A DNA stretch of 64,000 bases from Symbiotaphrina buchneri (lineage: Eukaryota; Ascomycota; Symbiotaphrinales; Symbiotaphrinaceae). The stretch covers positions 434,001 through 498,000 of the forward strand of contig BCIG01000003.1 in NCBI GenBank assembly GCA_001599915.1, given 5' to 3'. Each line of letters opens with the position of its first letter. Within the stretch, counting starts at the first letter, position 1. Under the pieces are notes generated by a model. The model was not told the DNA's origin. It saw only the letters and a list, made by a program, of their open reading frames with translations, and ran no database searches. The translations under genes and the position numbers were made by a program. This document shows, one piece after another, positions 1-64,000 of the stretch.

Positions 1-1606
1 TCTAGGCGACGGTTTATGAAGGTAGGTAGGTGGGGACTTTTTGGGTGAGTTGAGGGTTGGGTTTAAGGGTAGATTTGAGGGTTGCGCTGTCTGCGGAGTA
101 TATGGAGGGAGGAGTTGAGGATTGAGAGATATACCGTAATAAGGGTTGGCTTTGGAGTTGTGGTTTGGGGGTGGTTCTGGTTGCTGCAGGTATGGTTGGA
201 TCGTAGGTACAGTGGTGGAGTTGCTTGAGGATTGTCTCTACCATGGCGGTTCTATCTCAGTACAGTGGATGTTGTATAAATCGTAAGGGTCTAGGCTGCG
301 GGTGAGAGAACAACAATGTTTTCTGGCTATCCCAACTCCCACGGTCAATGGAAGCGCTGGGATCGCTCGTATCTTATTGCATGAACATCTGCAGTTGATG
401 CGATGGTCCGAATGTGCGTGGGCCAGCCAGTCTCCAGGTATTTGTGCTTACCGGATGGATTCGGGCCCAGCAGGACTCCTCTCGAGCATGGATGGATGGC
501 ATCGCGAGCTGGAGAGTGATGATAATTATTAATGATACTTGCTGGGAAAAGGGGGGTAGGAATTAATTTGCTTGACACTTGCTTCTGATTTGCCTTGAAT
601 AAATCTCCACAGTCGTCGTCTCCCATTCGCAATACATCCGGGATCATCGTGCAACACTCCAGTCTCGTCCTCTCCATCCCCTTCCCTCTTCGTTTTCTCC
701 TCAACCAATCCCCTCATCACCACTCTCCCCCCAGCGAGCGGTTAAGCAGCCTCGCCCATTCGCTCCCCTCCACTGCTCTATCCCAAGTCTTCCCAATCTA
801 TGTACTCCATACAAGCTCTCCGATTGGTCCACGCCGCATCGCATCTCTAAGCGCTGACATCCAACCTGCCACTAATTCCTAGCTTATCTGTCCGCACTAA
901 GCATCCTAGCCAGAGACCCCTCCCACTCCCGCACCTCCTGCCCTCCAATTGGTCAGGCTCTCTTCACAACGCTGCCCAGCCTGTCCAACCTGTCCCAGCA
1001 AGGCTGCAAGCGCTGACACCCCTCGAGCTTCTCTTCGCGCCGTGATTTGCGCACCGCATCCACCGCACACTGGGGTGCGTGTTGCTGACACCCTGTCTTG
1101 TCGCTGCACACCGGAGCGCAGCCACTCACGACTAGGGTCCCGCCCAATTGCTTGCTTGCTTGCAGCTACCTATGGGAGTGACTGTTCCATGCCCTGCAGC
1201 GGCGGAGGGGTGCCGGGCGGGTAGAGCAGCACGCACGGAGATGGGCCCACGCTGGTGTGGGCGCCTCGCAGTGGGTTAAAAGATGGCCGCGCCGGCTGCG
1301 GGCTGTCAGCGGGCCTTGGCTTGGGAATTTTTGGGATTCTTGACAATTTGTTGCTTTCAGAAAAGGAACTTTCTTGAGAGTTGAAGCTTTTGCGATCGTT
1401 GACTACAGGACGTGGTTGTGTATTTCGACGGCGTGCGATACGCAACGAGCGATCTTGGTCTCGGACGAGAATAGCGGCGTCGCACAAGAAAGGCTGAGCC
1501 TGGATTCTTTGCTACGACTGCCGATAAAGGTTTTCGCGAGATATATGTGAGAGGTGCAGCGTCAAGAGGGAGTCCGGCTTTTTAAACGACATACACATCA
1601 CTCACC
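1..1606. other. 5' non-coding stretch before the BIM1-like gene
   Basis: No convincing gene was found. Only short open frames of 60-120 codons occur on both strands, and none has recognisable family motifs or a consistent intron pattern. Part of the 3' side should be promoter and 5' leader of the gene starting at 1607. A 76-codon minus-strand frame at 14-244 could be an end of a neighbouring gene outside the window, but nothing in it is recognisable. Confidence 0.5.
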
Positions 1607-2518
1607 ATGCTCTCACGATTATCCACCGGTTTAACAATGACAACCTCCTTGTCTCTCCTCCTCGCCCTCCTCCCTCTCATCTCCGCCCATACAATCATCA
1701 CCTACCCCGGTGACCGCGGCGACAACCTCCACACCAACGACACCTTCCCCTACGGCATGCAATGGATGTATCCATGTGCGTCCCTCCCTCCCCCTCCCTC
1801 TCCTCCCTCCCCTCCCCCTCATCCACCCCCCACTAACCTCCCTCATCCACCTCCCACTAACATCCCTCACACCAGGCGGCGGCATGGGCCCATCCACGAA
1901 CCGCACGCTATGGCCCATCTCCGGCGGGGCCATCGCGATGCAGCCAGGCTGGTTCCAAGGCCACAGCACGGCCTTCTTCTACATCAACATGGGCTTCGGC
2001 ACGATCCCGCCCAACTACTCGAACCCGATGGTGCCCGTCTTCCAGATCCAGGGCCCCTCCAACGACGCTTATAATGGGAGTTTTTGCCTCCCGCAAGTCC
2101 CGCTCCCGACGAACGCCCCGCTCGCGAATGTGGCTGTGGGACAGAACGCGACGATCCAGGTCGTGGAGGCGGCGAAGCATGGTGCGGGATTGTTTAACGT
2201 GAGTGCTTTCCACACCGGATACTACTGTCGAGCCGCAGAGACGCAAGTGCCTTGAGAGATGCGGAGAACATTCTTGCTGACCGGAGACCTAATTTGCCTA
2301 TGAAATAGTGCGTGGACATCATCTTTGCGGACCCGACCGACGTGCCGGAGGTCAACTCGAGCAACTGCTTCAACAGCTCGGATATCTCGTTTAACCTCGT
2401 GTACACGATGCCGCAGAACGCCACATCGGATGCCGTCTTTGCGGCTGTCTCGCCGAGCGTGGTTGTCATGATGCTTAGCACTGTTGTTAGTGTCTTGGTG
2501 GTTGTGGTGTGGTTGTAG
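1607..2518 (+). CDS. BIM1-like (X325/LPMO-like) GPI-anchored copper-binding surface protein
   Basis: Spliced model 1607-1775, 1876-2198, 2309-2518 (233 aa); both introns (100 and 110 bp) have GT..AG ends and keep the family reading frame. The N-terminus is a signal peptide ending ...LLPLISA, which would leave a mature N-terminal His followed by TIITYPG. This is the expected copper-ligand His of the LPMO-like BIM1/X325 family. Other family blocks are FPYGMQWMYPCGGM, GGAIAMQPGWFQGH, FFYINMGFG and NCFNSSDISFNLVY. The C-terminus is Ser-rich with a hydrophobic tail (SVVVMMLSTVVSVLVVVVWL), typical of a GPI signal. Known members act at the cell surface in copper acquisition or homeostasis rather than in polysaccharide cleavage; that role is inferred here. 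A second in-frame ATG ten codons downstream also precedes a full signal peptide. Confidence 0.85.
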
Positions 2519-3387
2519 AGCCGGGCCTCAGGGGTGGAGATGAGACGCGATGAGGTTGAGGTTGAGGAGGTGAGGGGATGGGGAGATGGATGCGCGGGGA
2601 AGAGAGGGGGGGAAGGGAGGGAAGGGTATCAGGTAAAGAAGCATCTCGGAATGGATGCGAGATGTGGAGTGAGGGCTTGGGGTAGCGGCACAATGAGTCA
2701 ACTTTTGCGTGATGCTGGAGAAAAGAAAGAGACGAAGGAAAGGAAGGGCTGAAGGCGAGAAAGGATCTCTTTTTTCTGTAGATATACCCCGCCTCCTGTT
2801 TATTTACCGTTGCTGCAGGTCTTGCTATAGCAAGCAGTTTGCATCTCTTTTTTATGTCTGTGGGCGTGCTTTGCAAGGGGCGTTAGATATGGCAGGCATA
2901 GCGCGTGCGAATGCGATATGATATGATATGATATATTTATGGCATGTTGTGTGGTTCCCCCATGTGTCTACTACATCTCTCACAACACTAGAGCTCCCTG
3001 AGATCCAGATTCCCAAGTTCCAATGCAAGGTAGATCAAGTAGATTTGAATTAGGCGGTAGTAGTAGTAAGTACCTAGATTAGGAGGAGGAGGAGGACCAA
3101 AGCAAGCAAGCTTTTTCTATAAACGCCCTTGCCCTTGCCCTTGCCCGTCTCAGCGCGGCGCAAGCGGCGCAATGCACGTTCGTTCGCCCACTGACAGACC
3201 CATCCTAAAAAAACACAACAACAGAAGAAACGCTCTGCGAAAGGGAAGAAAGGAAGGAAACAATTCCCGATAGTGGGTGGGTGGGTGGGTGGGCCACTGC
3301 AATGGGCCGCGGTGATGGTGGGGTCTGCAAGCGATGAGAAACTTCAAGAAGATCTCTCGATTCAGATCTGATATTATTGTACACGGT

Positions 3388-3390
<3 letters not shown>
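2519..3390. other. 3' flank and purine-rich intergenic stretch
   Basis: Non-coding downstream sequence of the BIM1-like gene. It contains GA-rich runs around 2530-2760, a short ATATG reiteration near 2913-2935 and GGGT reiterations near 3274-3293. No gene is supported. Confidence 0.5.
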
Positions 3391-3474
<84 letters not shown>

Positions 3475-3870
3475 NNNNNNNNNNNNNNNNNNNNNNNNNN
3501 NNNNNNNNNNNNNNNNNNNNNNNNNNNNNNNNNNNNNNNNNNNNNNNNNNNNNNNNNNNNNNNNNNNNNNNNNNNNNNNNNNNNNNNNNNNNNNNNNNNN
3601 NNNNNNNNNNNNNNNNNNNNNNNNNNNNNNNNNNNNNNNNNNNNNNNNNNNNNNNNNNNNNNNNNNNNNNNNNNNNNNNNNNNNNNNNNNNNNNNNNNNN
3701 NNNNNNNNNNNNNNNNNNNNNNNNNNNNNNNNNNNNNNNNNNNNNNNNNNNNNNNNNNNNNNNNNNNNNNNNNNNNNNNNNNNNNNNNNNNNNNNNNNNN
3801 NNNNNNNNNNNNNNNNNNNNNNNNNNNNNNNNNNNNNNNNNNNNNNNNNNNNNNNNNNNNNNNNNNNNNG

Positions 3871-3919
<49 letters not shown>

Positions 3920-3936
3920 GTGTGTGTGTGTGTGTG
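3391..3936. repeat. GT/AC dinucleotide microsatellite spanning an assembly gap
   Basis: A pure GT run of about 42 units (3391-3474) meets 395 N (3475-3869). GT sequence with occasional GC interruptions resumes at 3870 and runs to about 3936. Because GT repeat lies on both sides, the gap most likely hides more of the same repeat, and its true length is unknown. The open frames across it are artefacts. Confidence 0.9.
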
Positions 3937-3984
3937 CGAATGGGTCTCTTCTCCGCACAACATGGTGAGAAGAGACCCATTCGC
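3936..3984. other. Perfect 18-bp inverted repeat (hairpin) at the edge of the GT repeat
   Basis: Arms at 3936-3953 and 3967-3984 are exact reverse complements (18 of 18) around a 13-nt loop. The element sits 26 bp beyond the stop codon of the minus-strand Ser/Pro-rich gene, so it would fall in that gene's 3' UTR. It could be an RNA hairpin, a mobile-element footprint or a fold-back assembly artefact beside the gap. Confidence 0.6.
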
Positions 3985-4010
3985 TCCACTGCCGGGACCA
4001 TGGGCCAGCC

Positions 4011-7000
4011 TTAATCGTTCAATCCAAACATCTTCCGCAAGAACGGAAACTTCTTCTTTCTTCCAGCATCTCTCCCACCCATCGCTAGCATCTCCCCTGG
4101 ATTCGGTGTCGTCGACCTCCGCATGCCCATGTTGGGTCTATCTCCGCTCAGAGCGCCAGAACCCACGGGTCCATCAGCTGTACTAGGCCTCTCTCCGTCC
4201 GCTCCGACGTGAGGTGGGAGCGGCCACGACTCATCTTCTGCCTGCGCCGCCTTCACCCAATCGGGCGTATTACGTCGTTGCAATTTTGGTTGACGAGTCT
4301 TCGTCGAATCCACCTGCATAGCTCTCAACTCAGAGGTAGAACGCTCGAGGGGTGTATCGCGTCTCGCGGGTGACTCAAGTTCGGATTTGCGGATCGTGTG
4401 TGAAGATTCACCTCGCTTGCCGAGAGGGTTGAACAGAGATCGCTTCTTCTTCGAGGATGTAGTACCCGTGGTTGCAGTGGATATAGCGGTCGAGGTGCGG
4501 CCAGGTCCAGCTGGGCGGGGAGTCTCCTCAGGAATTGGAGGTGGAGGAACAACAGTTGCCTTGTTGGCGCCAAGACGCCGAGGCTTGTCGTCATCGCTGT
4601 CGGGAAGGTCTGATGAGTCGCCGTCCTCTTGGCCAGCCCGCCGTGGAATACCTCGAACTGGCCTGCTCTTGATCGGGACGGGAGGCCCATCATCGTCGTC
4701 GTCATCGCTGGAATCGGCGAATCGACTACGGAATGTGACCGGCCTTCCGTCATCCTCATCACTAGAGTCACCGAAGCGGCTTGAGAATCGAGATGTTCGT
4801 TGCTTTGCCGGCTCCGGTTTACTCTTTCGACCGAATAGGGATCGACTTGGAGACTTCGCCCGTTCCTTATGCCGGAGAGTATGAGATGAAGATTCCCGCA
4901 TGGATGTCCGTAAGGTAGGACCTGGGTCAGGTGAGTTGAATGGCTTTCTTCCAAAAGCGGAACCGGTAGGTGAAAGGGAACGAATACTAAAACGGCTCGA
5001 TTTTGGTGCTTGCGTGGTAGGTTCAGGTGATGCTACACGGCCTTGCCCACCTCGCATCGTGGACTTCATCGTATACCCACTGCTAGATCGCTTCTTCTTC
5101 TTAAAGCTACTTGAAGAATCGCTGCCATTGGACGTAGTACGCCTCAAAGCAGAGCTGGTTGTAACCGGCACAGCTGCAGCACCGGACATGCTGCGCATAT
5201 GGCTGCTACGAGCGGCTGCACTTTGAAGGTTGGTTGGTGCCGGTCGCATCGAAGCTGGCCTTGGCTTTTGCTTTAAGATACCCTTCGGCTGACTACCGCC
5301 GCCGGTCTGTTTCTGAGGAGGCGGACCTCTCATAGAGCTTTGCATATTACCCGTCCTCATTGTCTTCCGGATATGGGTCTCGTCTTGCTCCTGTGGAGGT
5401 GCTGCCCTCATAGAACTCCGCATAGGCTTTTCAGATGTTTGTGCGCGCATAGAACTCCGTACGGCTTTCGTAGCTGGTGGTGATGCCGGTTGCGGAGCTG
5501 CAAGGGTGCGCTTTGGATGAGGGGCGTTAAGGACCGGAGCAGACTCTGCCGGTTCCCTTGTAGTCGCTGTACTAGCTTTCTTGACAGCCTTCACCTTCTT
5601 CACCGGCTTAGCCCTGACAGGAGAAGCCTCATCATCCCCACCAGAACCATAGTTTTGTTCAATCTCTTGCTTCCGCTGTTCACTTAGACTGCTCCAATAA
5701 GCTTGAGCTTTATCCCAACCGGCATCCGGTGGAGGCTCAGACATCCCGCTACCCTGCCGTGAGAGCTTGCTCGGTTTGTATGGCTTTGTGCCTGTCGTTT
5801 TGCCAAGTGGACTATCCGGAGGAGTTGATCCTGGAATGCCATGTACAGGGTCGATGATCGGGCTCTCGACAATAGCGTTAATTGACCCAAATCCATCACC
5901 TTCGAGATCTGAGAGGTCTTCGGCTGCATCACTAAAAACGTCCGAGCCAGAGTCTTCTTCATCAGAAGTTTGATGGCGGATACTCTCTGCGATCTCACCA
6001 ATGACAGGTAAGCCTTGCCCATTGGTGGGCACAGCAACTGGATCTGGTTCTGCAATCCCAACAGTCGCAGGCGTTTCGGTGTAACCATGGTCGTCAGTTG
6101 ACACAGTTGGCGGCGACGCAGCAGAGACATGTCCGGCTTCCTCTTTAGACTCTGAAGCTGTAGTCTCTTCCTTGTATGTATCGTCCTCGGGGAAACTTCC
6201 AGGCAGCGTCCACGGCCAAGATCTTGCAGCTTGTTCGAGGACCGGGGTCGGCTCTAGCACATGAACAGATGGTATGTGCCCATTCTCTTTGGGTCCCGTC
6301 ACTTCTGTGCGGACTTGATCCATAGGAGCGTCAGAGACCCTTGCAATGGTCTCAGCGGAAGGTTCGCTATACCACACGGTTGTTGTCTCCGGCTCAGACT
6401 GCTTGGTAGACTCCTCCACTGGCACACCTGGGGGCTCGATTGTGGTTTCCGACTCTGGCTTTTTCTCTGGCATGCTATCACCCTCAGCGGTGAGTACACT
6501 GTCATTATCCGAAACATAACCAGTTCCTTCAACAGAAGTGACCTCCGGAGGGAGTGGGGAACTCGGCTCTGCAACCGCAACAGCTGCTGGATGTTCGAGA
6601 GATGCTGCAGGTTCCGATGTGGCCTTTGCAACAAAGTCATGTTGAAGCACACTACCAACTGCATGATCACTTGAAGGTGCCAAGGTTTCTGCGGTGGAAC
6701 TGGACTGTGTCTGGAGAGTTTCTGTGACTTTGCTGGGATGTTCATCAAGATCTCGGCTGCCTTTTCGAGCGCGAACGCTACCGAACAGTGGAAGTGCGGG
6801 ACGAGGAGTAAGAATATCTTCCTCCTCGTGAATTGGGGAGGTTGCCGGATTCTCTTGCGCTTTCTTGCCTTTGCCGAAACCAAACCAGCCCCTGCCTTCT
6901 TTGGTCTGGGGACTGACAGCCTCAGGAATGTCTTGACCTAGTACCACTGACGTCTCATCAAAGCTAACTCTAGCACCCTTCTTCTTTCCAGAGGATGAGA

Positions 7001-8755
7001 TCCCCTCTTCAGACATCAGTGACGCGTTGTCAGATGCCTCACTAGGTGCTAGAGTCGCTCCTTTACCCCTGCCGGCCGGGGACATTCCGCGTTGAGAAGG
7101 CGAATGTTTCATTGCAGACTTTGCAGGGGAGAGCGACCGCGGAGGAGGCTCATGTATAGTATCGCCAAGGACTGTGACCGAAGAGAAATGAGCAGACCGT
7201 GACGGACTCAAGGATTGATGTCTTCCTCCGCGGATGCTACTTGTGCCCCGACCAAGGCTTCCGTACTTGTCCGAAGGCAAAGATTCTGTCGGAACAGCAA
7301 GACTAGGACTCATGGCCGGAGCTGGCTGACTCGCCGATCTTACATGTTGCCTTGTATCTTTCTGTGCCGTCGAAGATTGGACTTTGGCATGCCCATTGCT
7401 GATCTTTGCGTTGGGCGATTCTAAGCTGGATGTAGTAGATGCCGGTGATGTAGGCACACCAGTCTCCAATTTTCGAAGTGTCGCCGCCCGTTCCTTCTTC
7501 TCCTCTTCTACTTCGCGCTCCCAGTCTTCCCGTACGATAGATGGCTTTTTGACCAGCAAGCCAGCGGCCCGTGTCGAGTAACCGCCGGACTTGTCCATAC
7601 TGCCCACGCTGGATAGGGACTCTGTATCTGAGATGTCTGACTGATCGCTTGCTATAGATACTCTCTTCTTCTTCGGGGCGGTTCTTGTCTCTGTTGTGGA
7701 CGGTGCAGCTCTCGACCTTTGAGCGTCCGTACCACTGTCAACTGCAGTCCCCGTAGGCTTCGCGCCTGATGTCCCAGTGGCCAGATGACTGCCCTCGGCA
7801 TCCCTTGTCGTGACCTTCTTTTTCTTCTTCACCGGAGCATTGGCAGCTTCTTGAATGTGATATTGCATATTGGATGTTTCACCGGGTTTGAGAGCCGCCG
7901 CTACAGTCGCTGCACTGTTGGCCAATGGCGATGAAGGTCGCTGCGGCGATTTGACTGCAGGCGACTTGACTGCAGGCGATCGAACGGCAGTAGGAGAAGT
8001 CGGACGTGAATTGATAGGCGATTTGATAGGGTAGGAGTAATTGAGCGATGCCCTACTATCTGGTCGGTCCACAGCATCTCCGTTCGTTGCACCCTTGATG
8101 CGCCCGGCGATATTCCCTGATGGTGATTTTGGACCGCGATCTAGGCTAATACCTCGTCCTCCTCGGCTCGGGGGTGGGGATGATATCCGTTGTTGCACTT
8201 CCACACTAGACGCTCGTCGTGAGGACTTCTGAGGTATTGCAGGAACGCCCTTTGGCAGTGCAGGTACCGGCGGCACATCTTCAAGGCTAGAGCCTCTTTC
8301 CACACTCGATCCTCTGACACTGTCACGACTTGGGGATGGGCTTCGGAAAGTTCTCTCTGTCATCGACCCAGCACTGCCCCGTCTAGTCAACGGCGGAGTA
8401 GCTTTGGCAGGCACGACGCTGCTGGCCAGCGACGCTTTTGATCCATTTCGCCGCACTGTCCGTTTTGTCTGAACTTCTGATACAGGTGTTGGGGTTGTCG
8501 CGCGCGATCGGAGGGCTGCGGCAGCTGCCGCTGATGATAGTGAGGCGGTTGAGGGTTGCCGGGCTAGGAAGGCTTGGGTTGCAGCTGTTGTCGCGGCAGG
8601 ATTCGCATTCGCCGAAGTTAATGGCTAGACAAGTCATCAGCGTCAGACCCGTCGCGATTGATATGGTGAGGAGGGCATCGCTAGAAGTGTTTGGTGGATG
8701 GTCTCAGCTCAGTACTCACCGGATTGGAATGCGCCCTCCTACGACGACCGAACAT
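4011..8755 (-). CDS. Large conserved Ser/Pro-rich disordered protein
   Basis: Two-exon model: exon 1 8755-8720, intron 8719-8625 (GTGAGT...CTAG, 95 bp), exon 2 8624-4011; 1549 aa. The start MFGRRRRAHSNP joins in frame to an Ala-rich block containing TQAFLARQPSTASLSS, which I recall as conserved in Pezizomycotina homologues annotated only as serine-proline rich proteins. Low-complexity Ser/Pro/Lys sequence fills the rest, with many SP sites. Visible elements are an RVSF motif (about residue 564) of the RVxF type, repeated (S/T)MR units at about 1060-1250, two SRF(G/A)DSSD acidic repeats near 1290, and a basic C-terminus KKKFPFLRKMFGLND. No enzymatic domain is seen. It may be a phosphorylated scaffold or cortical protein; its function is unknown. 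Exon 1 encodes only 12 residues but gives the best start. Confidence 0.8.
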
Positions 8756-9750
8756 GGCGCTCGATAAGCTGACGACTCACGGCTCCAGGTCGCCAACTGG
8801 TCCCTCCTCGAAAGCCACACCAGATAAAGGCGGCAGTTGTTGTGTGTGGAAGTGGTGAAGAAGAAGAATAAAAGGGTCGGCACGGGATGGCGTGGAGGGA
8901 GTGTAGAGCTTGGCAGACGGAGGCTGGCTGCTGGCTTGCTGGCTGTGCTGGGCCGCTGGGCCGCTGGTTCGCTGGGTCGAGGCGCTCGTTGTTGCTCCAG
9001 ACAATTAGGGTAGCACGCTAAAACAGCCGAAGCGAGGAAAAGTGACGACAAGATCTATGATGATGCATTGCCGAGATGGCTTTAAAGGAGTGACGAGCAT
9101 CAACTGTTAGCGATGGAGATGGAGGACGAGAGCTGAGGATGAGCGATTAAACTCTTGATAGTTTGCGCATACGAGAAATGGTCTGCCCTCGCTGGCTGTG
9201 CGGAGAGAAAGTTTGGGTGTGGGTTGCGGCGAGATGCGTATGGCTGGGGGAAAGCTACGAGGTACGTACCCGCAACTGGCCAAAAGCAAGATAAATGGTG
9301 ACGATCGTCTTGGCCTTGAGCTGGTTTTAGCGTGCTAGATCATACCATGCTGGGACTAAGCCACAGTCGACACGAGCCACAACGGACCCTTTTCAGAAAA
9401 AAAGTATGAGGGTATGTACGAGGGACCTGCTTCAGGCCAACCACAGTGAAGCCATTGTCAACCAGCTCCATGGGATCCGAAATCGCATACGACACATTCA
9501 TAAATCGCAGGGCTTTTAGGTCTGGGGCAGATGCGATCCAAAGCACTTGACATCTGAATGGACAGCGAAGAGCTTGACAAGAGCGCTGTCGCACAGTCTC
9601 AGCCTCAACTCCCGCAGCTGACCGTCACAACCCCTGCACAAGTGCGACGATGAGGTAATTCGCCGTCAGTCAAACAAGCGGAAATCCACAGATTCAGCGG
9701 CAAATCTTCATTGCGCAGTCGGTCTACCTTGTGCGTCCATTGCAACCTCA
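8756..9750. promoter_or_regulatory. Divergent intergenic region between the Ser/Pro-rich and SRR1-like genes
   Basis: About 1 kb separates two head-to-head starts, so it should hold both promoters. CT-rich tracts lie close to the Ser/Pro-gene start on the minus strand. No clear TATA box or regulator site was assigned, and no gene is supported inside. Confidence 0.4.
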
Positions 9751-10798
9751 ATGGCGCACTCCACAACGTCTCCACCTCCCCGCAAGCCGGAGACCACCTC
9801 CGTCGGTCCCTCCCAACTCGCGCAGCTCTCCACCTCCGACGGCTGGACTCATGTCACACGTCTCCGCACGAAGAGGTCCAAATCCTCCAAAGGCGCGAAG
9901 GGTAATCACAGCCTACCCTCGACAACTCGTACACCGCTCATCCCTGCCGATGTTCCTGAAGGCTTCACTCTTGAACGGTTGAAGGAGGTGTATAACCGGT
10001 ATAAAAGCATTTGGGAAAATTCCGGATGCAGGAGCAAATTGGATGAGATACTGAAAGATATTACAAAAGGAGAAGGAAATATGGTGGATGCGGAGGGAGA
10101 GCCCATACGAGACTGCGTCTGTCTTGGGTTGGGTAGCATGAGCGACCCCGTCTCTCGACGACATGCGCTTTTTCAGCTCGTGGCGCTCATGACATCTCTT
10201 GATACTCTCAATGGTATGAACCTTCACTCCAATCACCCCGCTTTAAACAGCATGATCCTAATGCCTCTCCACCCAGAATCCTCATCCTCTCCCCTCAAAA
10301 CGTACATTCAAGACCCCGTCTTCAGCACCCTCGACGTCTCATTCCTGAATACGCTCGGTATCACTGTGCTAGATGCGCCAGGGGCAGTAGAGAGGATCAC
10401 CCCGCAGACGTTCCTTTACGCGCCGCACTGCGAGCGCTCATTTTTCCTACCTGCTTTGGAGAACAGAGAGCCGGGCGTAGCAATCTGCAATGACATGGGC
10501 AGCTTGGTAGACGGGTAAGACCGACCTCCATCCTCATCTTTGTGACTGACTGTTAAGACTGCTGTCTTTTGATAGACCGCTTGCCCATACACTCACGGAC
10601 AATGACGTAAACACGGTCAAAACATTCATATCCGCTCGCACATCGAAGCCCTTTCCCGTATTCAGAGAATGCGAGAGCGCGTTCAATGACATGCGGATCT
10701 ACTATGCCACTGTTGTTACCGCCGAAGAGGCTGCCACGGGCGAATCAACCGCAGCGCCTCTCGACAAGGAAGAGGCGGAGAGAGCAGATACGGGGTGA
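9751..10798 (+). CDS. SRR1-like domain protein
   Basis: Two exons, 9751-10514 and 10576-10798, joined by a 61-bp GTAAGA..TAG intron; 328 aa. The N-terminal 60 residues are Ser/Pro/Lys-rich. The central block CVCLGLGSMSDPVSRRHALF followed by a Leu-rich segment, then ILDAPG-like and TFLYAPHCE blocks, matches the SRR1 domain (first described from Arabidopsis SRR1, and found in fungal and yeast proteins). The C-terminus is acidic and Ala-rich. In this family the biochemical role is poorly known; links to circadian input in plants and to haem or ribosome biology elsewhere do not transfer safely. The gene is divergent from the Ser/Pro-rich gene. Confidence is high for the domain and low for function. 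Confidence 0.8.
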
Positions 10799-11395
10799 AC
10801 AACAGATGCTTCTTGCCAGGTACAGTTGACCGAAATAAGCGAATCAAGCCGGGCCAAGAAAGATCTCAGCGTTAAAAATGAAGCTTCGGTCCGCACTAAC
10901 AACGCAGGAGTCATTTCGAGGAGAGAGTCTGTGGAGCCATCCCGGTCTCAACCGGACTTCAAGCAAAGATCCCCGAGCGAGGACCTCTCTGCCTGCATCC
11001 GCCATCTGCGCCGTTTACCTACGCTCTCCCTACAAATATCTTCAACCGGCATGGACAAGCTCATGGCAGGCACCGGGCCTGGAGAGAAAGCTCATTCCGC
11101 CAAGAGGAGCGGTTCAGGGTGAGCAGATAGCTGAGCAGAAGAGATGTTCAAGGGCTGAGAGGAATAGAAGGAGCCTGCGTGGAGAAGTGCAGAGACAGAC
11201 TTGAGCTCTCAATGTTTACATCACCATGTCGTAGCAACGGCAGCAACTCAACCGACACAACGGAGGGCATGCCCTGAGGAGAGAGCGAGGACGAGAGAAA
11301 GAGGAGGAGGAACGAATGCGATCAGACCAATGATTGCTTTCAAATTGGGGAACATCAATCGCCAAGACAAGTTCATACAAACCAATGAGTCAACC

Positions 11396-11416
11396 AGCTA
11401 GCTAGCTAGCTAGCTC
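11396..11416. repeat. GCTA tetranucleotide repeat
   Basis: About five tandem GCTA/CTAG units, self-complementary and therefore palindromic. A simple-sequence tract in the intergenic region. Confidence 0.7.
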
Positions 11417-11603
11417 CTCCCGGACACATACACCTGGCGATCCATTCGTGCTGGAATTCATGGGCTGTCATTGAACGCTCCATCCTTATGAGGCTATATG
11501 TATCTTATGCGGGATCTATCCCTTGCTATGCTATACTATCCAAAGAAACAATATCACGTTTATAATATCATGCCACTGCGTGTGGTTCCATAATGTCAAT
11601 TGA

Positions 11604-11604
<1 letters not shown>

Positions 11605-11644
<40 letters not shown>
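11605..11644. repeat. GCCCGA hexanucleotide tandem repeat
   Basis: Six perfect GCCCGA units plus a partial seventh (40 bp) in non-coding DNA. It lies about 480 bp beyond the stop codon of the minus-strand GH17 gene. On the + strand it can be read as a Glu-Pro run in an open frame, but that frame has no other support. Confidence 0.8.
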
Positions 11645-12127
11645 ACGCCTGAGGTTATCCTGTTGACTATGTACATGCCGTGCCTAATCACCCATGCGCA
11701 TACACATAACTCATGCCTATGCCTATCATCCTTGAAGTCGTACAGTACTCATGTTCCTCGCCAACATTGCATCAAAGTAAGCCATCATCAGCATCATGCA
11801 AGGTCATGGTCATCGGCAGAAGCTCGATCTTCTCTCGTGTACTTGATCTGCTTGATCCTCATGCTCATATCATGTTCATCCGCATGCGATGTCGTGTCAT
11901 GCTCCTGTATTACCCCCCCAGTCGGGCTTCCTGCAAAGCTCTTAAAAGCTGATCCGTACTCTCCTACCATTCCCTGGCACTTTCTCTTCTCAAACACAAC
12001 CCCTTCCTCGCCCACCCGGCCACAAAAGCATGGCAAACAAAGCGGAGGGGAACTAGATCTACCTTCCTTTCTCCCGCCTTCGCTTCCCCCCAGTTGTATC
12101 ACCAAAGCATCCCAATACAAAGGCCAA

Positions 12128-14587
12128 TCAGCCCACCGTCTGACCGCCACAATCCGGGATCGTCAAGTTCGGCTTCAAGTTCCTATCCACGTCCAAGAGG
12201 CCCCACTTGTCCTCCCACTGCTCCGAGTCGGTATTATAAATGACCTTCCACGGCTCGTCGAAGGCCTCGAACCTATCCCATACCCAAAAGTTAGCAAACT
12301 ACTCCCACTCTCGAGGGCAACGGGCTTACTCCGCAGGAGAAACCGGGTTAAGGAGTCGGAATCAGACATACCAGAAATACTCCGTCCCATTCGTCAGCGC
12401 ATCACACACCCAGCCCTTTAGAAACGTGTTCATCTCTTGCACGCCGGCCACCGAACCATCCGTGGAACTCGCACACGTACTATCCCCGCAATCATTCCCG
12501 CCGCCACTAGGCCAGCCGACCTCGCTGATGACATTGGTCTTGCCGCTCACGCCGCTCGTCAGCGCCACATCGTTGCTCTGCCAAAAACTCCACGTCCAGC
12601 TCGCCGCCTGTGCTGCGGGCACGCCGCCGAAGAACGGGTGCACGTTGGCCATGACTGTGTCGACGGCCGAGACGAGGGCGCTGGTCCAGTCGGATCCCAG
12701 GTCCGCGGTCGCGATGGACAGGTTGTAGGAGAGGCTGGTGAAGTTGCTGCGCACGGAGGAGATGATGGCTGTGAGTTCGGTGGAGCTGAGGTCTTGCCGG
12801 TAGAGGACTTCGTTGCCGATGATTACTCCGGCGAAGGGGTCTGTGCCGTTGGTCCGCAGGATGTCGTACATTTGGCTGAGTTGCCGCGTGTTCGTCGTGT
12901 CGTTGTTGGTGATCCAGACTCCTAGCCAGATCTTCATGTCGGTTATGGCGAGCCGGTCGAGCGCAGTCAGGACCATCTCTGTTTGGTTGCAGTCTGTGCC
13001 GTAGAGGCGGACTGTGTTGGTGAGTTGGGAGAGCACGGCGAGGTCTTTGGTGACGTTGTTCTGTAGAGGTGGAGAAGTGAGGCAGTCTGGATATTGCGTG
13101 TTCATGGGCGTGTAGTCCATTCCTGGAAAGACACGGTGAAGGTCGGTGTTATTCATCAGAGCCTTGATCTCCGACGAATCTTTGGTTAGGATGGTACTGG
13201 AATCGGAGGAAGAGGACGAGCTGGAGGATTTGGAGCTGTGTTTCGAGGCCAGAACAGCGCCGATAGCACCCCCCACAATGGCCAGGACGATGACACCTAT
13301 GATTAGGCCAGCGACCATCCACTTCAACCTCTTGCTCCCCGTCGTCTGTGTCTTTAACCAGTCACTCTTCTCTGATGCTCCTGCTCCTTCATACGCGGTC
13401 CCACCGTTCCCTCCTGCAACTGGCCCATATGTCCCGCTGCTAGAATCCCGTCCAGGTAAGCGTCCGCTGGCTTTCCGGCTCACCAAGCCCCCAAGTGCGC
13501 CCATGATACCACCACCCGCGGCAGCGGCCCCTACAGCCCTCTTCGTGGGAGAGCTAGATCCGCTCCGTCGCTTATGCAAACCCAAAACGGTCTTCCTCTT
13601 CGGTTCAGGCTCACCTAGCCCATCATCTCCATCATCGGCTATTGACGCGATCTCCCTCGGGTCAATCGCACCTATTCCGGCACCAGCCATACGCGGGTTC
13701 CAAGTAGTGGAAACTGCAGCATAAGGATTATCGGCATAATAGAAGCCATCGTCGCTCACGAAGCGATCTCTTGACATCTCCGGTCTGAGACTCTCCCTTT
13801 GTGGATCCGCCATTGCCGGGCCTGCAGCTGCCGCCGCAAGAGGAATATGTGAGACGGAGGACTGCTGGCTATGTGTTCCGTGTAGATCATGCTCGCCATA
13901 TGGCTCGTTATCGTCATACCGGTACCCATAGCCATGCTGTGCCCCGATATCGCCGTCATTATATTCTCTGTGAGGGTAGAACCCGCCGCCATAGCCATAG
14001 CCACTGCCGCTGCCGTACGAATGTTGTCGGTCCAGCCCCTCGGCAGCCTGAAGTCCGCTTTCTCGCTCGTGCCCACCAGCAATGCCGTATGCAAGCCCGA
14101 CAATTCCACCACCGGCAGACCGCCCACTGACATTGTCGGCTCCTGGGGTAGTGAGGGAGTCATTGCGAGCGAGCGGCAGGGTCGCATTCATACCCGTATT
14201 CAAGGGCGGAGGGACAGTATCATGTTGAGAGAATTGTTGTGTATAAGGATCTATCTGGTAGCCCCCTCTCTGTGAGCTGAGCGGCGGTTGCGACTGTTGC
14301 GGGAACGTAGGATAGCCATGGTGAACGGGCGGTGTGGGTGGAGAGATGGTGACGTCTCTGTTTATAGGAGAAGTATATCTGGGGGGAGGAGAGACGAAGG
14401 ACTCGATGGAGGGACTCCGGTTGTGGTCGTCCCGGTAAGGCTGCGCGTATTGTGCGTCGTAGGAGGAGGGTTGCTGGGTGTAGCTGTTGTCGTAGTTGTA
14501 GGATGCGGGAGCGGCCTGCTGCCCTGTACGTGGTCGATCATCGTGGTATTCGAAGGAGAAGGCTCGTTGAGGTGGTTGACCAGCCAT
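12128..14587 (-). CDS. btgC: GH17 glucan endo-1,3-beta-glucosidase, type II membrane protein (BtgC-like)
   Basis: Exon 1 14587-12372 and exon 2 12272-12128, joined over a 99-bp intron (GTATGT..TAG) that completes the conserved [12 protein letters not shown] block; 786 aa. Residues 1-420 are a Pro/Gln/Tyr/Gly-rich cytosolic tail, 423-447 a single membrane anchor ([20 protein letters not shown]), then a Ser linker and a GH17 catalytic domain from about 480. [10 protein letters not shown] (Glu593) is the expected acid/base and [10 protein letters not shown] (Glu689) the expected nucleophile. Many NxT/S sites fit an extracellular domain. The architecture matches Aspergillus BtgC, which acts on cell-wall beta-1,3-glucan. 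The C-terminal exon ends [10 protein letters not shown]. Nothing appears broken. Confidence 0.92.
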
Positions 14588-16015
14588 GGCTGAGATCTCG
14601 CTGTTGCGGAATCCCGAGTAGGCCGTGGTCCGCCCGTGGCCGTTGCCCGGCGGCTACACTCTGTTTGCTCAACGTCGCAGAGGTTGACCGTCCGTTGAAA
14701 GATATTATGTGTCGAGTTCGTAGGTGGAGAATGTCCAAGACGGGATATGAGACTGCAAAACCGAGTATGATCGTGCAGAGTTGAGCGTTGCTGTGGGATG
14801 AAGTAGTTGTTGCGGGGGGCTGGGCTAAGGAGGCACAGCAATGCGAGGGCTAGGACAGGGGGTGTCAATTCCGCCTTGTGACGTTGCTAATTCTGGTGAG
14901 ACACTGTCGTCCAACCAGCCCTCTGATCATAAATCGCGGTTTCCAAGTATAAGAAATAATCGGTAATAATATTCACTATCTTGGATTCTTTGATCTGGTT
15001 TCACGGCATAATTGGTTGACTCCAGTTAATACGAAGTTGTACGGGCGCAGCTTGACCGCGCTCGCAACTTTGCCAGGCGCCCGATTATTGACGGGTTTCC
15101 CTTTGCGGAAAAGATTGGCGACATTGACCAAGCAACTGCCCTGGATACAAGCATGTGACGCTGTGTGGCTTAGTAAGCGATCCTCCTATCAGATAGATCT
15201 TCAGCATCCACACCGCACTTCTACATACCATATGGAAAATATTCAGATAGATCTTGTTGTCTAAAATCTAATCCCAAGTGTAGCAATGTATTGTAAGGAA
15301 AGTGGGCTTAAATCGCACATTGGTCAACAGACTGACTATGAAACTGAAGGCATGATTAGGCTATCCTGTCCGTCGTCACCGTATTGAATGATGCACAAAG
15401 AGAATAAATACATGCCTAAGGTCAGTATTCGGTGTTTAGCTGCCTCCGTATGACAATGTGATTTAAAGGGACATAGCATTAGAGAGTGTGAACGAACAGT
15501 ACGGTATACCGGAGCTGTCAGCTTCCATAGCCACAAATACACCAAGCCTCAGATGCGACAGGAGCTCAAGTCACAGGTAATATTGTAAGCAGGGGGTGAG
15601 ACTTCACAGGGCATGAATCGAGGGTCATGGAACATGAATTGCTACAGCAGTTGCACAAAAATCTATTATACGGTGGCCTACTTCCTACTCCCAAATGCCG
15701 CATGACTGCTTGACTGATTTTCCCATTCGATACCTTGGAGAGTTTGATTCAAGTCCGCTCATGGGTTGCACCCCGCTACATCGTGCGTGCATCTGGTAGC
15801 TGGTACACAGAAATATACTGTCTGACAGGTTTGGTGTGAATTGGGGACTTCAGCATTTTCGGTCTGGTTTTCTCAGCTCCCAATTATCTCTTGAATGAGT
15901 GCATCACAATCAGTTTCGTGATTCTAACAAGCAATACTCTTTCCACCAACATACTAAGCGAATTAAAACCGTGTTAGATTGAAGGGAGATGGTCTCGAAA
16001 ACACTAAAGACTTGT
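14588..16015. other. Gene-poor stretch upstream of btgC-like gene
   Basis: The part next to 14588 should be the promoter and leader of the GH17 gene. From about 14900 to 16000 base composition becomes visibly more A/T-rich than the neighbouring coding DNA. No frame has protein-like character. It may be a decayed region, consistent with the broken HET remnant that follows. Confidence 0.4.
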
Positions 16016-16995
16016 TCATACTATAATAAAATCGTCAGTAGATAGCTTTGGCAGTAATTTATCCTTCATCAAAAATTCCTTCTCATGTTCCAGCGTGACA
16101 ACCCCAAGACGACGATATACAGTTTTCTTGAGCTTAGCGGACTTCCCAATCAGCACGCAGTTACTGCGGTGCCATACACTGTTGGCTTCGATAGGCGTTA
16201 TCAAGAGGCACTCCAGCTCGTAGAACATGTTATCGCGGGGACAAATGAACAACAGTACATTCTCTCTGGATTGCCAGTGGGCGTCCTCTTCTCGATCATC
16301 CAGGGACAGTACGGCTCTCACGTCAAGTCCATGGCCAGTGTAGCGAGCTCGACCCGGCGTAGTTAGTATGAGCGGCGGGTTCCGATCGAACATTGCCCGA
16401 AGAATAAGGAAGCCGCCGCTCAGTTGTCCACCCGCACCTTTTTGGCTTGGATGCGTACGACTTTAGATAGACCGAAAGTGTCCGGATCACCGGCAGTAGT
16501 CATCTCAAAAAGCAGCAGGTCATCCATGCTGGCCCAATTCCAGGACGGTGCTCTATATGTTCCCCGCATTCTATGGGCGGTCCAGTCAATTCCCTCAGGA
16601 GCGTCATCGGCTCGATACTGTGCCTCTACCCCTGGGTTGGCCCAGAGCAGGCTTTTGGGCAGCCAAGAGGTAGGAATGCCGGCCACCATTGACTCTCCAT
16701 GTGTTTTGCTGTAAAGTTCAGCCACGCCAGCGAGCGCTGCAAATTTGTCCTTATCTGGGTATGATAGCTGCAGCCGCGTGTACATGTCGAGAGTCAGCCC
16801 CCAAACTGCCTGCGACATTTCCATGGCATCTTCATCCCCAAGACCGGGTACTGTTAACGAAAAGGGCGCTGCCATGCGGCCTGTGCACTCTATTGACGCA
16901 TAAAATTCGTCCCTCGGCATACCATCCGGATATGTCTCGCATGCCATAAATAGATCGCCACATTCCCAATACAACTGGGATACAGGCGCTGGCAA
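16016..16995 (-). pseudogene. Remnant of a HET-family (heterokaryon-incompatibility type) gene
   Basis: Only the C-terminal half of a HET-type protein is visible. It has a QLYWECGDLFMACETYPDG block, a middle block with AALAGVAELYSKTHGESMVAG, and YRAPSWNWASMDD, all characteristic of the region that follows the HET domain. The rest of the C-terminal part (GGFLILRA-like and later) is still recognisable. The N-terminal HET domain is absent upstream, and there is about one break in the reading frame. The locus therefore looks like a broken fossil copy, probably moderately young because the protein blocks are still easy to read. Its flanks are A/T-richer than the surrounding genes. Confidence 0.75.
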
Positions 16996-17321
16996 CTACC
17001 TATCTTACGAGTAGGCAAATAGCGATAACAAATGATAATAGCGATAAGAGAACTGGCTTTTTAATCTCCAGACGCACGCTCAATCTATAGCGATCCCATG
17101 ATGATAATATACAGCGCGTATGCACCCATACGCATGAATGCAAATGCATCCTTGATTGGATATACCCAACCCCTTCCCTAAAAGGCCCAAAGGAAACCCC
17201 GCTAATAGCACGATTTTACATGATGGTGTAGTATACACATCCCCACGCTTTTGCTGGCTTGACCGCCACAAAGCCGGGAGATAACAGCGTTCGGATCCAA
17301 TAGAGACTGACCAGCCAGCCC
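16996..17321. other. Short intergenic stretch
   Basis: Separates the HET remnant from the 3' end of the LDLNLD-motif gene. Nothing supported was found inside. Confidence 0.4.
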
Positions 17322-18127
17322 TCATTCCCTACAGACTTCGTTAGCACTCCTTCTTCGAATCCCCATTCCATCAGGGGGGAAGGCAGGGGTAGGGCGGGGT
17401 GAGGAAGAACTTACATCAAACTCAGGGTAATATCACCATTAATTCTCGCCTTCAGCTCCAGATCCACATCCAGATTCAGATCCAGCCTGAGCTTCAGATC
17501 ATGGCCATTGGGTTTACCCTCGCGGTTTCCCCGCCGCGACTTCTGCTGCTGCTGTTGCTGCGGGGACTGCGCATTGGCGTTTTGCTGATCCTGTGGCTGC
17601 TGTAGATCCCCGTTCGCGTCTGGCCGCGCGAGTTGGTTGTTCTGCTCTTCCGATGGGTCTGCCACGCCGTCGAGCGGGTTCTGCTCATCATCTTCTTCCT
17701 TCTCCTCCTGCTGCTGTTGCGCGGCATCTCCATCCTGCTCATACTCCGGCTCCCTCTCCTCTTCTTCCCGATCCTCATCACTCGACTCTGCCCTCTGGGC
17801 GCGATTCTCAAACTTCAGGTTATTCGACTGCACATTCGCGCGTCTCCTCGGCTGATTCTCTTGCTCCCCATCTTGCGTTTCCGGTTGCTGCTCTTGCTTC
17901 GGCGCCTTGCCTCGTGGGCGGCGGCCGCCTCGCTCACGCCGCGGGCTGTTTTCCGCATCTGAGGGAGCGGCCTGGGAGGCGTTGTCGGAGCCGTCCGCCA
18001 TGCTGCCGTTGCTAGTGTTGCTCGTGTAGTCGGAGCCGTAGGCGTCCGAGGGGGTGCGCGGGTCTTGCGGCTGCTGTTGGTCGGGAGGTTGTTCAGAGGT
18101 GTTGTTTTCGCGGGGTTGTGCGCTCAT
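17322..18127 (-). CDS. Acidic, Gln-rich small protein with C-terminal LDLNLD motif (paralog 1)
   Basis: Exon 1 18127-17415, intron 17414-17329 (GTAAGT, branch GTGCTAACG, TAG; 86 bp), and a 7-nt last exon 17328-17322 giving ...LSLME; 239 aa. Without splicing the frame ends one codon after LSL, but the donor, branch site and acceptor are all near-perfect. The protein is hydrophilic and probably disordered: Gln/Pro/Asp-rich, an RRERGGRRPRGK basic patch near 65-75, and an acidic Glu/Asp/Gln block at about 110-170. Only the last 35 residues look structured, with alternating hydrophobic residues: KLRLDLNLDVDLELKARI then NGDITLSL. The same tail occurs in the gene at 20073-20878, so the two are paralogs. 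Similar tails occur in other fungal proteins as far as I recall; no function is known to me. Confidence 0.75.
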
Positions 18128-20072
18128 GGTACGGTGTGAGTGCGCTTCTCAGAGCTGTTGGTGATGTGGGTTCCAGTGTTGGTTGGTCAATGGTGTGGTG
18201 GCTGCCTGATGGAAGGAATAATACTCCGTACATAGAATGGTGTTGTAGTCCTTTTGATATGGTCTTTCAATAACGTATTTTGGAGGTATGTAGTAAAAGG
18301 CGTCTTCAATCCAAGAAGTCGTCTTTAGAAGTCGCCCATGCAAGCTAATGCCATGCCAGCCAGAGTCACAAAAATACCTTGGCCAGCCCTATCAACGAAT
18401 CCGGCCCAGAAAATTAGCCACTGTCTCAATTCCCGGTCCAAGATCCAATAAGCATTCTTGGCGTGTAATGAACCTCGCCTGTCATCGCAGGCGCTTTGGT
18501 TTTCCAGAACACAATCGAAGGAAGCGTAACTTGGTTCCGGCACGTCGATCGACGCCGGTATGACGCAACCTGGCGTGCTGTTAGCCAGCACATCCCCCAC
18601 AGGCCGAGAAAGCGGTTCAGGCTGAATCCGAGGGTGGCTGCAAACACTGCAAATTGCCAAAGGAAGCTGCGTCAGCCCTGTTCTGAGCCGCAAATTGGGA
18701 CCAGGGCGGCCCATCATCGGTTGCGGAGGCTGTCGCTCTTGGTAGCCCACATGCCGTGTATCCGAACGACCTTCCTAAAGCCCTCCCCATAGTGCTCTGT
18801 GCCGCCTCGCTACGAGCACTGCTCAGTGCATGCCGTAGGCAAAAGAATTGACCCACCGCAGCGTCCTCGAGCAAGTGCCATAGTTTCTTTCGCAACAATA
18901 TTCCGTCTCTCCAAGACCTGACATCATCCCCCTTTGCACGCCCTGCAGTGCTGCACGCCTTACCAGGCGCAAAGTTGGAAGCGAGAAAGAGTGGATCAGG
19001 CCCCCCTGACGTTTCCGTCCACGCAAGCCGACTTTCCTTCAAGTTGCCTAGCGAGGCGCGACTGACGTTGAAAGAACCTCTTAGCGCGTGCACGTTGCGC
19101 TTGGCAGGGTGTGTGCTACTGCCTAGAAAATCTTTGGGTGCTGTGGTATGCGAGATGCAGTGGTACGGTGGTGGTATGTACGGGACCTGCAGAGGAGGGT
19201 CGTACAGTCCGCACTCCTCTCACAGGGTCATAGCATTATGGGATTTGCGTTACAATAAATGATGCATAAAAAGTAATTCTTGAGGCTTGTAGAGAGTAGG
19301 AAAATAGATTCCCATCGGAGGAAAAAGAGAAAAAAGCATTCCCCAGAAAACCATCTTTTGTTTTTATTTTACACCAGAATCAAAAAACAACCTGGATTCC
19401 CAAATTGTCCGCGACTTCTAGTACGAACGGATCGATTGGAATTGAATTGGAATGTATATATATATAGAGGTGTTTGTCGGAGTGGAGATGATGGGAGCGG
19501 TGAAAAGGCACGGACGGGATGGTGGGATGTCACCTTCGTCAAGCAACAAGCACATTCTACATTCTCATGCCAATATGACCATTTACGGCTTCAATTACTT
19601 CATACAAGAATGCCTGAGAAAAGAAAACCTTTATCCGCTTTTCTGGGATATCACACGGGTCGTCAAGTTATCATACAGAGTTTCGATCCGATCCGATCCG
19701 CTCAGATCCCACCACTTGCACTCATCGCCAGCACACAATGCTAATCATCATCCACCTCTGCAACTCAAAATGTCAGACCGACTCAAAAAGGCCATACGCT
19801 CTCGTACCACACGTAGCGAATTAAAGACACATGCGGTCGGGCAACAGATGATAAGGAAAGGCGCTCTCATCCGTTCCTATGAAGGTACAAAACAAGTCAA
19901 CAACAGCGCTCTCGTTAAAAAGAAAACATCTTCGTGTCGTAGCGGTGGATGCGAGGAATGCAGATTTTTAAAAACGGCCTTTTCAGCCCCTATTGGCTAA
20001 GACCTGAAATAAGCATGAGCTTCCTGGCCGCGCGGGGGTTGGGTGGGGTGTGTGTGAAACAAAGGGGGCAAA
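18128..20072. other. Intergenic stretch between the two LDLNLD paralogs
   Basis: Several open frames of 70-180 codons exist on both strands (for example minus 18617-19093 and plus 19452-20000), but they overlap each other, lack family motifs and lack a consistent intron pattern. The part next to 18128 should be the promoter of paralog 1. No gene is called. Confidence 0.4.
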
Positions 20073-20475
20073 TCAGGAACTACGAAAACCCAGAACCATC
20101 AACAAACGGTGATGAGGGGGGTGGAGGAGGAGGAAGAAAAGATACACGAAGAAAGGGGGAGGGGGGTTACTGACAATAGTCCGAGCGTGAGATCACCGTG
20201 GATCTTCGCCTTGAGCTGCACCTCGATGTCGAGGTTCAGATCCAGCCGCAGCCGCAGCTGCTCGTCCTTGTCCTTGCCGCCGCCGCCCTGCTGCGCCTGC
20301 TGCTGCTGGCCGCCGCCTAGCAGCCCGCCGGCCGTGTTGCCGACTGCGTTACCGGCACCGTTCAGAGCCTGCCCGGTCGTCTGGTTGACGAGGTCGCCGG
20401 CGCCGCCGAGGCCCTGGCCGACCAACTGACCCTGATCGAGTTGTTGGAGGCCACCCTTCTCGCCATTCTGTTGTG

Positions 20476-20512
<37 letters not shown>

Positions 20513-20878
20513 TGGTTGGCCTTGCTGTTGTTGAGCCATCTTGTTCGGGCGGCGGCGGGGGTTGCCTCGACGGTTGGGTTGACGCGGGATGGATTCGACG
20601 TCGGATTCGCGTTGAAGTTCTGGCTCAGGTTCTTGTTCCTGCTCCTGGTCTTCTTCCTCGTCCTCTTCGTACTCCTGCTCACCGTCGGCTTCGTCTTCGC
20701 CGTCTACCTCTTGGTCTTGGTCTTGGTCTTGGTCTTGGGGGTTATCTTCGGGATCTTCTTGTTCGATCTCGTCGTCCTCCTGCTCGTCCTCGTCGGCAGC
20801 GGGAGTGGGTTGTTGTTGTGGAGGAGGTTGCTTGGTAGGAGTGTTCTTGGGAGCTTTCTTTTCACCGATGGCAGCCAT
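20073..20878 (-). CDS. Acidic, Gln-rich small protein with C-terminal LDLNLD motif (paralog 2)
   Basis: Exon 1 20878-20175. A phase-2 donor (GTCAGT) occurs at exactly the same codon position as in paralog 1. With the acceptor at 20080 the last exon is again 7 nt (20079-20073), giving about 236 aa; this acceptor is less certain than in paralog 1. The start MAAIGEKK at 20878 was chosen because a TATA-like element lies about 53 bp upstream, inside the longer open frame. The layout is a Lys/Pro/Gln N-terminus, a very acidic block with DQ and EQ repeats, a basic RRGNPRRRPNK patch, a CTG-encoded poly-Gln run, a Gly/Gln-rich linker, then LRLRLDLNLDIEVQLKAKI and HGDLTLGL. The same order as paralog 1 supports duplication. 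Function is unknown. Confidence 0.7.
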
Positions 20879-20930
20879 GATGAAGGAGGGATGTTCAGAG
20901 ATAAAGTATTCTTCTGTAGCAGAGCGTCCG

Positions 20931-20936
20931 TATATA
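20931..20936 (-). promoter_or_regulatory. TATA-like element of paralog 2
   Basis: A TATATA core lies about 53 bp upstream of the MAAIGEKK start codon on the minus strand. It supports taking the internal ATG rather than the upstream in-frame one. Confidence 0.45.
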
Positions 20937-23540
20937 AAGGCGTTGGTAGATGAGACAGAGTTTGGTATGAAATCAAGGTTCGATAGCTTCAATGCAAGAT
21001 GAGGTGATGTGTTCGTAGTTTTGTATCTTCGATGCACGCCTCCAGAAGCAGGCGGCTGCATCCCAGGCCCGGAACATTCGCGGCTCTGACGCCATAGCGC
21101 TGATGATCCGAGCCCTACCCACCGGAAAATTAGGGCTAGGGAAAGCCTGAAGCAAGTTCACGGTCGTGAGATTGTGGGCCTTTCGTCAGCCACCGCGCAT
21201 TTCAGAGGCTGGTTTTTGCATTTGGGTCACATCGGTGGATGGTCATTCGTCCGCGGTCAGGGTCCTTAAGCTTCGGATGATCACTGCCAAGCCGGCTTGG
21301 ACCTGCAGATCGCCTCGCTTGGCGCGGTGTGTGACGTTGACCGGGGGTGACGCAGGGCGCACAAAAACATGGTTCTATTGTTACAGCCGCGATCCGGCAG
21401 GATTCCCTTCCACTCGTTGCTCAAGGCAAGACTTGGTTTCAGTAGATCAACCGGGGGTGGGCGTCTTCCGGAAGATTCTGTGACTCGCATGCTGTACTAC
21501 GAGCCCTTGCACGGCAAAATAATGTGATGCGCGACTCCTCGATCAAAATCCTGGGTGTGATAAGATAATGGTGGAGCTATCCCTTTTCCGACGATATTTG
21601 TTCAGCTTATCCATACTACGTACACCCTGTACTGGAAAGTTGCAGTTGCAAACATCGAGCCTCTGAAAAGTCCATGCCGTCTGATGCGAAGGCTACGACA
21701 ATATCTCCGAGTCAATGACGTGGGGAGACCAAGCGCCGGCCTTCCGTCGGACAGCAGAGGGCCGGGCAGCAATTCACTAGCCACAGAATTGACATCATGC
21801 TCAGAGCATGCGCCACAGCTCATGTCTTTCTCCATGATACCCAGATTAACCGGGGCTGATTGAAGTACAACACACCGAGGTGCTGTAGAGGAGTTGGCGT
21901 CAAGTGGTGTGGTGGTGGGCGTCCATCAGATTCTCGGAACTCGGCGCGCCTGGCCGCGCAATCCTGATTTTTCCCCTACATTAGCCGCCGTTTATCCCTG
22001 CCCTGCTCCACACCGCGAATAGCTTCCAAGATTTCCTCCAAACTCTAATGTGCGTCGATCCGCGGCGCCGCTTTTCCGTGTTTCGTATTCAAGCAACACA
22101 CCACCTCTTCGGCTGGAGTTTCACGCGGCGCAGCAGTAGCGCTGTGGCATCGAAGATGGTACCAGAACTGTAGACGTCTCGGTCGTGGCTCGTGCGGAGG
22201 ACCTTCCCGCACAATTTTGACTTTCTTGAGACCAGGCGTGTCAGGCTGTCCAACTTAGAGCTTCGTATGAAAATCCCCGCTCATTAGTCGCTTGCATGAT
22301 GCAGCGATGGGATGATGCAGACTCTAGGGCGTGCCTGCTGAAAGCTGCAAACAGGATTCTGTGGCTCGATTGCAGTGGCTGTTGCAATGCAGATCGACAA
22401 TGTCTGTAGCCATCGCTGGCTCCCAGCCACAGTGTCCGAAGCATGCTGAAAGGACTGCGGCGCGGATGTATGTACTCGTACCTGGTATACGTGTACAGGT
22501 GTGTCAACTAGCGGGAGGAAAAGACGATCATTAGTTTTGAAAAGGGGTAATTTCAATCCTGCGTTTTTTGGAGATAGAACCGCATTTCACAGTGGACCGA
22601 CTACCTCAAAATGCTCCGACGAACTGCTCTCTGGAGAACAGACACCCGCATGGTCACTGAGCAAAAAGAACCCGAGATCCTAGTTGTTATCGCTTCTCTG
22701 AGATTTCCATGCTGAGATTTCCATACTGAGATCTCCATACTCTCCGCGGCGTACCTGCGCCTCGAGTCAGTAAGACAGAATGAACAATACCTACAGGTTA
22801 CAAGCAATACAAGGCTGTCCTCTGATACCAGCGAGCCAAGAACCGTAATCAACTTGTCCGGCCAGCGCTCTGCAGGCAATCGCCGATCACTGTGGCTAGT
22901 GACTACAGCCAGCCTGTGGTCTGAAGCACGCAGAAGTTGCGCTCGGTTGCAGTATCATACTCTCAACATCAGACGTGATCTACGTCAGATGGAGCTCTCT
23001 TGTCCGCGCATCCCTGTTACTCGCGGCTCTTGGGCAGAGACAATGTCGCCTCATGTACCTTATCCACCAAGAAATATGATACCATCCCACCCAGGGTATG
23101 AGGAATGTCGACGTTGTACTTTGTACATCCTCCGCATAGGACAACGTGCGCAAGCTTGGCTCACTTCGATCCACAGTATGGCCCGACTGGACGAACGGCG
23201 TCGGACCCTTCCGCATAATGGACGTCACATTGTTGACAGCTCGTTCAGCTTCGGTTGCACCCAGCCCGACCCAATACCAGAGTAGCTGTAGACTTGAAGG
23301 CCATGACGTCGATATCTCATACTTCAGGGTCCGCAGAAATCGGAAAGCAAGATTCCCAGCATAAGCCTCAAAGACCTTAAAAAGAGCAGCGTCCAAGCCA
23401 CAGATATATCCTTCCTTTTTTCTCTAGACCTCAATGTCTTCTTATTGTATCCATCAAAACCAAAACGCTCCTACTTGAACTTGATAACCATATATCGATA
23501 CAACCATTGAACATATTGAACATAACTCGCCGTACCCACC
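20937..23540. other. Gene-poor stretch upstream of the LEA-like gene
   Basis: About 2.6 kb with only short, mutually overlapping open frames. It includes the upstream region of paralog 2 and the promoter and leader of the LEA-like gene, with a pyrimidine-rich tract ending in CTAG near 23410-23427 that may be part of a 5' UTR intron. No gene is supported. Confidence 0.45.
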
Positions 23541-26494
23541 ATGACTGAAGCCGTTCAGCGTCCGCAAGCGCCCCTCCGTACGGGTTCTGGCAACATTGGC
23601 AGCCCCAAGACTCCCACGAAAGGGCTGAAGTCCGCAAGCTCGACACCCAGCAAAGCTGGCAGCTCCACGGCCAAGAAAACCAAAGGAGCTGCCGGCCAAG
23701 CAACCGGACAAGCAAAGGGCACAGCCCAGGATGCAGGCGGCAAGGCAAAGCAAGCCGCTCCGGAGCCAGTGCAACAGACTGCGGACGATGTCCAGGACAA
23801 AGCGGAGGATGTAGGTGGTCAGGCCCAGCAAAAAGGCGAAGAGGCTGGCGACAAGGCCAAACAGACTGCTGAGGATGCTACTGAGGGATCGACTGGAGAC
23901 GATTTCGAAGATGTAGGCGATGATCTGGAAAGCAAAGCGGACGATGCAACTCAAGGTGCTGAAGAGACCGCGGGAGATGCACAGGACACAGCCGAAGATG
24001 CAGCTGAGGAGGGCTCTGAGGCTGCCGAGGGAGCTACAGAGGACGCCCAAGAGACAGCTGAGGGCGCTACAGAGGACGCTCAAGAAACAGCTGAGGGCGC
24101 AGCTGAGGAAGGCACCGAAGCGGCAGAAGGGACCGCAGAGGAAGCCCAGTCAGCAGCTGATGACGCCACTGAACAGGCCGAGGACGATGACGACGCCCAG
24201 TCTGAGGGTTCTGGCTCAGGAGACGAAGTCGTGCCTGCAGGCTCAGTTGATGCCGATGGGCTCGTACGGGATGGCGAAAACAATGTCATTGGCCGTGTGA
24301 CTGAAGGTTCAGCCCCTGAGGGGTCAATAGTTGATCAAGATGGGGATATTTTATCCGATGATGGAACTGTCATTGCCCGCGCAGAGCCCATTGAGGAAGG
24401 GGAGGAAGCAGCAAAGGATGCAGGAGAAGAAGGGGCACAGCAGGCTACCGAGGATGCCGATGACCTGAAGGAGGGCGCGGAGGAAGCAAAGGACGAGGCT
24501 GAGGACACCGCTGAAGATGCAGTCGAGAAGTTGGATCCTGCTGATATCGCCGGCCCGCTCAAAGCCACGGAGGATGGCGAAATCAAGGATGACCAAGATA
24601 ATGTCGTCGCGACTCTGACGGAAGGCGATCCCAAGGAACTTGCCACGCAAGAGATCAAAGAAATCGATGCCGAGAACAATCTCCTGGCAGAAGATGGATC
24701 GATACTCGGAAAAGTATCCATGAAAGAGGTCGAGAAGCCCGACACCTCTATTTTGAAGGACCTCACGGTTAATAAATCAGGATTTGTGGTGAAAGATGGC
24801 ATCCCCGTGGGCAGGCTGGTTGAAGGAAACCCAAAACAAGCCAATGGGCGCCAATGTGATGAATTGGGTCAAGTCTGGGGTGACCGCGGGAAAATTTCGG
24901 GTCGCGTGGAGGTCATCCCTGAAGATGAGAGAGAATCGGGCGAAGAAGGTCCTTTCGCAGACTTCCCAGATAACTACATCGACCGCAAGGGGAATGTGTA
25001 TTCGGACGATCAGATTATTGGCAAGGTCGTCGAAGGCGATTTGAAGAAGGTCGCGAATAAACACGTGGATCCCGACGGCGAAATTTCAGGAAAATACGGC
25101 GTGCTGCTCGGCCGCGCTGAGCGCTGGGAAGAACCGGAGGAGGAGGAGGAAGAGAAGAAAGATAACTCCATTCTAGCCGGGAAACGGGCTAATAAAGCTG
25201 GATTTATCGTGGATGAGCACGGGTCTCTATACGGGAAAGTGATTGAGGGGGACCCAAAGAAGCTCCAGAGCAAGATGTGTGATCGCGATGGAAATATTTG
25301 GAATGATGGGGGCCAAATAATCGGACGCGCTGAAGTTCTCCCTGAAAGCGAACGCGGGCAACAGAAGGAAGGCCCATTTGCAGATTCTGAGGATTGCAAG
25401 GTCTCGAAGGATGGACTGGTAAGGGACGCTTCAGATACCGTGGTCGGCCGTCTTGTCTCAGGTGATCCGAAGAAGCTGGCTGGACGCGCGGTAGACGAAG
25501 ATGGCGATATTACCGATCGCTCAGGCAATACGGTGGGGAAAGCAGAACGGTACGACGAGCCTGAAGAAGAGAAGGAAGAAAACCCGATGGAAGGCCGAAA
25601 AGTCAACAAAAAGGGCGAGGTAACCGATTCCGATGGAAACGTCATTGGGAAACTGACGGAAGGGGATCTCCAACAATGCGTCGGGAAGAAGATTGATGCC
25701 GATAATGATGTGGTAGACTCAAAGAATAGGACCGTTGGCCACGTCACACTTCTGGAGGATATTCCAGAGCCAGAGGAGCCGAAGGAGAGCGAGGAAGAGA
25801 TTCAGAAGAAGAAGCAAGAGGAGCAAGATAAAGAGATTGCTAAGAGGATCTCAGTGGTTATTGACCAGACCCTGGATAAGATCAAACCAATTATGAAAAT
25901 GATCAGCGAGGTACGTTGACTTGTGCTTCCTACCGGTCTCATTCCCAGGCAAATGCTAACTCCTTGCAGCACATCGAAAAAGCGGACCGTACTCCAAGGG
26001 AGGAGCTGGACGAGGAGAAATTGGTGCAGGATGTGAAGCCTCTCATCGAGCAAGGCTCGGGCATCCTGCAAGAATCCAATGGTGCAATCCGCGCCCTCGA
26101 CCCGGACGGCCGCATCCAAGCCAACGCTAAGCACAAGACGGCATCCCACGAAGCCACGCCGGAGGAGTATCAGCTCGCGGACAAGATCAAGGACCTGACA
26201 GAAAACGTGACAACGACCATTGAGAACGCCAAGAAGAAGATCGCGGACATGCCGCACGCGAAGAAGAAGTTGAACCCACTCTGGGGTCTTCTGCAAGAGC
26301 CGCTCTTCCAGATCATTGCGGCTGTTGGCCTGTTGTTGAGCGGTGTACTTGGACTTGTCGGCAAGCTGCTTAATGGACTTGGACTTGGTGGGTTGGTGAA
26401 CAACTTGCTGGGAGGACTGGGCTTGAGCAACGTTCTGGATAGTCTTGGTCTTAGCGACGCGCTTGGCCTTGGTGGTGGGAAGAAGAAGAAATGA
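23541..26494 (+). CDS. LEA-like protein with DUF3659 repeats
   Basis: Exon 1 23541-25910 and exon 2 25970-26494, joined in phase 0 over a 59-bp intron with branch ATGCTAACT; 964 aa. Residues 1-75 are Lys/Ser/Thr-rich. About 75-230 is an Ala/Glu/Asp/Lys amphipathic repeat (EDATEGAEETAGDAQ-like units) resembling group 3 LEA proteins. About 233-745 carries successive DUF3659 units of the form DxDGxVxDxxGNVIGKLxEG and DPKKLxGKxxDxDGxI. A Glu/Lys coiled segment follows, then a Gly/Leu-rich hydrophobic tail (about 892-958) ending GGGKKKK. This is the Pezizomycotina protein usually annotated LEA domain protein. The role is inferred to be stress or desiccation related, or structural; the tail suggests membrane or septal-pore association. 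It stands alone on its strand beside two other hydrophilic proteins. Confidence 0.88.
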
Positions 26495-27299
26495 GTGACA
26501 CGACTGATGTGATATGTTACAGTTGGCTTCAATTTGTGATGACTCTGCTCCTGTATGATTAGCTGCTTTAATATCTGTTAGCGTTCGGTCAATGAAAAGT
26601 TCTTTTCAGTTCAACAAGATTGGATCCGGGCTTGATAGAAACAATATTATTGCACCTCGCTCCGATACGGTGCGCTTGCAAACGTGTGATTGTTTACAGA
26701 CGATGTTGGGACGTCGGGATTACAGACCTCGATACCCAAAAGCTGACGTGCATCTGGCCTCGCTTATGTAATCCAGGGATCAGCACGATCTCGCATATCG
26801 ATCGGGATTGGAAAGCACTCCCGGCAATCTGCCTCATCTAGGTACCTTGTCAGACTTAGGAAGTGAATGTCGTGATCGGCAGGGTGCGGCAGAGATCATC
26901 AATCGGATGTCATTACAGTGATTGCCGCCATTCTGCTGGCAATTAGTGAATTGAACACCCCTGGCCACCAAGAAGTTGAAGATTCTAAGCTCAGGAACGC
27001 ATCCAATACGTTCCGCTGCCAAGGGATTAAGGGCACACCCATCATCTGGATGTCGCTTTCCGGCATGGAGGCAATTCGTAGTCACGACTGTTAGCTGAAA
27101 GAAGCAGCAATCGACCTGAAGGGAGTGGATGCATCGGCCAGGCCGTATATATTGCGCTATTGCCAAGGTATCACCGAAAGCGCTGCCAGAAACTCCTCAC
27201 TAAAATCCACACCCACACGATGAACAGCACAGGTACACATTCCAGAGACCTACATGCTCCAAGGCACCGCTTCTATATATTTGTGCCTGCAAAATTCTT
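26495..27299. other. Intergenic stretch, convergent 3' ends
   Basis: Lies between the LEA-like gene (+) and the EDEM-like gene (-). No gene signature was seen; it should contain both 3' UTRs. Confidence 0.5.
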
Positions 27300-30200
27300 T
27301 CAGACAACCACCAGATTCGAAATGGGCAGCCCCTGACTCCGGATTTCATACCGCCTCCTTAGTCCAACCCCCCTTGCTTGTTTGAACAACTCATAAGTCT
27401 CCTCACCGCCGCCCACCATTATCATCGGGATCATATGATGGCGGGCCAAGCCAGCCGGTGTTAGCTGAGGTAGATCGAGTAATGGCCGGACAAGCCAGTC
27501 TTCCGTCATCCCCGAGTCGGAATGTTTTGGGTATGATACGACGATGACGAGCTGGACCGACGTCGATGAAGGAGTGAATGAGGGAATATTTGCAAGTTTC
27601 GTTGAGAAAGAACAGCCACCGCGTTTCATGACAATGATTTGATGAATGAGAGCTATCGAGTGGGGTATCTTTTCGTTGCACGTTTCGTCGCTTATGTAGA
27701 TGGATTTCCAAGGAAGAGGGGAGGAAGTTATATCCAATGGTGAGTCCTCGACGTCAGGAACCGGTGCAGAACCGACACCAGTTGGGGTGATGGCTGGGAT
27801 GGTGACGCGCTGTAGCTGAGGTGCAGCTGATGCCATCTCTCCTGGAGACATCGTCTGATTGACTAGCACAGAGCTGATATGTTGAAGAAGAGAATCGAGA
27901 GCATCTTTCATAAGAGATCGACTACCTCCAAGATGAAGTGTATTGGCTATCATGATTTCTGGGAGGTCGATTCCATCCGGTGTTCTTTCCACCAAAGCTT
28001 GTTCTCCGGTAGCGGGTGTTTCAAGGACTAGATCAAGCATGATGGTGTCCCGGATCCTAGAGAAATTAGGATCTGACAGATTGACGATGTTTGAAAGAGA
28101 ATCTCGTGATATGAACACCTTCTCATCTCGACCAAGTGCAATGTTTCCGACAGCGTAGATTCTGTACTCCTCGTCAAAGATAGGTTCTTCTGACGATCCA
28201 TCACGGACCAATCCAAGTCTGATTCCTGGTAATGTATTGATAAATATGCCGTTGTGCACACGTTGCAGCGAACCAGGGCCCATCACGAAATTTGGGGCAA
28301 CCGGAAAGGTGATGTCAAACGTCTGCCTCTTCTCAATCTTGGCGCAAATTCCATTCGGTGGAACGAGCTCTTGCGGTAAGGTCCAAGGGTAATAGTCGTT
28401 GTTCACAGAATACCCACTCGGATGCTTTATTGGATGATCATTCGGTACCTCAACACTTGGGAGGCCGAGAGGTATCATGTGTAGTTTCGTGAGGCTAGCA
28501 GCATGGAAAAAGTCCTCCCTTGCGACTGTTGACGACAGGCTTAAAGGGACAGGCTCAGCAGGCACTGGACAGACTGCCCCTTTGTATATTTGTGCTGCAT
28601 CAGCATCTGAGAGAGGTCCGGACCGACGTGTAGCCCCCTTGGAACCAGTACGTCTTGGAATTATCAATGGATGACCTTCAGTGGTGAAAACAAACGGCGC
28701 ATCCATAGTGTTCAGCGGATGATCCGGAGTAAAGAGTAGGAACATATACTTGGCAGTCTCTCCCAAGAAAAAGCTCTCCATGCGATCAGTGAGCTCTCCG
28801 CTTCGAACGTCTTGCAAGCCAGCCCAGCCGCATTCTGTCCGGCATCGCCGCAGTATATCTTCTAGGACCATCTCGCCAACATAAAGGTACCACGGGTCTT
28901 GAGTGGCGCGATACAGATGGTAAGTCGACTCAATGAACTCTGGTCGACCTCCCCACCATCTTAAACCACCTTCGATATTGCCAGTCGCTGTAGACCATCT
29001 CTCTGGTAGAGCAGAATAGCGGGTCCATAGTGCGGTGTAGAAAAGATTCGTCACAATTGCCTCTTCCAACTCACCTCCGAGGGTTAGTAAACCCGGATAA
29101 TACGCGCTTAGACTATCCACCCAGAAGGCGCGAATAGCCCCGGTGTAGAGGTCACCTTGGATATAGTGAGGATGTTGATATAGCTTTCCGCGATATAAAT
29201 GTCGTTTGATAGCACTATGCGCCTCTTGCCAGGCAAGCAAGAAGGCCTCCGGAGAGTTGTGCGCGTCATTCAAAGGATCGAAAAGAAGGTTCGGATCAAG
29301 CGCCGAAGCCGGACTATGAGGTGATCGCGTAGAGTTGGGAATGCCGGCACCAGACAGTAGGATATGAGACTTGAGAGCATACTCAAAGAAACTATCAATG
29401 CCGGCACCAATCTGGCTTGCGTTAGTTCTGTGCGTGCAGCAGATGATCATTGCTCTACCAAACTTACCCCGGTATATGGTCCGATCCATTGCCCGCTTTC
29501 TGCATCCACTCCAGCACCGATCAAGCCCACTGAGCTTTTTCTGGCCCAGACAGACCAGAACGCACGCTTGCCAAGCTCTTCGAATCGATCATCCCCCGTC
29601 AATCTACTCAAAGTGGTGAACTCGAGGACAAGGCTCCCGGCCCCTGCACTACAGGTTTCGGTAATCTCGGCGGTACCAGACGCTTCAACATCACATTGCC
29701 CATCGACTGGATTCATGTTCAGCGGAGAGTTGGCGTAAAACGGGATCCCATGCCGGAGGTTAACTCTGGGATATGGGATACCCGTCGGAGTATAAAATGC
29801 CGGAAGTAATCGCTGTCCCAAGTCGTGAGCAAGCCTTAATAATTGGCCGTCGTAAATGAAGCCATCTGCCCACACAATACCCTGCTTGCCCTTTCGCAAT
29901 TCCACCTTGGGTTTATACCCTTTTATTGGTAGCTCGCCCGCCGCAAACAAGTGTGCACTCAAGAGCCCCCCTACACCCCTTATGACCGTCTCGAAGACTT
30001 GCACTTTGCTATCGAGGTCGAAGCCCCTAGCTCTTGCGCCTTGTCCGCCTGGTCCACTTGTGCCATCACCATAGTTTTGAACTAGTGCCGCCACTCCCTT
30101 CTGAAACTCCAACAGCGCATCATAGTCACAGTGTCGAGCTTCCGGAGCAGATGCCAATATAGCTAAGGTTGACAGACTATCCACCAGTGTCAGGGAGTAG

Positions 30201-30520
30201 TTGCCCAGGACGTCATTGAGCTCGACATGAGCTGGATTTTCGGCATCTCGCGTGAGTGGTGTACATGATATCGGTCGCAATTCGTCCTCAGGAAAGGCAT
30301 GGTTCATGTAATTGTCATAACCATGGAAGAACATGGCTATGGTCTCTTTCCTGTTATCGCCTGTTAGATAGACCTTGCACAGGGGCACGAGACCACCTTA
30401 CCTCAACTCTGTAATGCGCTTCCCGCTCATGGCGGCGCCTGCGTCGGGCCATTGTATAACGAGCAGAAGGAGGCCCCATACTAAGTGTAGAACGGGTCCT
30501 CGAGTAAACCAAGACCCCAT
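27300..30520 (-). CDS. MNL1: EDEM/Mnl1-type GH47 alpha-mannosidase-like protein with PA domain
   Basis: Exons 30520-30402, 30350-29468 and 29411-27300 (introns 51 and 56 bp, both with CTAAC branch sites); 1037 aa. The start MGSWFTRGPVLHL was chosen because it begins a clean signal peptide cut after WPDAGA; another in-frame ATG lies 14 codons upstream. Conserved GH47/EDEM blocks are MFFHGYDNYMNHAFPEDELR, LNDVLGNYSLTLVDSLSTL, DLDSKVQVFETVIRGVGGLL, GAGIDSFFEYALKSHILL and LRPEFIESTYHLYRATQDPW-like sequence. A protease-associated domain follows at about 870-1015 (IVMKRGGCSF...IPMIMVGGGEETYEL). In this family the ER-lumen enzyme trims N-glycan mannose on misfolded glycoproteins to mark them for ERAD. 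It is divergent from FRS2. Confidence 0.9.
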
Positions 30521-30947
30521 ATGTCGAGCAGATTGGGTTATGCTCTGACATGCCAAGGACATCACCGCCGCCCGACTCGCAAGACAGACATCGGAGAAGC
30601 CTTTATGGCGCAGGCTTGCTCGCCCGGTACTCAGAGAGGGTCTGGTGCAAGAAAGCCAACCCGAAGCGCCTTGAAGCCGCGTGCGGATGTTTCTTTGCCC
30701 TATCGTCGACGTGTCTTCATTTCCAAGCAGTGATGCGGCCACCCCCGGGTCACATCAGCACGGTAACCGGAGCAAGTTTAGGCGAGACTTCTCGCCAACT
30801 CTTGCCGCTCGACAAATTCCTTCAACACCAAACATCAGTCATACCCGTACAGCTCCTACTACAAAGTGCGCACTTATCACTGCTGCGGCTTGCTGACCCA
30901 GCAGCTTCCTGGGCCTACCTCCAACGACTGCTGCCAACACCGCGATC
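30521..30947. promoter_or_regulatory. Shared divergent promoter of MNL1-like and FRS2 genes
   Basis: A 427-bp head-to-head intergenic region must serve both the EDEM-like gene (-) and the Phe-tRNA synthetase alpha gene (+). No TATA box stands out on either side. Overlapping open frames here are not supported. Confidence 0.6.
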
Positions 30948-32850
30948 ATGGCGAATGAACTTCCGAACGCGGTACTGTCGGCGCTGGCCGAACAGTCCCC
31001 AATCTTGTCATCCGATGCTTTCCCGGGCGTCCCTTCCACCACAATTAAGAGCGCATTGGATAGACTGGCATCGCGAGAGATGGTAGTTTACGAGACAATT
31101 GATCGGGAGGAGGTGACTTTGACAGAGGAAGGCAAAGGAATTGCGGCGGAGGGTAGTCACGAAGCGAAGGTTTTCGAGGCGGTACGGAAAGCAGTGGAAG
31201 GCTTGAAAATAACGGAGCTTCCTGTAAGCTATAACTTCTTGATGATGTGGCAATTGAATTATGGCCGTACACGAATATGGACCGCAGCTAACACTTACGG
31301 CTTTAGACGCTGGTTGGCAAGCAAGCGGCTTCTGTGGGTCAGGGCAAGGCGTTTAGGGAAGGATGGATCAAGAAAGACAGCGAGGGGAAGCTGAGAGCAA
31401 ATGTATGTTGGGCAGTAACCTTCAGGTACACCAAAGCTGACGCCCAGGGATCCAGACCGACACAATAAAAGACACAACACGAGAGCAGCTCTTGACAATA
31501 GAGAAGACCAAGACGTTCCCCGATGCGAAGATACTGGCAGATTTGCGGAAGCGGAAGTTGGTCACCATCCAGAAGGTCTTCATCTTCAAGATCTCAAAGG
31601 GACCAAAATACGCTCCGGAGTTTGTGAAGGAGGAGACAGATCTAACTGCGGAAATGCTAGCCAGGTATGTGGGATTTGTTCGCATTAAGTATTTGTCAGA
31701 GGATGTCCGACTGATGGTGATATCGCAGCGGATCCTGGAAGAACACAAGCTTCAAGCCATACAATTTCAAGGCTATGGGTGCGCCTACTGCAAGCGGAGC
31801 TCTTCATCCGCGTAAGTTACCTTTTCGGATTAGAACCAGACCGAGGGCTGATTATCATGCCGCGCTCAGTAAACAAAGTACGGCACGAATTCCGGCAGAT
31901 CTTCTTCGAAATGGGTTTCGAAGAGATGCCTACCAACCGGTACATCACACGTCATGGCTTCTGATATCTTTATCTGACTCTGCATAGCTTCGTGGAAACT
32001 GGCTTCTGGAATTTCGATGCTCTCTTCGTCCCGCAACAACATCCCGCTCGTGATCTTCAAGATACGTTTTACATTTCCGACCCCGCCGTAGCAGATAAAC
32101 CCCGCGCGGATCCTATGGACACCAAGACGGGCACAATCAGTGGCAAATCAAACCCTACCGAAGAATTAGACTCTGAAGCATACTGGGAGAACGTACGGCA
32201 AGTGCATGAGAATGGCAAATATGGTTCTATCGGTTACCGGTATCCGTGGTCAGAGGAAGAATCTCTCCGACTCGTGCTCCGAACACATACAACCGCTATC
32301 AGCACTTACATGCTGCACAAGCTTGCCGCAAACCCGCGGCCAGCACGGTACTTCTCCATTGACCGGGTCTTCCGTAACGAAACAGTCGATGCCACGCACT
32401 TGGCTGAGTTCCATCAGGTCGAAGGTGTCATTGCAGACTTCGGACTTACCCTGGGAGGCTTGATCGGTTTCATGGAGACTTTCTTCGGCAAGATGGGTGT
32501 GAACAATCTTCGCTTCAAACCGGCGTATAATCCATACACGGAACCTAGTATGGAAATTTTCGGTTACCACGAGGGATTAGGAAAGTGGGTCGAGATCGGC
32601 AACAGTGGTATGTTCAGGCCGGAGATGTTGGAGCCTATGGGATTGCCAAAGGACATGCGCGTGTACGGATGGGGGTTAAGTTTGGAGAGGCCGACTATGA
32701 TCAAGTAAGTTCGATGCGATTTGCCCTCCACATACCTTTCGCTAATGTTTGTATAGATATGCTGTCAAGAATATCCGAGACTTGCTAGGGCACAAGGTAG
32801 ACCTGAACTTCATCGAGACGAATCCAGCAGTGCGGTTCGAGAAGGAATAG
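30948..32850 (+). CDS. FRS2: Phenylalanine--tRNA ligase alpha subunit, cytosolic
   Basis: Seven exons: 30948-31223, 31307-31402, 31456-31664, 31729-31811, 31870-31939, 31988-32704 and 32757-32850; 514 aa, usual for eukaryotic FRS2. Each junction was placed to restore the conserved protein: [30 protein letters not shown](S)GSWKN, GALHP(L)[11 protein letters not shown](R)[17 protein letters not shown](K)YAVKN. The N-terminal winged-helix domains precede the class II catalytic core. Motif 2 is [20 protein letters not shown] (about 371-390) and motif 3 is [11 protein letters not shown] (about 474-484). It forms the alpha2beta2 enzyme with FRS1 (not in the window) and charges tRNA-Phe. It is the most intron-rich gene here and looks intact. 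Confidence 0.95.
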
Positions 32851-33333
32851 AACGCTTTGGTCTAGGAGCAAAAGAAAGCTGGGGCCAAAAAGCAATGGTA
32901 TAGAGACGCGATGATGTATCATAGACACGCTATCGACCAATTTGTGGACATAGTCCTGGCCAGTTGCTCGATCTCGAGGCATCACATGTCATGAACCTCC
33001 GCACGAGGCTAGACTCATCATCCATTCTAAGTGAGCTCCGATGTAACTAAGCCTCTTGCTGCAGGCTGCTCATTCACTTCCATTAGTGGAGACCATAGTC
33101 ACTGTGCCGACCAGCCACTCATTCGCACATCTTGACCCCTCGTTTACCTAGACCACTATTACCGATTCGGCCCTCGCTCACAGGCAGTAGTTTGTTGACA
33201 AAACATCCCAAGATTGTTCTTCACCACCGCAGTCGCTCTATCGAAAAATCTTTCCCTAGCTCCACTCTGGGATCGTTGTACACCTCATTCAGCAACCCAT
33301 ACCATTCCCGGCAAACACCAGTCCCAGCCCGGT
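32851..33333. other. Intergenic stretch before the small helical gene array
   Basis: FRS2 3' UTR followed by a pyrimidine-rich stretch that should include the promoter of the gene at 33334. An in-frame upstream ATG at 33214 could extend that gene by 40 codons, but the added sequence is not protein-like. Confidence 0.4.
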
Positions 33334-33772
33334 ATGGACGAGTATCTACGAGTAGCCTCGCGCAAGATCAGCTATCTCGCCGATATGGCGATCTACAACC
33401 AATCTGTCATTACAGAAGCCACCCGTACCAACAGCTTCCCGGCAGATTCGACGGCGGACGTGGAAAGGACCCTGGCTACCTACTTCAAGCTCCTGGGCAG
33501 AGAGATCTACGAAGTGGAATTTGCGCTCCTCCTGGCAAAGAACCTAAGCCGGTTCGAATGCTCATTGATGAGACTGGAGGCTTTCACTTCTGCGATTATC
33601 AAGGCTTTCAGGGCAACGGCGCCAGCTGTGAGAAGATCCTGTAAATTCTTTACTTGCAGTGTGCTAATATGGCGTATAGGGTCGATGTACGGCGAGGCTT
33701 CGCCGTGTCCTGCGACTATTGAAAGACTTGGTGACTATGGGGGAAGAGCCATCGGTAGAAGACATGGATTGA
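33334..33772 (+). CDS. Small helical protein of unknown function (array gene A)
   Basis: Exon 1 33334-33627 (98 codons) and exon 2 33680-33772 (31 codons) joined in phase 0 across a 52-bp GTGAGA..TAG intron containing GTGCTAATATG; 128 aa. I do not recognise it. The protein is predicted mostly alpha-helical, with a helical N-terminus MDEYLRVASRKISYLADMA, a Pro/Ser/Thr break near 35-40, a long Leu-rich helix (TYFKLLGREIYEVEFALLLA), and a basic last helix GRCTARLRRVLRLLKDLV with an acidic tail. No signal peptide or membrane segment is seen. It is the first of six + strand genes of similar size and exon layout. An alternative start at 33214 is possible. Splicing is inferred from consensus sites and frame. 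Confidence 0.5.
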
Positions 33773-34528
33773 GAACTGGTGCTGTCACACATGCTGCGGC
33801 ATTTCTGTAGTGGCTGGCGGGAAGGTTCAACTGAATACTAGGAGGGTACCCATCCTGCACCGGCGCGCAACCAATGAGCTGAAGGAGCGCAGCTCAAAGC
33901 TGCCACCTATTTGCTGCCTTCCGACTCGTGTCTATCTCCTGTTTGTATGGAACGATTCAATATCCTAATGGGAAATATCGTTCTCTCTCCTGTCTTGTAG
34001 TAAATGCCATTGACGCAACCTAAGTGAGTCGTGCAAAGGGAAGGATCTTGATGTTAAGCCTGCCACTGTTCAGGTGATATACCTTATCATTCCTGAGTAT
34101 TCGCTATACAAGCCTCCTCGGCCGTCTCCCAGGGTGTGTACATTGTCAGTCATTCTAGAGGTGGGCTCAAGTCACTTAGATCCATCTTACTTGCAGCTAG
34201 AACTGTCCAGTGTAAACAAACCATCATGCACTTCATATTTTTAGGTCGAGGACTACTCCGTGCGCCTCTCTACATAGTCTCCTCCTGTTCTTCTTCACCG
34301 GAAACCGTTCATTCACTGTAAGCCTTCAGACACGCACCTAAATCCCTACTCATCTCAAAGAAACCAGAAAATCGCTCCCTCACAGCTCCGCTCAGCTCTC
34401 ACAATCACATTCGCGCCTCGCAGTCCTCGGATCTCTACATACATTTCTTAAAATAAACCACGACCTGCGGGTCCACTTGTCGTCACCATCGTCACGGCAG
34501 CATTCTTAACGTCAGGGAGGTCAACATC
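33773..34528. other. Spacer between array genes A and B
   Basis: Non-coding. Short frames only; a GT-rich splice-like signal set is absent. It should hold the 3' UTR of A and the promoter of B. Confidence 0.4.
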
Positions 34529-34933
34529 ATGGAAGAAGACTTCAAAAGAACAACGCTCGTGACAGCACTGGCGCATATCAAATCGATGGGACACCATGTC
34601 GACCTGGATACCGCTAGACTGGTCAAGCAGACTACAGAACTCCTTGAGATGTGTGACTTCCAAAAGGATTTGGAGAAAGCGCTGGTCTCCAAGCTCCCAG
34701 TCATGAGGGCCTTCATACCCGAAAATCCGGACGGCATGACTCTGGCAGAACATGGAAGGTACCACATCGTACGGATGGCGTTGTGCATAGTTAGTAGGGA
34801 CATCGTATGCTCATTCTGTTTCTTGGTTCGTTGCAAATTTACTGAATATCAGATGCAGAAGGAATATCAGGAACGTAGCTCTAAGCTGCTTGACGAGATT
34901 AAGGAGGTGCTTCGAGATGGCACAGTTGTCTAA
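34529..34933 (+). CDS. Small helical protein of unknown function (array gene B)
   Basis: An unbroken frame of 134 codons, but a 63-nt intron (34790-34852; GTTAGT, branch-like TTTACTGAAT, CAG) is likely and would give 113 aa (exons 34529-34789 and 34853-34933, phase 0). The intron length is a multiple of three with no stop, so both forms could be translated. Not recognised. The sequence is charged and helical: MEEDFKRTTLVTALAHIKS, then DLEKALVSKLPVMRAF, a turn ENPDGMTLAEH, and a last helix MQKEYQERSSKLLDEIKEVL. The MTLAE turn recurs in related form in genes D and E and in the frame at 47822. No targeting signal is seen. Confidence 0.5.
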   Translation: MEEDFKRTTLVTALAHIKSMGHHVDLDTARLVKQTTELLEMCDFQKDLEKALVSKLPVMRAFIPENPDGMTLAEHGRYHIVRMALCIVSRDIVCSFCFLVRCKFTEYQMQKEYQERSSKLLDEIKEVLRDGTVV

Positions 34934-35420
34934 GGTGTCAGATATCAGGAAGGGTCTACACGGATATGCCAGAGGTCTAAATCCAGGCGAGGGTTCTGAC
35001 TCTTTTTGCTGAGTGATGAACTGGTCTAAGACATAATCTCTTTATCAGTGGGGTCTACCTTACAAGATATCTACGGCGTCAGGATTGTTTCACTCTGCGA
35101 AAGCCCCGGTTCATACAATGAACCACGTTTCAGAATCATCTTTACCCATCCAAGAAGTACGACATCTGTATCCCGAAGCTTGGCCAGTCTAAGTTTCGAA
35201 TAGCTCGCGGGAGAAGCTCAATGAGGAGAGTCTCACCACATCTAGCAGCCGGATACCTGCATCTGTTAGGAACATTTTCTCGCTCATGCTCTAATAACTG
35301 CCATTCTCAGACACCTGACAGCATAATCAGCCGAGATAGTATGAACGCTCGTAGATATAAAGATATCCCGACTCTTCGTCCCTCTTCCTGTCTGAAAATT
35401 ATCCTCCGAACGCACACACC
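34934..35420. other. Spacer between array genes B and C
   Basis: Non-coding with no supported frame. A short A/T-rich element lies about 60-70 bp before the start of gene C and could serve as its core promoter. Confidence 0.4.
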
Positions 35421-35904
35421 ATGAATTCATTCTCCGCCTACCGCCATCTTACCCATCCTATGTTTGGCACAAACCAAGTGTCCCTCTACAACCCGCCGTG
35501 TATGTACCTTACTCATCGTTAAGTACATGTTGGCCGAAACTAATGCTGTATTTAGCTCTTTGGGGTTCCAGACAAACCACTACCCATGATTCAAGGCTAT
35601 CGCTTACCATCGCAAAAGTCAAGTGGTTCCTCGAGGTCATGGAAGAATTCAAGAGACTTGGTCCTCGTCTCGTCGACCAGAGCTTTCCCATTATCTACAT
35701 ACTTGAGCAGTCCCTGGAAAGAGGGCCCCATAACCTGAATCAATCCGATGCCGCCTATCTCGCCCAGGCGATGTACATAGGCAAGGAAGTCGAGCAATCC
35801 ATAGTAAGTCTGGTGGGCATTCTAGGACATTTTGTATTGCTAAGACCTGGGTAAAGGCCGTTATCAAACATATGGTGAGGTCGGTTGATGCTATGGGGAT
35901 ATGA
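35421..35904 (+). CDS. Small helical protein of unknown function (array gene C)
   Basis: Three exons: 35421-35499, 35556-35803 and 35857-35904 (introns 56 and 53 bp, GTATGT..TAG and GTAAGT..AAG, the second with a TTGCTAAGA branch); 124 aa. The last intron is phase 0 and falls 16 codons before the end, as in the neighbouring genes. The N-terminus is Tyr/Asn/Pro-rich, then helices AKVKWFLEVMEEFKRLG, FPIIYILEQSLERG and AAYLAQAMYIGKEVEQSI, and the final short helix AVIKHMVRSVDAMGI. No known domain, signal peptide or membrane span. Not recognised; the model rests on splice consensus and frame agreement. Confidence 0.5.
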
Positions 35905-36410
35905 ATGGTGGAGCCTGCAATGGGGGTTCGTGGGGACAAGATGGTGATCTAGGACGTGATTACGACAGATCATTAGACTTTGCGGGAATTGACTTGACTG
36001 ATTACTTCTACTGTGGCATGGAATATCTACATCGTTGTTGACAATCTTTCGTTCCGCGTTGTATTAGTATGGAATTGGGAGACGCGTTGTGGACATCGGA
36101 GCCAGACCAAAGAAACCGCGTTTGCTGAGCCAACAAAGTCCAAAAACGCGAAAAGAGCAACGCTACTCGTGAGTGTGAAGAACGGCTCTGTTAATACTGA
36201 TTAGCGAAGCCTGGTAGATCATCAACGCCGTTCTCCTTCCATCTTCAATCTCGACAAGAGGGGTGATTAGCTTTCTCTCATCGCACGTTCCAGTCTTTCT
36301 CGGTCCCGGACCCTGTATCAGCAACCCGGTTCTATCAGTGCCTTCGGTGAGAAGCTGTCGATCGTGAGATACAGGCCTGGGACTAACTAATTGTTTAGGA
36401 TAGTGACACC
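35905..36410. other. Spacer between array genes C and D, with a possible 5' UTR intron
   Basis: A GTGAGA donor near 36349 and a branch/acceptor set (CTAACTAATTGTTTAG) ending at about 36399 suggest a leader intron just before the start of gene D. No coding exon upstream is secure. Confidence 0.35.
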
Positions 36411-36857
36411 ATGAATCGTCTTTCACAGTTGGTGTTGTCACCATTGACCCCAGCTCAGAAGGAGATCCATACAGCATGCATTGAGACACACGGTCACAAG
36501 CTCATAGAGATCCAGCAAGAGTACGAAATGATTGAGGGACGGCGCAACTGGGTCATACAGCTCATGGCGGAAGCGTACGCAAAGGATCCTGCCAGAAATC
36601 CCCCAGGGACGATTACATGCCCAGAGCTTCATAAGCAGCTCAAGGTAGCATACTGCTCTGCAAAACTTCGATGTGACGCTGACTCCAGGTAATAGTCCCA
36701 GGCGAAATTCCAACTTATGCGCCTCCTGCAGAAGATGGCTGAGCACAGGACTAAGGTCCACGCACTGGCGGATGAGCTCGTGGATGCCTTTGAGAAAGCC
36801 GCGGCTCTGAAGCCTGAGCAAGATGGAGAGGCGCCGACGAAGGAAAACGATGGATAA
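36411..36857 (+). CDS. Small helical protein of unknown function (array gene D)
   Basis: Exon 1 36411-36644 (78 codons), exon 2 36702-36857 (52 codons including stop), phase-0 intron of 57 bp; 129 aa. The protein is helical and charged: MNRLSQLVLSPLTPAQKEI, then a helix with EIQQEYEMIEGRRNWVIQLM, a turn NPPGTITCPELHKQLK, and after the intron a long helix AKFQLMRLLQKMAEHRTKV with an acidic tail (DGEAPTKENDG). The turn resembles the MTLAE turn of gene B and the PGTMTLSEQ of the frame at 47822. A leader intron probably precedes the ATG. No known family. Confidence 0.5.
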
Positions 36858-37103
36858 GGAAGACCTACTCCTAACCTTTGGCTTAGTTAGTCTTTGGTAT
36901 GAATGGGCTAGCTGTTATCACAGAGGATGATTGAACATGGGGAATCTACGGCAAGGCAAGCACCTAGTCTGATGGCAGAAACGCATTCATGTTACGTTAG
37001 GAATCAGGAAACTTATCTTGAACCTTGGACACATTGTCGTTCTGGAAGATACGCAGTCACTTTAAGTCATGGCATATGATATTTTAGTTGTAGTGGCCAG
37101 TGA

Positions 37104-38151
37104 ATGCTGGCAATGCCTATGCCACCTTCGAGTTTCATGCTCTCATCCTCATCTTCCCACTCTCACTCGTCGTCCCACCTTGCCGCTGTACCTTTACCAC
37201 CCTCTCTTGCGTCAAAGTCTCGTTGTCAATATCAAGGTGTGATCGACCAGTCATGCTTCGCTCCTCTGGTGAGTCCATTCAGCGACCACGTGTTCTTAAT
37301 TAAATACTTGAAAGTACTTACCATTCAAGAAAGAAGCGATGAGTTTCATGAGAGGGCTCTCTGAGCTTGGGAAAATCATCTCCAACCTCGAAGATACAGA
37401 AAAGGAGATGCAAGCCCAGCTTGAGATGGTGAAGGACATCAACAGAAGAACCCGCGCCGACAGTCAAGCGATCGCCGAGGGTCTGTTCGGAACTCTTGAG
37501 ATTCTGACGTACGGCGAGATCATGAAAATTCAGAATGTCATCGAGTGTCACGAACGTGTCATGATCCGTTCTGTGAGTCTCTTAACCAACGATAATGTGA
37601 GCTTTTAGCTGACAATAACAAAGGCGGAGATGCAGACGGAACTCGTCTACCTCATCGGCCAGATTCGTGAAGTCAAGAGGGGATTTGAACTGCAGGAGCA
37701 GATCCTCCTGAGCAGCCAGCTGGTTGCGGCCCACTTGAACGAAACGCAAACAGCCGGCACCAGTGAAATCCAGACACCCGACACCAGCCAAACCCAGACA
37801 TCCGACACCAGCCAAACCCGGACAACTGGCGGCATCCGAATCCTGGAGTCTTCACATCCAGCGTTCGGAGAGGGCAGTGTTGTTACTCACGTAAGGCATC
37901 TCGGACCTTTGTGCGGCAACCAGATCTTCCTCCAGTTTGGACCGGCTACGGTGGCAGATGCTCCGCAGGTCTCCGCTGAGGAAGAATATGCCAAGGAAGA
38001 ATACGCTGAGGCAGAATTTGTTGAGGACTTCGATGATGGGCAAAGTGCACTGGAAGTGGAACCTCAAGAAGCACAGCAGCAGCATGTCTTCCCCCCTCGC
38101 TCTTCAAGCATGCACTGGAGGTTGGACCATGCAGCCGACACGACGGAGTAG
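37104..38151 (+). CDS. Coiled-coil protein of unknown function (array gene E)
   Basis: Exons 37104-37268, 37330-37572 and 37624-38151, both introns (61 and 51 bp) in phase 0; 311 aa. The first exon encodes a Ser/His/Pro-rich segment. The second is a strong coiled coil (LSELGKIISNLEDTEKEMQA, then INRRTRADSQAIAEGLFG) with an ILTYGEIMK turn and a helix up to the intron. The third continues the helix (AEMQTELVYLIGQIREVKRG), then three 8-residue TSxxQTxD-type repeats (37747-37818), then an acidic Glu/Tyr-rich tail. It is the largest array member and the only one with an added C-terminal domain. The start could be any of three clustered ATGs at 37104-37119. Function unknown. Confidence 0.5.
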
Positions 38152-38826
38152 ATGCCGTGCGGACGCAACGTCAAGGATAGCGTGATGCCATGTTGCGGAG
38201 GGCACTACGAGGCAGAATGTCATTTGAAGGTGGAGTGCGATCTGATCATCATGTACCATGCTTGGATCGTGATCACAGGATAAGAAAATAACAACGACAT
38301 TGCTTGTTGCTCCCAGTAGTGCTTCTGTATCTTTCAGACCTCTTCCTTTCAAGTGCTAGGAGGTCCTGCTCCACCCTTCGAAATGCCTTCGTAGACCCCA
38401 CGATGCAGGAAAATGAGGGCTTACCCGTACTTGCCGCTGGCTGGCACAAACTATATCCTCAGACTCTTAAAAACTTCCTATTACAGCGTAGGACATTATG
38501 CAGGACTTGAAATGCACGCAAAGGTACCTTAATCATGGCTCTTCCGTGGTACGTACCTCAAGGATAGATTCACTTCGACTCAATGATGCTGCTAACGTCC
38601 TCATATGTGGTCAGATGTCCACACATTCACTTACGCCGAATCCAGCCACACGTACACAATGGCCATTCTTCTCCTTCTCTTTCCCTCTCTCTTCCTCTTT
38701 CTCTTCTCCGTATCTCCGTACTGCAACTTACTACAACTTCGTCACACCGTGCTTCGACAGCTCCCTCTACACATTACTGCAAGCCATATCCCATATCTCA
38801 CGCCTAAGCTTTCCCTCATAGCAACA
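38152..38826. other. Spacer between array genes E and F
   Basis: Non-coding; a long pyrimidine-rich stretch at about 38660-38720 lies upstream of gene F and is typical of fungal promoters or leaders. Confidence 0.4.
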
Positions 38827-39240
38827 ATGGAATCCGTAAGGCTTCATCCTTCTCAACCTGGAACGATCTAACAATAGCAGGAAGCGGAGACATCCTCCCT
38901 GAGCATTCTCTTGCAGGACGCAGATACATCGTCCATCGACATGCTCCTCATGCCTGAACCCTTACGCTTCACTCCCAAAGCGCAGAACATTGACGGAATG
39001 CTCAAGGAGAGCAAAGTGCTCATGAATCAGCTCGATGACCTTCTTGCGCGCATCAAAGCAACTGAGGATAACATCCGACGATCCCTAGCCCAACAGCGTT
39101 GTGAGAATGGAGAAGAGAAGACCGTGTGCAGTGCGCTCGACGATGAGAATGAAGAGGGCATTTGGAGCGCAGCTCACGTTGAGGATGGAGAGACTACTTG
39201 CAGCGCGTCTGACGATTCTTCGTGCACCGAATGTAAGTAG
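38827..39240 (+). CDS. Small acidic helical protein of unknown function (array gene F)
   Basis: A 3-codon first exon (38827-38835, MES) is joined in phase 0 over a 45-bp intron (GTAAGG, branch GATCTAACA, CAG) to 38881-39240; 122 aa ending SSCTECK. A GTAAGT donor at the very end could instead splice to an acceptor near 39282 and stop at once, changing only the last residues. The protein has a coiled-coil core (LKESKVLMNQLDDLLARIK) and an acidic tail with three Cys-Ser-Ala or Trp-Ser-Ala repeats (TVCSALDDENEEG, IWSAAHVEDGE, TTCSASDDSS). No known domain. Last of the six tandem small genes. Confidence 0.45.
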
Positions 39241-40216
39241 CTGAGACACCGGAAGCCAACTGCTGAGTGCTAATGTGCACAGGAACGCTTCGCGCAGGGA
39301 GACTCCGGAGCACTGAGATCTTTCACTGGGAAGTTAGGGCTTGTGGCCGCAGGTTGGATCATTTTTGATATGGCTTGCAGTCATCTTGGAGGACTTGGAA
39401 GACTTGGGGGATTTGGAGGACTTGGTGGGCACGTCAGAGGAGTGCAAAGTAGCCTTGGAGCGAAATATCTAGAAGAAAGGCCATAATCTGTCAATTTCTG
39501 CTACGACAGATTAGCAAACAAACCTTCACCGTTTCGGGTCGATGTATCCTTCCCTTTGTAGACATTCCTATCAACTTCGCCAATCCAGATCTCCACTCAT
39601 GTTCGATCAACCTTCTTGATACCCAACTTACTGGTCCCTTGCTGCACAGGCTAAGACTTTGAGAACTCCCGATTGAGCTGTAGAGCACCCCACTGTCTCT
39701 TGGGTGTGTCCCTTGTCCGTTCTTGTTTCCGGTACGGCTTGAAGTACGAATAGGGGCTGAAAAAGGGGTTAGTTGCTAGGTTGTATTAGTCATTCTAATG
39801 GGCGCACCTGTGCACACAAGCACAGCCGTTGGACTGGAAATGAGAGCATTTCCGTCCATCTTTCTCCCCACGTGGAATTCTTCGCAAAGAACAACGTGCG
39901 CTCGACTTAAGTAGTACAAAACTCCCTTTCAGCGATAACGTCCTCAAGTAGGCAATGGCTTTTATGCCTTGCCAGTTCTTTATTTCCATCTATGCCCAAT
40001 AATATCTTAGCTTTTAGCTCTGCTTGGTGTGGTTGTTTGACGGAAACCGGTAATGTCCGCTTCCGGTGGACGGTCGCCAAGTTGTTCCGGCCGGACAACT
40101 CCAAAAAGTCAAAAACGCCATAACGCGCAGATCACCACACCACACCCTCCCTGCTGTCCCTCCCGACTTCGGCCCTCAGGCAGCAGTCACGGGATACTAG
40201 TCCTGCTGTCAAGTCG
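39241..40216. other. Intergenic stretch after the small gene array
   Basis: A Gly-rich open frame (about 39283-39486) follows the F gene but has no start and no in-phase splice partner, so it is not called. The rest is promoter or leader of the gene at 40217. Confidence 0.4.
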
Positions 40217-41961
40217 ATGGCCACATATCATGATGCTCAGCTTGAGCAACTGATGAAAGATCTCCTCCACGGCTTCCACACCCTATACCGAGAGTTCCAA
40301 GTCCTGAGAGAACAGAAACAGGCTCTCGAAGACAAACTCAGCTTCGCAAGTGGTCAGGTAAGTCCGCCCATCCTTTTCCTATCGCAGCCTTGGCAGCCCC
40401 TTCATCCATATGATGAGACATCTTAGCTCTAGATCTGTAGCTGCTTCTGCAGCAGTGGAGTGACTTTTTACATTTTGTCCTGATCTTCTTCATCTACATC
40501 ACTATCGATCGATCGTTCATACTGTATAGTGTCGGCTACTAACCTCAAGGTGCCGAGCAGTTTCGCGTCCTCGAAGACAAATACGCCCAAGGTACCGACG
40601 GAGAATTCGTCGCGGCCAGAGCTGCTTGTCGCTGGGAAAAGGAGGAATCACACAACCACGGGGAAACACAGGATGCAATCTTCAAAGGCGCTGAAGCAGC
40701 GGATATAATCAGCAATATGATGAGCTTTGATCTTGCGACATCCAAACCATCACTTCCGCTCAAATCAGGAGATACACCTTCCGCCACTGTCCTTGACTCA
40801 GACAGATCGAATACAATGGAACGGAAAGCCACTTTGGAGAAGGATTTCACGACGCCGGGAAAGCCTAGTCAGCTCCAATGTCCTTTTGCGAACAGGGGAA
40901 ATCCAATGCCACAAGGAGACAAATCATCACAATATCTCATTCCTGATATACGCCGACCACCGACTCCACCGGATACCAAAGATCACAGTGAACCTACCCC
41001 GAAAGACGACGCGAGCCGTAGGTTACAGCCGTCAAATAGCTCATTCTCGGAAGCTGCCAGTTGCACCTCTAACAACAAATGTCCCATCCGGTTTCTCGGT
41101 CATCAATCGCCAGAAGAGATTGCAGAATACTTCGAGAAGCACAAGCACGAGCTTCCAAGAAGCCATGCTGTTTGTGTCAAACGTTTCCAGGGCAATGCCG
41201 AGAGTGTCCGACAACTTGATGCAAAGTACGGGAACCTTGTTAGCATGATTCAAGCTCTTGGTCAGAAACATAAAACATATCTTCCGGAGACACCTCGTTT
41301 GGAGGAAGAAGAGGAAGAGGAGCAGGAGCCCGTGCCTCGGCCTACTGAGAGGGTAGAGAAGTGGGCCAGGAATATTACACCGACTGAAGAAGGGCTCGGC
41401 GCCCAGGATGAAGAAGCGCCTGCCAGTCTTGACGAGGAAGAGCGGGAAAGCCGCTTCGACAGGCCACTTCGGGAAGTCCGGGTGGGCGAGTCGCCAAGTC
41501 GCCCCTGGGGTATCTCGGTGCCAATAGAGTATGAAGAACCTCATGTGGAACCGTCGCCTGTTAGGACGCAGAGTGCCGTGACCCCGGCGGCAGTTAAAAA
41601 TTCGGGGCGGCCGGCCGGGAGATGTCCCTTCGGTCACGGCGCTCCAGCGGAGGATATGACCATCAAGGTGGAATCACGAAGCCTATCCAGTGCTAGTGTA
41701 AGGGGTAGCTCGGCAAGTTTGACAAAACGGGAAGAGGCTCCTAAAGGCCTTCGGTCTGCGACAGCACAGCCCGCCCCGGCTGTCCCTTCAGAGCAGCCTG
41801 CAAAGGCGACCACACAGCCCGCTGTACCCAGTCCGACCTTTGTCACACCCTCTGCTGGTCAACCTCAGATGCTGTTCACGGGACCGGTGTTTATTGGGTA
41901 TCCGATCGAGCAGGCTATACAGCTGCTGCAGCAAACATCCCTTGGAGCGCCAGGGAAGTGA
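40217..41961 (+). CDS. Conserved fungal CPI/CPF-motif protein of unknown function
   Basis: Exon 1 40217-40357 (47 codons) and exon 2 from 40561 (or 40558) to 41961, phase 0, over a long 200-bp intron with a perfect TACTAAC branch; 513 aa. A coiled N-terminus runs across the junction (MATYHDAQLEQLMKDLLHGF then FRVLEDKYAQGTDGEFVAAR). Three Cys-Pro motifs are visible: CPFANRG (about 153), CPIRFLGHQSPEEIAEYF followed by HKHELPRSHAVCVKR (about 220-255), and RCPFGHG (about 401). I recall the middle block as conserved among Pezizomycotina proteins of unknown function; the paired Cys/His residues hint at metal binding, but this is inference. The remainder is Pro/Glu-rich and disordered, with a hydrophobic FTGPVFIGYPIEQAIQLLQ end. 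Confidence 0.7.
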
Positions 41962-43512
41962 TGATCGCTGACAGGGAACTGGTAATATTATCTTTTGGTT
42001 TTGTCTTCTTGTCATTGTTGAGATGCTTTTAGCGAAGCGGGTGTCTGGAAGGCGATTGAGACTTGTTTGATATGGGCCTACACGTACATTAGGGAGTGTG
42101 GTGTTGACTGACTTTCTGTATCCCTTCCACTGTTTACGATAATGTGGGCTTTTGAATGAATATACCAAAGCTATTCGCCATGATCTCAGATTTACCTTAC
42201 ATTCCACCATCGACCCATAGCTCGTCCCATATCGTGCAACCCCGGATTGTTTCCAGAGCCGAAACAGGCCTCTGAACACCCCCATTCTGCAACAGTAATG
42301 CGTATTACCCGTCCCATCCATTCATATCCTCCAACCTTGCATCCTAGCGCCACAGCCGCTGCCTTTCTTAATCCCTACCTAAGAATCCAAGAGCCCGCAT
42401 CTAGAGCTCAACACCCTTGTGCGACGCAGGCCGGGCTCCGGCCCGCTGCTGCCCGAAGGCACACATGCATGCATCGGTGGCGGCGGTGTGGGGCCCTAGG
42501 CGAGAGCGAGCATGGGGCCTTGGACGAACGGCTGCCTATCAACAGTGCGGGTTGAGCATGCACTGCTGCACACCTTGTTCAAGGGTATGCAGTGCTATGC
42601 ACGTCCGATGGAGGCAGAGGAAAGGTGGAGGAGGTGGGCGTTATTGTGTATTGTGGTGGAATGAGGTGGAAGAAGAGGACATGGCTACGAGGCGGGGATT
42701 TGGGGGTGATGGATGGGTTCTCGAGTCTCGAAGGCAAGGAAAGGATTATGTTACGGTAGTTTGGTGTTGCGTGGAACGGGTGTTTCCGCCATCGTTGCGA
42801 CTCGCGAGACGGTAGACAGTTCCCTGCAAGGACGATTGGGGATCGGGCTGGATGGATTATTCTTTTGGTTACCTGATGTTGTTTGGTTTGGTCTGGTCTG
42901 CCAGTCGGGCTGGGTTTATGAACTGGCTGCTTCGTACAACCTGGAATAGCACATTACTAGGCGAGGCCCGGGCTCAAGATGAATCCTTAGCTGGGGTTAG
43001 TGAAGAGTCAATTGCCGATGTTCGGACAGGGGGGGTTCCCAATCTGTACGGAGTAGGTCGTAGACTTTAGAAGAGCTATTATTGTTTCAGTTATTGATTA
43101 TTTTCGCAAAGAAAGAGGGTGATCGGTCGAGGGCAATTTAAGATGCGATGAGACGGAAAGGGATGGAGATCATTGCATTCAGTCCATAGTTGTAGGAAGA
43201 GTCACACTGTTTCCTCCCGTTTCATTCGTCGGCCGTAATCAGCGCTATCGCGGGTCGCGCAATCGATAGGCCTTTTGGGCGATTTGGGCCTTGGGCTTTG
43301 GGCCTGGCGAGGATAACCTCAATTGCATAAACGACTACTGTATGCACGTCAAACGAAAAAAATCAAACACCCTTACCCTTACCCACCACCAAGGCAAACC
43401 CAGCCAGCCAAACCAACCAACCACCACAACTCACACCATCCCCACTTCCTTCCGACCTCAACCTGCGGTCCTGCACCTCTCCTCCTCCCTCCTTTTTCCC
43501 TTTTTCCTCATC
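41962..43512. other. Intergenic stretch upstream of the APRT gene
   Basis: About 1.55 kb with short overlapping frames only. The last 200 bp are C/A-rich and pyrimidine-rich, and serve as leader of the APRT gene. The long in-frame extension upstream of 43513 is not protein-like. Confidence 0.45.
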
Positions 43513-44362
43513 ATGTCCAGCGGCTCCTCGCACACCTGCAATCCGCCTCACGCATCGACGTCCGCCCATCCCGCCCCCACGAGCCCAGATCCCACCACGA
43601 CCCCTGCCGCGCCCGCGATAAGTCCCAAGAACATCCCGGCCAGCGCCGCCGCCGCCGCCGACAAAGACGACAAAGATGCCGCCCAAAGAAGACTCTCCGC
43701 CGCCTCCACCTCCAGCGCCGCCCAACTCGCCGGTCTTAAAGCGGAGCTGCGCGCCGCAGTGAGCATCTGGCCGGACTTCCCCAAGCCCGGCATCGTCTTC
43801 GAGGACATCCTGCCCATCTTCACCGACGCCGCGCTCTTTGCCAAGTTGCTCGATGCCTGTGAGATCCACCTCAATGATACGTACCCCGCTGCTGGGCCGG
43901 GTCGCCCCGTCGTCGATGTCATCATGGGCTTGGAGGCGCGGGGGTTCCTGTTCGGCCCGGCGCTGGCGCTGAGGCTGGGCTGTGCGTTTGTGCCGGTGCG
44001 TAAGAGGGGCAAGCTGCCTGGCCCGACGGAGCAGGCTAGCTATGTTAAGGAGTATGGTGAGGACTGGTTTGAGATCCAGAAGGGTGCTGTCAAGGAGGGC
44101 CAGAGGGTCGTGATTGTGGATGATCTCATCGCAACTGGTATGTTTACTGAATTGACACGTTCACGGTGGTGGTATCGTGTTTGGAGTGGGCAGGAGGGCT
44201 AATTGGGATACTATAGGTGGATCGGCTAGTGCTGCTGGCTCGCTGGTCAAAAAGACCGGTGGATCCCTGCTTGGGTACATCTTCATCATCGAATTGATCT
44301 TCCTCCGCGGTCGAGATAAGCTGGATGGGAACGTCTTTACCCTGCTCGATAGCCAGAACTGA
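43513..44362 (+). CDS. APT1: Adenine phosphoribosyltransferase
   Basis: Exon 1 43513-44137 and exon 2 44217-44362, joined over a 79-bp intron (GTATGT..TAG) within the PRPP loop; 256 aa. The catalytic body begins around residue 75: [53 protein letters not shown], and the PRPP-binding loop [18 protein letters not shown] formed across the intron. It converts adenine plus PRPP to AMP in purine salvage. Against the usual size near 180 residues there is a Thr/Ser/Ala/Pro-rich N-terminal extension of about 75 residues. It could be a targeting or disordered leader, or the true start could lie closer to [10 protein letters not shown], although no ATG occurs in between. Confidence 0.9.
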
Positions 44363-45805
44363 TCGCCCCCGCCTGTCCTGGGAGCGCCTGACCCCTGGCT
44401 TCCGAACGAACGCCCCTCTTTCGGCATATACAAGCAAGACGATCTTTTGAGACAGCGATACAGTAACCACTTGCACACCGACCACTTCATATCATTGATG
44501 CTTCACGACAAGAGCCCCATGCCCCTCGATACAGGAGAACAATACAGCTCAGCGGCGGATATATAGACGAATAATTCCCTTTGGATCAGGTGGGACGACC
44601 ATACCGTTGATTCCCTTTCTCTCCCCTTCCTCGGTAAAGGCTCTATCTATGGCCTGATCCTCGAAGAGATACACGCACACGCAGTTGCAGAATACCGCGC
44701 CTATCAATTTACTTCACGGATTTCCGGCGTTTAACGGATAGACGGGGCGCGGGTCTCTCGATTCTTTGTTCTCTTCCAACCACGGCTTCGGCTCGATGAT
44801 GAACGACTAGTTTTTCGTTTCTGCAAACTTACTTGCGCCTTTTGAACTTTCCTGCGGGAAATCTCCGCCTTTTTCTTGTAGTTAGGCTACTTAGCTTCAG
44901 GCGGATCTAATAATGGATGATGTGGTTCGACAAGAGTACCTTCTGACGCGCAACTCGTTGAGGCATATACGTTGTGCATGTGCGGCTGCAATGATTATGT
45001 CTTGGGATTTGTAGATTATAAAAGGAAGGCGGATGTCTTGCCATGCAGCTGAACAGTAGACGACTCTCCACAGTCCATCTCGATGCCAGTATTCCCCCTC
45101 AAGGATACAACCGACAGCCACCCACCCAGCCTTGCCCCTGAGTATACCAAAGCCGCCAATAAGCTCTAAAATACCTCAAGTAGTCTAGTACAATGGAGCC
45201 TGAGATTCACTGCCCTGTGTACTCCGTATGGATCGATGACTGGTGACGGAGTCGGCTCGCTTACCGCCCCGCTGCAGCGCAGCCCCTTTTTGACCCCTTT
45301 TTCGCCCATTACCTCCACGGCTTAGGCTCGATTTACACTGTTCGCGAACTATTTCAGCTCAGTCAGTCAGGCAATTCCATCCCCGCTGGAATAAAGGCCA
45401 GGCTTGTGCTCTTTGCGGGTATGCTTCCGGGCCTGGACTATGACGGATTGTGGCCAGCTGCCGGCTTTCGTCTGGCTCCGAGACAGGCACCTGGCAGGCA
45501 CGTGGGAGATATTAACGCATCTTCATATTGATTGCGGGGCACATGAGGTTTAGAAGAATTGTAGTGGTGAATGACCCAGCGGGCCTTTTTGCCTAGCAAA
45601 CATGCTGCCAGTGAAATGCTGTGTTTGCTACCTTATTTGCTGCCGGTGACTCAATGACTCACTAAAAGCAAACAATTTGCTTCCCGCTCGTTTGCTCGTG
45701 CTCCTTTACCCCGCTTATGGGGTCTATATAAGGAGCGTGCCTGGCCTGGATTCTGGGGGGGAGTTTTGGTGGGAGAGAAGGGATCGGTTATATTCTTTTG
45801 TATAT

Positions 45806-45848
<43 letters not shown>

Positions 45849-45907
45849 GCTTCAATCGCCAGTTGCAGAAACATGGCAAGAAGAAATGAACAGCTCATTG
45901 CTTATAT
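44363..45907. other. Gene-poor stretch after the APRT gene
   Basis: About 1.5 kb with no supported gene, ending in an AT-dinucleotide tract. The first few hundred bases should be the APRT 3' UTR. Confidence 0.5.
45810..45844. repeat. AT dinucleotide microsatellite
   Basis: About 17 tandem AT units (35 bp) in non-coding DNA, upstream of the short frame at 45908. Confidence 0.9.
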
Positions 45908-46081
45908 ATGAGTGCTGTCTACCATCTGCTTCCAGAGTTGCAGGTTCTACGTATCTTTCGGCATTTCAAGGTTATCATATGGACGTCCATTACCTCTACT
46001 TTGCAGGCAGCCGTCAGACAGCTCGTCGATATAGAAGCCGAAGAGAAAATTTTGGAGCCAATTGGCTCTTTGTGTGCCTGA
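45908..46081 (+). CDS. Very small putative helical protein (57 aa)
   Basis: An uninterrupted 57-codon frame, MSAVYHLLPELQVLRIFRHF..., ending EAEEKILEPIGSLCA. Its second half (LQAAVRQLVDIEAEEKILEP) is amphipathic and looks like the last exons of the small array genes at 33-39 kb, for example AVIKHMVRSVDAMGI of gene C. A CTTTGCAG acceptor-like site lies in front of the AAVRQ segment, so it might instead be the terminal exon of a larger, decayed gene. No function can be given. Confidence 0.25.
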   Translation: MSAVYHLLPELQVLRIFRHFKVIIWTSITSTLQAAVRQLVDIEAEEKILEPIGSLCA

Positions 46082-46955
46082 GAAGAAGGTAGGCTTCGAT
46101 TATATATCCGTAGACATGTGACTAACGTAAGAATAGTGGATATACGACTTGTCAAAACATGCGTGCGGGAAGTTCTGGCTCTCTTGTTCCCTACGACGAT
46201 TCCTCTGGCCCTGGCTCTTGGTCGGCGCGGATGTGGAAAAGCTGGAGATATTCAAAAAAGAAACGGTTTAGGGATAGAAGACATACTAGCAGGAGCGTCG
46301 TGCTTGAACATGGGACGGCAAAGCCGACCTTGTCGATGGAACGAGGCTCGATGTGCCTCTTATGTCTATAAGATGGTCCAGGAAGGGCCTTGACGAAGCC
46401 CAGTGGATTTTTGAGCCACAATCGAAGACTGCAGAAGTCAGAAATGCCGTTGATGACATTGTCCGTGCTGTTATGGAGACACCGATGCACAATAACTACA
46501 CCGATCTTGAGTTCCATACATACTGCTCCAGAAGCAACATTGTGACAACACAAGATATTTTGTGGAGGTTCATGCCTTCCCAAGTCTATCTATCTCCGTA
46601 CAAGCGTCAACTTACCTTTTGAGGAGCATTCCGTCAAGAAAGGAAAAGACGGCAAGACACATTCAGCCCAGCTCAGAGGCGATTGAAGCACCATATTGGC
46701 CGCCACCGTCGGCGTCGTATTCTTGCTAAAGCGTAAAGGAGATCGGTCTCAAGGTCAAGAAGTCTCCGGAAGTCCGCGCAGCGCATGCGTTCCACCTGAC
46801 GTCTGGGGTTGATTTTCTGTTGTGAACTTTCACTTGTGTGGCCTCCTGGGCCTGCCTCGGGGTTGTTTTTATGAAACACTTTCCCCGTATGATCTCGTTC
46901 TTGGTCTTATGGCTCGAGCACCATCCAAAATGACAACGCCGAACGAGCGATCATT
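46082..46955. other. Interrupted frames of unclear gene(s)
   Basis: Two protein-like frames overlap out of phase. One at about 46139-46371 follows a plausible intron (GTAGGC..., branch GTGACTAACG, acceptor at 46138) and reads NMRAGSSGSLVPYDDSSGPG then a Lys/Arg-rich stretch. The other at about 46353-46622 contains a helical segment with AEVRNAVDDIVRAVMETPMH. They may be pieces of one decayed or mis-assembled gene. No family is recognised. Confidence 0.3.
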
Positions 46956-47445
46956 TTGCAAAGCAATGAAGCAGCAGATAGCACTGTGCCACGGTTCTCC
47001 GACGAGCAAAAGCCCAAGCTCAAACATGCAATGAAAGAAGCGTTATACAACACGACGTGGGGAAACGAGTTGTTACGTGAAATCCTCTCCGAATCATCCC
47101 CAGATACCGCTCGCATACGCAATTTACAGCAACAAACAGAGCAGAGATGTGATCAATTCAGAAAAAAGCTGTATATCGAGCTTCTCCACAAGTCTAAGTT
47201 GTGGACTATTCCTGTCCAGAATCCTACCATGCGCAAGGAAGACTTCGACAAGCTCCATTCTGGGATTAGGAATGATTTGGAATCGATCAGCTTTCTTCTG
47301 CTTAATCCCAACTATTTTCACAAGAGTTTTCTCATCTTCTGCACAGTAAGTACTATGAGACATGATGCCTTTTGACTTGGCTGTTCCCTTCTCGTAGAAT
47401 CGCCAAGAGGGAAAGGAAACTGGTCCAGCGGAGCAAACTTCATAA
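46956..47445 (+). CDS. Putative small helical protein (unknown, incomplete model)
   Basis: An open stretch to 47345 (130 codons from 46956; no ATG at its beginning, so an upstream exon is likely) followed by a 52-bp GTAAGT..TAG intron and a 16-codon last exon (47398-47445), phase 0. The product is helical and charged: FSDEQKPKLKHAMKEALYNT, then RNLQQQTEQRCDQFRKKLYI and DFDKLHSGIRNDLESISFLL. A phase-0 intron just before a short last exon repeats the layout of array genes A-D. The 5' end is unresolved. Confidence 0.35.
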
Positions 47446-47529
47446 CCGCAATGGAACAGAGTCAACGTTGGACAAGGACGACATCACGCTCTTGTTCCAA
47501 CTAGGGTCAGAAATGATCCTGCGACAACT

Positions 47530-47888
47530 ATGCTTCGAATACAACAGGGAACCAGGGCGGCAGATAGGAGCGTGAAATACACTATGTTGTACAGGACCGA
47601 GGATGATCAGGTCGTCTGCCTGGTTCCACGATGTCTGGAAAGCTTTGAGTCGATTCCTGCTCTGATCGACCATCTGGTGTATCATGCCAGAAGGACAGAG
47701 CCCCATTCTTGCAACCGTGAGCTATCCCTCAGCAATTCGTATCGTCATACATACAGAGTGATTTGAGACCTATAGACCTTCCGGAACGCAAGTCTGCTCA
47801 CGGCTTGACGGACTACCTCAAATGCAGATCTCGGATGGCAGATTATTCTCAAGACTTTACGTTCTACTGTTGGAGGAACAAAACTTGA
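47530..47888 (+). CDS. Putative single C2H2 zinc-finger protein
   Basis: Exon 47530-47716 and exon 47776-47888 joined in phase 1 over a 59-bp GTGAGC..TAG intron; about 99 aa. A C-x4-C-x12-H-x3-H finger is explicit: CLVPRCLESFESIPALIDH then LVYH. The C-terminal exon reads HLPERKSAHGLTDYLKCRSR and ends WRNKT. It overlaps, in another frame, the start of the frame at 47822, so at least one of the two models is wrong, or the locus is decayed. An upstream exon is possible. No promoter or homologue is recognised. Confidence 0.3.
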
Positions 47889-48619
47889 CTGAGTTGTCAA
47901 ATACCTTGGGCTTCGAGAAAGGAAGATTGATAGCTGGCCACAAAGAGAAGAGCAACGTTCTCGAAAGATATTATTATGGATTCTTCTATGATATTGATGT
48001 TGTTGGCATCCAGCTTGGGGAAAGTGGAATCAGGGAAGAGAATCATGAGGCCTCCTTTGCTTTTACATATGTCGATACAGCACGAGCTAGAGGTCGCTTT
48101 CTGTCAGCAGCGACGGAAAAGCTTCTCCAGGAAGATCCGAACTTTCCTGGCACAATGACTCTGTCTGAACAAAGGTCATATTCTCGAAGGACCAGAATGT
48201 ACGCTCAGTCAGTGCTTCTCAAGGATCAAATAAAAGCAGCGAAATATCAACTATCCCAGGCAAAACTGGAATGAAGAAAAACAGACTTCAAACAAAATTC
48301 GGCCAAGCTCGTTGAACAGTTCCTGCATCGAGCAAGGCAATTTATCAAGAACAAGATATCCATAACAGATACTGAAAATAACCGTATGTGATCGATCTTT
48401 TCTTCAATCTTCTTATCTTCCTCTACCCTCCATCCCTTTCTACGTCATGTCTAGAGTTATACTGACTTTCTCAAAGGCGATCAAAGCACGTACTTGATTG
48501 CTGATGCCATTGATGTTGAGGACGATATCGAAGAAGCAGGGGATGATTCTCACGCCATTCATCGGGAGATTGATGTCGATGATACGGAGACTGATCCAGA
48601 AGACGAAATCGAAGCCTGA
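47822..48619 (+). pseudogene. Helical/coiled-coil protein gene with an in-frame stop
   Basis: A frame from 47822 runs 150 codons to a TGA at 48272-48274. The same frame then continues protein-like for 36 codons (KLVEQFLHRARQFIKNK) to a GTATGT donor at 48384. An intron with branch ATACTGAC ends at 48476, and a last exon to 48619 gives an acidic tail (IDVEDDIEEAGDDSHAI). Coiled-coil character is continuous on both sides of the TGA, so it looks like a recent nonsense change (CGA to TGA would fit) or a sequence error. The part before it contains DPNFPGTMTLSEQ, similar to the turns of array genes B and D. The first exon is uncertain. Family unknown. Confidence 0.4.
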
Positions 48620-49527
48620 GGTTCCGTACGAGTCCGCCGTTGAAGGCTTCATGACATGCATACTTGAAGGGAGCTTCTCGTCGGACACCGGACAATGGCC
48701 ACGACGATGTCCTATGTGTCTTGAAGATAGTATGTCAACAAAGATACGAAAGAGAAGCTTTGGAAAAATAAATCTTTACTTGGACGTCATATGAATGGTA
48801 AAGGACATTCACCTTATGAACAATGACGAGGAAAGACAATAGCAGCTGCAGAGAGAGACCCTGGAAAACGTTCCTAATACACGTACTGTATTGATTCACA
48901 TCCTCCAGAACAACCTGTACCCAAGGACTGGGCGACTTACAAATCCGGGGTATCAAGGGGATTTACTTGATCTTAACCACCAAGATCGATTGACTAAGGT
49001 ACAGTACTAGATCAGATTGTGAGATTGGACCAAGGAAGACTTTTGTGGCTGGTTGATCAAGGCCTTCACTTTCTGAAGCCTGATTAAATCAGATTGTGGG
49101 GTGTGGTTAGATCCGATATGATTAGTGCTGTACTTTCATAGATCGTCGGCGGCTTCCATATGGAAGTGAATACCATAGGTGTAGTAAACTTCCAGAACTT
49201 CTTATTACCAGCTAGATCATTGATCGTAGATGCTCGCCGGCCGATTACCGCTCGTCAATCGCCGGTGAATCTCTTGTTCCATCTCAGTTTAAGATTTTAC
49301 CCCTGGACCCCTGAAAAAAGGGAACCGAGGCGGACAGACCGTAGCTTCTGGAAGCGCCAACCACCAACCTCCGGTCTCGCACATGCTTGACCTCCGCACG
49401 CCAAAACAAAACAAGCAACGCAACCCTCCTAAACCCGCCAGGCAACCACTTTCCGTCCCCAAATATATTTTTACAAACACCCAAGACCAAAGCAAAGACA
49501 CAGCAGAGCCGACTCAATTGACCCATC
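48620..49527. other. Intergenic stretch upstream of the Sfh5-like gene
   Basis: Short frames only. The last 100 bp before 49528 contain an A/T-rich TATA-like stretch (near 49460-49472) followed by an A/C-rich leader, fitting a promoter for the next gene. Confidence 0.45.
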
Positions 49528-50640
49528 ATGAGCGAGCCTACGCCAACTACCACGCCCACGGAGGCCACACCAGGAGCAGCAGCGGCGCCTGAGCCCGCTG
49601 CGAAGCCCGAAACACTGCCTGCGACAGAAACGACCAACCCACCCACCACCGACTCGACCACCAGCGGAACTCCCGCGCCCGCTCCAACCGAGCCTACAGC
49701 CAAAGATGCCCCACAAGCTGAGCACACCCCAGCCGGCAAAAGCCCTCTCGACCAGCTCTTCGCCGACCTGCCCAGCATCCTCTCGAGCGCGGGGCATACG
49801 GAAATGTGGGGCGTGGAGCTCAAACCCATCACGACGGACATCCCGACGGGGATCGTGCTGACGAAATTCTTGCGGGCGAACGCACAGGATGTGGGCAAGG
49901 CCAAGGCGCAGCTGCAGCAGGCGCTGTAGTGGCGCAAGAAGCTGCAGCCGCTGACGCTGCCGGAGCAGGAGTTCTCCAAGGATAAGTTCGGCGGGCTGGG
50001 GTATGTGACGGTGTTTGAGACACCGCAGGGGCCCAAGGAGATTGTCACGTGGAATATCTATGGTGCTGTGAAGGATATCAAGAAGACGTTTGGTGATGTG
50101 CAGGAGTGAGTTCAACCCCTACTGGAGTACATTGTTGCATTAGCCAGCCTTGGAGCTTTGGACTAGTATTAACCATCGAGCAATAGGTTCATCCGCTGGC
50201 GCGCAGCCGTCATGGAGCTCGCAGTGCGTCACCTGGACCTCGCACACGCCAGCACGCCCATCCCCGCGAGCGGGCCCGATCCATACCAGATGGTGCAAGT
50301 GCACGACTACCTGAACGTGTCGTTCCTGCGCATGGACCCGACCATCCGCGCCGCGTCCAAGGAGACTATCACCACCTTCGCCATGGCCTACCCGGAGCTG
50401 CTCAAGGAGAAGTTCTTCCTCAACGTCCCGCTGATAATGGGCTGGGTCTTTGCCGCCATGAAGGTCTTCTTGAGCAAGGAGACGGTCCGCAAGTTCCACC
50501 CTATGAGCTATGGCAGTGGCTTGGCGGGAGAGTTGCCGCAGGTGGGCGACCAGTTGCCTAAGGTTTATGGTGGGAAGGGCAAGGATCTGCTGGAGGTGGG
50601 AGAGGAGGTCAAGTGGAGCTCGTCAGAGAAGACAACGTGA
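49528..50640 (+). pseudogene. SFH5: Sfh5-like phosphatidylinositol transfer protein gene with one internal stop codon
   Basis: Exon 49528-50105 and exon 50187-50640 over an 81-bp GTGAGT..TAG intron; 343 codons. Residues 1-70 are Thr/Pro/Ala-rich. The Sec14 N-lobe (GIVLTKFLRANAQDVGKAKA) and CRAL-TRIO domain (KFGGLGYVTVFET, WNIYGAVKDIKKTFGD, DPYQMVQVHDYLNVSFLRMD, ETITTFAMAYPELLKEKFF, VPLIMGWVFAAMK) match fungal Sfh5, a Sec14 homologue involved in non-vesicular phosphatidylinositol transport at ER contact sites, and in yeast reported to bind haem. A single in-frame TAG (49927-49929) sits between QQAL and WRKKLQ, where relatives have a residue such as Lys. Everything downstream remains conserved, so it is either a very recent loss or a base-call error. 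Confidence 0.8.
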
Positions 50641-51373
50641 GATTGCTAGGGACATTCAAAGGCAGGGGTGGAGGGTACTGCTTCACCACTATGGTCCAGG
50701 GTCTATTGGGAAGATAATACGGTGTAGTTGCGTTGCAGTTGGATCTCTGCTGGGAGTTTGCGTTTCATTCTTGTGGTATACCCCTGACACTTATTGCTTC
50801 GAGATATCCAGTGGCCGCTCGTTTTAGATCGATCATTTGTAATAGTCATTATGAATTGACTTAGATCAAGGTACAGACGTCGGAAATTGGCTATTGGAAA
50901 CCCAATACTATCTACACTACAGAGGTCCGTTGCATTACAAACGAAAGCAGTAGTAAAAATGACCGAACCCTTTTTTCCGAGACTTACATGCGAGCAAAGA
51001 AGCATAACGCCTATTTTCCACCACGAAGATTGGAACCATGGAACATCAGGAACATCGTTCGCTGCGCTCCTCGCCCGAAGAGCCATCAGCACTATCATTC
51101 CCTGGTGTGCTGAAATTCGCACTCACCAAGTGCCGTAGCGCCATTCGCGTTAAGATCACGACCGATCGATTTATGCCGCTGTCACTCACCGCCGTAGTCG
51201 ATATGCCACTACCAGGATCAATAGCAGGAAGGCAGGCCCATTGGACAGAAGGAAGTCAACAGGACTTATCTGCTGCTTAGATATGTGCTGTTGGCCGTGA
51301 TAACCGCCCGCGAAGACCAACTGCCATGAATTGATAGCAAACATCACCATGCTGCAACGAAGATTATTCTGTC
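50641..51373. other. Intergenic stretch, convergent 3' ends
   Basis: Lies between the Sfh5-like (+) and BuGZ-like (-) genes. No supported gene. Confidence 0.5.
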
Positions 51374-52925
51374 CTACTCTGGTCGATCAAGAACATCATC
51401 TTGACCGACCGCTGGCCCAGTAACTGCAGCTTGAAGTGTTGCATCCACCAGAACAGTTTCCTCTTTCTGCTTTGGATCGAATGCGTACCTAGACAATTTG
51501 GCCATCTTCTCTTCAGGACTAACTTCGTTGTCCGAGTACACAAGCTTGACGTTCTTATCTTTCTCTTTCTTGGCTGCCTTTTTCTCTTCAGCGTCGGCCG
51601 CAGTTTTGTTTGCTTCCTTAGCGGCTCCGGCTATAAGATCATCAACTGCACTTGCTGTAGCTGTAGACTGGGCGGATGGTTGGCTGGGTTGACCGGCCGG
51701 TCCACCGGTACCGTTCGGTTGAGCACTGAAGCCATTCTGCTGTTGGGGCGTCTGTTGGGTTGGAGAGTAACCCAGAGGAACGGCAGGAGGTCCACCAACC
51801 TGTCCTTGATGCATCTGTTGTAGCTGGAATTGATTGACATGAGGGGCTCCAAATGTGGGCCGCTGAGGTAAGCCAGGTGCAGGAGGTAGACTCCCAGGTC
51901 TAGGAGGCAAAGTACTTGTGGAAGGAGGGGTGAGTGTGCGTACTGGCTGCTGATACGGTTGTTGCAGTGGAGCGGGAGGCGACGCGGCTCCAAAAGGCCT
52001 TGGTGGAATAGCAGCTGCTGGAGCTCCGCTTTGAAAGGGTGGATTATAGGGCTGGCCCGCAGGAGTAGGGAATTGCTGGACTGGTGAGAAAGACTGACCA
52101 GGAGGGTATTGCATACCGGGTGAAGCGTATCCCTGTACCCGCTGTTGAAATTGATTTTGTTGGAAAGGTGCCGCAGCAGGCTGTCCATACGGCTGGGGAT
52201 ACGTGTAGGTAGATGTTTCTGGTGGAGCAGCAAAGGGATGTTGCTGTTGAGGGAAAGATGGCGATGTAGACTGATGCGCATTAGCAAGAGTTCCTCAAAC
52301 AAATCGAGAACACCTACAAAGCCGGTAGTAGAGGGACTTTGCGCTGAAGGTGGGCTGCCCTGACCAGCCCCAAGTGGAGTAACATCTCCGCTGCTTCCGC
52401 CAGCGGCTTCGGCAGCCTTTTTAGCTTTGTGCTCAGCCAATCTCTTCTTCAGCTCTGATGGAGACTCAAATTTTGGTTTCTTCGGCGCGCCTGAAGCTCC
52501 GGCAGCTGAGTTGCCCGTCGTAGCACGCCGCTCGGCTTCAGCTTGGTGAAAGTTGCTCATCACACGAGCGTTATGGGCAGCCACAATCTCATCTGGAATA
52601 CCTTCCATGCCGAAGATTTCAACTTCCAGACCCGATCTATTGGGAAGAGCATTCTCGACCGCGGTAAGTGTCTCTTTGTGAACCTGGTTCATATGCACTT
52701 GCAGACCTGGAAGAGAGTCAACGATCTTGCAATCCATCAGGAAAGACTATTGAACCCACCTCCTGCCGTATTAAGCCTTCGACCGCATCGTTCACACTTG
52801 AAGTGCTTGGCCTTTTGATGAGAAATAAGAATCTTCAAGTCGTCGAAATCGCGCTCACAGTAATAGCACCACGGCCGAGCTAAGATCTCCTCGACATCGG
52901 GATGACCGCGCTTCTTCTTACCCAT
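51374..52925 (-). CDS. BuGZ/ZNF207-like C2H2 zinc-finger protein
   Basis: Exons 52925-52760, 52706-52318 and 52270-51374 (introns 53 and 47 bp); 483 aa. The N-terminus [20 protein letters not shown] is nearly invariant in this family. Two C2H2 fingers follow: Cys20/Cys23/His36/His41 and Cys44/Cys47/His60/His65, the second completed across the first intron. After [20 protein letters not shown] comes a Lys/Ala segment, then a long Pro/Gln/Gly/Tyr-rich disordered region, and a C-terminal block [20 protein letters not shown] with RYAFDP. Animal BuGZ binds and stabilises Bub3 and microtubules through its GLEBS motif and Pro-rich region. I cannot place a GLEBS motif here with confidence, so a spindle role is inference by family only. 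Confidence 0.88.
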
Positions 52926-54089
52926 CTTGGCCCACACTGGTTATGTTGGTCGGAGTGTACAGCAGCGTGGCCCGGAGCGGTCTGGATGTGGTGATGACGA
53001 GGCTGTTGTAATGGGCGGAGAGCTTGTGCCAGCGTACGCAGTATGGAAGGAGGTTCGCAGGCTCAGCGGAGAGACGCTCTGGGCAGTGGTCGGATACTTA
53101 CTAAGCTACGCTAGTCTGTTCTGGGTTGGCTCGCTGGATTGAAATAATTTCAGCAAGCTGCTGGGAACACGGAGCTTCAAAACCGCAATAATGAAATGCT
53201 CCAGTTGAGATATCTATGGATGCCTTGCAATGGGTTGCCGTCCCGTCTACCTTGCTAAACCTTGTTCCCGACGTTTGCTACAGTGCTAACAACCCAGGTA
53301 ATGCATTTTTCGTGGGGAGAGGACTTTTGTAAATAGCAGCAACCGTTTGGGTCAGTCGCTTTACCTTCACCGGAACTCTACAAGCTCTTCTCTTCGTGAA
53401 GAACCCAACCCTCTGTTCGCGTCTTGAGTCAGGGATACGGGGGACTGATATTCAAGGCTGATTGAGGCATTGTGCTTCTTCAGTTGAAGGTTGCAATAAA
53501 GACCTTGGACCTTCATAGTCCGCATCCTCCGTGCTCCTTTGGAGTGTTCCACGAGGGTGAGGCTCCTTGCGTACCTACATCTAATACCATCTCCATAGGA
53601 TAATGGAACTTTGATCACATTAGCTTGTATACCTATGTTGACGAATTGTCAAAGTGAAGTATCTTTCACGGAAGGCTGATAATCATTGTGTTTGCCGTGA
53701 CGCCGCTCAAGGAATCTTCCGCTTTTCAGAAGAGAATCTCTGCCAAGGCATCGGCAATCTTATCGCAGACAAGCTTTCTTCCCGAATGTTGACGTAGCGG
53801 CCGTAGTAAGAACTACACCGTAATTTAGAAGTCGGTGGAGCGGATGGGAACAGTGTCAGCCCACCACAACTTCTGACGAGCATCCAATTGCCATAGCAGT
53901 CTATTCTGGCCCCTGTTAGGCTCCCTCTCAGCTCAATTGATCATTGCAGGAGCAGCTCCGACTTGTCCCGACATTATTGGCTGCCATCACGTACGCAGAC
54001 CGCCCATGTGATTCGGATTCACGCTCCGCAGCTTTGTGACCTAGAAGTTCCACGTCACTCTGTTCCGGCTGGGCTTTCACCTCATATAG
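52926..54089. promoter_or_regulatory. Divergent intergenic region between BuGZ-like and malic enzyme genes
   Basis: About 1.16 kb separating head-to-head starts; both promoters must lie here. Only short frames are seen and no specific element was assigned. Confidence 0.45.
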
Positions 54090-56254
54090 ATGGCAGGCCG
54101 CCTGCTATCTAAACTTCAAGCCCCTGCTCCAACAAGTCTCGCGCAGTTTCTTAGAAGGGCCGCATCCACATCGCCAGCATTGAGTACAATTTCCACAGAG
54201 ACCAGAGGAAAGGCGCGGAAAATGTCTTCGAGAACCGAAACTAAGCACCCCAAATACGGGAACCTCCCGCTGTCGACGTCCGGTCCGCTGGAGTGTGCAT
54301 TGACTGTGAGTTGGCTAAGAATATCAATGTATTGACTTTTGCAGCCGGCTTATGTGTACTCAGGGAACTGCTCTATTGAACTCACCGTACCTCAACAAGG
54401 GGTCCGCGTTCCCCGCTGATGAAAGAGATGCCTTCAACCTCCATGGGCTCCTCCCACAGAATATCCAAACCCTTGAAGACCAAACGAAGCGGGCATATCA
54501 ACAGTACTCCACTCGGCACGATGCCTTAGCCAAGAACACGTTCATGACCAGTATGAAGGAACAGAATGAGGTTCTTTACTACAAGGTAATTGGTCCAACA
54601 ACTTAACGCCTGTCAGCTCACTGAGTTTGAAATCAGCTTATCTACGATAATATGAAAGAGATGATGCCCATCATCTACACCCCCACCGAGGGAGAAGCAA
54701 TCCAGAATTATTCAAGGTTGTTCCGTAGACCAGAAGGGTGCTTCCTCAACATTGAAGATAAGCATCGAGTAAAAAGAGACCTAGCACAATGGGGAGAAGC
54801 AGGAGATATAGACTACATTGTCATAACGGACGGAGAGCAAATCCTAGGCATCGGTGATCAGGGAGTTGGCGGCATATTGATCTCTATCGCAAAGCTAGTC
54901 TTGATGACTCTCTGCGCTGGCATCCATCCGAACCGGGTTCTGCCAATTGTTATGGATTGCGGAACAAATAACAAAGAACTTTTGGAAGACGAACTATACC
55001 TCGGCCTCCGGAGACCCCGAGTCCGAGGAAAGGAATATGACGATTTCGTAGACACGGTGGTCAAGTCTTGCCGCGAATTGTATCCAAATGCATACATCCA
55101 TTTTGTAAGTGTCTCATCGCTGTCACAAGTGCTTCAGATGCATGTATTAACTGCCGCTCTAGGAAGATATTGCTCTGCCAAATGCTCGGCGGTTACTTGA
55201 CAAGTATCGGCCGGATATTGCATGTTTCAATGACGATGTGCAAGGAACTGGAGTGGTAACACTTGCCGCAATCTACAGTGCTCTGCACGTCAGCAAGCAG
55301 AAGCTGAAAGACGTCCGAGTCGTGTGTCATGGGGCAGGTACGGCAGGCACAGGTATTGCTGATATGATAAGAGATGCGATCGCGACGGAGAGCGAAAAGT
55401 CTAAAGAAGAGGCAGCTAAGCAAATTTGGTGTGTCGACAAACCTGGTCTATTGGTGAAGTCCTTGGGCGATAAGCTCACCAATGGACAACAACCATATGC
55501 CAAAGACGACAAAGAATGGGAGGGCAAAGACCACAAGAGCTTGCTCGAGGTAGTCAAGGAGGTTAAGCCGCATATCCTCATTGGCACATCGACGGTACCA
55601 GGATCCTTCACTGAGGAAATTGTCAAGGAGATGGCCAAGCACGCCGAAAGGCCAATCATCTTTCCCCTGAGCAATCCAACAAGGCTGCATGAAGCGGTAC
55701 CAGAGGACTTGTACAAATGGACGGACGGGAAGGCATTGGTTGCAACTGGAAGTCCTTTTGACCCGGTCGAGTATAATGGGAAGACTCTTGAAGTTGGTAA
55801 GGACTCAGCAAAGGCCCTCAACATCACTTGAAACATCCTAATGTGACCTGTAGCGGAGTGCAACAACTCGACCGCCTTTCCCGGAATCGGACTCGGAGGA
55901 GTCCTCAGCCGGGCACGGCTCGTGTCTGACAAGATGCTCGTCTCCGCAGTCAAAGCCCTAGCAGGCGAGTCTCCTGCCATCAAAGACCCAGAAAAGGCTC
56001 TTCTACCCGATGTGGTCGATGTGCGCGACGTAAGTGTCAAGGTCGCAGCCGCGGTGATCAAGACCGCGGTGGAAGAGGGTCTGAACCAAGAAAAAGATAT
56101 CCCCGAGAAGGACGAGGACCTGGAAGAGTGGATCCGCGAGCAGATGTGGGAGCCAAAGTACCGCCCGTTGAAGCTGGTAGACAAATCCTCTGCGAGCAAG
56201 TCAGCCAAAGGAGAATTGGGCATCGCATCTAGGAGTAGGACTGGGACTTCTTGA
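54090..56254 (+). CDS. Mitochondrial NAD-dependent malic enzyme
   Basis: Five exons: 54090-54305, 54364-54585, 54637-55104, 55163-55796 and 55854-56254; 646 aa. All junctions restore conserved sequence (PLECALT|GTALLNSPYL, LYYK|LIYDNMKEMMPI, AYIHF|EDIALPNA, TLEV(A)ECNNSTAF). The N-terminus (MAGRLLSKLQAPAPTSLAQF, Arg/Ser/Ala-rich to about 45) looks like a mitochondrial presequence. Core motifs are YTPTEGEAIQNYS, VITDGEQILGIGDQGVGG, CFNDDVQGTGVVTLA (about 323) and the NAD-binding GAGTAGTGIADM (about 357). The C-terminus carries an acidic extension beyond the usual core. It decarboxylates malate to pyruvate, feeding gluconeogenic and TCA anaplerotic balance. NAD preference is inferred from family placement, not proven by sequence. 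Confidence 0.93.
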
Positions 56255-56977
56255 GACACCAATGCATAAACTGTGCCGCAAATACCCTGATATTTGAAAA
56301 GGAATATTGTAGCTCCATGCTAATATCTTCGGCATCTGCGAGGAAGAACGACAGATCAAAACAAATCCAAACTTTTTTTGACAACCGTCCAGTGCTCTCT
56401 TCTAGACAAGCACAAGCAGAATGTTCCTGAAATACGACATTTGGATCAACCCATCATCCGAATACAGCATTCGTTGCACTCCGCTAGAGGTCATATTAGG
56501 ATCCTTTAGATGACGTTGACAGGTTTTGCTGAGTTCTTACCAATCCTCAAGATGCGCCGAGGTCTCGATATGTGTACGATCATTCCGGCACTTCCTAGTG
56601 ATACGCTAGTTCCGACCCTCCAGCCGTATGATGCTGAGAATAAACTGTCCGAGATTGGCGGCATCGCCCAGGCTGTGGTCTCTAGAGTAATAGATGAAGA
56701 CGCCAAGCGCGAGGGCAACACGCAGCTGTCCACGAAGAAAGCGACATAATGCCTTCACTGAACGGACAAGCCAACAGCGAGACAGAGCGGGAGAACACCT
56801 GAGCCCGATGCCTTCAGAACCGACGGCGCTCTGAGTACTGATGACCCGATCGAGCACAACAACTGGCGCGTCGTGACAACCAACCGGTCGCGTCTGCAGT
56901 CGAAGGGGTAAGGGTCAGCATCTCCATCCCCCCTTGGGCTTCGATATCATCGGGTATATGTCTATTTCCACGGAAAT

Positions 56978-57050
56978 GACGTCGCAATGATCTGAGAGTT
57001 GCGCTGCCTGTCCCCAAACGACGTCGCAGTGATTTGAGAGTTGCACTGCC
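56978..57050. repeat. Two-copy 31-bp direct repeat
   Basis: Copies at 56978-57008 and 57020-57050 (period 42) differ at three positions, all transitions. Non-coding. Confidence 0.8.
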
Positions 57051-57434
57051 AGTCGTGTGCGTCAGCAATGATCCAAAAGGACCGAGTCTCGACGAAGTAT
57101 ACTTCCAAAAGTCAGGATTCACCTCGACATTATCAACCCTTGTTTGGACCCTCAATATACTGTCCTAGGGAGCAGCGTGGAGTCTATGACGCGTTGTCCT
57201 TTCGACCGAAGGACCACTCAAGGCGTGTGCTCTCCGTGGTCTAGACGATATGCATCATATATATTGTGTTGTGGCTTCTTCTGCCTCTACCTCTGCCTCA
57301 GAGGTTTCAAATAAAATAGGAATTGATTTCCTCGCGCACCGGAGGACCTCTTTGATTCGTCCTGGAAAACCGCGTCTCCAGTCGGCAGTAAAGGTCATGC
57401 GTCGGCTTGCATCGCTGCGTCGACTGGGCACGTC

Positions 57435-57552
57435 GGGACCTTGTCAACAACTGTCAGATATTCACCCTCTCGCAAGGGCTCCGCGCAGCGAGTGGAATGT
57501 TGGGACCCTGTCAACTGTGTCAGATATCCATCCTCTGATAAGGCTCCACGAA
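57435..57552. repeat. Two-copy imperfect tandem repeat, period about 67 bp
   Basis: Copies start at 57435 (GGGACCTTGTCAACA) and 57502 (GGGACCCTGTCAACT), both run through a GTCAGATAT core and end near a GGCTCC block. They are diverged but clearly related. Non-coding. Confidence 0.7.
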
Positions 57553-59630
57553 TGCAAGCGGGTCCTCTTCCACATCATGCGGCCTCTATCAAGGACAAAA
57601 TAGGACATTGCTTGCGCACATCCTGCGGCAAAGTAGTCAACATTTAGGAGACGATTCGAGAGCTCAAGGTAGAGATCTTGTCACGCATCGAAGTAATTCC
57701 ATCCTAGATGATATGGCAGACTAGGTATGCAATGCGGCCGCAGAGGGCTAGGGCTGCAGAATGCGGCCCCATCGACGATGAATGGAGACAGTGCGGCAGG
57801 CCAGCATAGCCCTGCTCCCTTACCTTCAATCATGCTGCATGGAGCTTGCAGAAAAGAGTCCAAAGAGTCCACTGTACACTACGAATTCTTTTTCTATCCG
57901 ACTACCTAGCCTTCATGCGGGAAGGGTGGGGGGCCCCGAATTTGAGAAAGGCCTTCCTCTTTAGTCGAGCTCGACTGGTCCTCAGCGCGGCATGTTCTAC
58001 AACGCCCCGATTCTAAGGGTGGTGTGGACACCCTCGCCGCTCATTCACATCATGCCAGAGAACGGTGTACCGCGGTGAGTCCCGTTGCTGTAAGACGCAC
58101 ATACCGGACGCTATAGATCAGGACGGGGAAGAGCTTCCAAGCCATTGCCGGCATCCCGAACCACTGCAGCCTGTATCTGCTCTGAGATTCTCTTACCGGT
58201 TATCCAGTCGTACCAGACTAAATATCCCCTCGGCTTGCATGGACCACCTGCATTACTTTTCAGTAGCTACAAGGTGGCACTGCGGCGAACCCTTAGCTGC
58301 TCCTTGCTTTCCCGCGCTTTGTTTTCAAGTCGGTTTTGTTTTTGCCAACCTTAAACTGCATGATGGATTCCCAGCTGTCATCGCTTGCATACTTCGCGAG
58401 GATAGCAAAGGAGCAGTAAGTTCACGCAAAGAGAATCCAGCTCTTATCGCTCAATTTTGAGCCTGTCTCTCGTCAAGAATATATAGTCCTTGCGAACGGA
58501 ATCTATCAGCAACCATTGTTATGCACATCACCCTGTGAGCCGATTTTCAACAGTGACCTTTTAAGGTTGTCTTCCATGTTACAGGCAAGTCTTCTGTTTA
58601 CATCCTAACGGAGGAGGCTTTGATTAGAGGTATCATCTGAAATACCTTGACTGCCCCTATTGGACAGGAGAACTTTGCGGGATTAGGAATGCACAAAGCA
58701 TACGAGGCAAATGATACCCAGAGAGAATCCAATCAAAATCCCTACTGTGCTCGGCGCGCACCCACCACAATGTGGCATATTGTTGCAGGGGTTGCGCATG
58801 GGCTATCCTGGGAAATTCCACCGGTTCAACGCATCTGGAGCGATCTCGATGTGCGTATTTAACACCGCGCTACAGGGACAGGGCTTGCGGTCGAAACGGG
58901 GTGCTTTCCGGAGCGCCAGTTGCAGCGGGAGTGTACCGCTTGAAGACCAATGCAACCGATCCCTTGCGATATATCACATTATTGTCCTTCAAATGCCGTA
59001 TCTTCAGAGTAGTGTGTTTTGGTCTTTGATACTGGACAAGGCTGGGACAAACTGGACGACTTCCCGTTCCCTCGCCGAACTGTCTCGGCAAGCGCATCTC
59101 CGACACAATCCCGGATGCGCGGGCCGGTCCTCCTGTGCTCACAATACCCCTGAAACCTGCCGTTTGGCGTTCCCCCCATACATTGCAGACCAAAGATTTC
59201 CATGATAGCGGCTGCGATTACTTGGCGAGGTTGGCGGTGCTGGCGATGCCATCATACCAGGAGAACCCGCCAGCCGCCGCTAACAATGACCCCTGTCAGT
59301 CCTCAACAGAAACGGGATTGCAAAATTCAAAATGTCTCACGGCGCCAGCGTCTGTCACCGAAACGGGGCGCAGGATTTCTGGATGGCAAGCCCATTAGCG
59401 TGAAGTATATTCGCGCCAATGTTGCTTCAGGCTGCTCTTTATCTTGTCCCGTCTCTGCGAGAACACAACCCCGGAATCTAGGAGCTGATCATAATGTCCT
59501 CAAATGTTGGGATACTCGACGTGGCAGCACTAGAGTTAGAAGTACTCCCCCGGGTGATTTACGAGTAGCTCCATTGTACAGGAATGGTTTGATACTATGT
59601 TCAAAATGAAAATATAGAGGATAAGGTTCC

Positions 59631-61280
59631 TCAATGTACGCTTTCAGGCGGGTCCTTCCGCCTTATGACAGCACCGACATGGGCCGTGCCCGTACTATAT
59701 CCGCCATTATATGCACGCAAATCACGATGCCCGCTAACCCGCTCTTTCCCATGTAGAGCCTCAGCCGGTAGTCTCCTTCCCGTATGTGAATCCCTAGAAA
59801 ATGCTCCCAAAAGCGCCTCGATGCCAAGAAATGCAGCCACAAGAATCGTAATCACATCAACAATATGCACCGCCCACCAGATATGCTGCACGCCCGCCTG
59901 GCAATGCGAATAGTCAAACACCCATTCTCCCTCTGCGTCATCGAACCAGGCACTCAACAGCCCCGCGTTGCCGCCGTAGCTGCCCATCATACTGCGAACA
60001 GTCACCTCCCTGATTCCCGGCACGCTCGTGTTCAGCAATGAATCAGCGAGCTGCCAGCGCCGGGCCTTCCACGCTCCAAATTCGCCGATGTGGTGATACA
60101 CATCGCAGCCCTCGTGGTCATGCCCGGTAAGGATGATGCCCTTGCGGCCCAGGCCGGCATTGGGGGCGGCCCGGTTCGAGGACATGCCGAAGAGGCCTTC
60201 GAGGATGCTGCTGGAGGCGGTGGGTGAGAGGTGGTTCTGCTCTTTGACGCCGCCGCCGAACTCGTCGTCGTGGAAGGCGAAGAAGGGAGAGTCGACGCAG
60301 ATGCCGGCTTCCTTGTGTAGAGGAAGGTGTGTCAGGAGGATCGTTGCGTGGTGACGGTCCTCCACGGCGTGGGAAGTAGCGATTACGCTGTTAAGAAAAT
60401 CGTAGGTGAGGCTTTGCAGATCGTATTCTATGGCTGGCGTATCGAGGTTGAGCGAATTGAGGTTCACAATGCGCAAGAAGGGTGTGGTCTCCTCTGACTC
60501 GGAGTCGTTGGTGGCCGTGGCAGGTGTTGACGGAAGCTTAAACCATGTATCCCAACTTTCCCACCCAAAGACTCGCCTGAATCTCTCGATTCGGTCATGC
60601 GTCATGTCGCCCGCGTACCCGACATCATGGTTGCCCGCCACATTTATGATTCGTGCCCTCCACCTTTTGTCTTCGCCCAGTACCTCCACCGATTTCCCAA
60701 TCTCTTGGTAGTATTCATCCTCGACCCTATGTCCGCCCTTGAAAGCCCGGGTCCAGAACCTCTTGCCTCTGTGCTCGAATTCGTCATCCTCAATCCACTG
60801 GCTGCCTAGCAAGTCTCCAAGCACCGTAACATGTGTCGGCTCGGTCCACCATGCCATTGCCCGGTATATATGTGCCAGGTAGTAGTCATTGCCCCATAGG
60901 TCGAGACGCTTCCGGAGACTGAACGCCAGAAGTGGTATATCATGCATGAACAACTCTTTCACCGAAACCCCTATTTCCCGCGCGACGTCCTGTAACTCCT
61001 GCTTCTCTTCCTCTTCCGCAGCTGTAGTCGTATTCCTCACCGCATCCCGTGCTCGGCACAAGCTCGGGAACGATGTGGTATCTGTGGAAGGGAGCGAGGT
61101 ATCGCCCTCGAGCTGGGGGTCTCCGAGCGCCAGCAGGCGGAATGGCGCGTCGTACGCGCCACGGCGCGGAAAGCCGCAGCCATGGAAGAAAGGATAGAGG
61201 TATATGTAGGTCGTTGACAATAAAGAAATAAGCACGAGATACGGCAAGAGAAGCCCCAGAAGGCGTATCGGTGAGGGCAT
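59631..61280 (-). CDS. Ted1/Cdc1-type metallophosphoesterase (GPI-anchor remodelling)
   Basis: A single exon of 549 codons. Residues 9-29 are an N-terminal membrane segment (GLLLPYLVLISLLSTTYIYL). The calcineurin-like phosphoesterase ligands are present in order: ALGDPQ (Asp54), VLGDLLG (Asp156), VAGNHDVGY (216-219), LLTHLPLH (His318) and LTGHDHEG (386-389). A second membrane segment lies at about 467-489 (WWAVHIVDVITILVAAFLGI), followed by a basic cytosolic tail. This is the layout of yeast Ted1/Cdc1 and animal PGAP5, ER/Golgi Mn-dependent enzymes that remove ethanolamine-phosphate from the GPI glycan so that GPI proteins can leave the ER. Whether this is the Ted1 or the Cdc1 branch cannot be settled by eye. 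It should act on GPI proteins such as the BIM1-like product at 1.6 kb. Confidence 0.88.
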   Translation of the reverse strand: MPSPIRLLGLLLPYLVLISLLSTTYIYLYPFFHGCGFPRRGAYDAPFRLLALGDPQLEGDTSLPSTDTTSFPSLCRARDAVRNTTTAAEEEEKQELQDVAREIGVSVKELFMHDIPLLAFSLRKRLDLWGNDYYLAHIYRAMAWWTEPTHVTVLGDLLGSQWIEDDEFEHRGKRFWTRAFKGGHRVEDEYYQEIGKSVEVLGEDKRWRARIINVAGNHDVGYAGDMTHDRIERFRRVFGWESWDTWFKLPSTPATATNDSESEETTPFLRIVNLNSLNLDTPAIEYDLQSLTYDFLNSVIATSHAVEDRHHATILLTHLPLHKEAGICVDSPFFAFHDDEFGGGVKEQNHLSPTASSSILEGLFGMSSNRAAPNAGLGRKGIILTGHDHEGCDVYHHIGEFGAWKARRWQLADSLLNTSVPGIREVTVRSMMGSYGGNAGLLSAWFDDAEGEWVFDYSHCQAGVQHIWWAVHIVDVITILVAAFLGIEALLGAFSRDSHTGRRLPAEALHGKERVSGHRDLRAYNGGYSTGTAHVGAVIRRKDPPESVH

Positions 61281-62030
61281 CGAGACACGGGGTAGGTTAT
61301 GGGGGAAGGTTTCGACGGTCTTGTACCACGTAGGTTGGTGTGGCTAAATGGACCCTAGAACGCCGTGCCCAGATGTGTCGCCAAGAATGCGCACCAATAT
61401 AGGGTTAAATTTAAAGCTCGGCCAAGCTTTGCTAGGCTTTGCGCTACCTTGAAAACCAGCGCCACAGATCCTTGACATTCAATAACACCACGACCATCTT
61501 GGGATCGGAGAACCCACCACAAGGGGAATCCTCCCTCCTTATCTAACTTAAGCATATCTGATCAACTAAGAAGTGAATAGTCTGTCGCCAGACTTGTAAC
61601 ATTCCCATCACTCTTTGGCTTGCAGCGCAAGTCATGGTATGAAGATATCACGGCCGCAATCACAGGCTGAAATCAATCAAAAGCAGGTGAAGTGACGCGC
61701 TTCATATCGCTTCGTGAATATGCATCGCAGATCAGGGGTACATATCAGGGGTACAGATCAAGGGGAAAGATCAGCGGGACAGATCAGTGGTACACTGTAG
61801 ATCAGGGGGAAAGATCAGGGGGACAGATCAGGGGGTGCTTTGGAGTCTTTAGTGATATCCTCCAGACACTTCCTGGTCACATCTAGTCAGGTATGATATG
61901 ATGCTATCACCGATCCTAGGAACAACTCGAGAGCCCCAGGTATCAATGCATTGATTGCAAAAGCTGGGCGAAGACCGCCCCTCGCTATGCTTCGTTTTGG
62001 TATCACCTGCATTAACACCCTTAATCGCAA
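61281..62030. other. Intergenic stretch with minisatellite
   Basis: Upstream of the Ted1-like gene and downstream of the importin gene. Apart from the 13-bp repeat nothing is supported. Confidence 0.5.
61729..61836. repeat. 13-bp G-rich minisatellite
   Basis: About eight tandem units of the form ATCAGGGG(G/T)A(C/A)AG, one unit lengthened by about five bases. It is G-rich on the + strand with runs of four to five G, and is non-coding. Confidence 0.85.
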
Positions 62031-64000
62031 TCATATGATCCCCAACTTCCCAAATGCTGCAATGACATCTTGGTCTACATGAACCAACCAATCCCGCTGG
62101 AAAGCTTCTTGGCCACCGCAGGCTGCAATAGCTTGCGAGAGGCGCTCCCGAATGAATGCCGTAGCATTGATAGTATGGACCGGATCACTGAAAACAAGGT
62201 GTCGCCGTCTTTCGTCTTCCGGGGATTCTGGTTCGCTGGGCTTGAGTCCTTCAACATTCCAGTAAAGCAGATTGCTGTAGGCATGTCAGTTGGTCTCCCC
62301 AAAAAGGAAGAGGGGAACGCACTCTCCGGCACGGTCCTCGGCATCTTCTTGCAACTCAGCTACAACGTCAGTCCAGAGCGTCATAAGCTCCTGCAACCTA
62401 GATAGCATCCATGGTTGGCCTCCTTCCAGGAGCCGCGTAAGAGCCAAACACATCAACTTCCTCTTCTCTGGATCTCCTACGTTCTCAAAATGGCTGAACC
62501 ATTCCCCTAAGAGCCAATGACTCAATTGCTCGAAACTCTCCCCACGTGCTTTGGCGATGTTGTCTATTGCGGACACGAAGAAGGTCGGGTTTGCGAGCGC
62601 GAGGCGTGCGAGCACGGCAAAGTAATCGGTTTCAATAATTCTGTCTACTGACGGGTATTTCTTTTTCGGTCCAGTGGTTTGGTGGGCCTCCCAACTCTCG
62701 TGAAGCCCTTCGATGACCTTGTTAAGGAAGCCTGTCTCTAGGAGAGTTCCGTAGACGACCCCAACGGTTTGCTCTCCGCCGAGAGCATCAGCAGCACGGA
62801 TTAACACTCCGACGATGTGTGTGATAATGCCGTTGGCTTCAGGCTTCAGTGTACCGAGCAATGATGTGAAAGAGGTAAATAATTGTGTGCGCATTCCATC
62901 TTCCAGCATAGCCTTTGGTGCGAGAAGGATGTAGGATTCCGTGATTTCAAGAGCTTTGCGGAGCTGCTCAGTGCCGAGTTCGAAGGTTGGAATGAGATAA
63001 GCAGCGAGTGAAATAAGGTCTTCTGATTCGGGATGTGGTGTCTGAACCAGAATGGAACTCCAGAGTTCCAATGCATCCTCCAACAGATATAGTTGTGTCT
63101 CCTGTGAGGTAATTAGTGATAGGATCTACGTCTGTTGATGGTATTGTAGTCACTTACGGAGCCTGGTTCAACTGCATTCTTGATCAACGGCAGTACCAAC
63201 GAGTGAAAACGAATGGATTCCGACTTCATAGAGTTGATGAGACGAGACAAAATAGTGAGTATTGCTTGCTTGAGCAAATGCTCCTCGCCAGACTGTGTCC
63301 ATAGCGGTGGCAGTAAACTCACAATGCCATCCGCATATGGCGAGATCTAATACCCGTCAATTAGCAATACAAAATTTCAGATAACACACTCACGTGGTAA
63401 TCCATTCGTTCCACGACGACACTTATAGTGTTTAATAAGGCCATCTTGGTTTCTGTTGTCTCCACTTCCTCGATCAATTTCATTATAGCGTTGAGGATGC
63501 CTGGAGCATATGGTAGGAACGCTTGCGCTTCGAATTCCCATTCATCGGCTATATTTTTGAAATGCCTTCCAGCTGTAATTCGAACAACTCGGTCATTTAG
63601 TGGGTCGGATACGTTCAGAAGGTGCTGGAATATTCGATATACGACAGGTCGATTTTCTTTCGAAATCTTGACTGATACCCATTGCCCAAGCAAGATGGAA
63701 ATTCTTCGGCGGAGGATGTGATAACCAGGTTTCTGCTTTTGTACTTCGTTGACAAGTGTAGAAGTGAGGAAGTGGTCGAATTCGAGGAAGACATGTATGA
63801 CTGGAGCAGCAAGACCGATAGCCGTGTAAACAGAATCCTTGAGGAGAATATCGTCGCTCTCATACGCTATGTAATGTGAGATTGAGTCTTAGCCTTCGGA
63901 GACTTGACTTACCTGAGACGGAACTGAAAACCTCTACTAATGGTTGTACAAGTAGGTCTTTGTAGTTGATGACCAGGTCAAGGAACAGCTTCTCAGCGCA
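62031..64000 (-). CDS. KAP120: Importin-11/Kap120-type karyopherin, C-terminal part (runs off window)
   Basis: Five exons in the window: from beyond 64000 to 63913, then 63866-63394, 63346-63158, 63101-62323 and 62274-62031; 590 residues to the stop, in one continuous frame. The N-terminal half, including the importin-beta N domain, lies outside. HEAT-repeat blocks match Kap120/importin-11: EVQKQKPGYHILRRRISILL, WVSVKISKENRPVVYRIFQH, RITAGRHFKNIADEWEFEAQ, ISPYADGIVSLLPPLWTQSG and ALEITESYILLAPKAM. The last exon gives PEDERRRHLVFSDPVHTINA and RDWLVHVDQDVIAAFGKLGI. The receptor carries cargo into the nucleus in a Ran-GTP-dependent cycle; yeast Kap120 is linked to import of Rpf1 and ribosome biogenesis. 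Introns are 46-56 bp. No break is seen in the visible part. Confidence 0.93.

Follow-up and report, generated by a model that had tools for sequence, protein, structure and literature searches.

A 2009 study of Neurospora crassa orphan genes (PMC2684829) describes tandem paralogs among N. crassa orphans, with 73 of 82 consecutive pairs arranged head-to-tail at a mean identity of 36%, and an enrichment of N. crassa orphans at subtelomeres. Two further reports describe Neurospora clusters of lineage-specific genes with HET-domain genes (PMC10684091) and orphan clusters in Zymoseptoria tritici, some of which lie near transposon clusters (PMC5082898). Here we compare these systems with six small genes, A–F, in a window (the whole 64,000-nucleotide stretch that was analysed) of the 23.4-Mb genome of the fungus Symbiotaphrina buchneri. 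Like the tandem N. crassa orphans as described there (PMC2684829), A–F are consecutive, head-to-tail and mostly unannotated, and they are presumably lineage-restricted, as those genes are; unlike them, A–F show no detectable similarity where paralogy is detectable in N. crassa, and their position on the contig is internal. They resemble the Neurospora clusters (PMC10684091) in comprising several genes with few or no domains, but we found no HET-domain gene beside them. As in the Z. tritici clusters outlined in the third source (PMC5082898), the genes are shorter and more often lack Pfam domains; those clusters were defined by absence from another strain, whereas A–F are described here from a single genome.

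Results

Six plus-strand gene models, in head-to-tail order, fit within positions 33334–39240 of the window (467–473 kb of a 918-kb contig), bounded by a conserved phenylalanyl-tRNA synthetase alpha (PheRS alpha) gene and a larger gene of 513 aa. One flanking gene matches tRNA-synt_2d and the other has no Pfam match. A comparison of the synthetase with prokaryotes returned 132 relatives, and the 80 listed comprised 79 archaeal titles, one bacterial MAG and no fungal title. Six genes on one strand are expected by chance with P about 0.024, and across 264 kb no other run of same-strand small genes (<330 aa) is as long (five, or six with D, against at most three elsewhere), in a comparison where 200 of the 264 kb consist of 10-kb pieces, which shorten runs. 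The intergenic spacers measure 0.48–0.76 kb, correcting an initial estimate of 0.25–0.75 kb. Such short spacers and a common strand might also be expected if the initial annotation had broken up one or two larger genes, with A–F as their exons. We consider this highly improbable, since an ATG, a stop and a spacer are present for every model, and a gene finder separates A–F under both strict and relaxed settings.

That gene finder, with coding and intron models trained without the array region, largely reproduced the six genes as first drawn. Under the strict model A and C were recovered exactly, E and F were shifted by 9 and 3 nt, respectively, and B was given another donor; D was recovered with first-round or relaxed models, and not with the final strict model. 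On random intergenic-like sequence totalling 300 kb, the gene finder made only one prediction (35 codons).

Gene A (33334–33772, + strand; 128 aa) has exons at 33334–33627 and 33680–33772, identical in the strict and relaxed runs, with a small margin, and a 52-bp phase-0 intron (33628–33679) with a branch-like CTAAT. Gene B (34529–34933, +) encodes 118 aa, or 113 aa with the donor chosen initially, in exons 34529–34804 (or –34789) and 34853–34933. Its intron is of 48 or 63 bp, phase 0 and without an in-frame stop in either form; the donor at 34805 (GTATGC) is more likely than that at 34790 (GTTAGT), so the intron is probably 48 rather than 63 bp. For gene C (35421–35904, +; 124 aa) the gene finder gave the same three exons, 35421–35499, 35556–35803 and 35857–35904, separated by an extra, phase-1 intron (56 bp) and a phase-0 intron (53 bp) whose donors stand at the 87th and 100th percentiles of 112 introns. 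Gene D (36411–36857, +; 129–131 aa) has exons 36411–36644 and 36702 (or 36696)–36857, with the annotated frame scoring positive in both, and a phase-0 intron with a weak donor, GTAGCA. Gene E (37339–38151, +) is the strongest model (28–29 bits), with exons 37339 (or 37348)–37572 and 37624–38151 and a 51-bp phase-0 intron; at 253 aa its product is smaller than the 311 aa first given as the upper size. The N-terminal half is helical, and the C-terminal half carries tandem repeats at 37742–37824 and 37974–38017. Gene F (38827–39240, +; 122–123 aa; 13 bits) has exons 38827–38835 and 38881 (or 38878)–39240; its sole intron, of 42 or 45 bp, follows codon 3 in phase 0, and there is no terminal intron. 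By eye, the protein has a coiled-coil-like middle and an acidic tail. In the relaxed run a doubtful third exon was appended to F at 39381–39472.

We asked whether A, B or D are most likely decayed or spurious models, leaving only E, F and perhaps C as working genes. Relaxed score margins were 27.9 for E, 13.0 for F and 3.4 for C, near zero for A (0.3) and B (0.1) and negative for D (−2.9). Donor percentiles among the 112 introns were likewise low for A (18th), B (11th, at 34790) and D (2nd), as would be expected of such models, and D was lost under the strict model. However, the annotated frame outscores the other five in every gene and lies inside the 5–95% range of held-out genes from this genome, the score of C (−0.57) being slightly below the off-frame 95th percentile (−0.39). 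All six margins also exceed the maximum of −3.4 among 150 random 1-kb pieces, D barely so, in a comparison in which the stretches differ in length and the D model is the exon-2 piece only. In a copied part of D, moreover, amino-acid changes are comparatively few (p 0.045, from just seven changes). Decay or misprediction of A, B or D is thus unlikely in our estimation. Computationally, A–F are protein-coding genes, least clearly D, then A and B; support is strong for E and F, moderate for A–C and least for D, and the six genes appear genuine.

The copied part of D, comprising the end of exon 1 and the whole intron (36583–36702, +), recurs at C3:822681–822800 with 87.5% identity, 352 kb from the array. 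The two copies differ at 15 of 120 positions: the 20 codons carry four synonymous and three non-synonymous changes, and the intron differs at 8 of 57 positions. We considered whether the C3:822 kb region might be another array of small helical genes, with the D copy as a relic, and rejected this, because a DNA search resolved the region into a patchwork of fragments whose pieces resemble C9, C18, C24, C31, C1 and D, with an additional short C13 match nearby. A literature search for patchwork gene fragments gave no matching paper. The region suggests that A–F could themselves be a patchwork of captured gene fragments. This is at odds with DNA searches over 32860–40540, which, with very common words skipped, matched no other locus save the 120 bp of D, and we regard capture as a most improbable origin. 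The protein parts of A–F match only themselves in the genome, with that same exception.

The products had been described as mostly charged helix, and by mean helix propensity only 3 of 20,000 random sets of six, drawn from 41 other small proteins of this genome, were as helical, a test weakened because the genes were chosen partly for helicity. We found no signal-peptide-like or membrane-like stretch by a crude hydropathy scan (which for E and F covered residues 1–115 and 1–75) and no Pfam family for any of these consecutive genes (best E 0.07), in agreement with the initial annotation. No HET-domain gene was seen in or beside the array, and no HET family was found among the 20 larger window ORFs scanned, which is less than a full annotation; a putatively HET-like fragment at 16.4–17.0 kb of the window has no Pfam match. 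In sequence searches of the PDB, A matched nothing, and the first 118 aa of E reached no better than E 0.097. A structure search of the PDB with the model of A returned 57 hits at E 10 or better; none reached 0.001, the best being 0.96, and at a model pLDDT of 61 the search is uninformative. Searches of viral contigs found nothing for D or for exon 1 of E, nor for the control, gene G.

The terminal introns of A–E were proposed to share phase 0 and a position before the last helix. All five are in phase 0, with a chance probability of about 0.011 given 26 of 64 elsewhere; when all seven array introns are included, the bias weakens to 6 of 7 (P 0.038). The helix position can be upheld for A and B at most, in low-confidence models: AlphaFold2, run without an alignment, predicts three helices for exon 1 of A (pLDDT 61), the third stopping right before the intron, and five for a read-through model of B (pLDDT 48). 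By our reading of the sequence, the terminal introns of C, D and E each seem to interrupt a continuous helix.

If the six are one family expanded by tandem duplication, as first suggested, similarity might be expected between members, but none survives correction. The best of 15 pairwise protein comparisons (using the first 115 aa of E) was C/E, with a shuffle p of 0.026 and a rank of 9–10 of 295 when compared with 294 control pieces from other proteins. In ungapped comparisons anchored at the phase-0 junction D/E and B/C stood at 0.24% and 2.3% of background pairs, among 19 comparisons, and the regions upstream and downstream of A–F had nothing in common (best p 0.052 of 30 tests). A MAFFT alignment of A–E has zero invariant columns.

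A shared motif was considered and rejected. P-x-x-M-T-L occurs in B, ORF H (window positions 47822–48274) and a C18 ORF, and D carries P-G-T-I-T-C; a looser pattern, devised once these had been noticed, gave nine six-frame hits in 277 kb, five of them being B, H, D, the D copy and the C18 ORF. We discount the motif because the pattern was made after the fact and because leave-one-out profiles failed: H ranked 7 (E 1.8), B ranked 21 (E 9.6), D was absent from the list, and at the C18 locus only other ORFs appeared, at ranks 128 and 236. D and ORF H match by BLASTP with E 0.47. ORF H was also set aside as a candidate for membership of the family. On C25 it has a relative (50% over 124 aa) that matches DUF3435 weakly (E 0.0034, with 16.8 bits where the cut-off is 25.8), which suggests that H is a mobile-element relic.

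The failure of every pair to exceed chance after correction is what would be seen if A–F were six unrelated orphan genes, gathered in a gap tolerant of new genes and alike in helicity by convergence. Consistent with this, three control small genes exceed the array mean helicity, two of them adjoining at C3:826–829 kb, so small helical genes exist outside the array. Against it, a common strand for all six genes and a phase-0 terminal intron in five of them would each arise by chance in about 1–2% of cases. We consider separate origins possible, at perhaps one chance in three.

Discussion

We tentatively favour, at close to even confidence, a cluster of six genuine, probably lineage-restricted genes that encode small soluble helical proteins and are most likely old tandem duplicates. 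For this reading the gene models, helicity, lack of further copies in this genome and strand were computed directly. We infer a common origin and fast divergence: A–F would derive from one or two ancestors through old head-to-tail duplication and would have diverged until alike only in protein class, strand, size and intron phase. We likewise infer lineage restriction and a binding role. Each gene would give a small soluble protein of amphipathic helices, forming a bundle or coiled coil, and since we found neither a known domain nor a signal peptide or membrane segment, these proteins would likeliest act as intracellular helical binding or oligomerisation partners.

A more specific possibility, which we think improbable, is a tandem family of intracellular four-helix proteins in which fold and intron site were kept while sequences drifted beyond detection even between neighbours. 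If true, this would be as expected of an arms race or a self-recognition system.

Since the sequences do not prove a family, the locus seems to be an ordinary lineage-specific gene cluster and, as things stand, is one more orphan-gene cluster of a known kind. If a fold proves common to the six, the array would be a compact case in which to measure how far duplicates can drift without losing structure or intron site, and to ask what causes such drift.

Coding evidence for the six genes

The array comprises six small orphan genes encoding helical proteins, A (33334-33772), B (34529-34933), C (35421-35904), D (36411-36857), E (37339-38151) and F (38827-39240), all on the forward strand. We scored these genes with a coding model trained on 70 long ORFs, with 32.8-40.3 kb excluded. 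In every gene the annotated frame ranks top of the six frames, with scores per 100 nt of up to 4.62 (the models scored for A, C and F were one base off at an exon edge). Held-out genes score between -5.12 and 5.57 (5-95% range; median 0), and C is the only array gene slightly below the off-frame 95th percentile (-0.57, the lowest of the six, versus -0.39).

We also wrote a gene finder that treats both strands with separate states for coding, intron and intergenic sequence. Its training sequence, 264 kb in total, was made up of the window and twenty 10-kb stretches, with the array genes kept out of the coding and intron models. The gene models of the initial annotation were largely reproduced: exons of A and C are identical, whereas the start of E lies 9 nt downstream, the acceptor of F 3 nt upstream and the donor of B 15 nt downstream (34805 rather than 34790). 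D, whose donor (GTAGCA) is at the 2nd percentile among 112 introns, was recovered both by the first round and under relaxed priors, but is absent from the final strict run; relaxed priors also give F a doubtful third exon. The false-positive rate was one prediction, of 35 codons, per 300 kb of random intergenic-like sequence. Margins over the no-gene path are 28-29 bits for E, 13 for F, 0.9-3.4 for C, close to zero in A and B and below it in D, against a maximum of -3.4 among 150 random 1-kb pieces at the relaxed setting. On these margins, support is good for E and F, moderate for A-C and weakest for D. We conclude that the six genes are probably genuine.

Encoded proteins and intron positions

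The products are 128 (A), 118 (B; 113 with the earlier donor), 124 (C), 129-131 (D), 253 (E) and 122-123 aa (F). A scan of the proteins, covering residues 1-115 in E and 1-75 in F, gives 19-31% charged residues, a top hydropathy mean of 0.99 over 19 residues, and high helix propensity. The whole-protein helix-propensity mean of the six is lower (that is, more helical) than that of random sets of six drawn from 41 other small proteins, with only 3 of 20,000 draws matching it, a comparison that is not independent because the genes were originally picked partly for helicity. The helical class is real, as proposed, and the proposed lack of known domains was also borne out: A-F have no Pfam family match (best E 0.07), and PDB sequences contain no match to A up to E 1 and none below E 0.097 to the N-terminal 118 aa of E. 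From composition alone, we infer a putative function as helical binding partners inside the cell.

A shared phase-0 intron before the last helix had been proposed, and its phase is borne out in A-E, where the terminal intron is phase 0 in five of five genes (26 of 64 genes elsewhere; P = 0.011); counting all introns of the six genes, six of seven are phase 0 (P = 0.038). Its position relative to the helices is less uniform. AlphaFold2 without an alignment predicts three helices in exon 1 of A (residues 3-31, 37-67 and 71-95; pLDDT 61), and the intron follows residue 98. For a read-through model of B it predicts five helices, including 72-89 and 92-129 (pLDDT 48), and therefore the later donor, after residue 92, is near a helix break. 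In C, D and E, however, we read the helix as continuous across the intron.

Relationship among the array genes

The initial annotation had viewed the array as one tandem-duplicated family. All six genes share one strand (P = 0.024; elsewhere, 28 of 59 neighbour pairs do), and this, together with the phase-0 terminal introns, is an indirect sign of one family. No similarity test among the members survives correction, however. Smith-Waterman comparison with shuffles of the 15 pairs gave a best p of 0.026 (C/E), all others being at least 0.13, and C/E was also the best pair when scores were ranked against 294 pieces of other proteins (9-10 of 295). Ungapped alignment anchored on the phase-0 junction (19 comparisons including alternative models; background of 51 junctions) placed D/E at 0.24% and B/C at 2.3% of background pairs with the best model choices, and other pairs at about 9% or more. 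Comparison of upstream and downstream regions gave a best p of 0.052 in 30 tests. A single family is plausible but unproven.

A partial copy of D in a sequence patchwork

When one exon per gene was used as a protein query against the genome, A, B, C, E and F returned only self-matches, and D matched itself and 22 residues at C3:822677, on the same contig. DNA searches with three overlapping queries spanning 32860-40540 found one extra place: 36583-36702, the end of D exon 1 and its entire intron, recurs at C3:822681-822800 (105 of 120 identical). Scoring by the search tool is confined to the best candidates, and remote copies may therefore have gone undetected. The intron differs at 8 of 57 bases, and across 20 codons the differences are four synonymous and three non-synonymous (p = 0.045).

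The surroundings of this copy (L014:488-1622, equal to C3:822488-823622) are a patchwork of about 1.1 kb, in which adjoining or near-adjoining short stretches are 74-88% similar to other loci: contigs C18, C31 and C24, array gene D, C9, C18 again (a second place) and C1. The patchwork possibly consists of captured gene fragments; on the simplest reading D is the donor of one, with the direction not proven.

A dispersed sequence was also seen at L014:488-684, L116, L117 and C24:505340-505431; related copies lie on C3, C18, C31 and C24, with 80-84% identity to the C3 copy. In the C3 and C18 copies, the gene finder predicts this sequence to encode a portion of a small protein bearing an HMHM-x-H motif; the ORF on C18 matched no Pfam family. 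Near the patchwork are two small helical-looking genes with phase-0 introns, L014:2970-3344 (106 aa) and L014:4638-5046 (97 aa), the latter exceeding the array mean in helicity.

Genomic context

The window, C3:434001-498000, belongs to a genome of 23.4 Mb in 82 contigs, whose gene content and short introns suggest a filamentous ascomycete. Upstream of the array is a phenylalanyl-tRNA synthetase alpha gene (tRNA-synt_2d, E 1.4e-69; last exon ending at 32850), and downstream a 513-aa gene (40217-41961) whose second exon has no match in a Pfam scan.

Elsewhere in the window, a degenerate-looking gene region at 46893-48640 includes an ORF (47762-48271) with 50% identity over 124 aa to a site on contig C25, where the ORF has a weak, below-cut-off DUF3435 match (E 0.0034). 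DUF3435 is linked to mobile elements, and the region is likely a relic of a DUF3435-type gene of such an element. An ORF on the reverse strand (16420-16995), which we take to resemble the C-terminal part of HET-domain proteins, had no match in a Pfam scan. Two neighbouring reverse-strand genes, 17322-18127 and 20073-21061, have glutamine-rich bodies and, by eye, an alike C-terminal block (LRLDLNLD...), and are probably duplicates. A forward-strand ORF of 797 aa (23526-25919) contains seven DUF3659 stretches.

The array is the longest same-strand run of small genes in the 264 kb examined, although 200 kb of these were read as 10-kb pieces. Of 82 consecutive pairs of orphan paralogs reported in N. 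crassa, with a mean identity of 36%, 73 are head-to-tail, and orphans there are enriched near telomeres (PMC2684829, 2009). Wang et al. (2023; PMC10684091) report clusters in which orphans occur with HET genes, Plissonneau et al. (2016; PMC5082898) report that short orphan genes form clusters in Z. tritici, and a review (PMC12684174) describes regions of a similar sort. The array fits this known kind of orphan-gene cluster, from which it differs in that its neighbouring genes have no detectable similarity to each other and in that it is internal on its contig.
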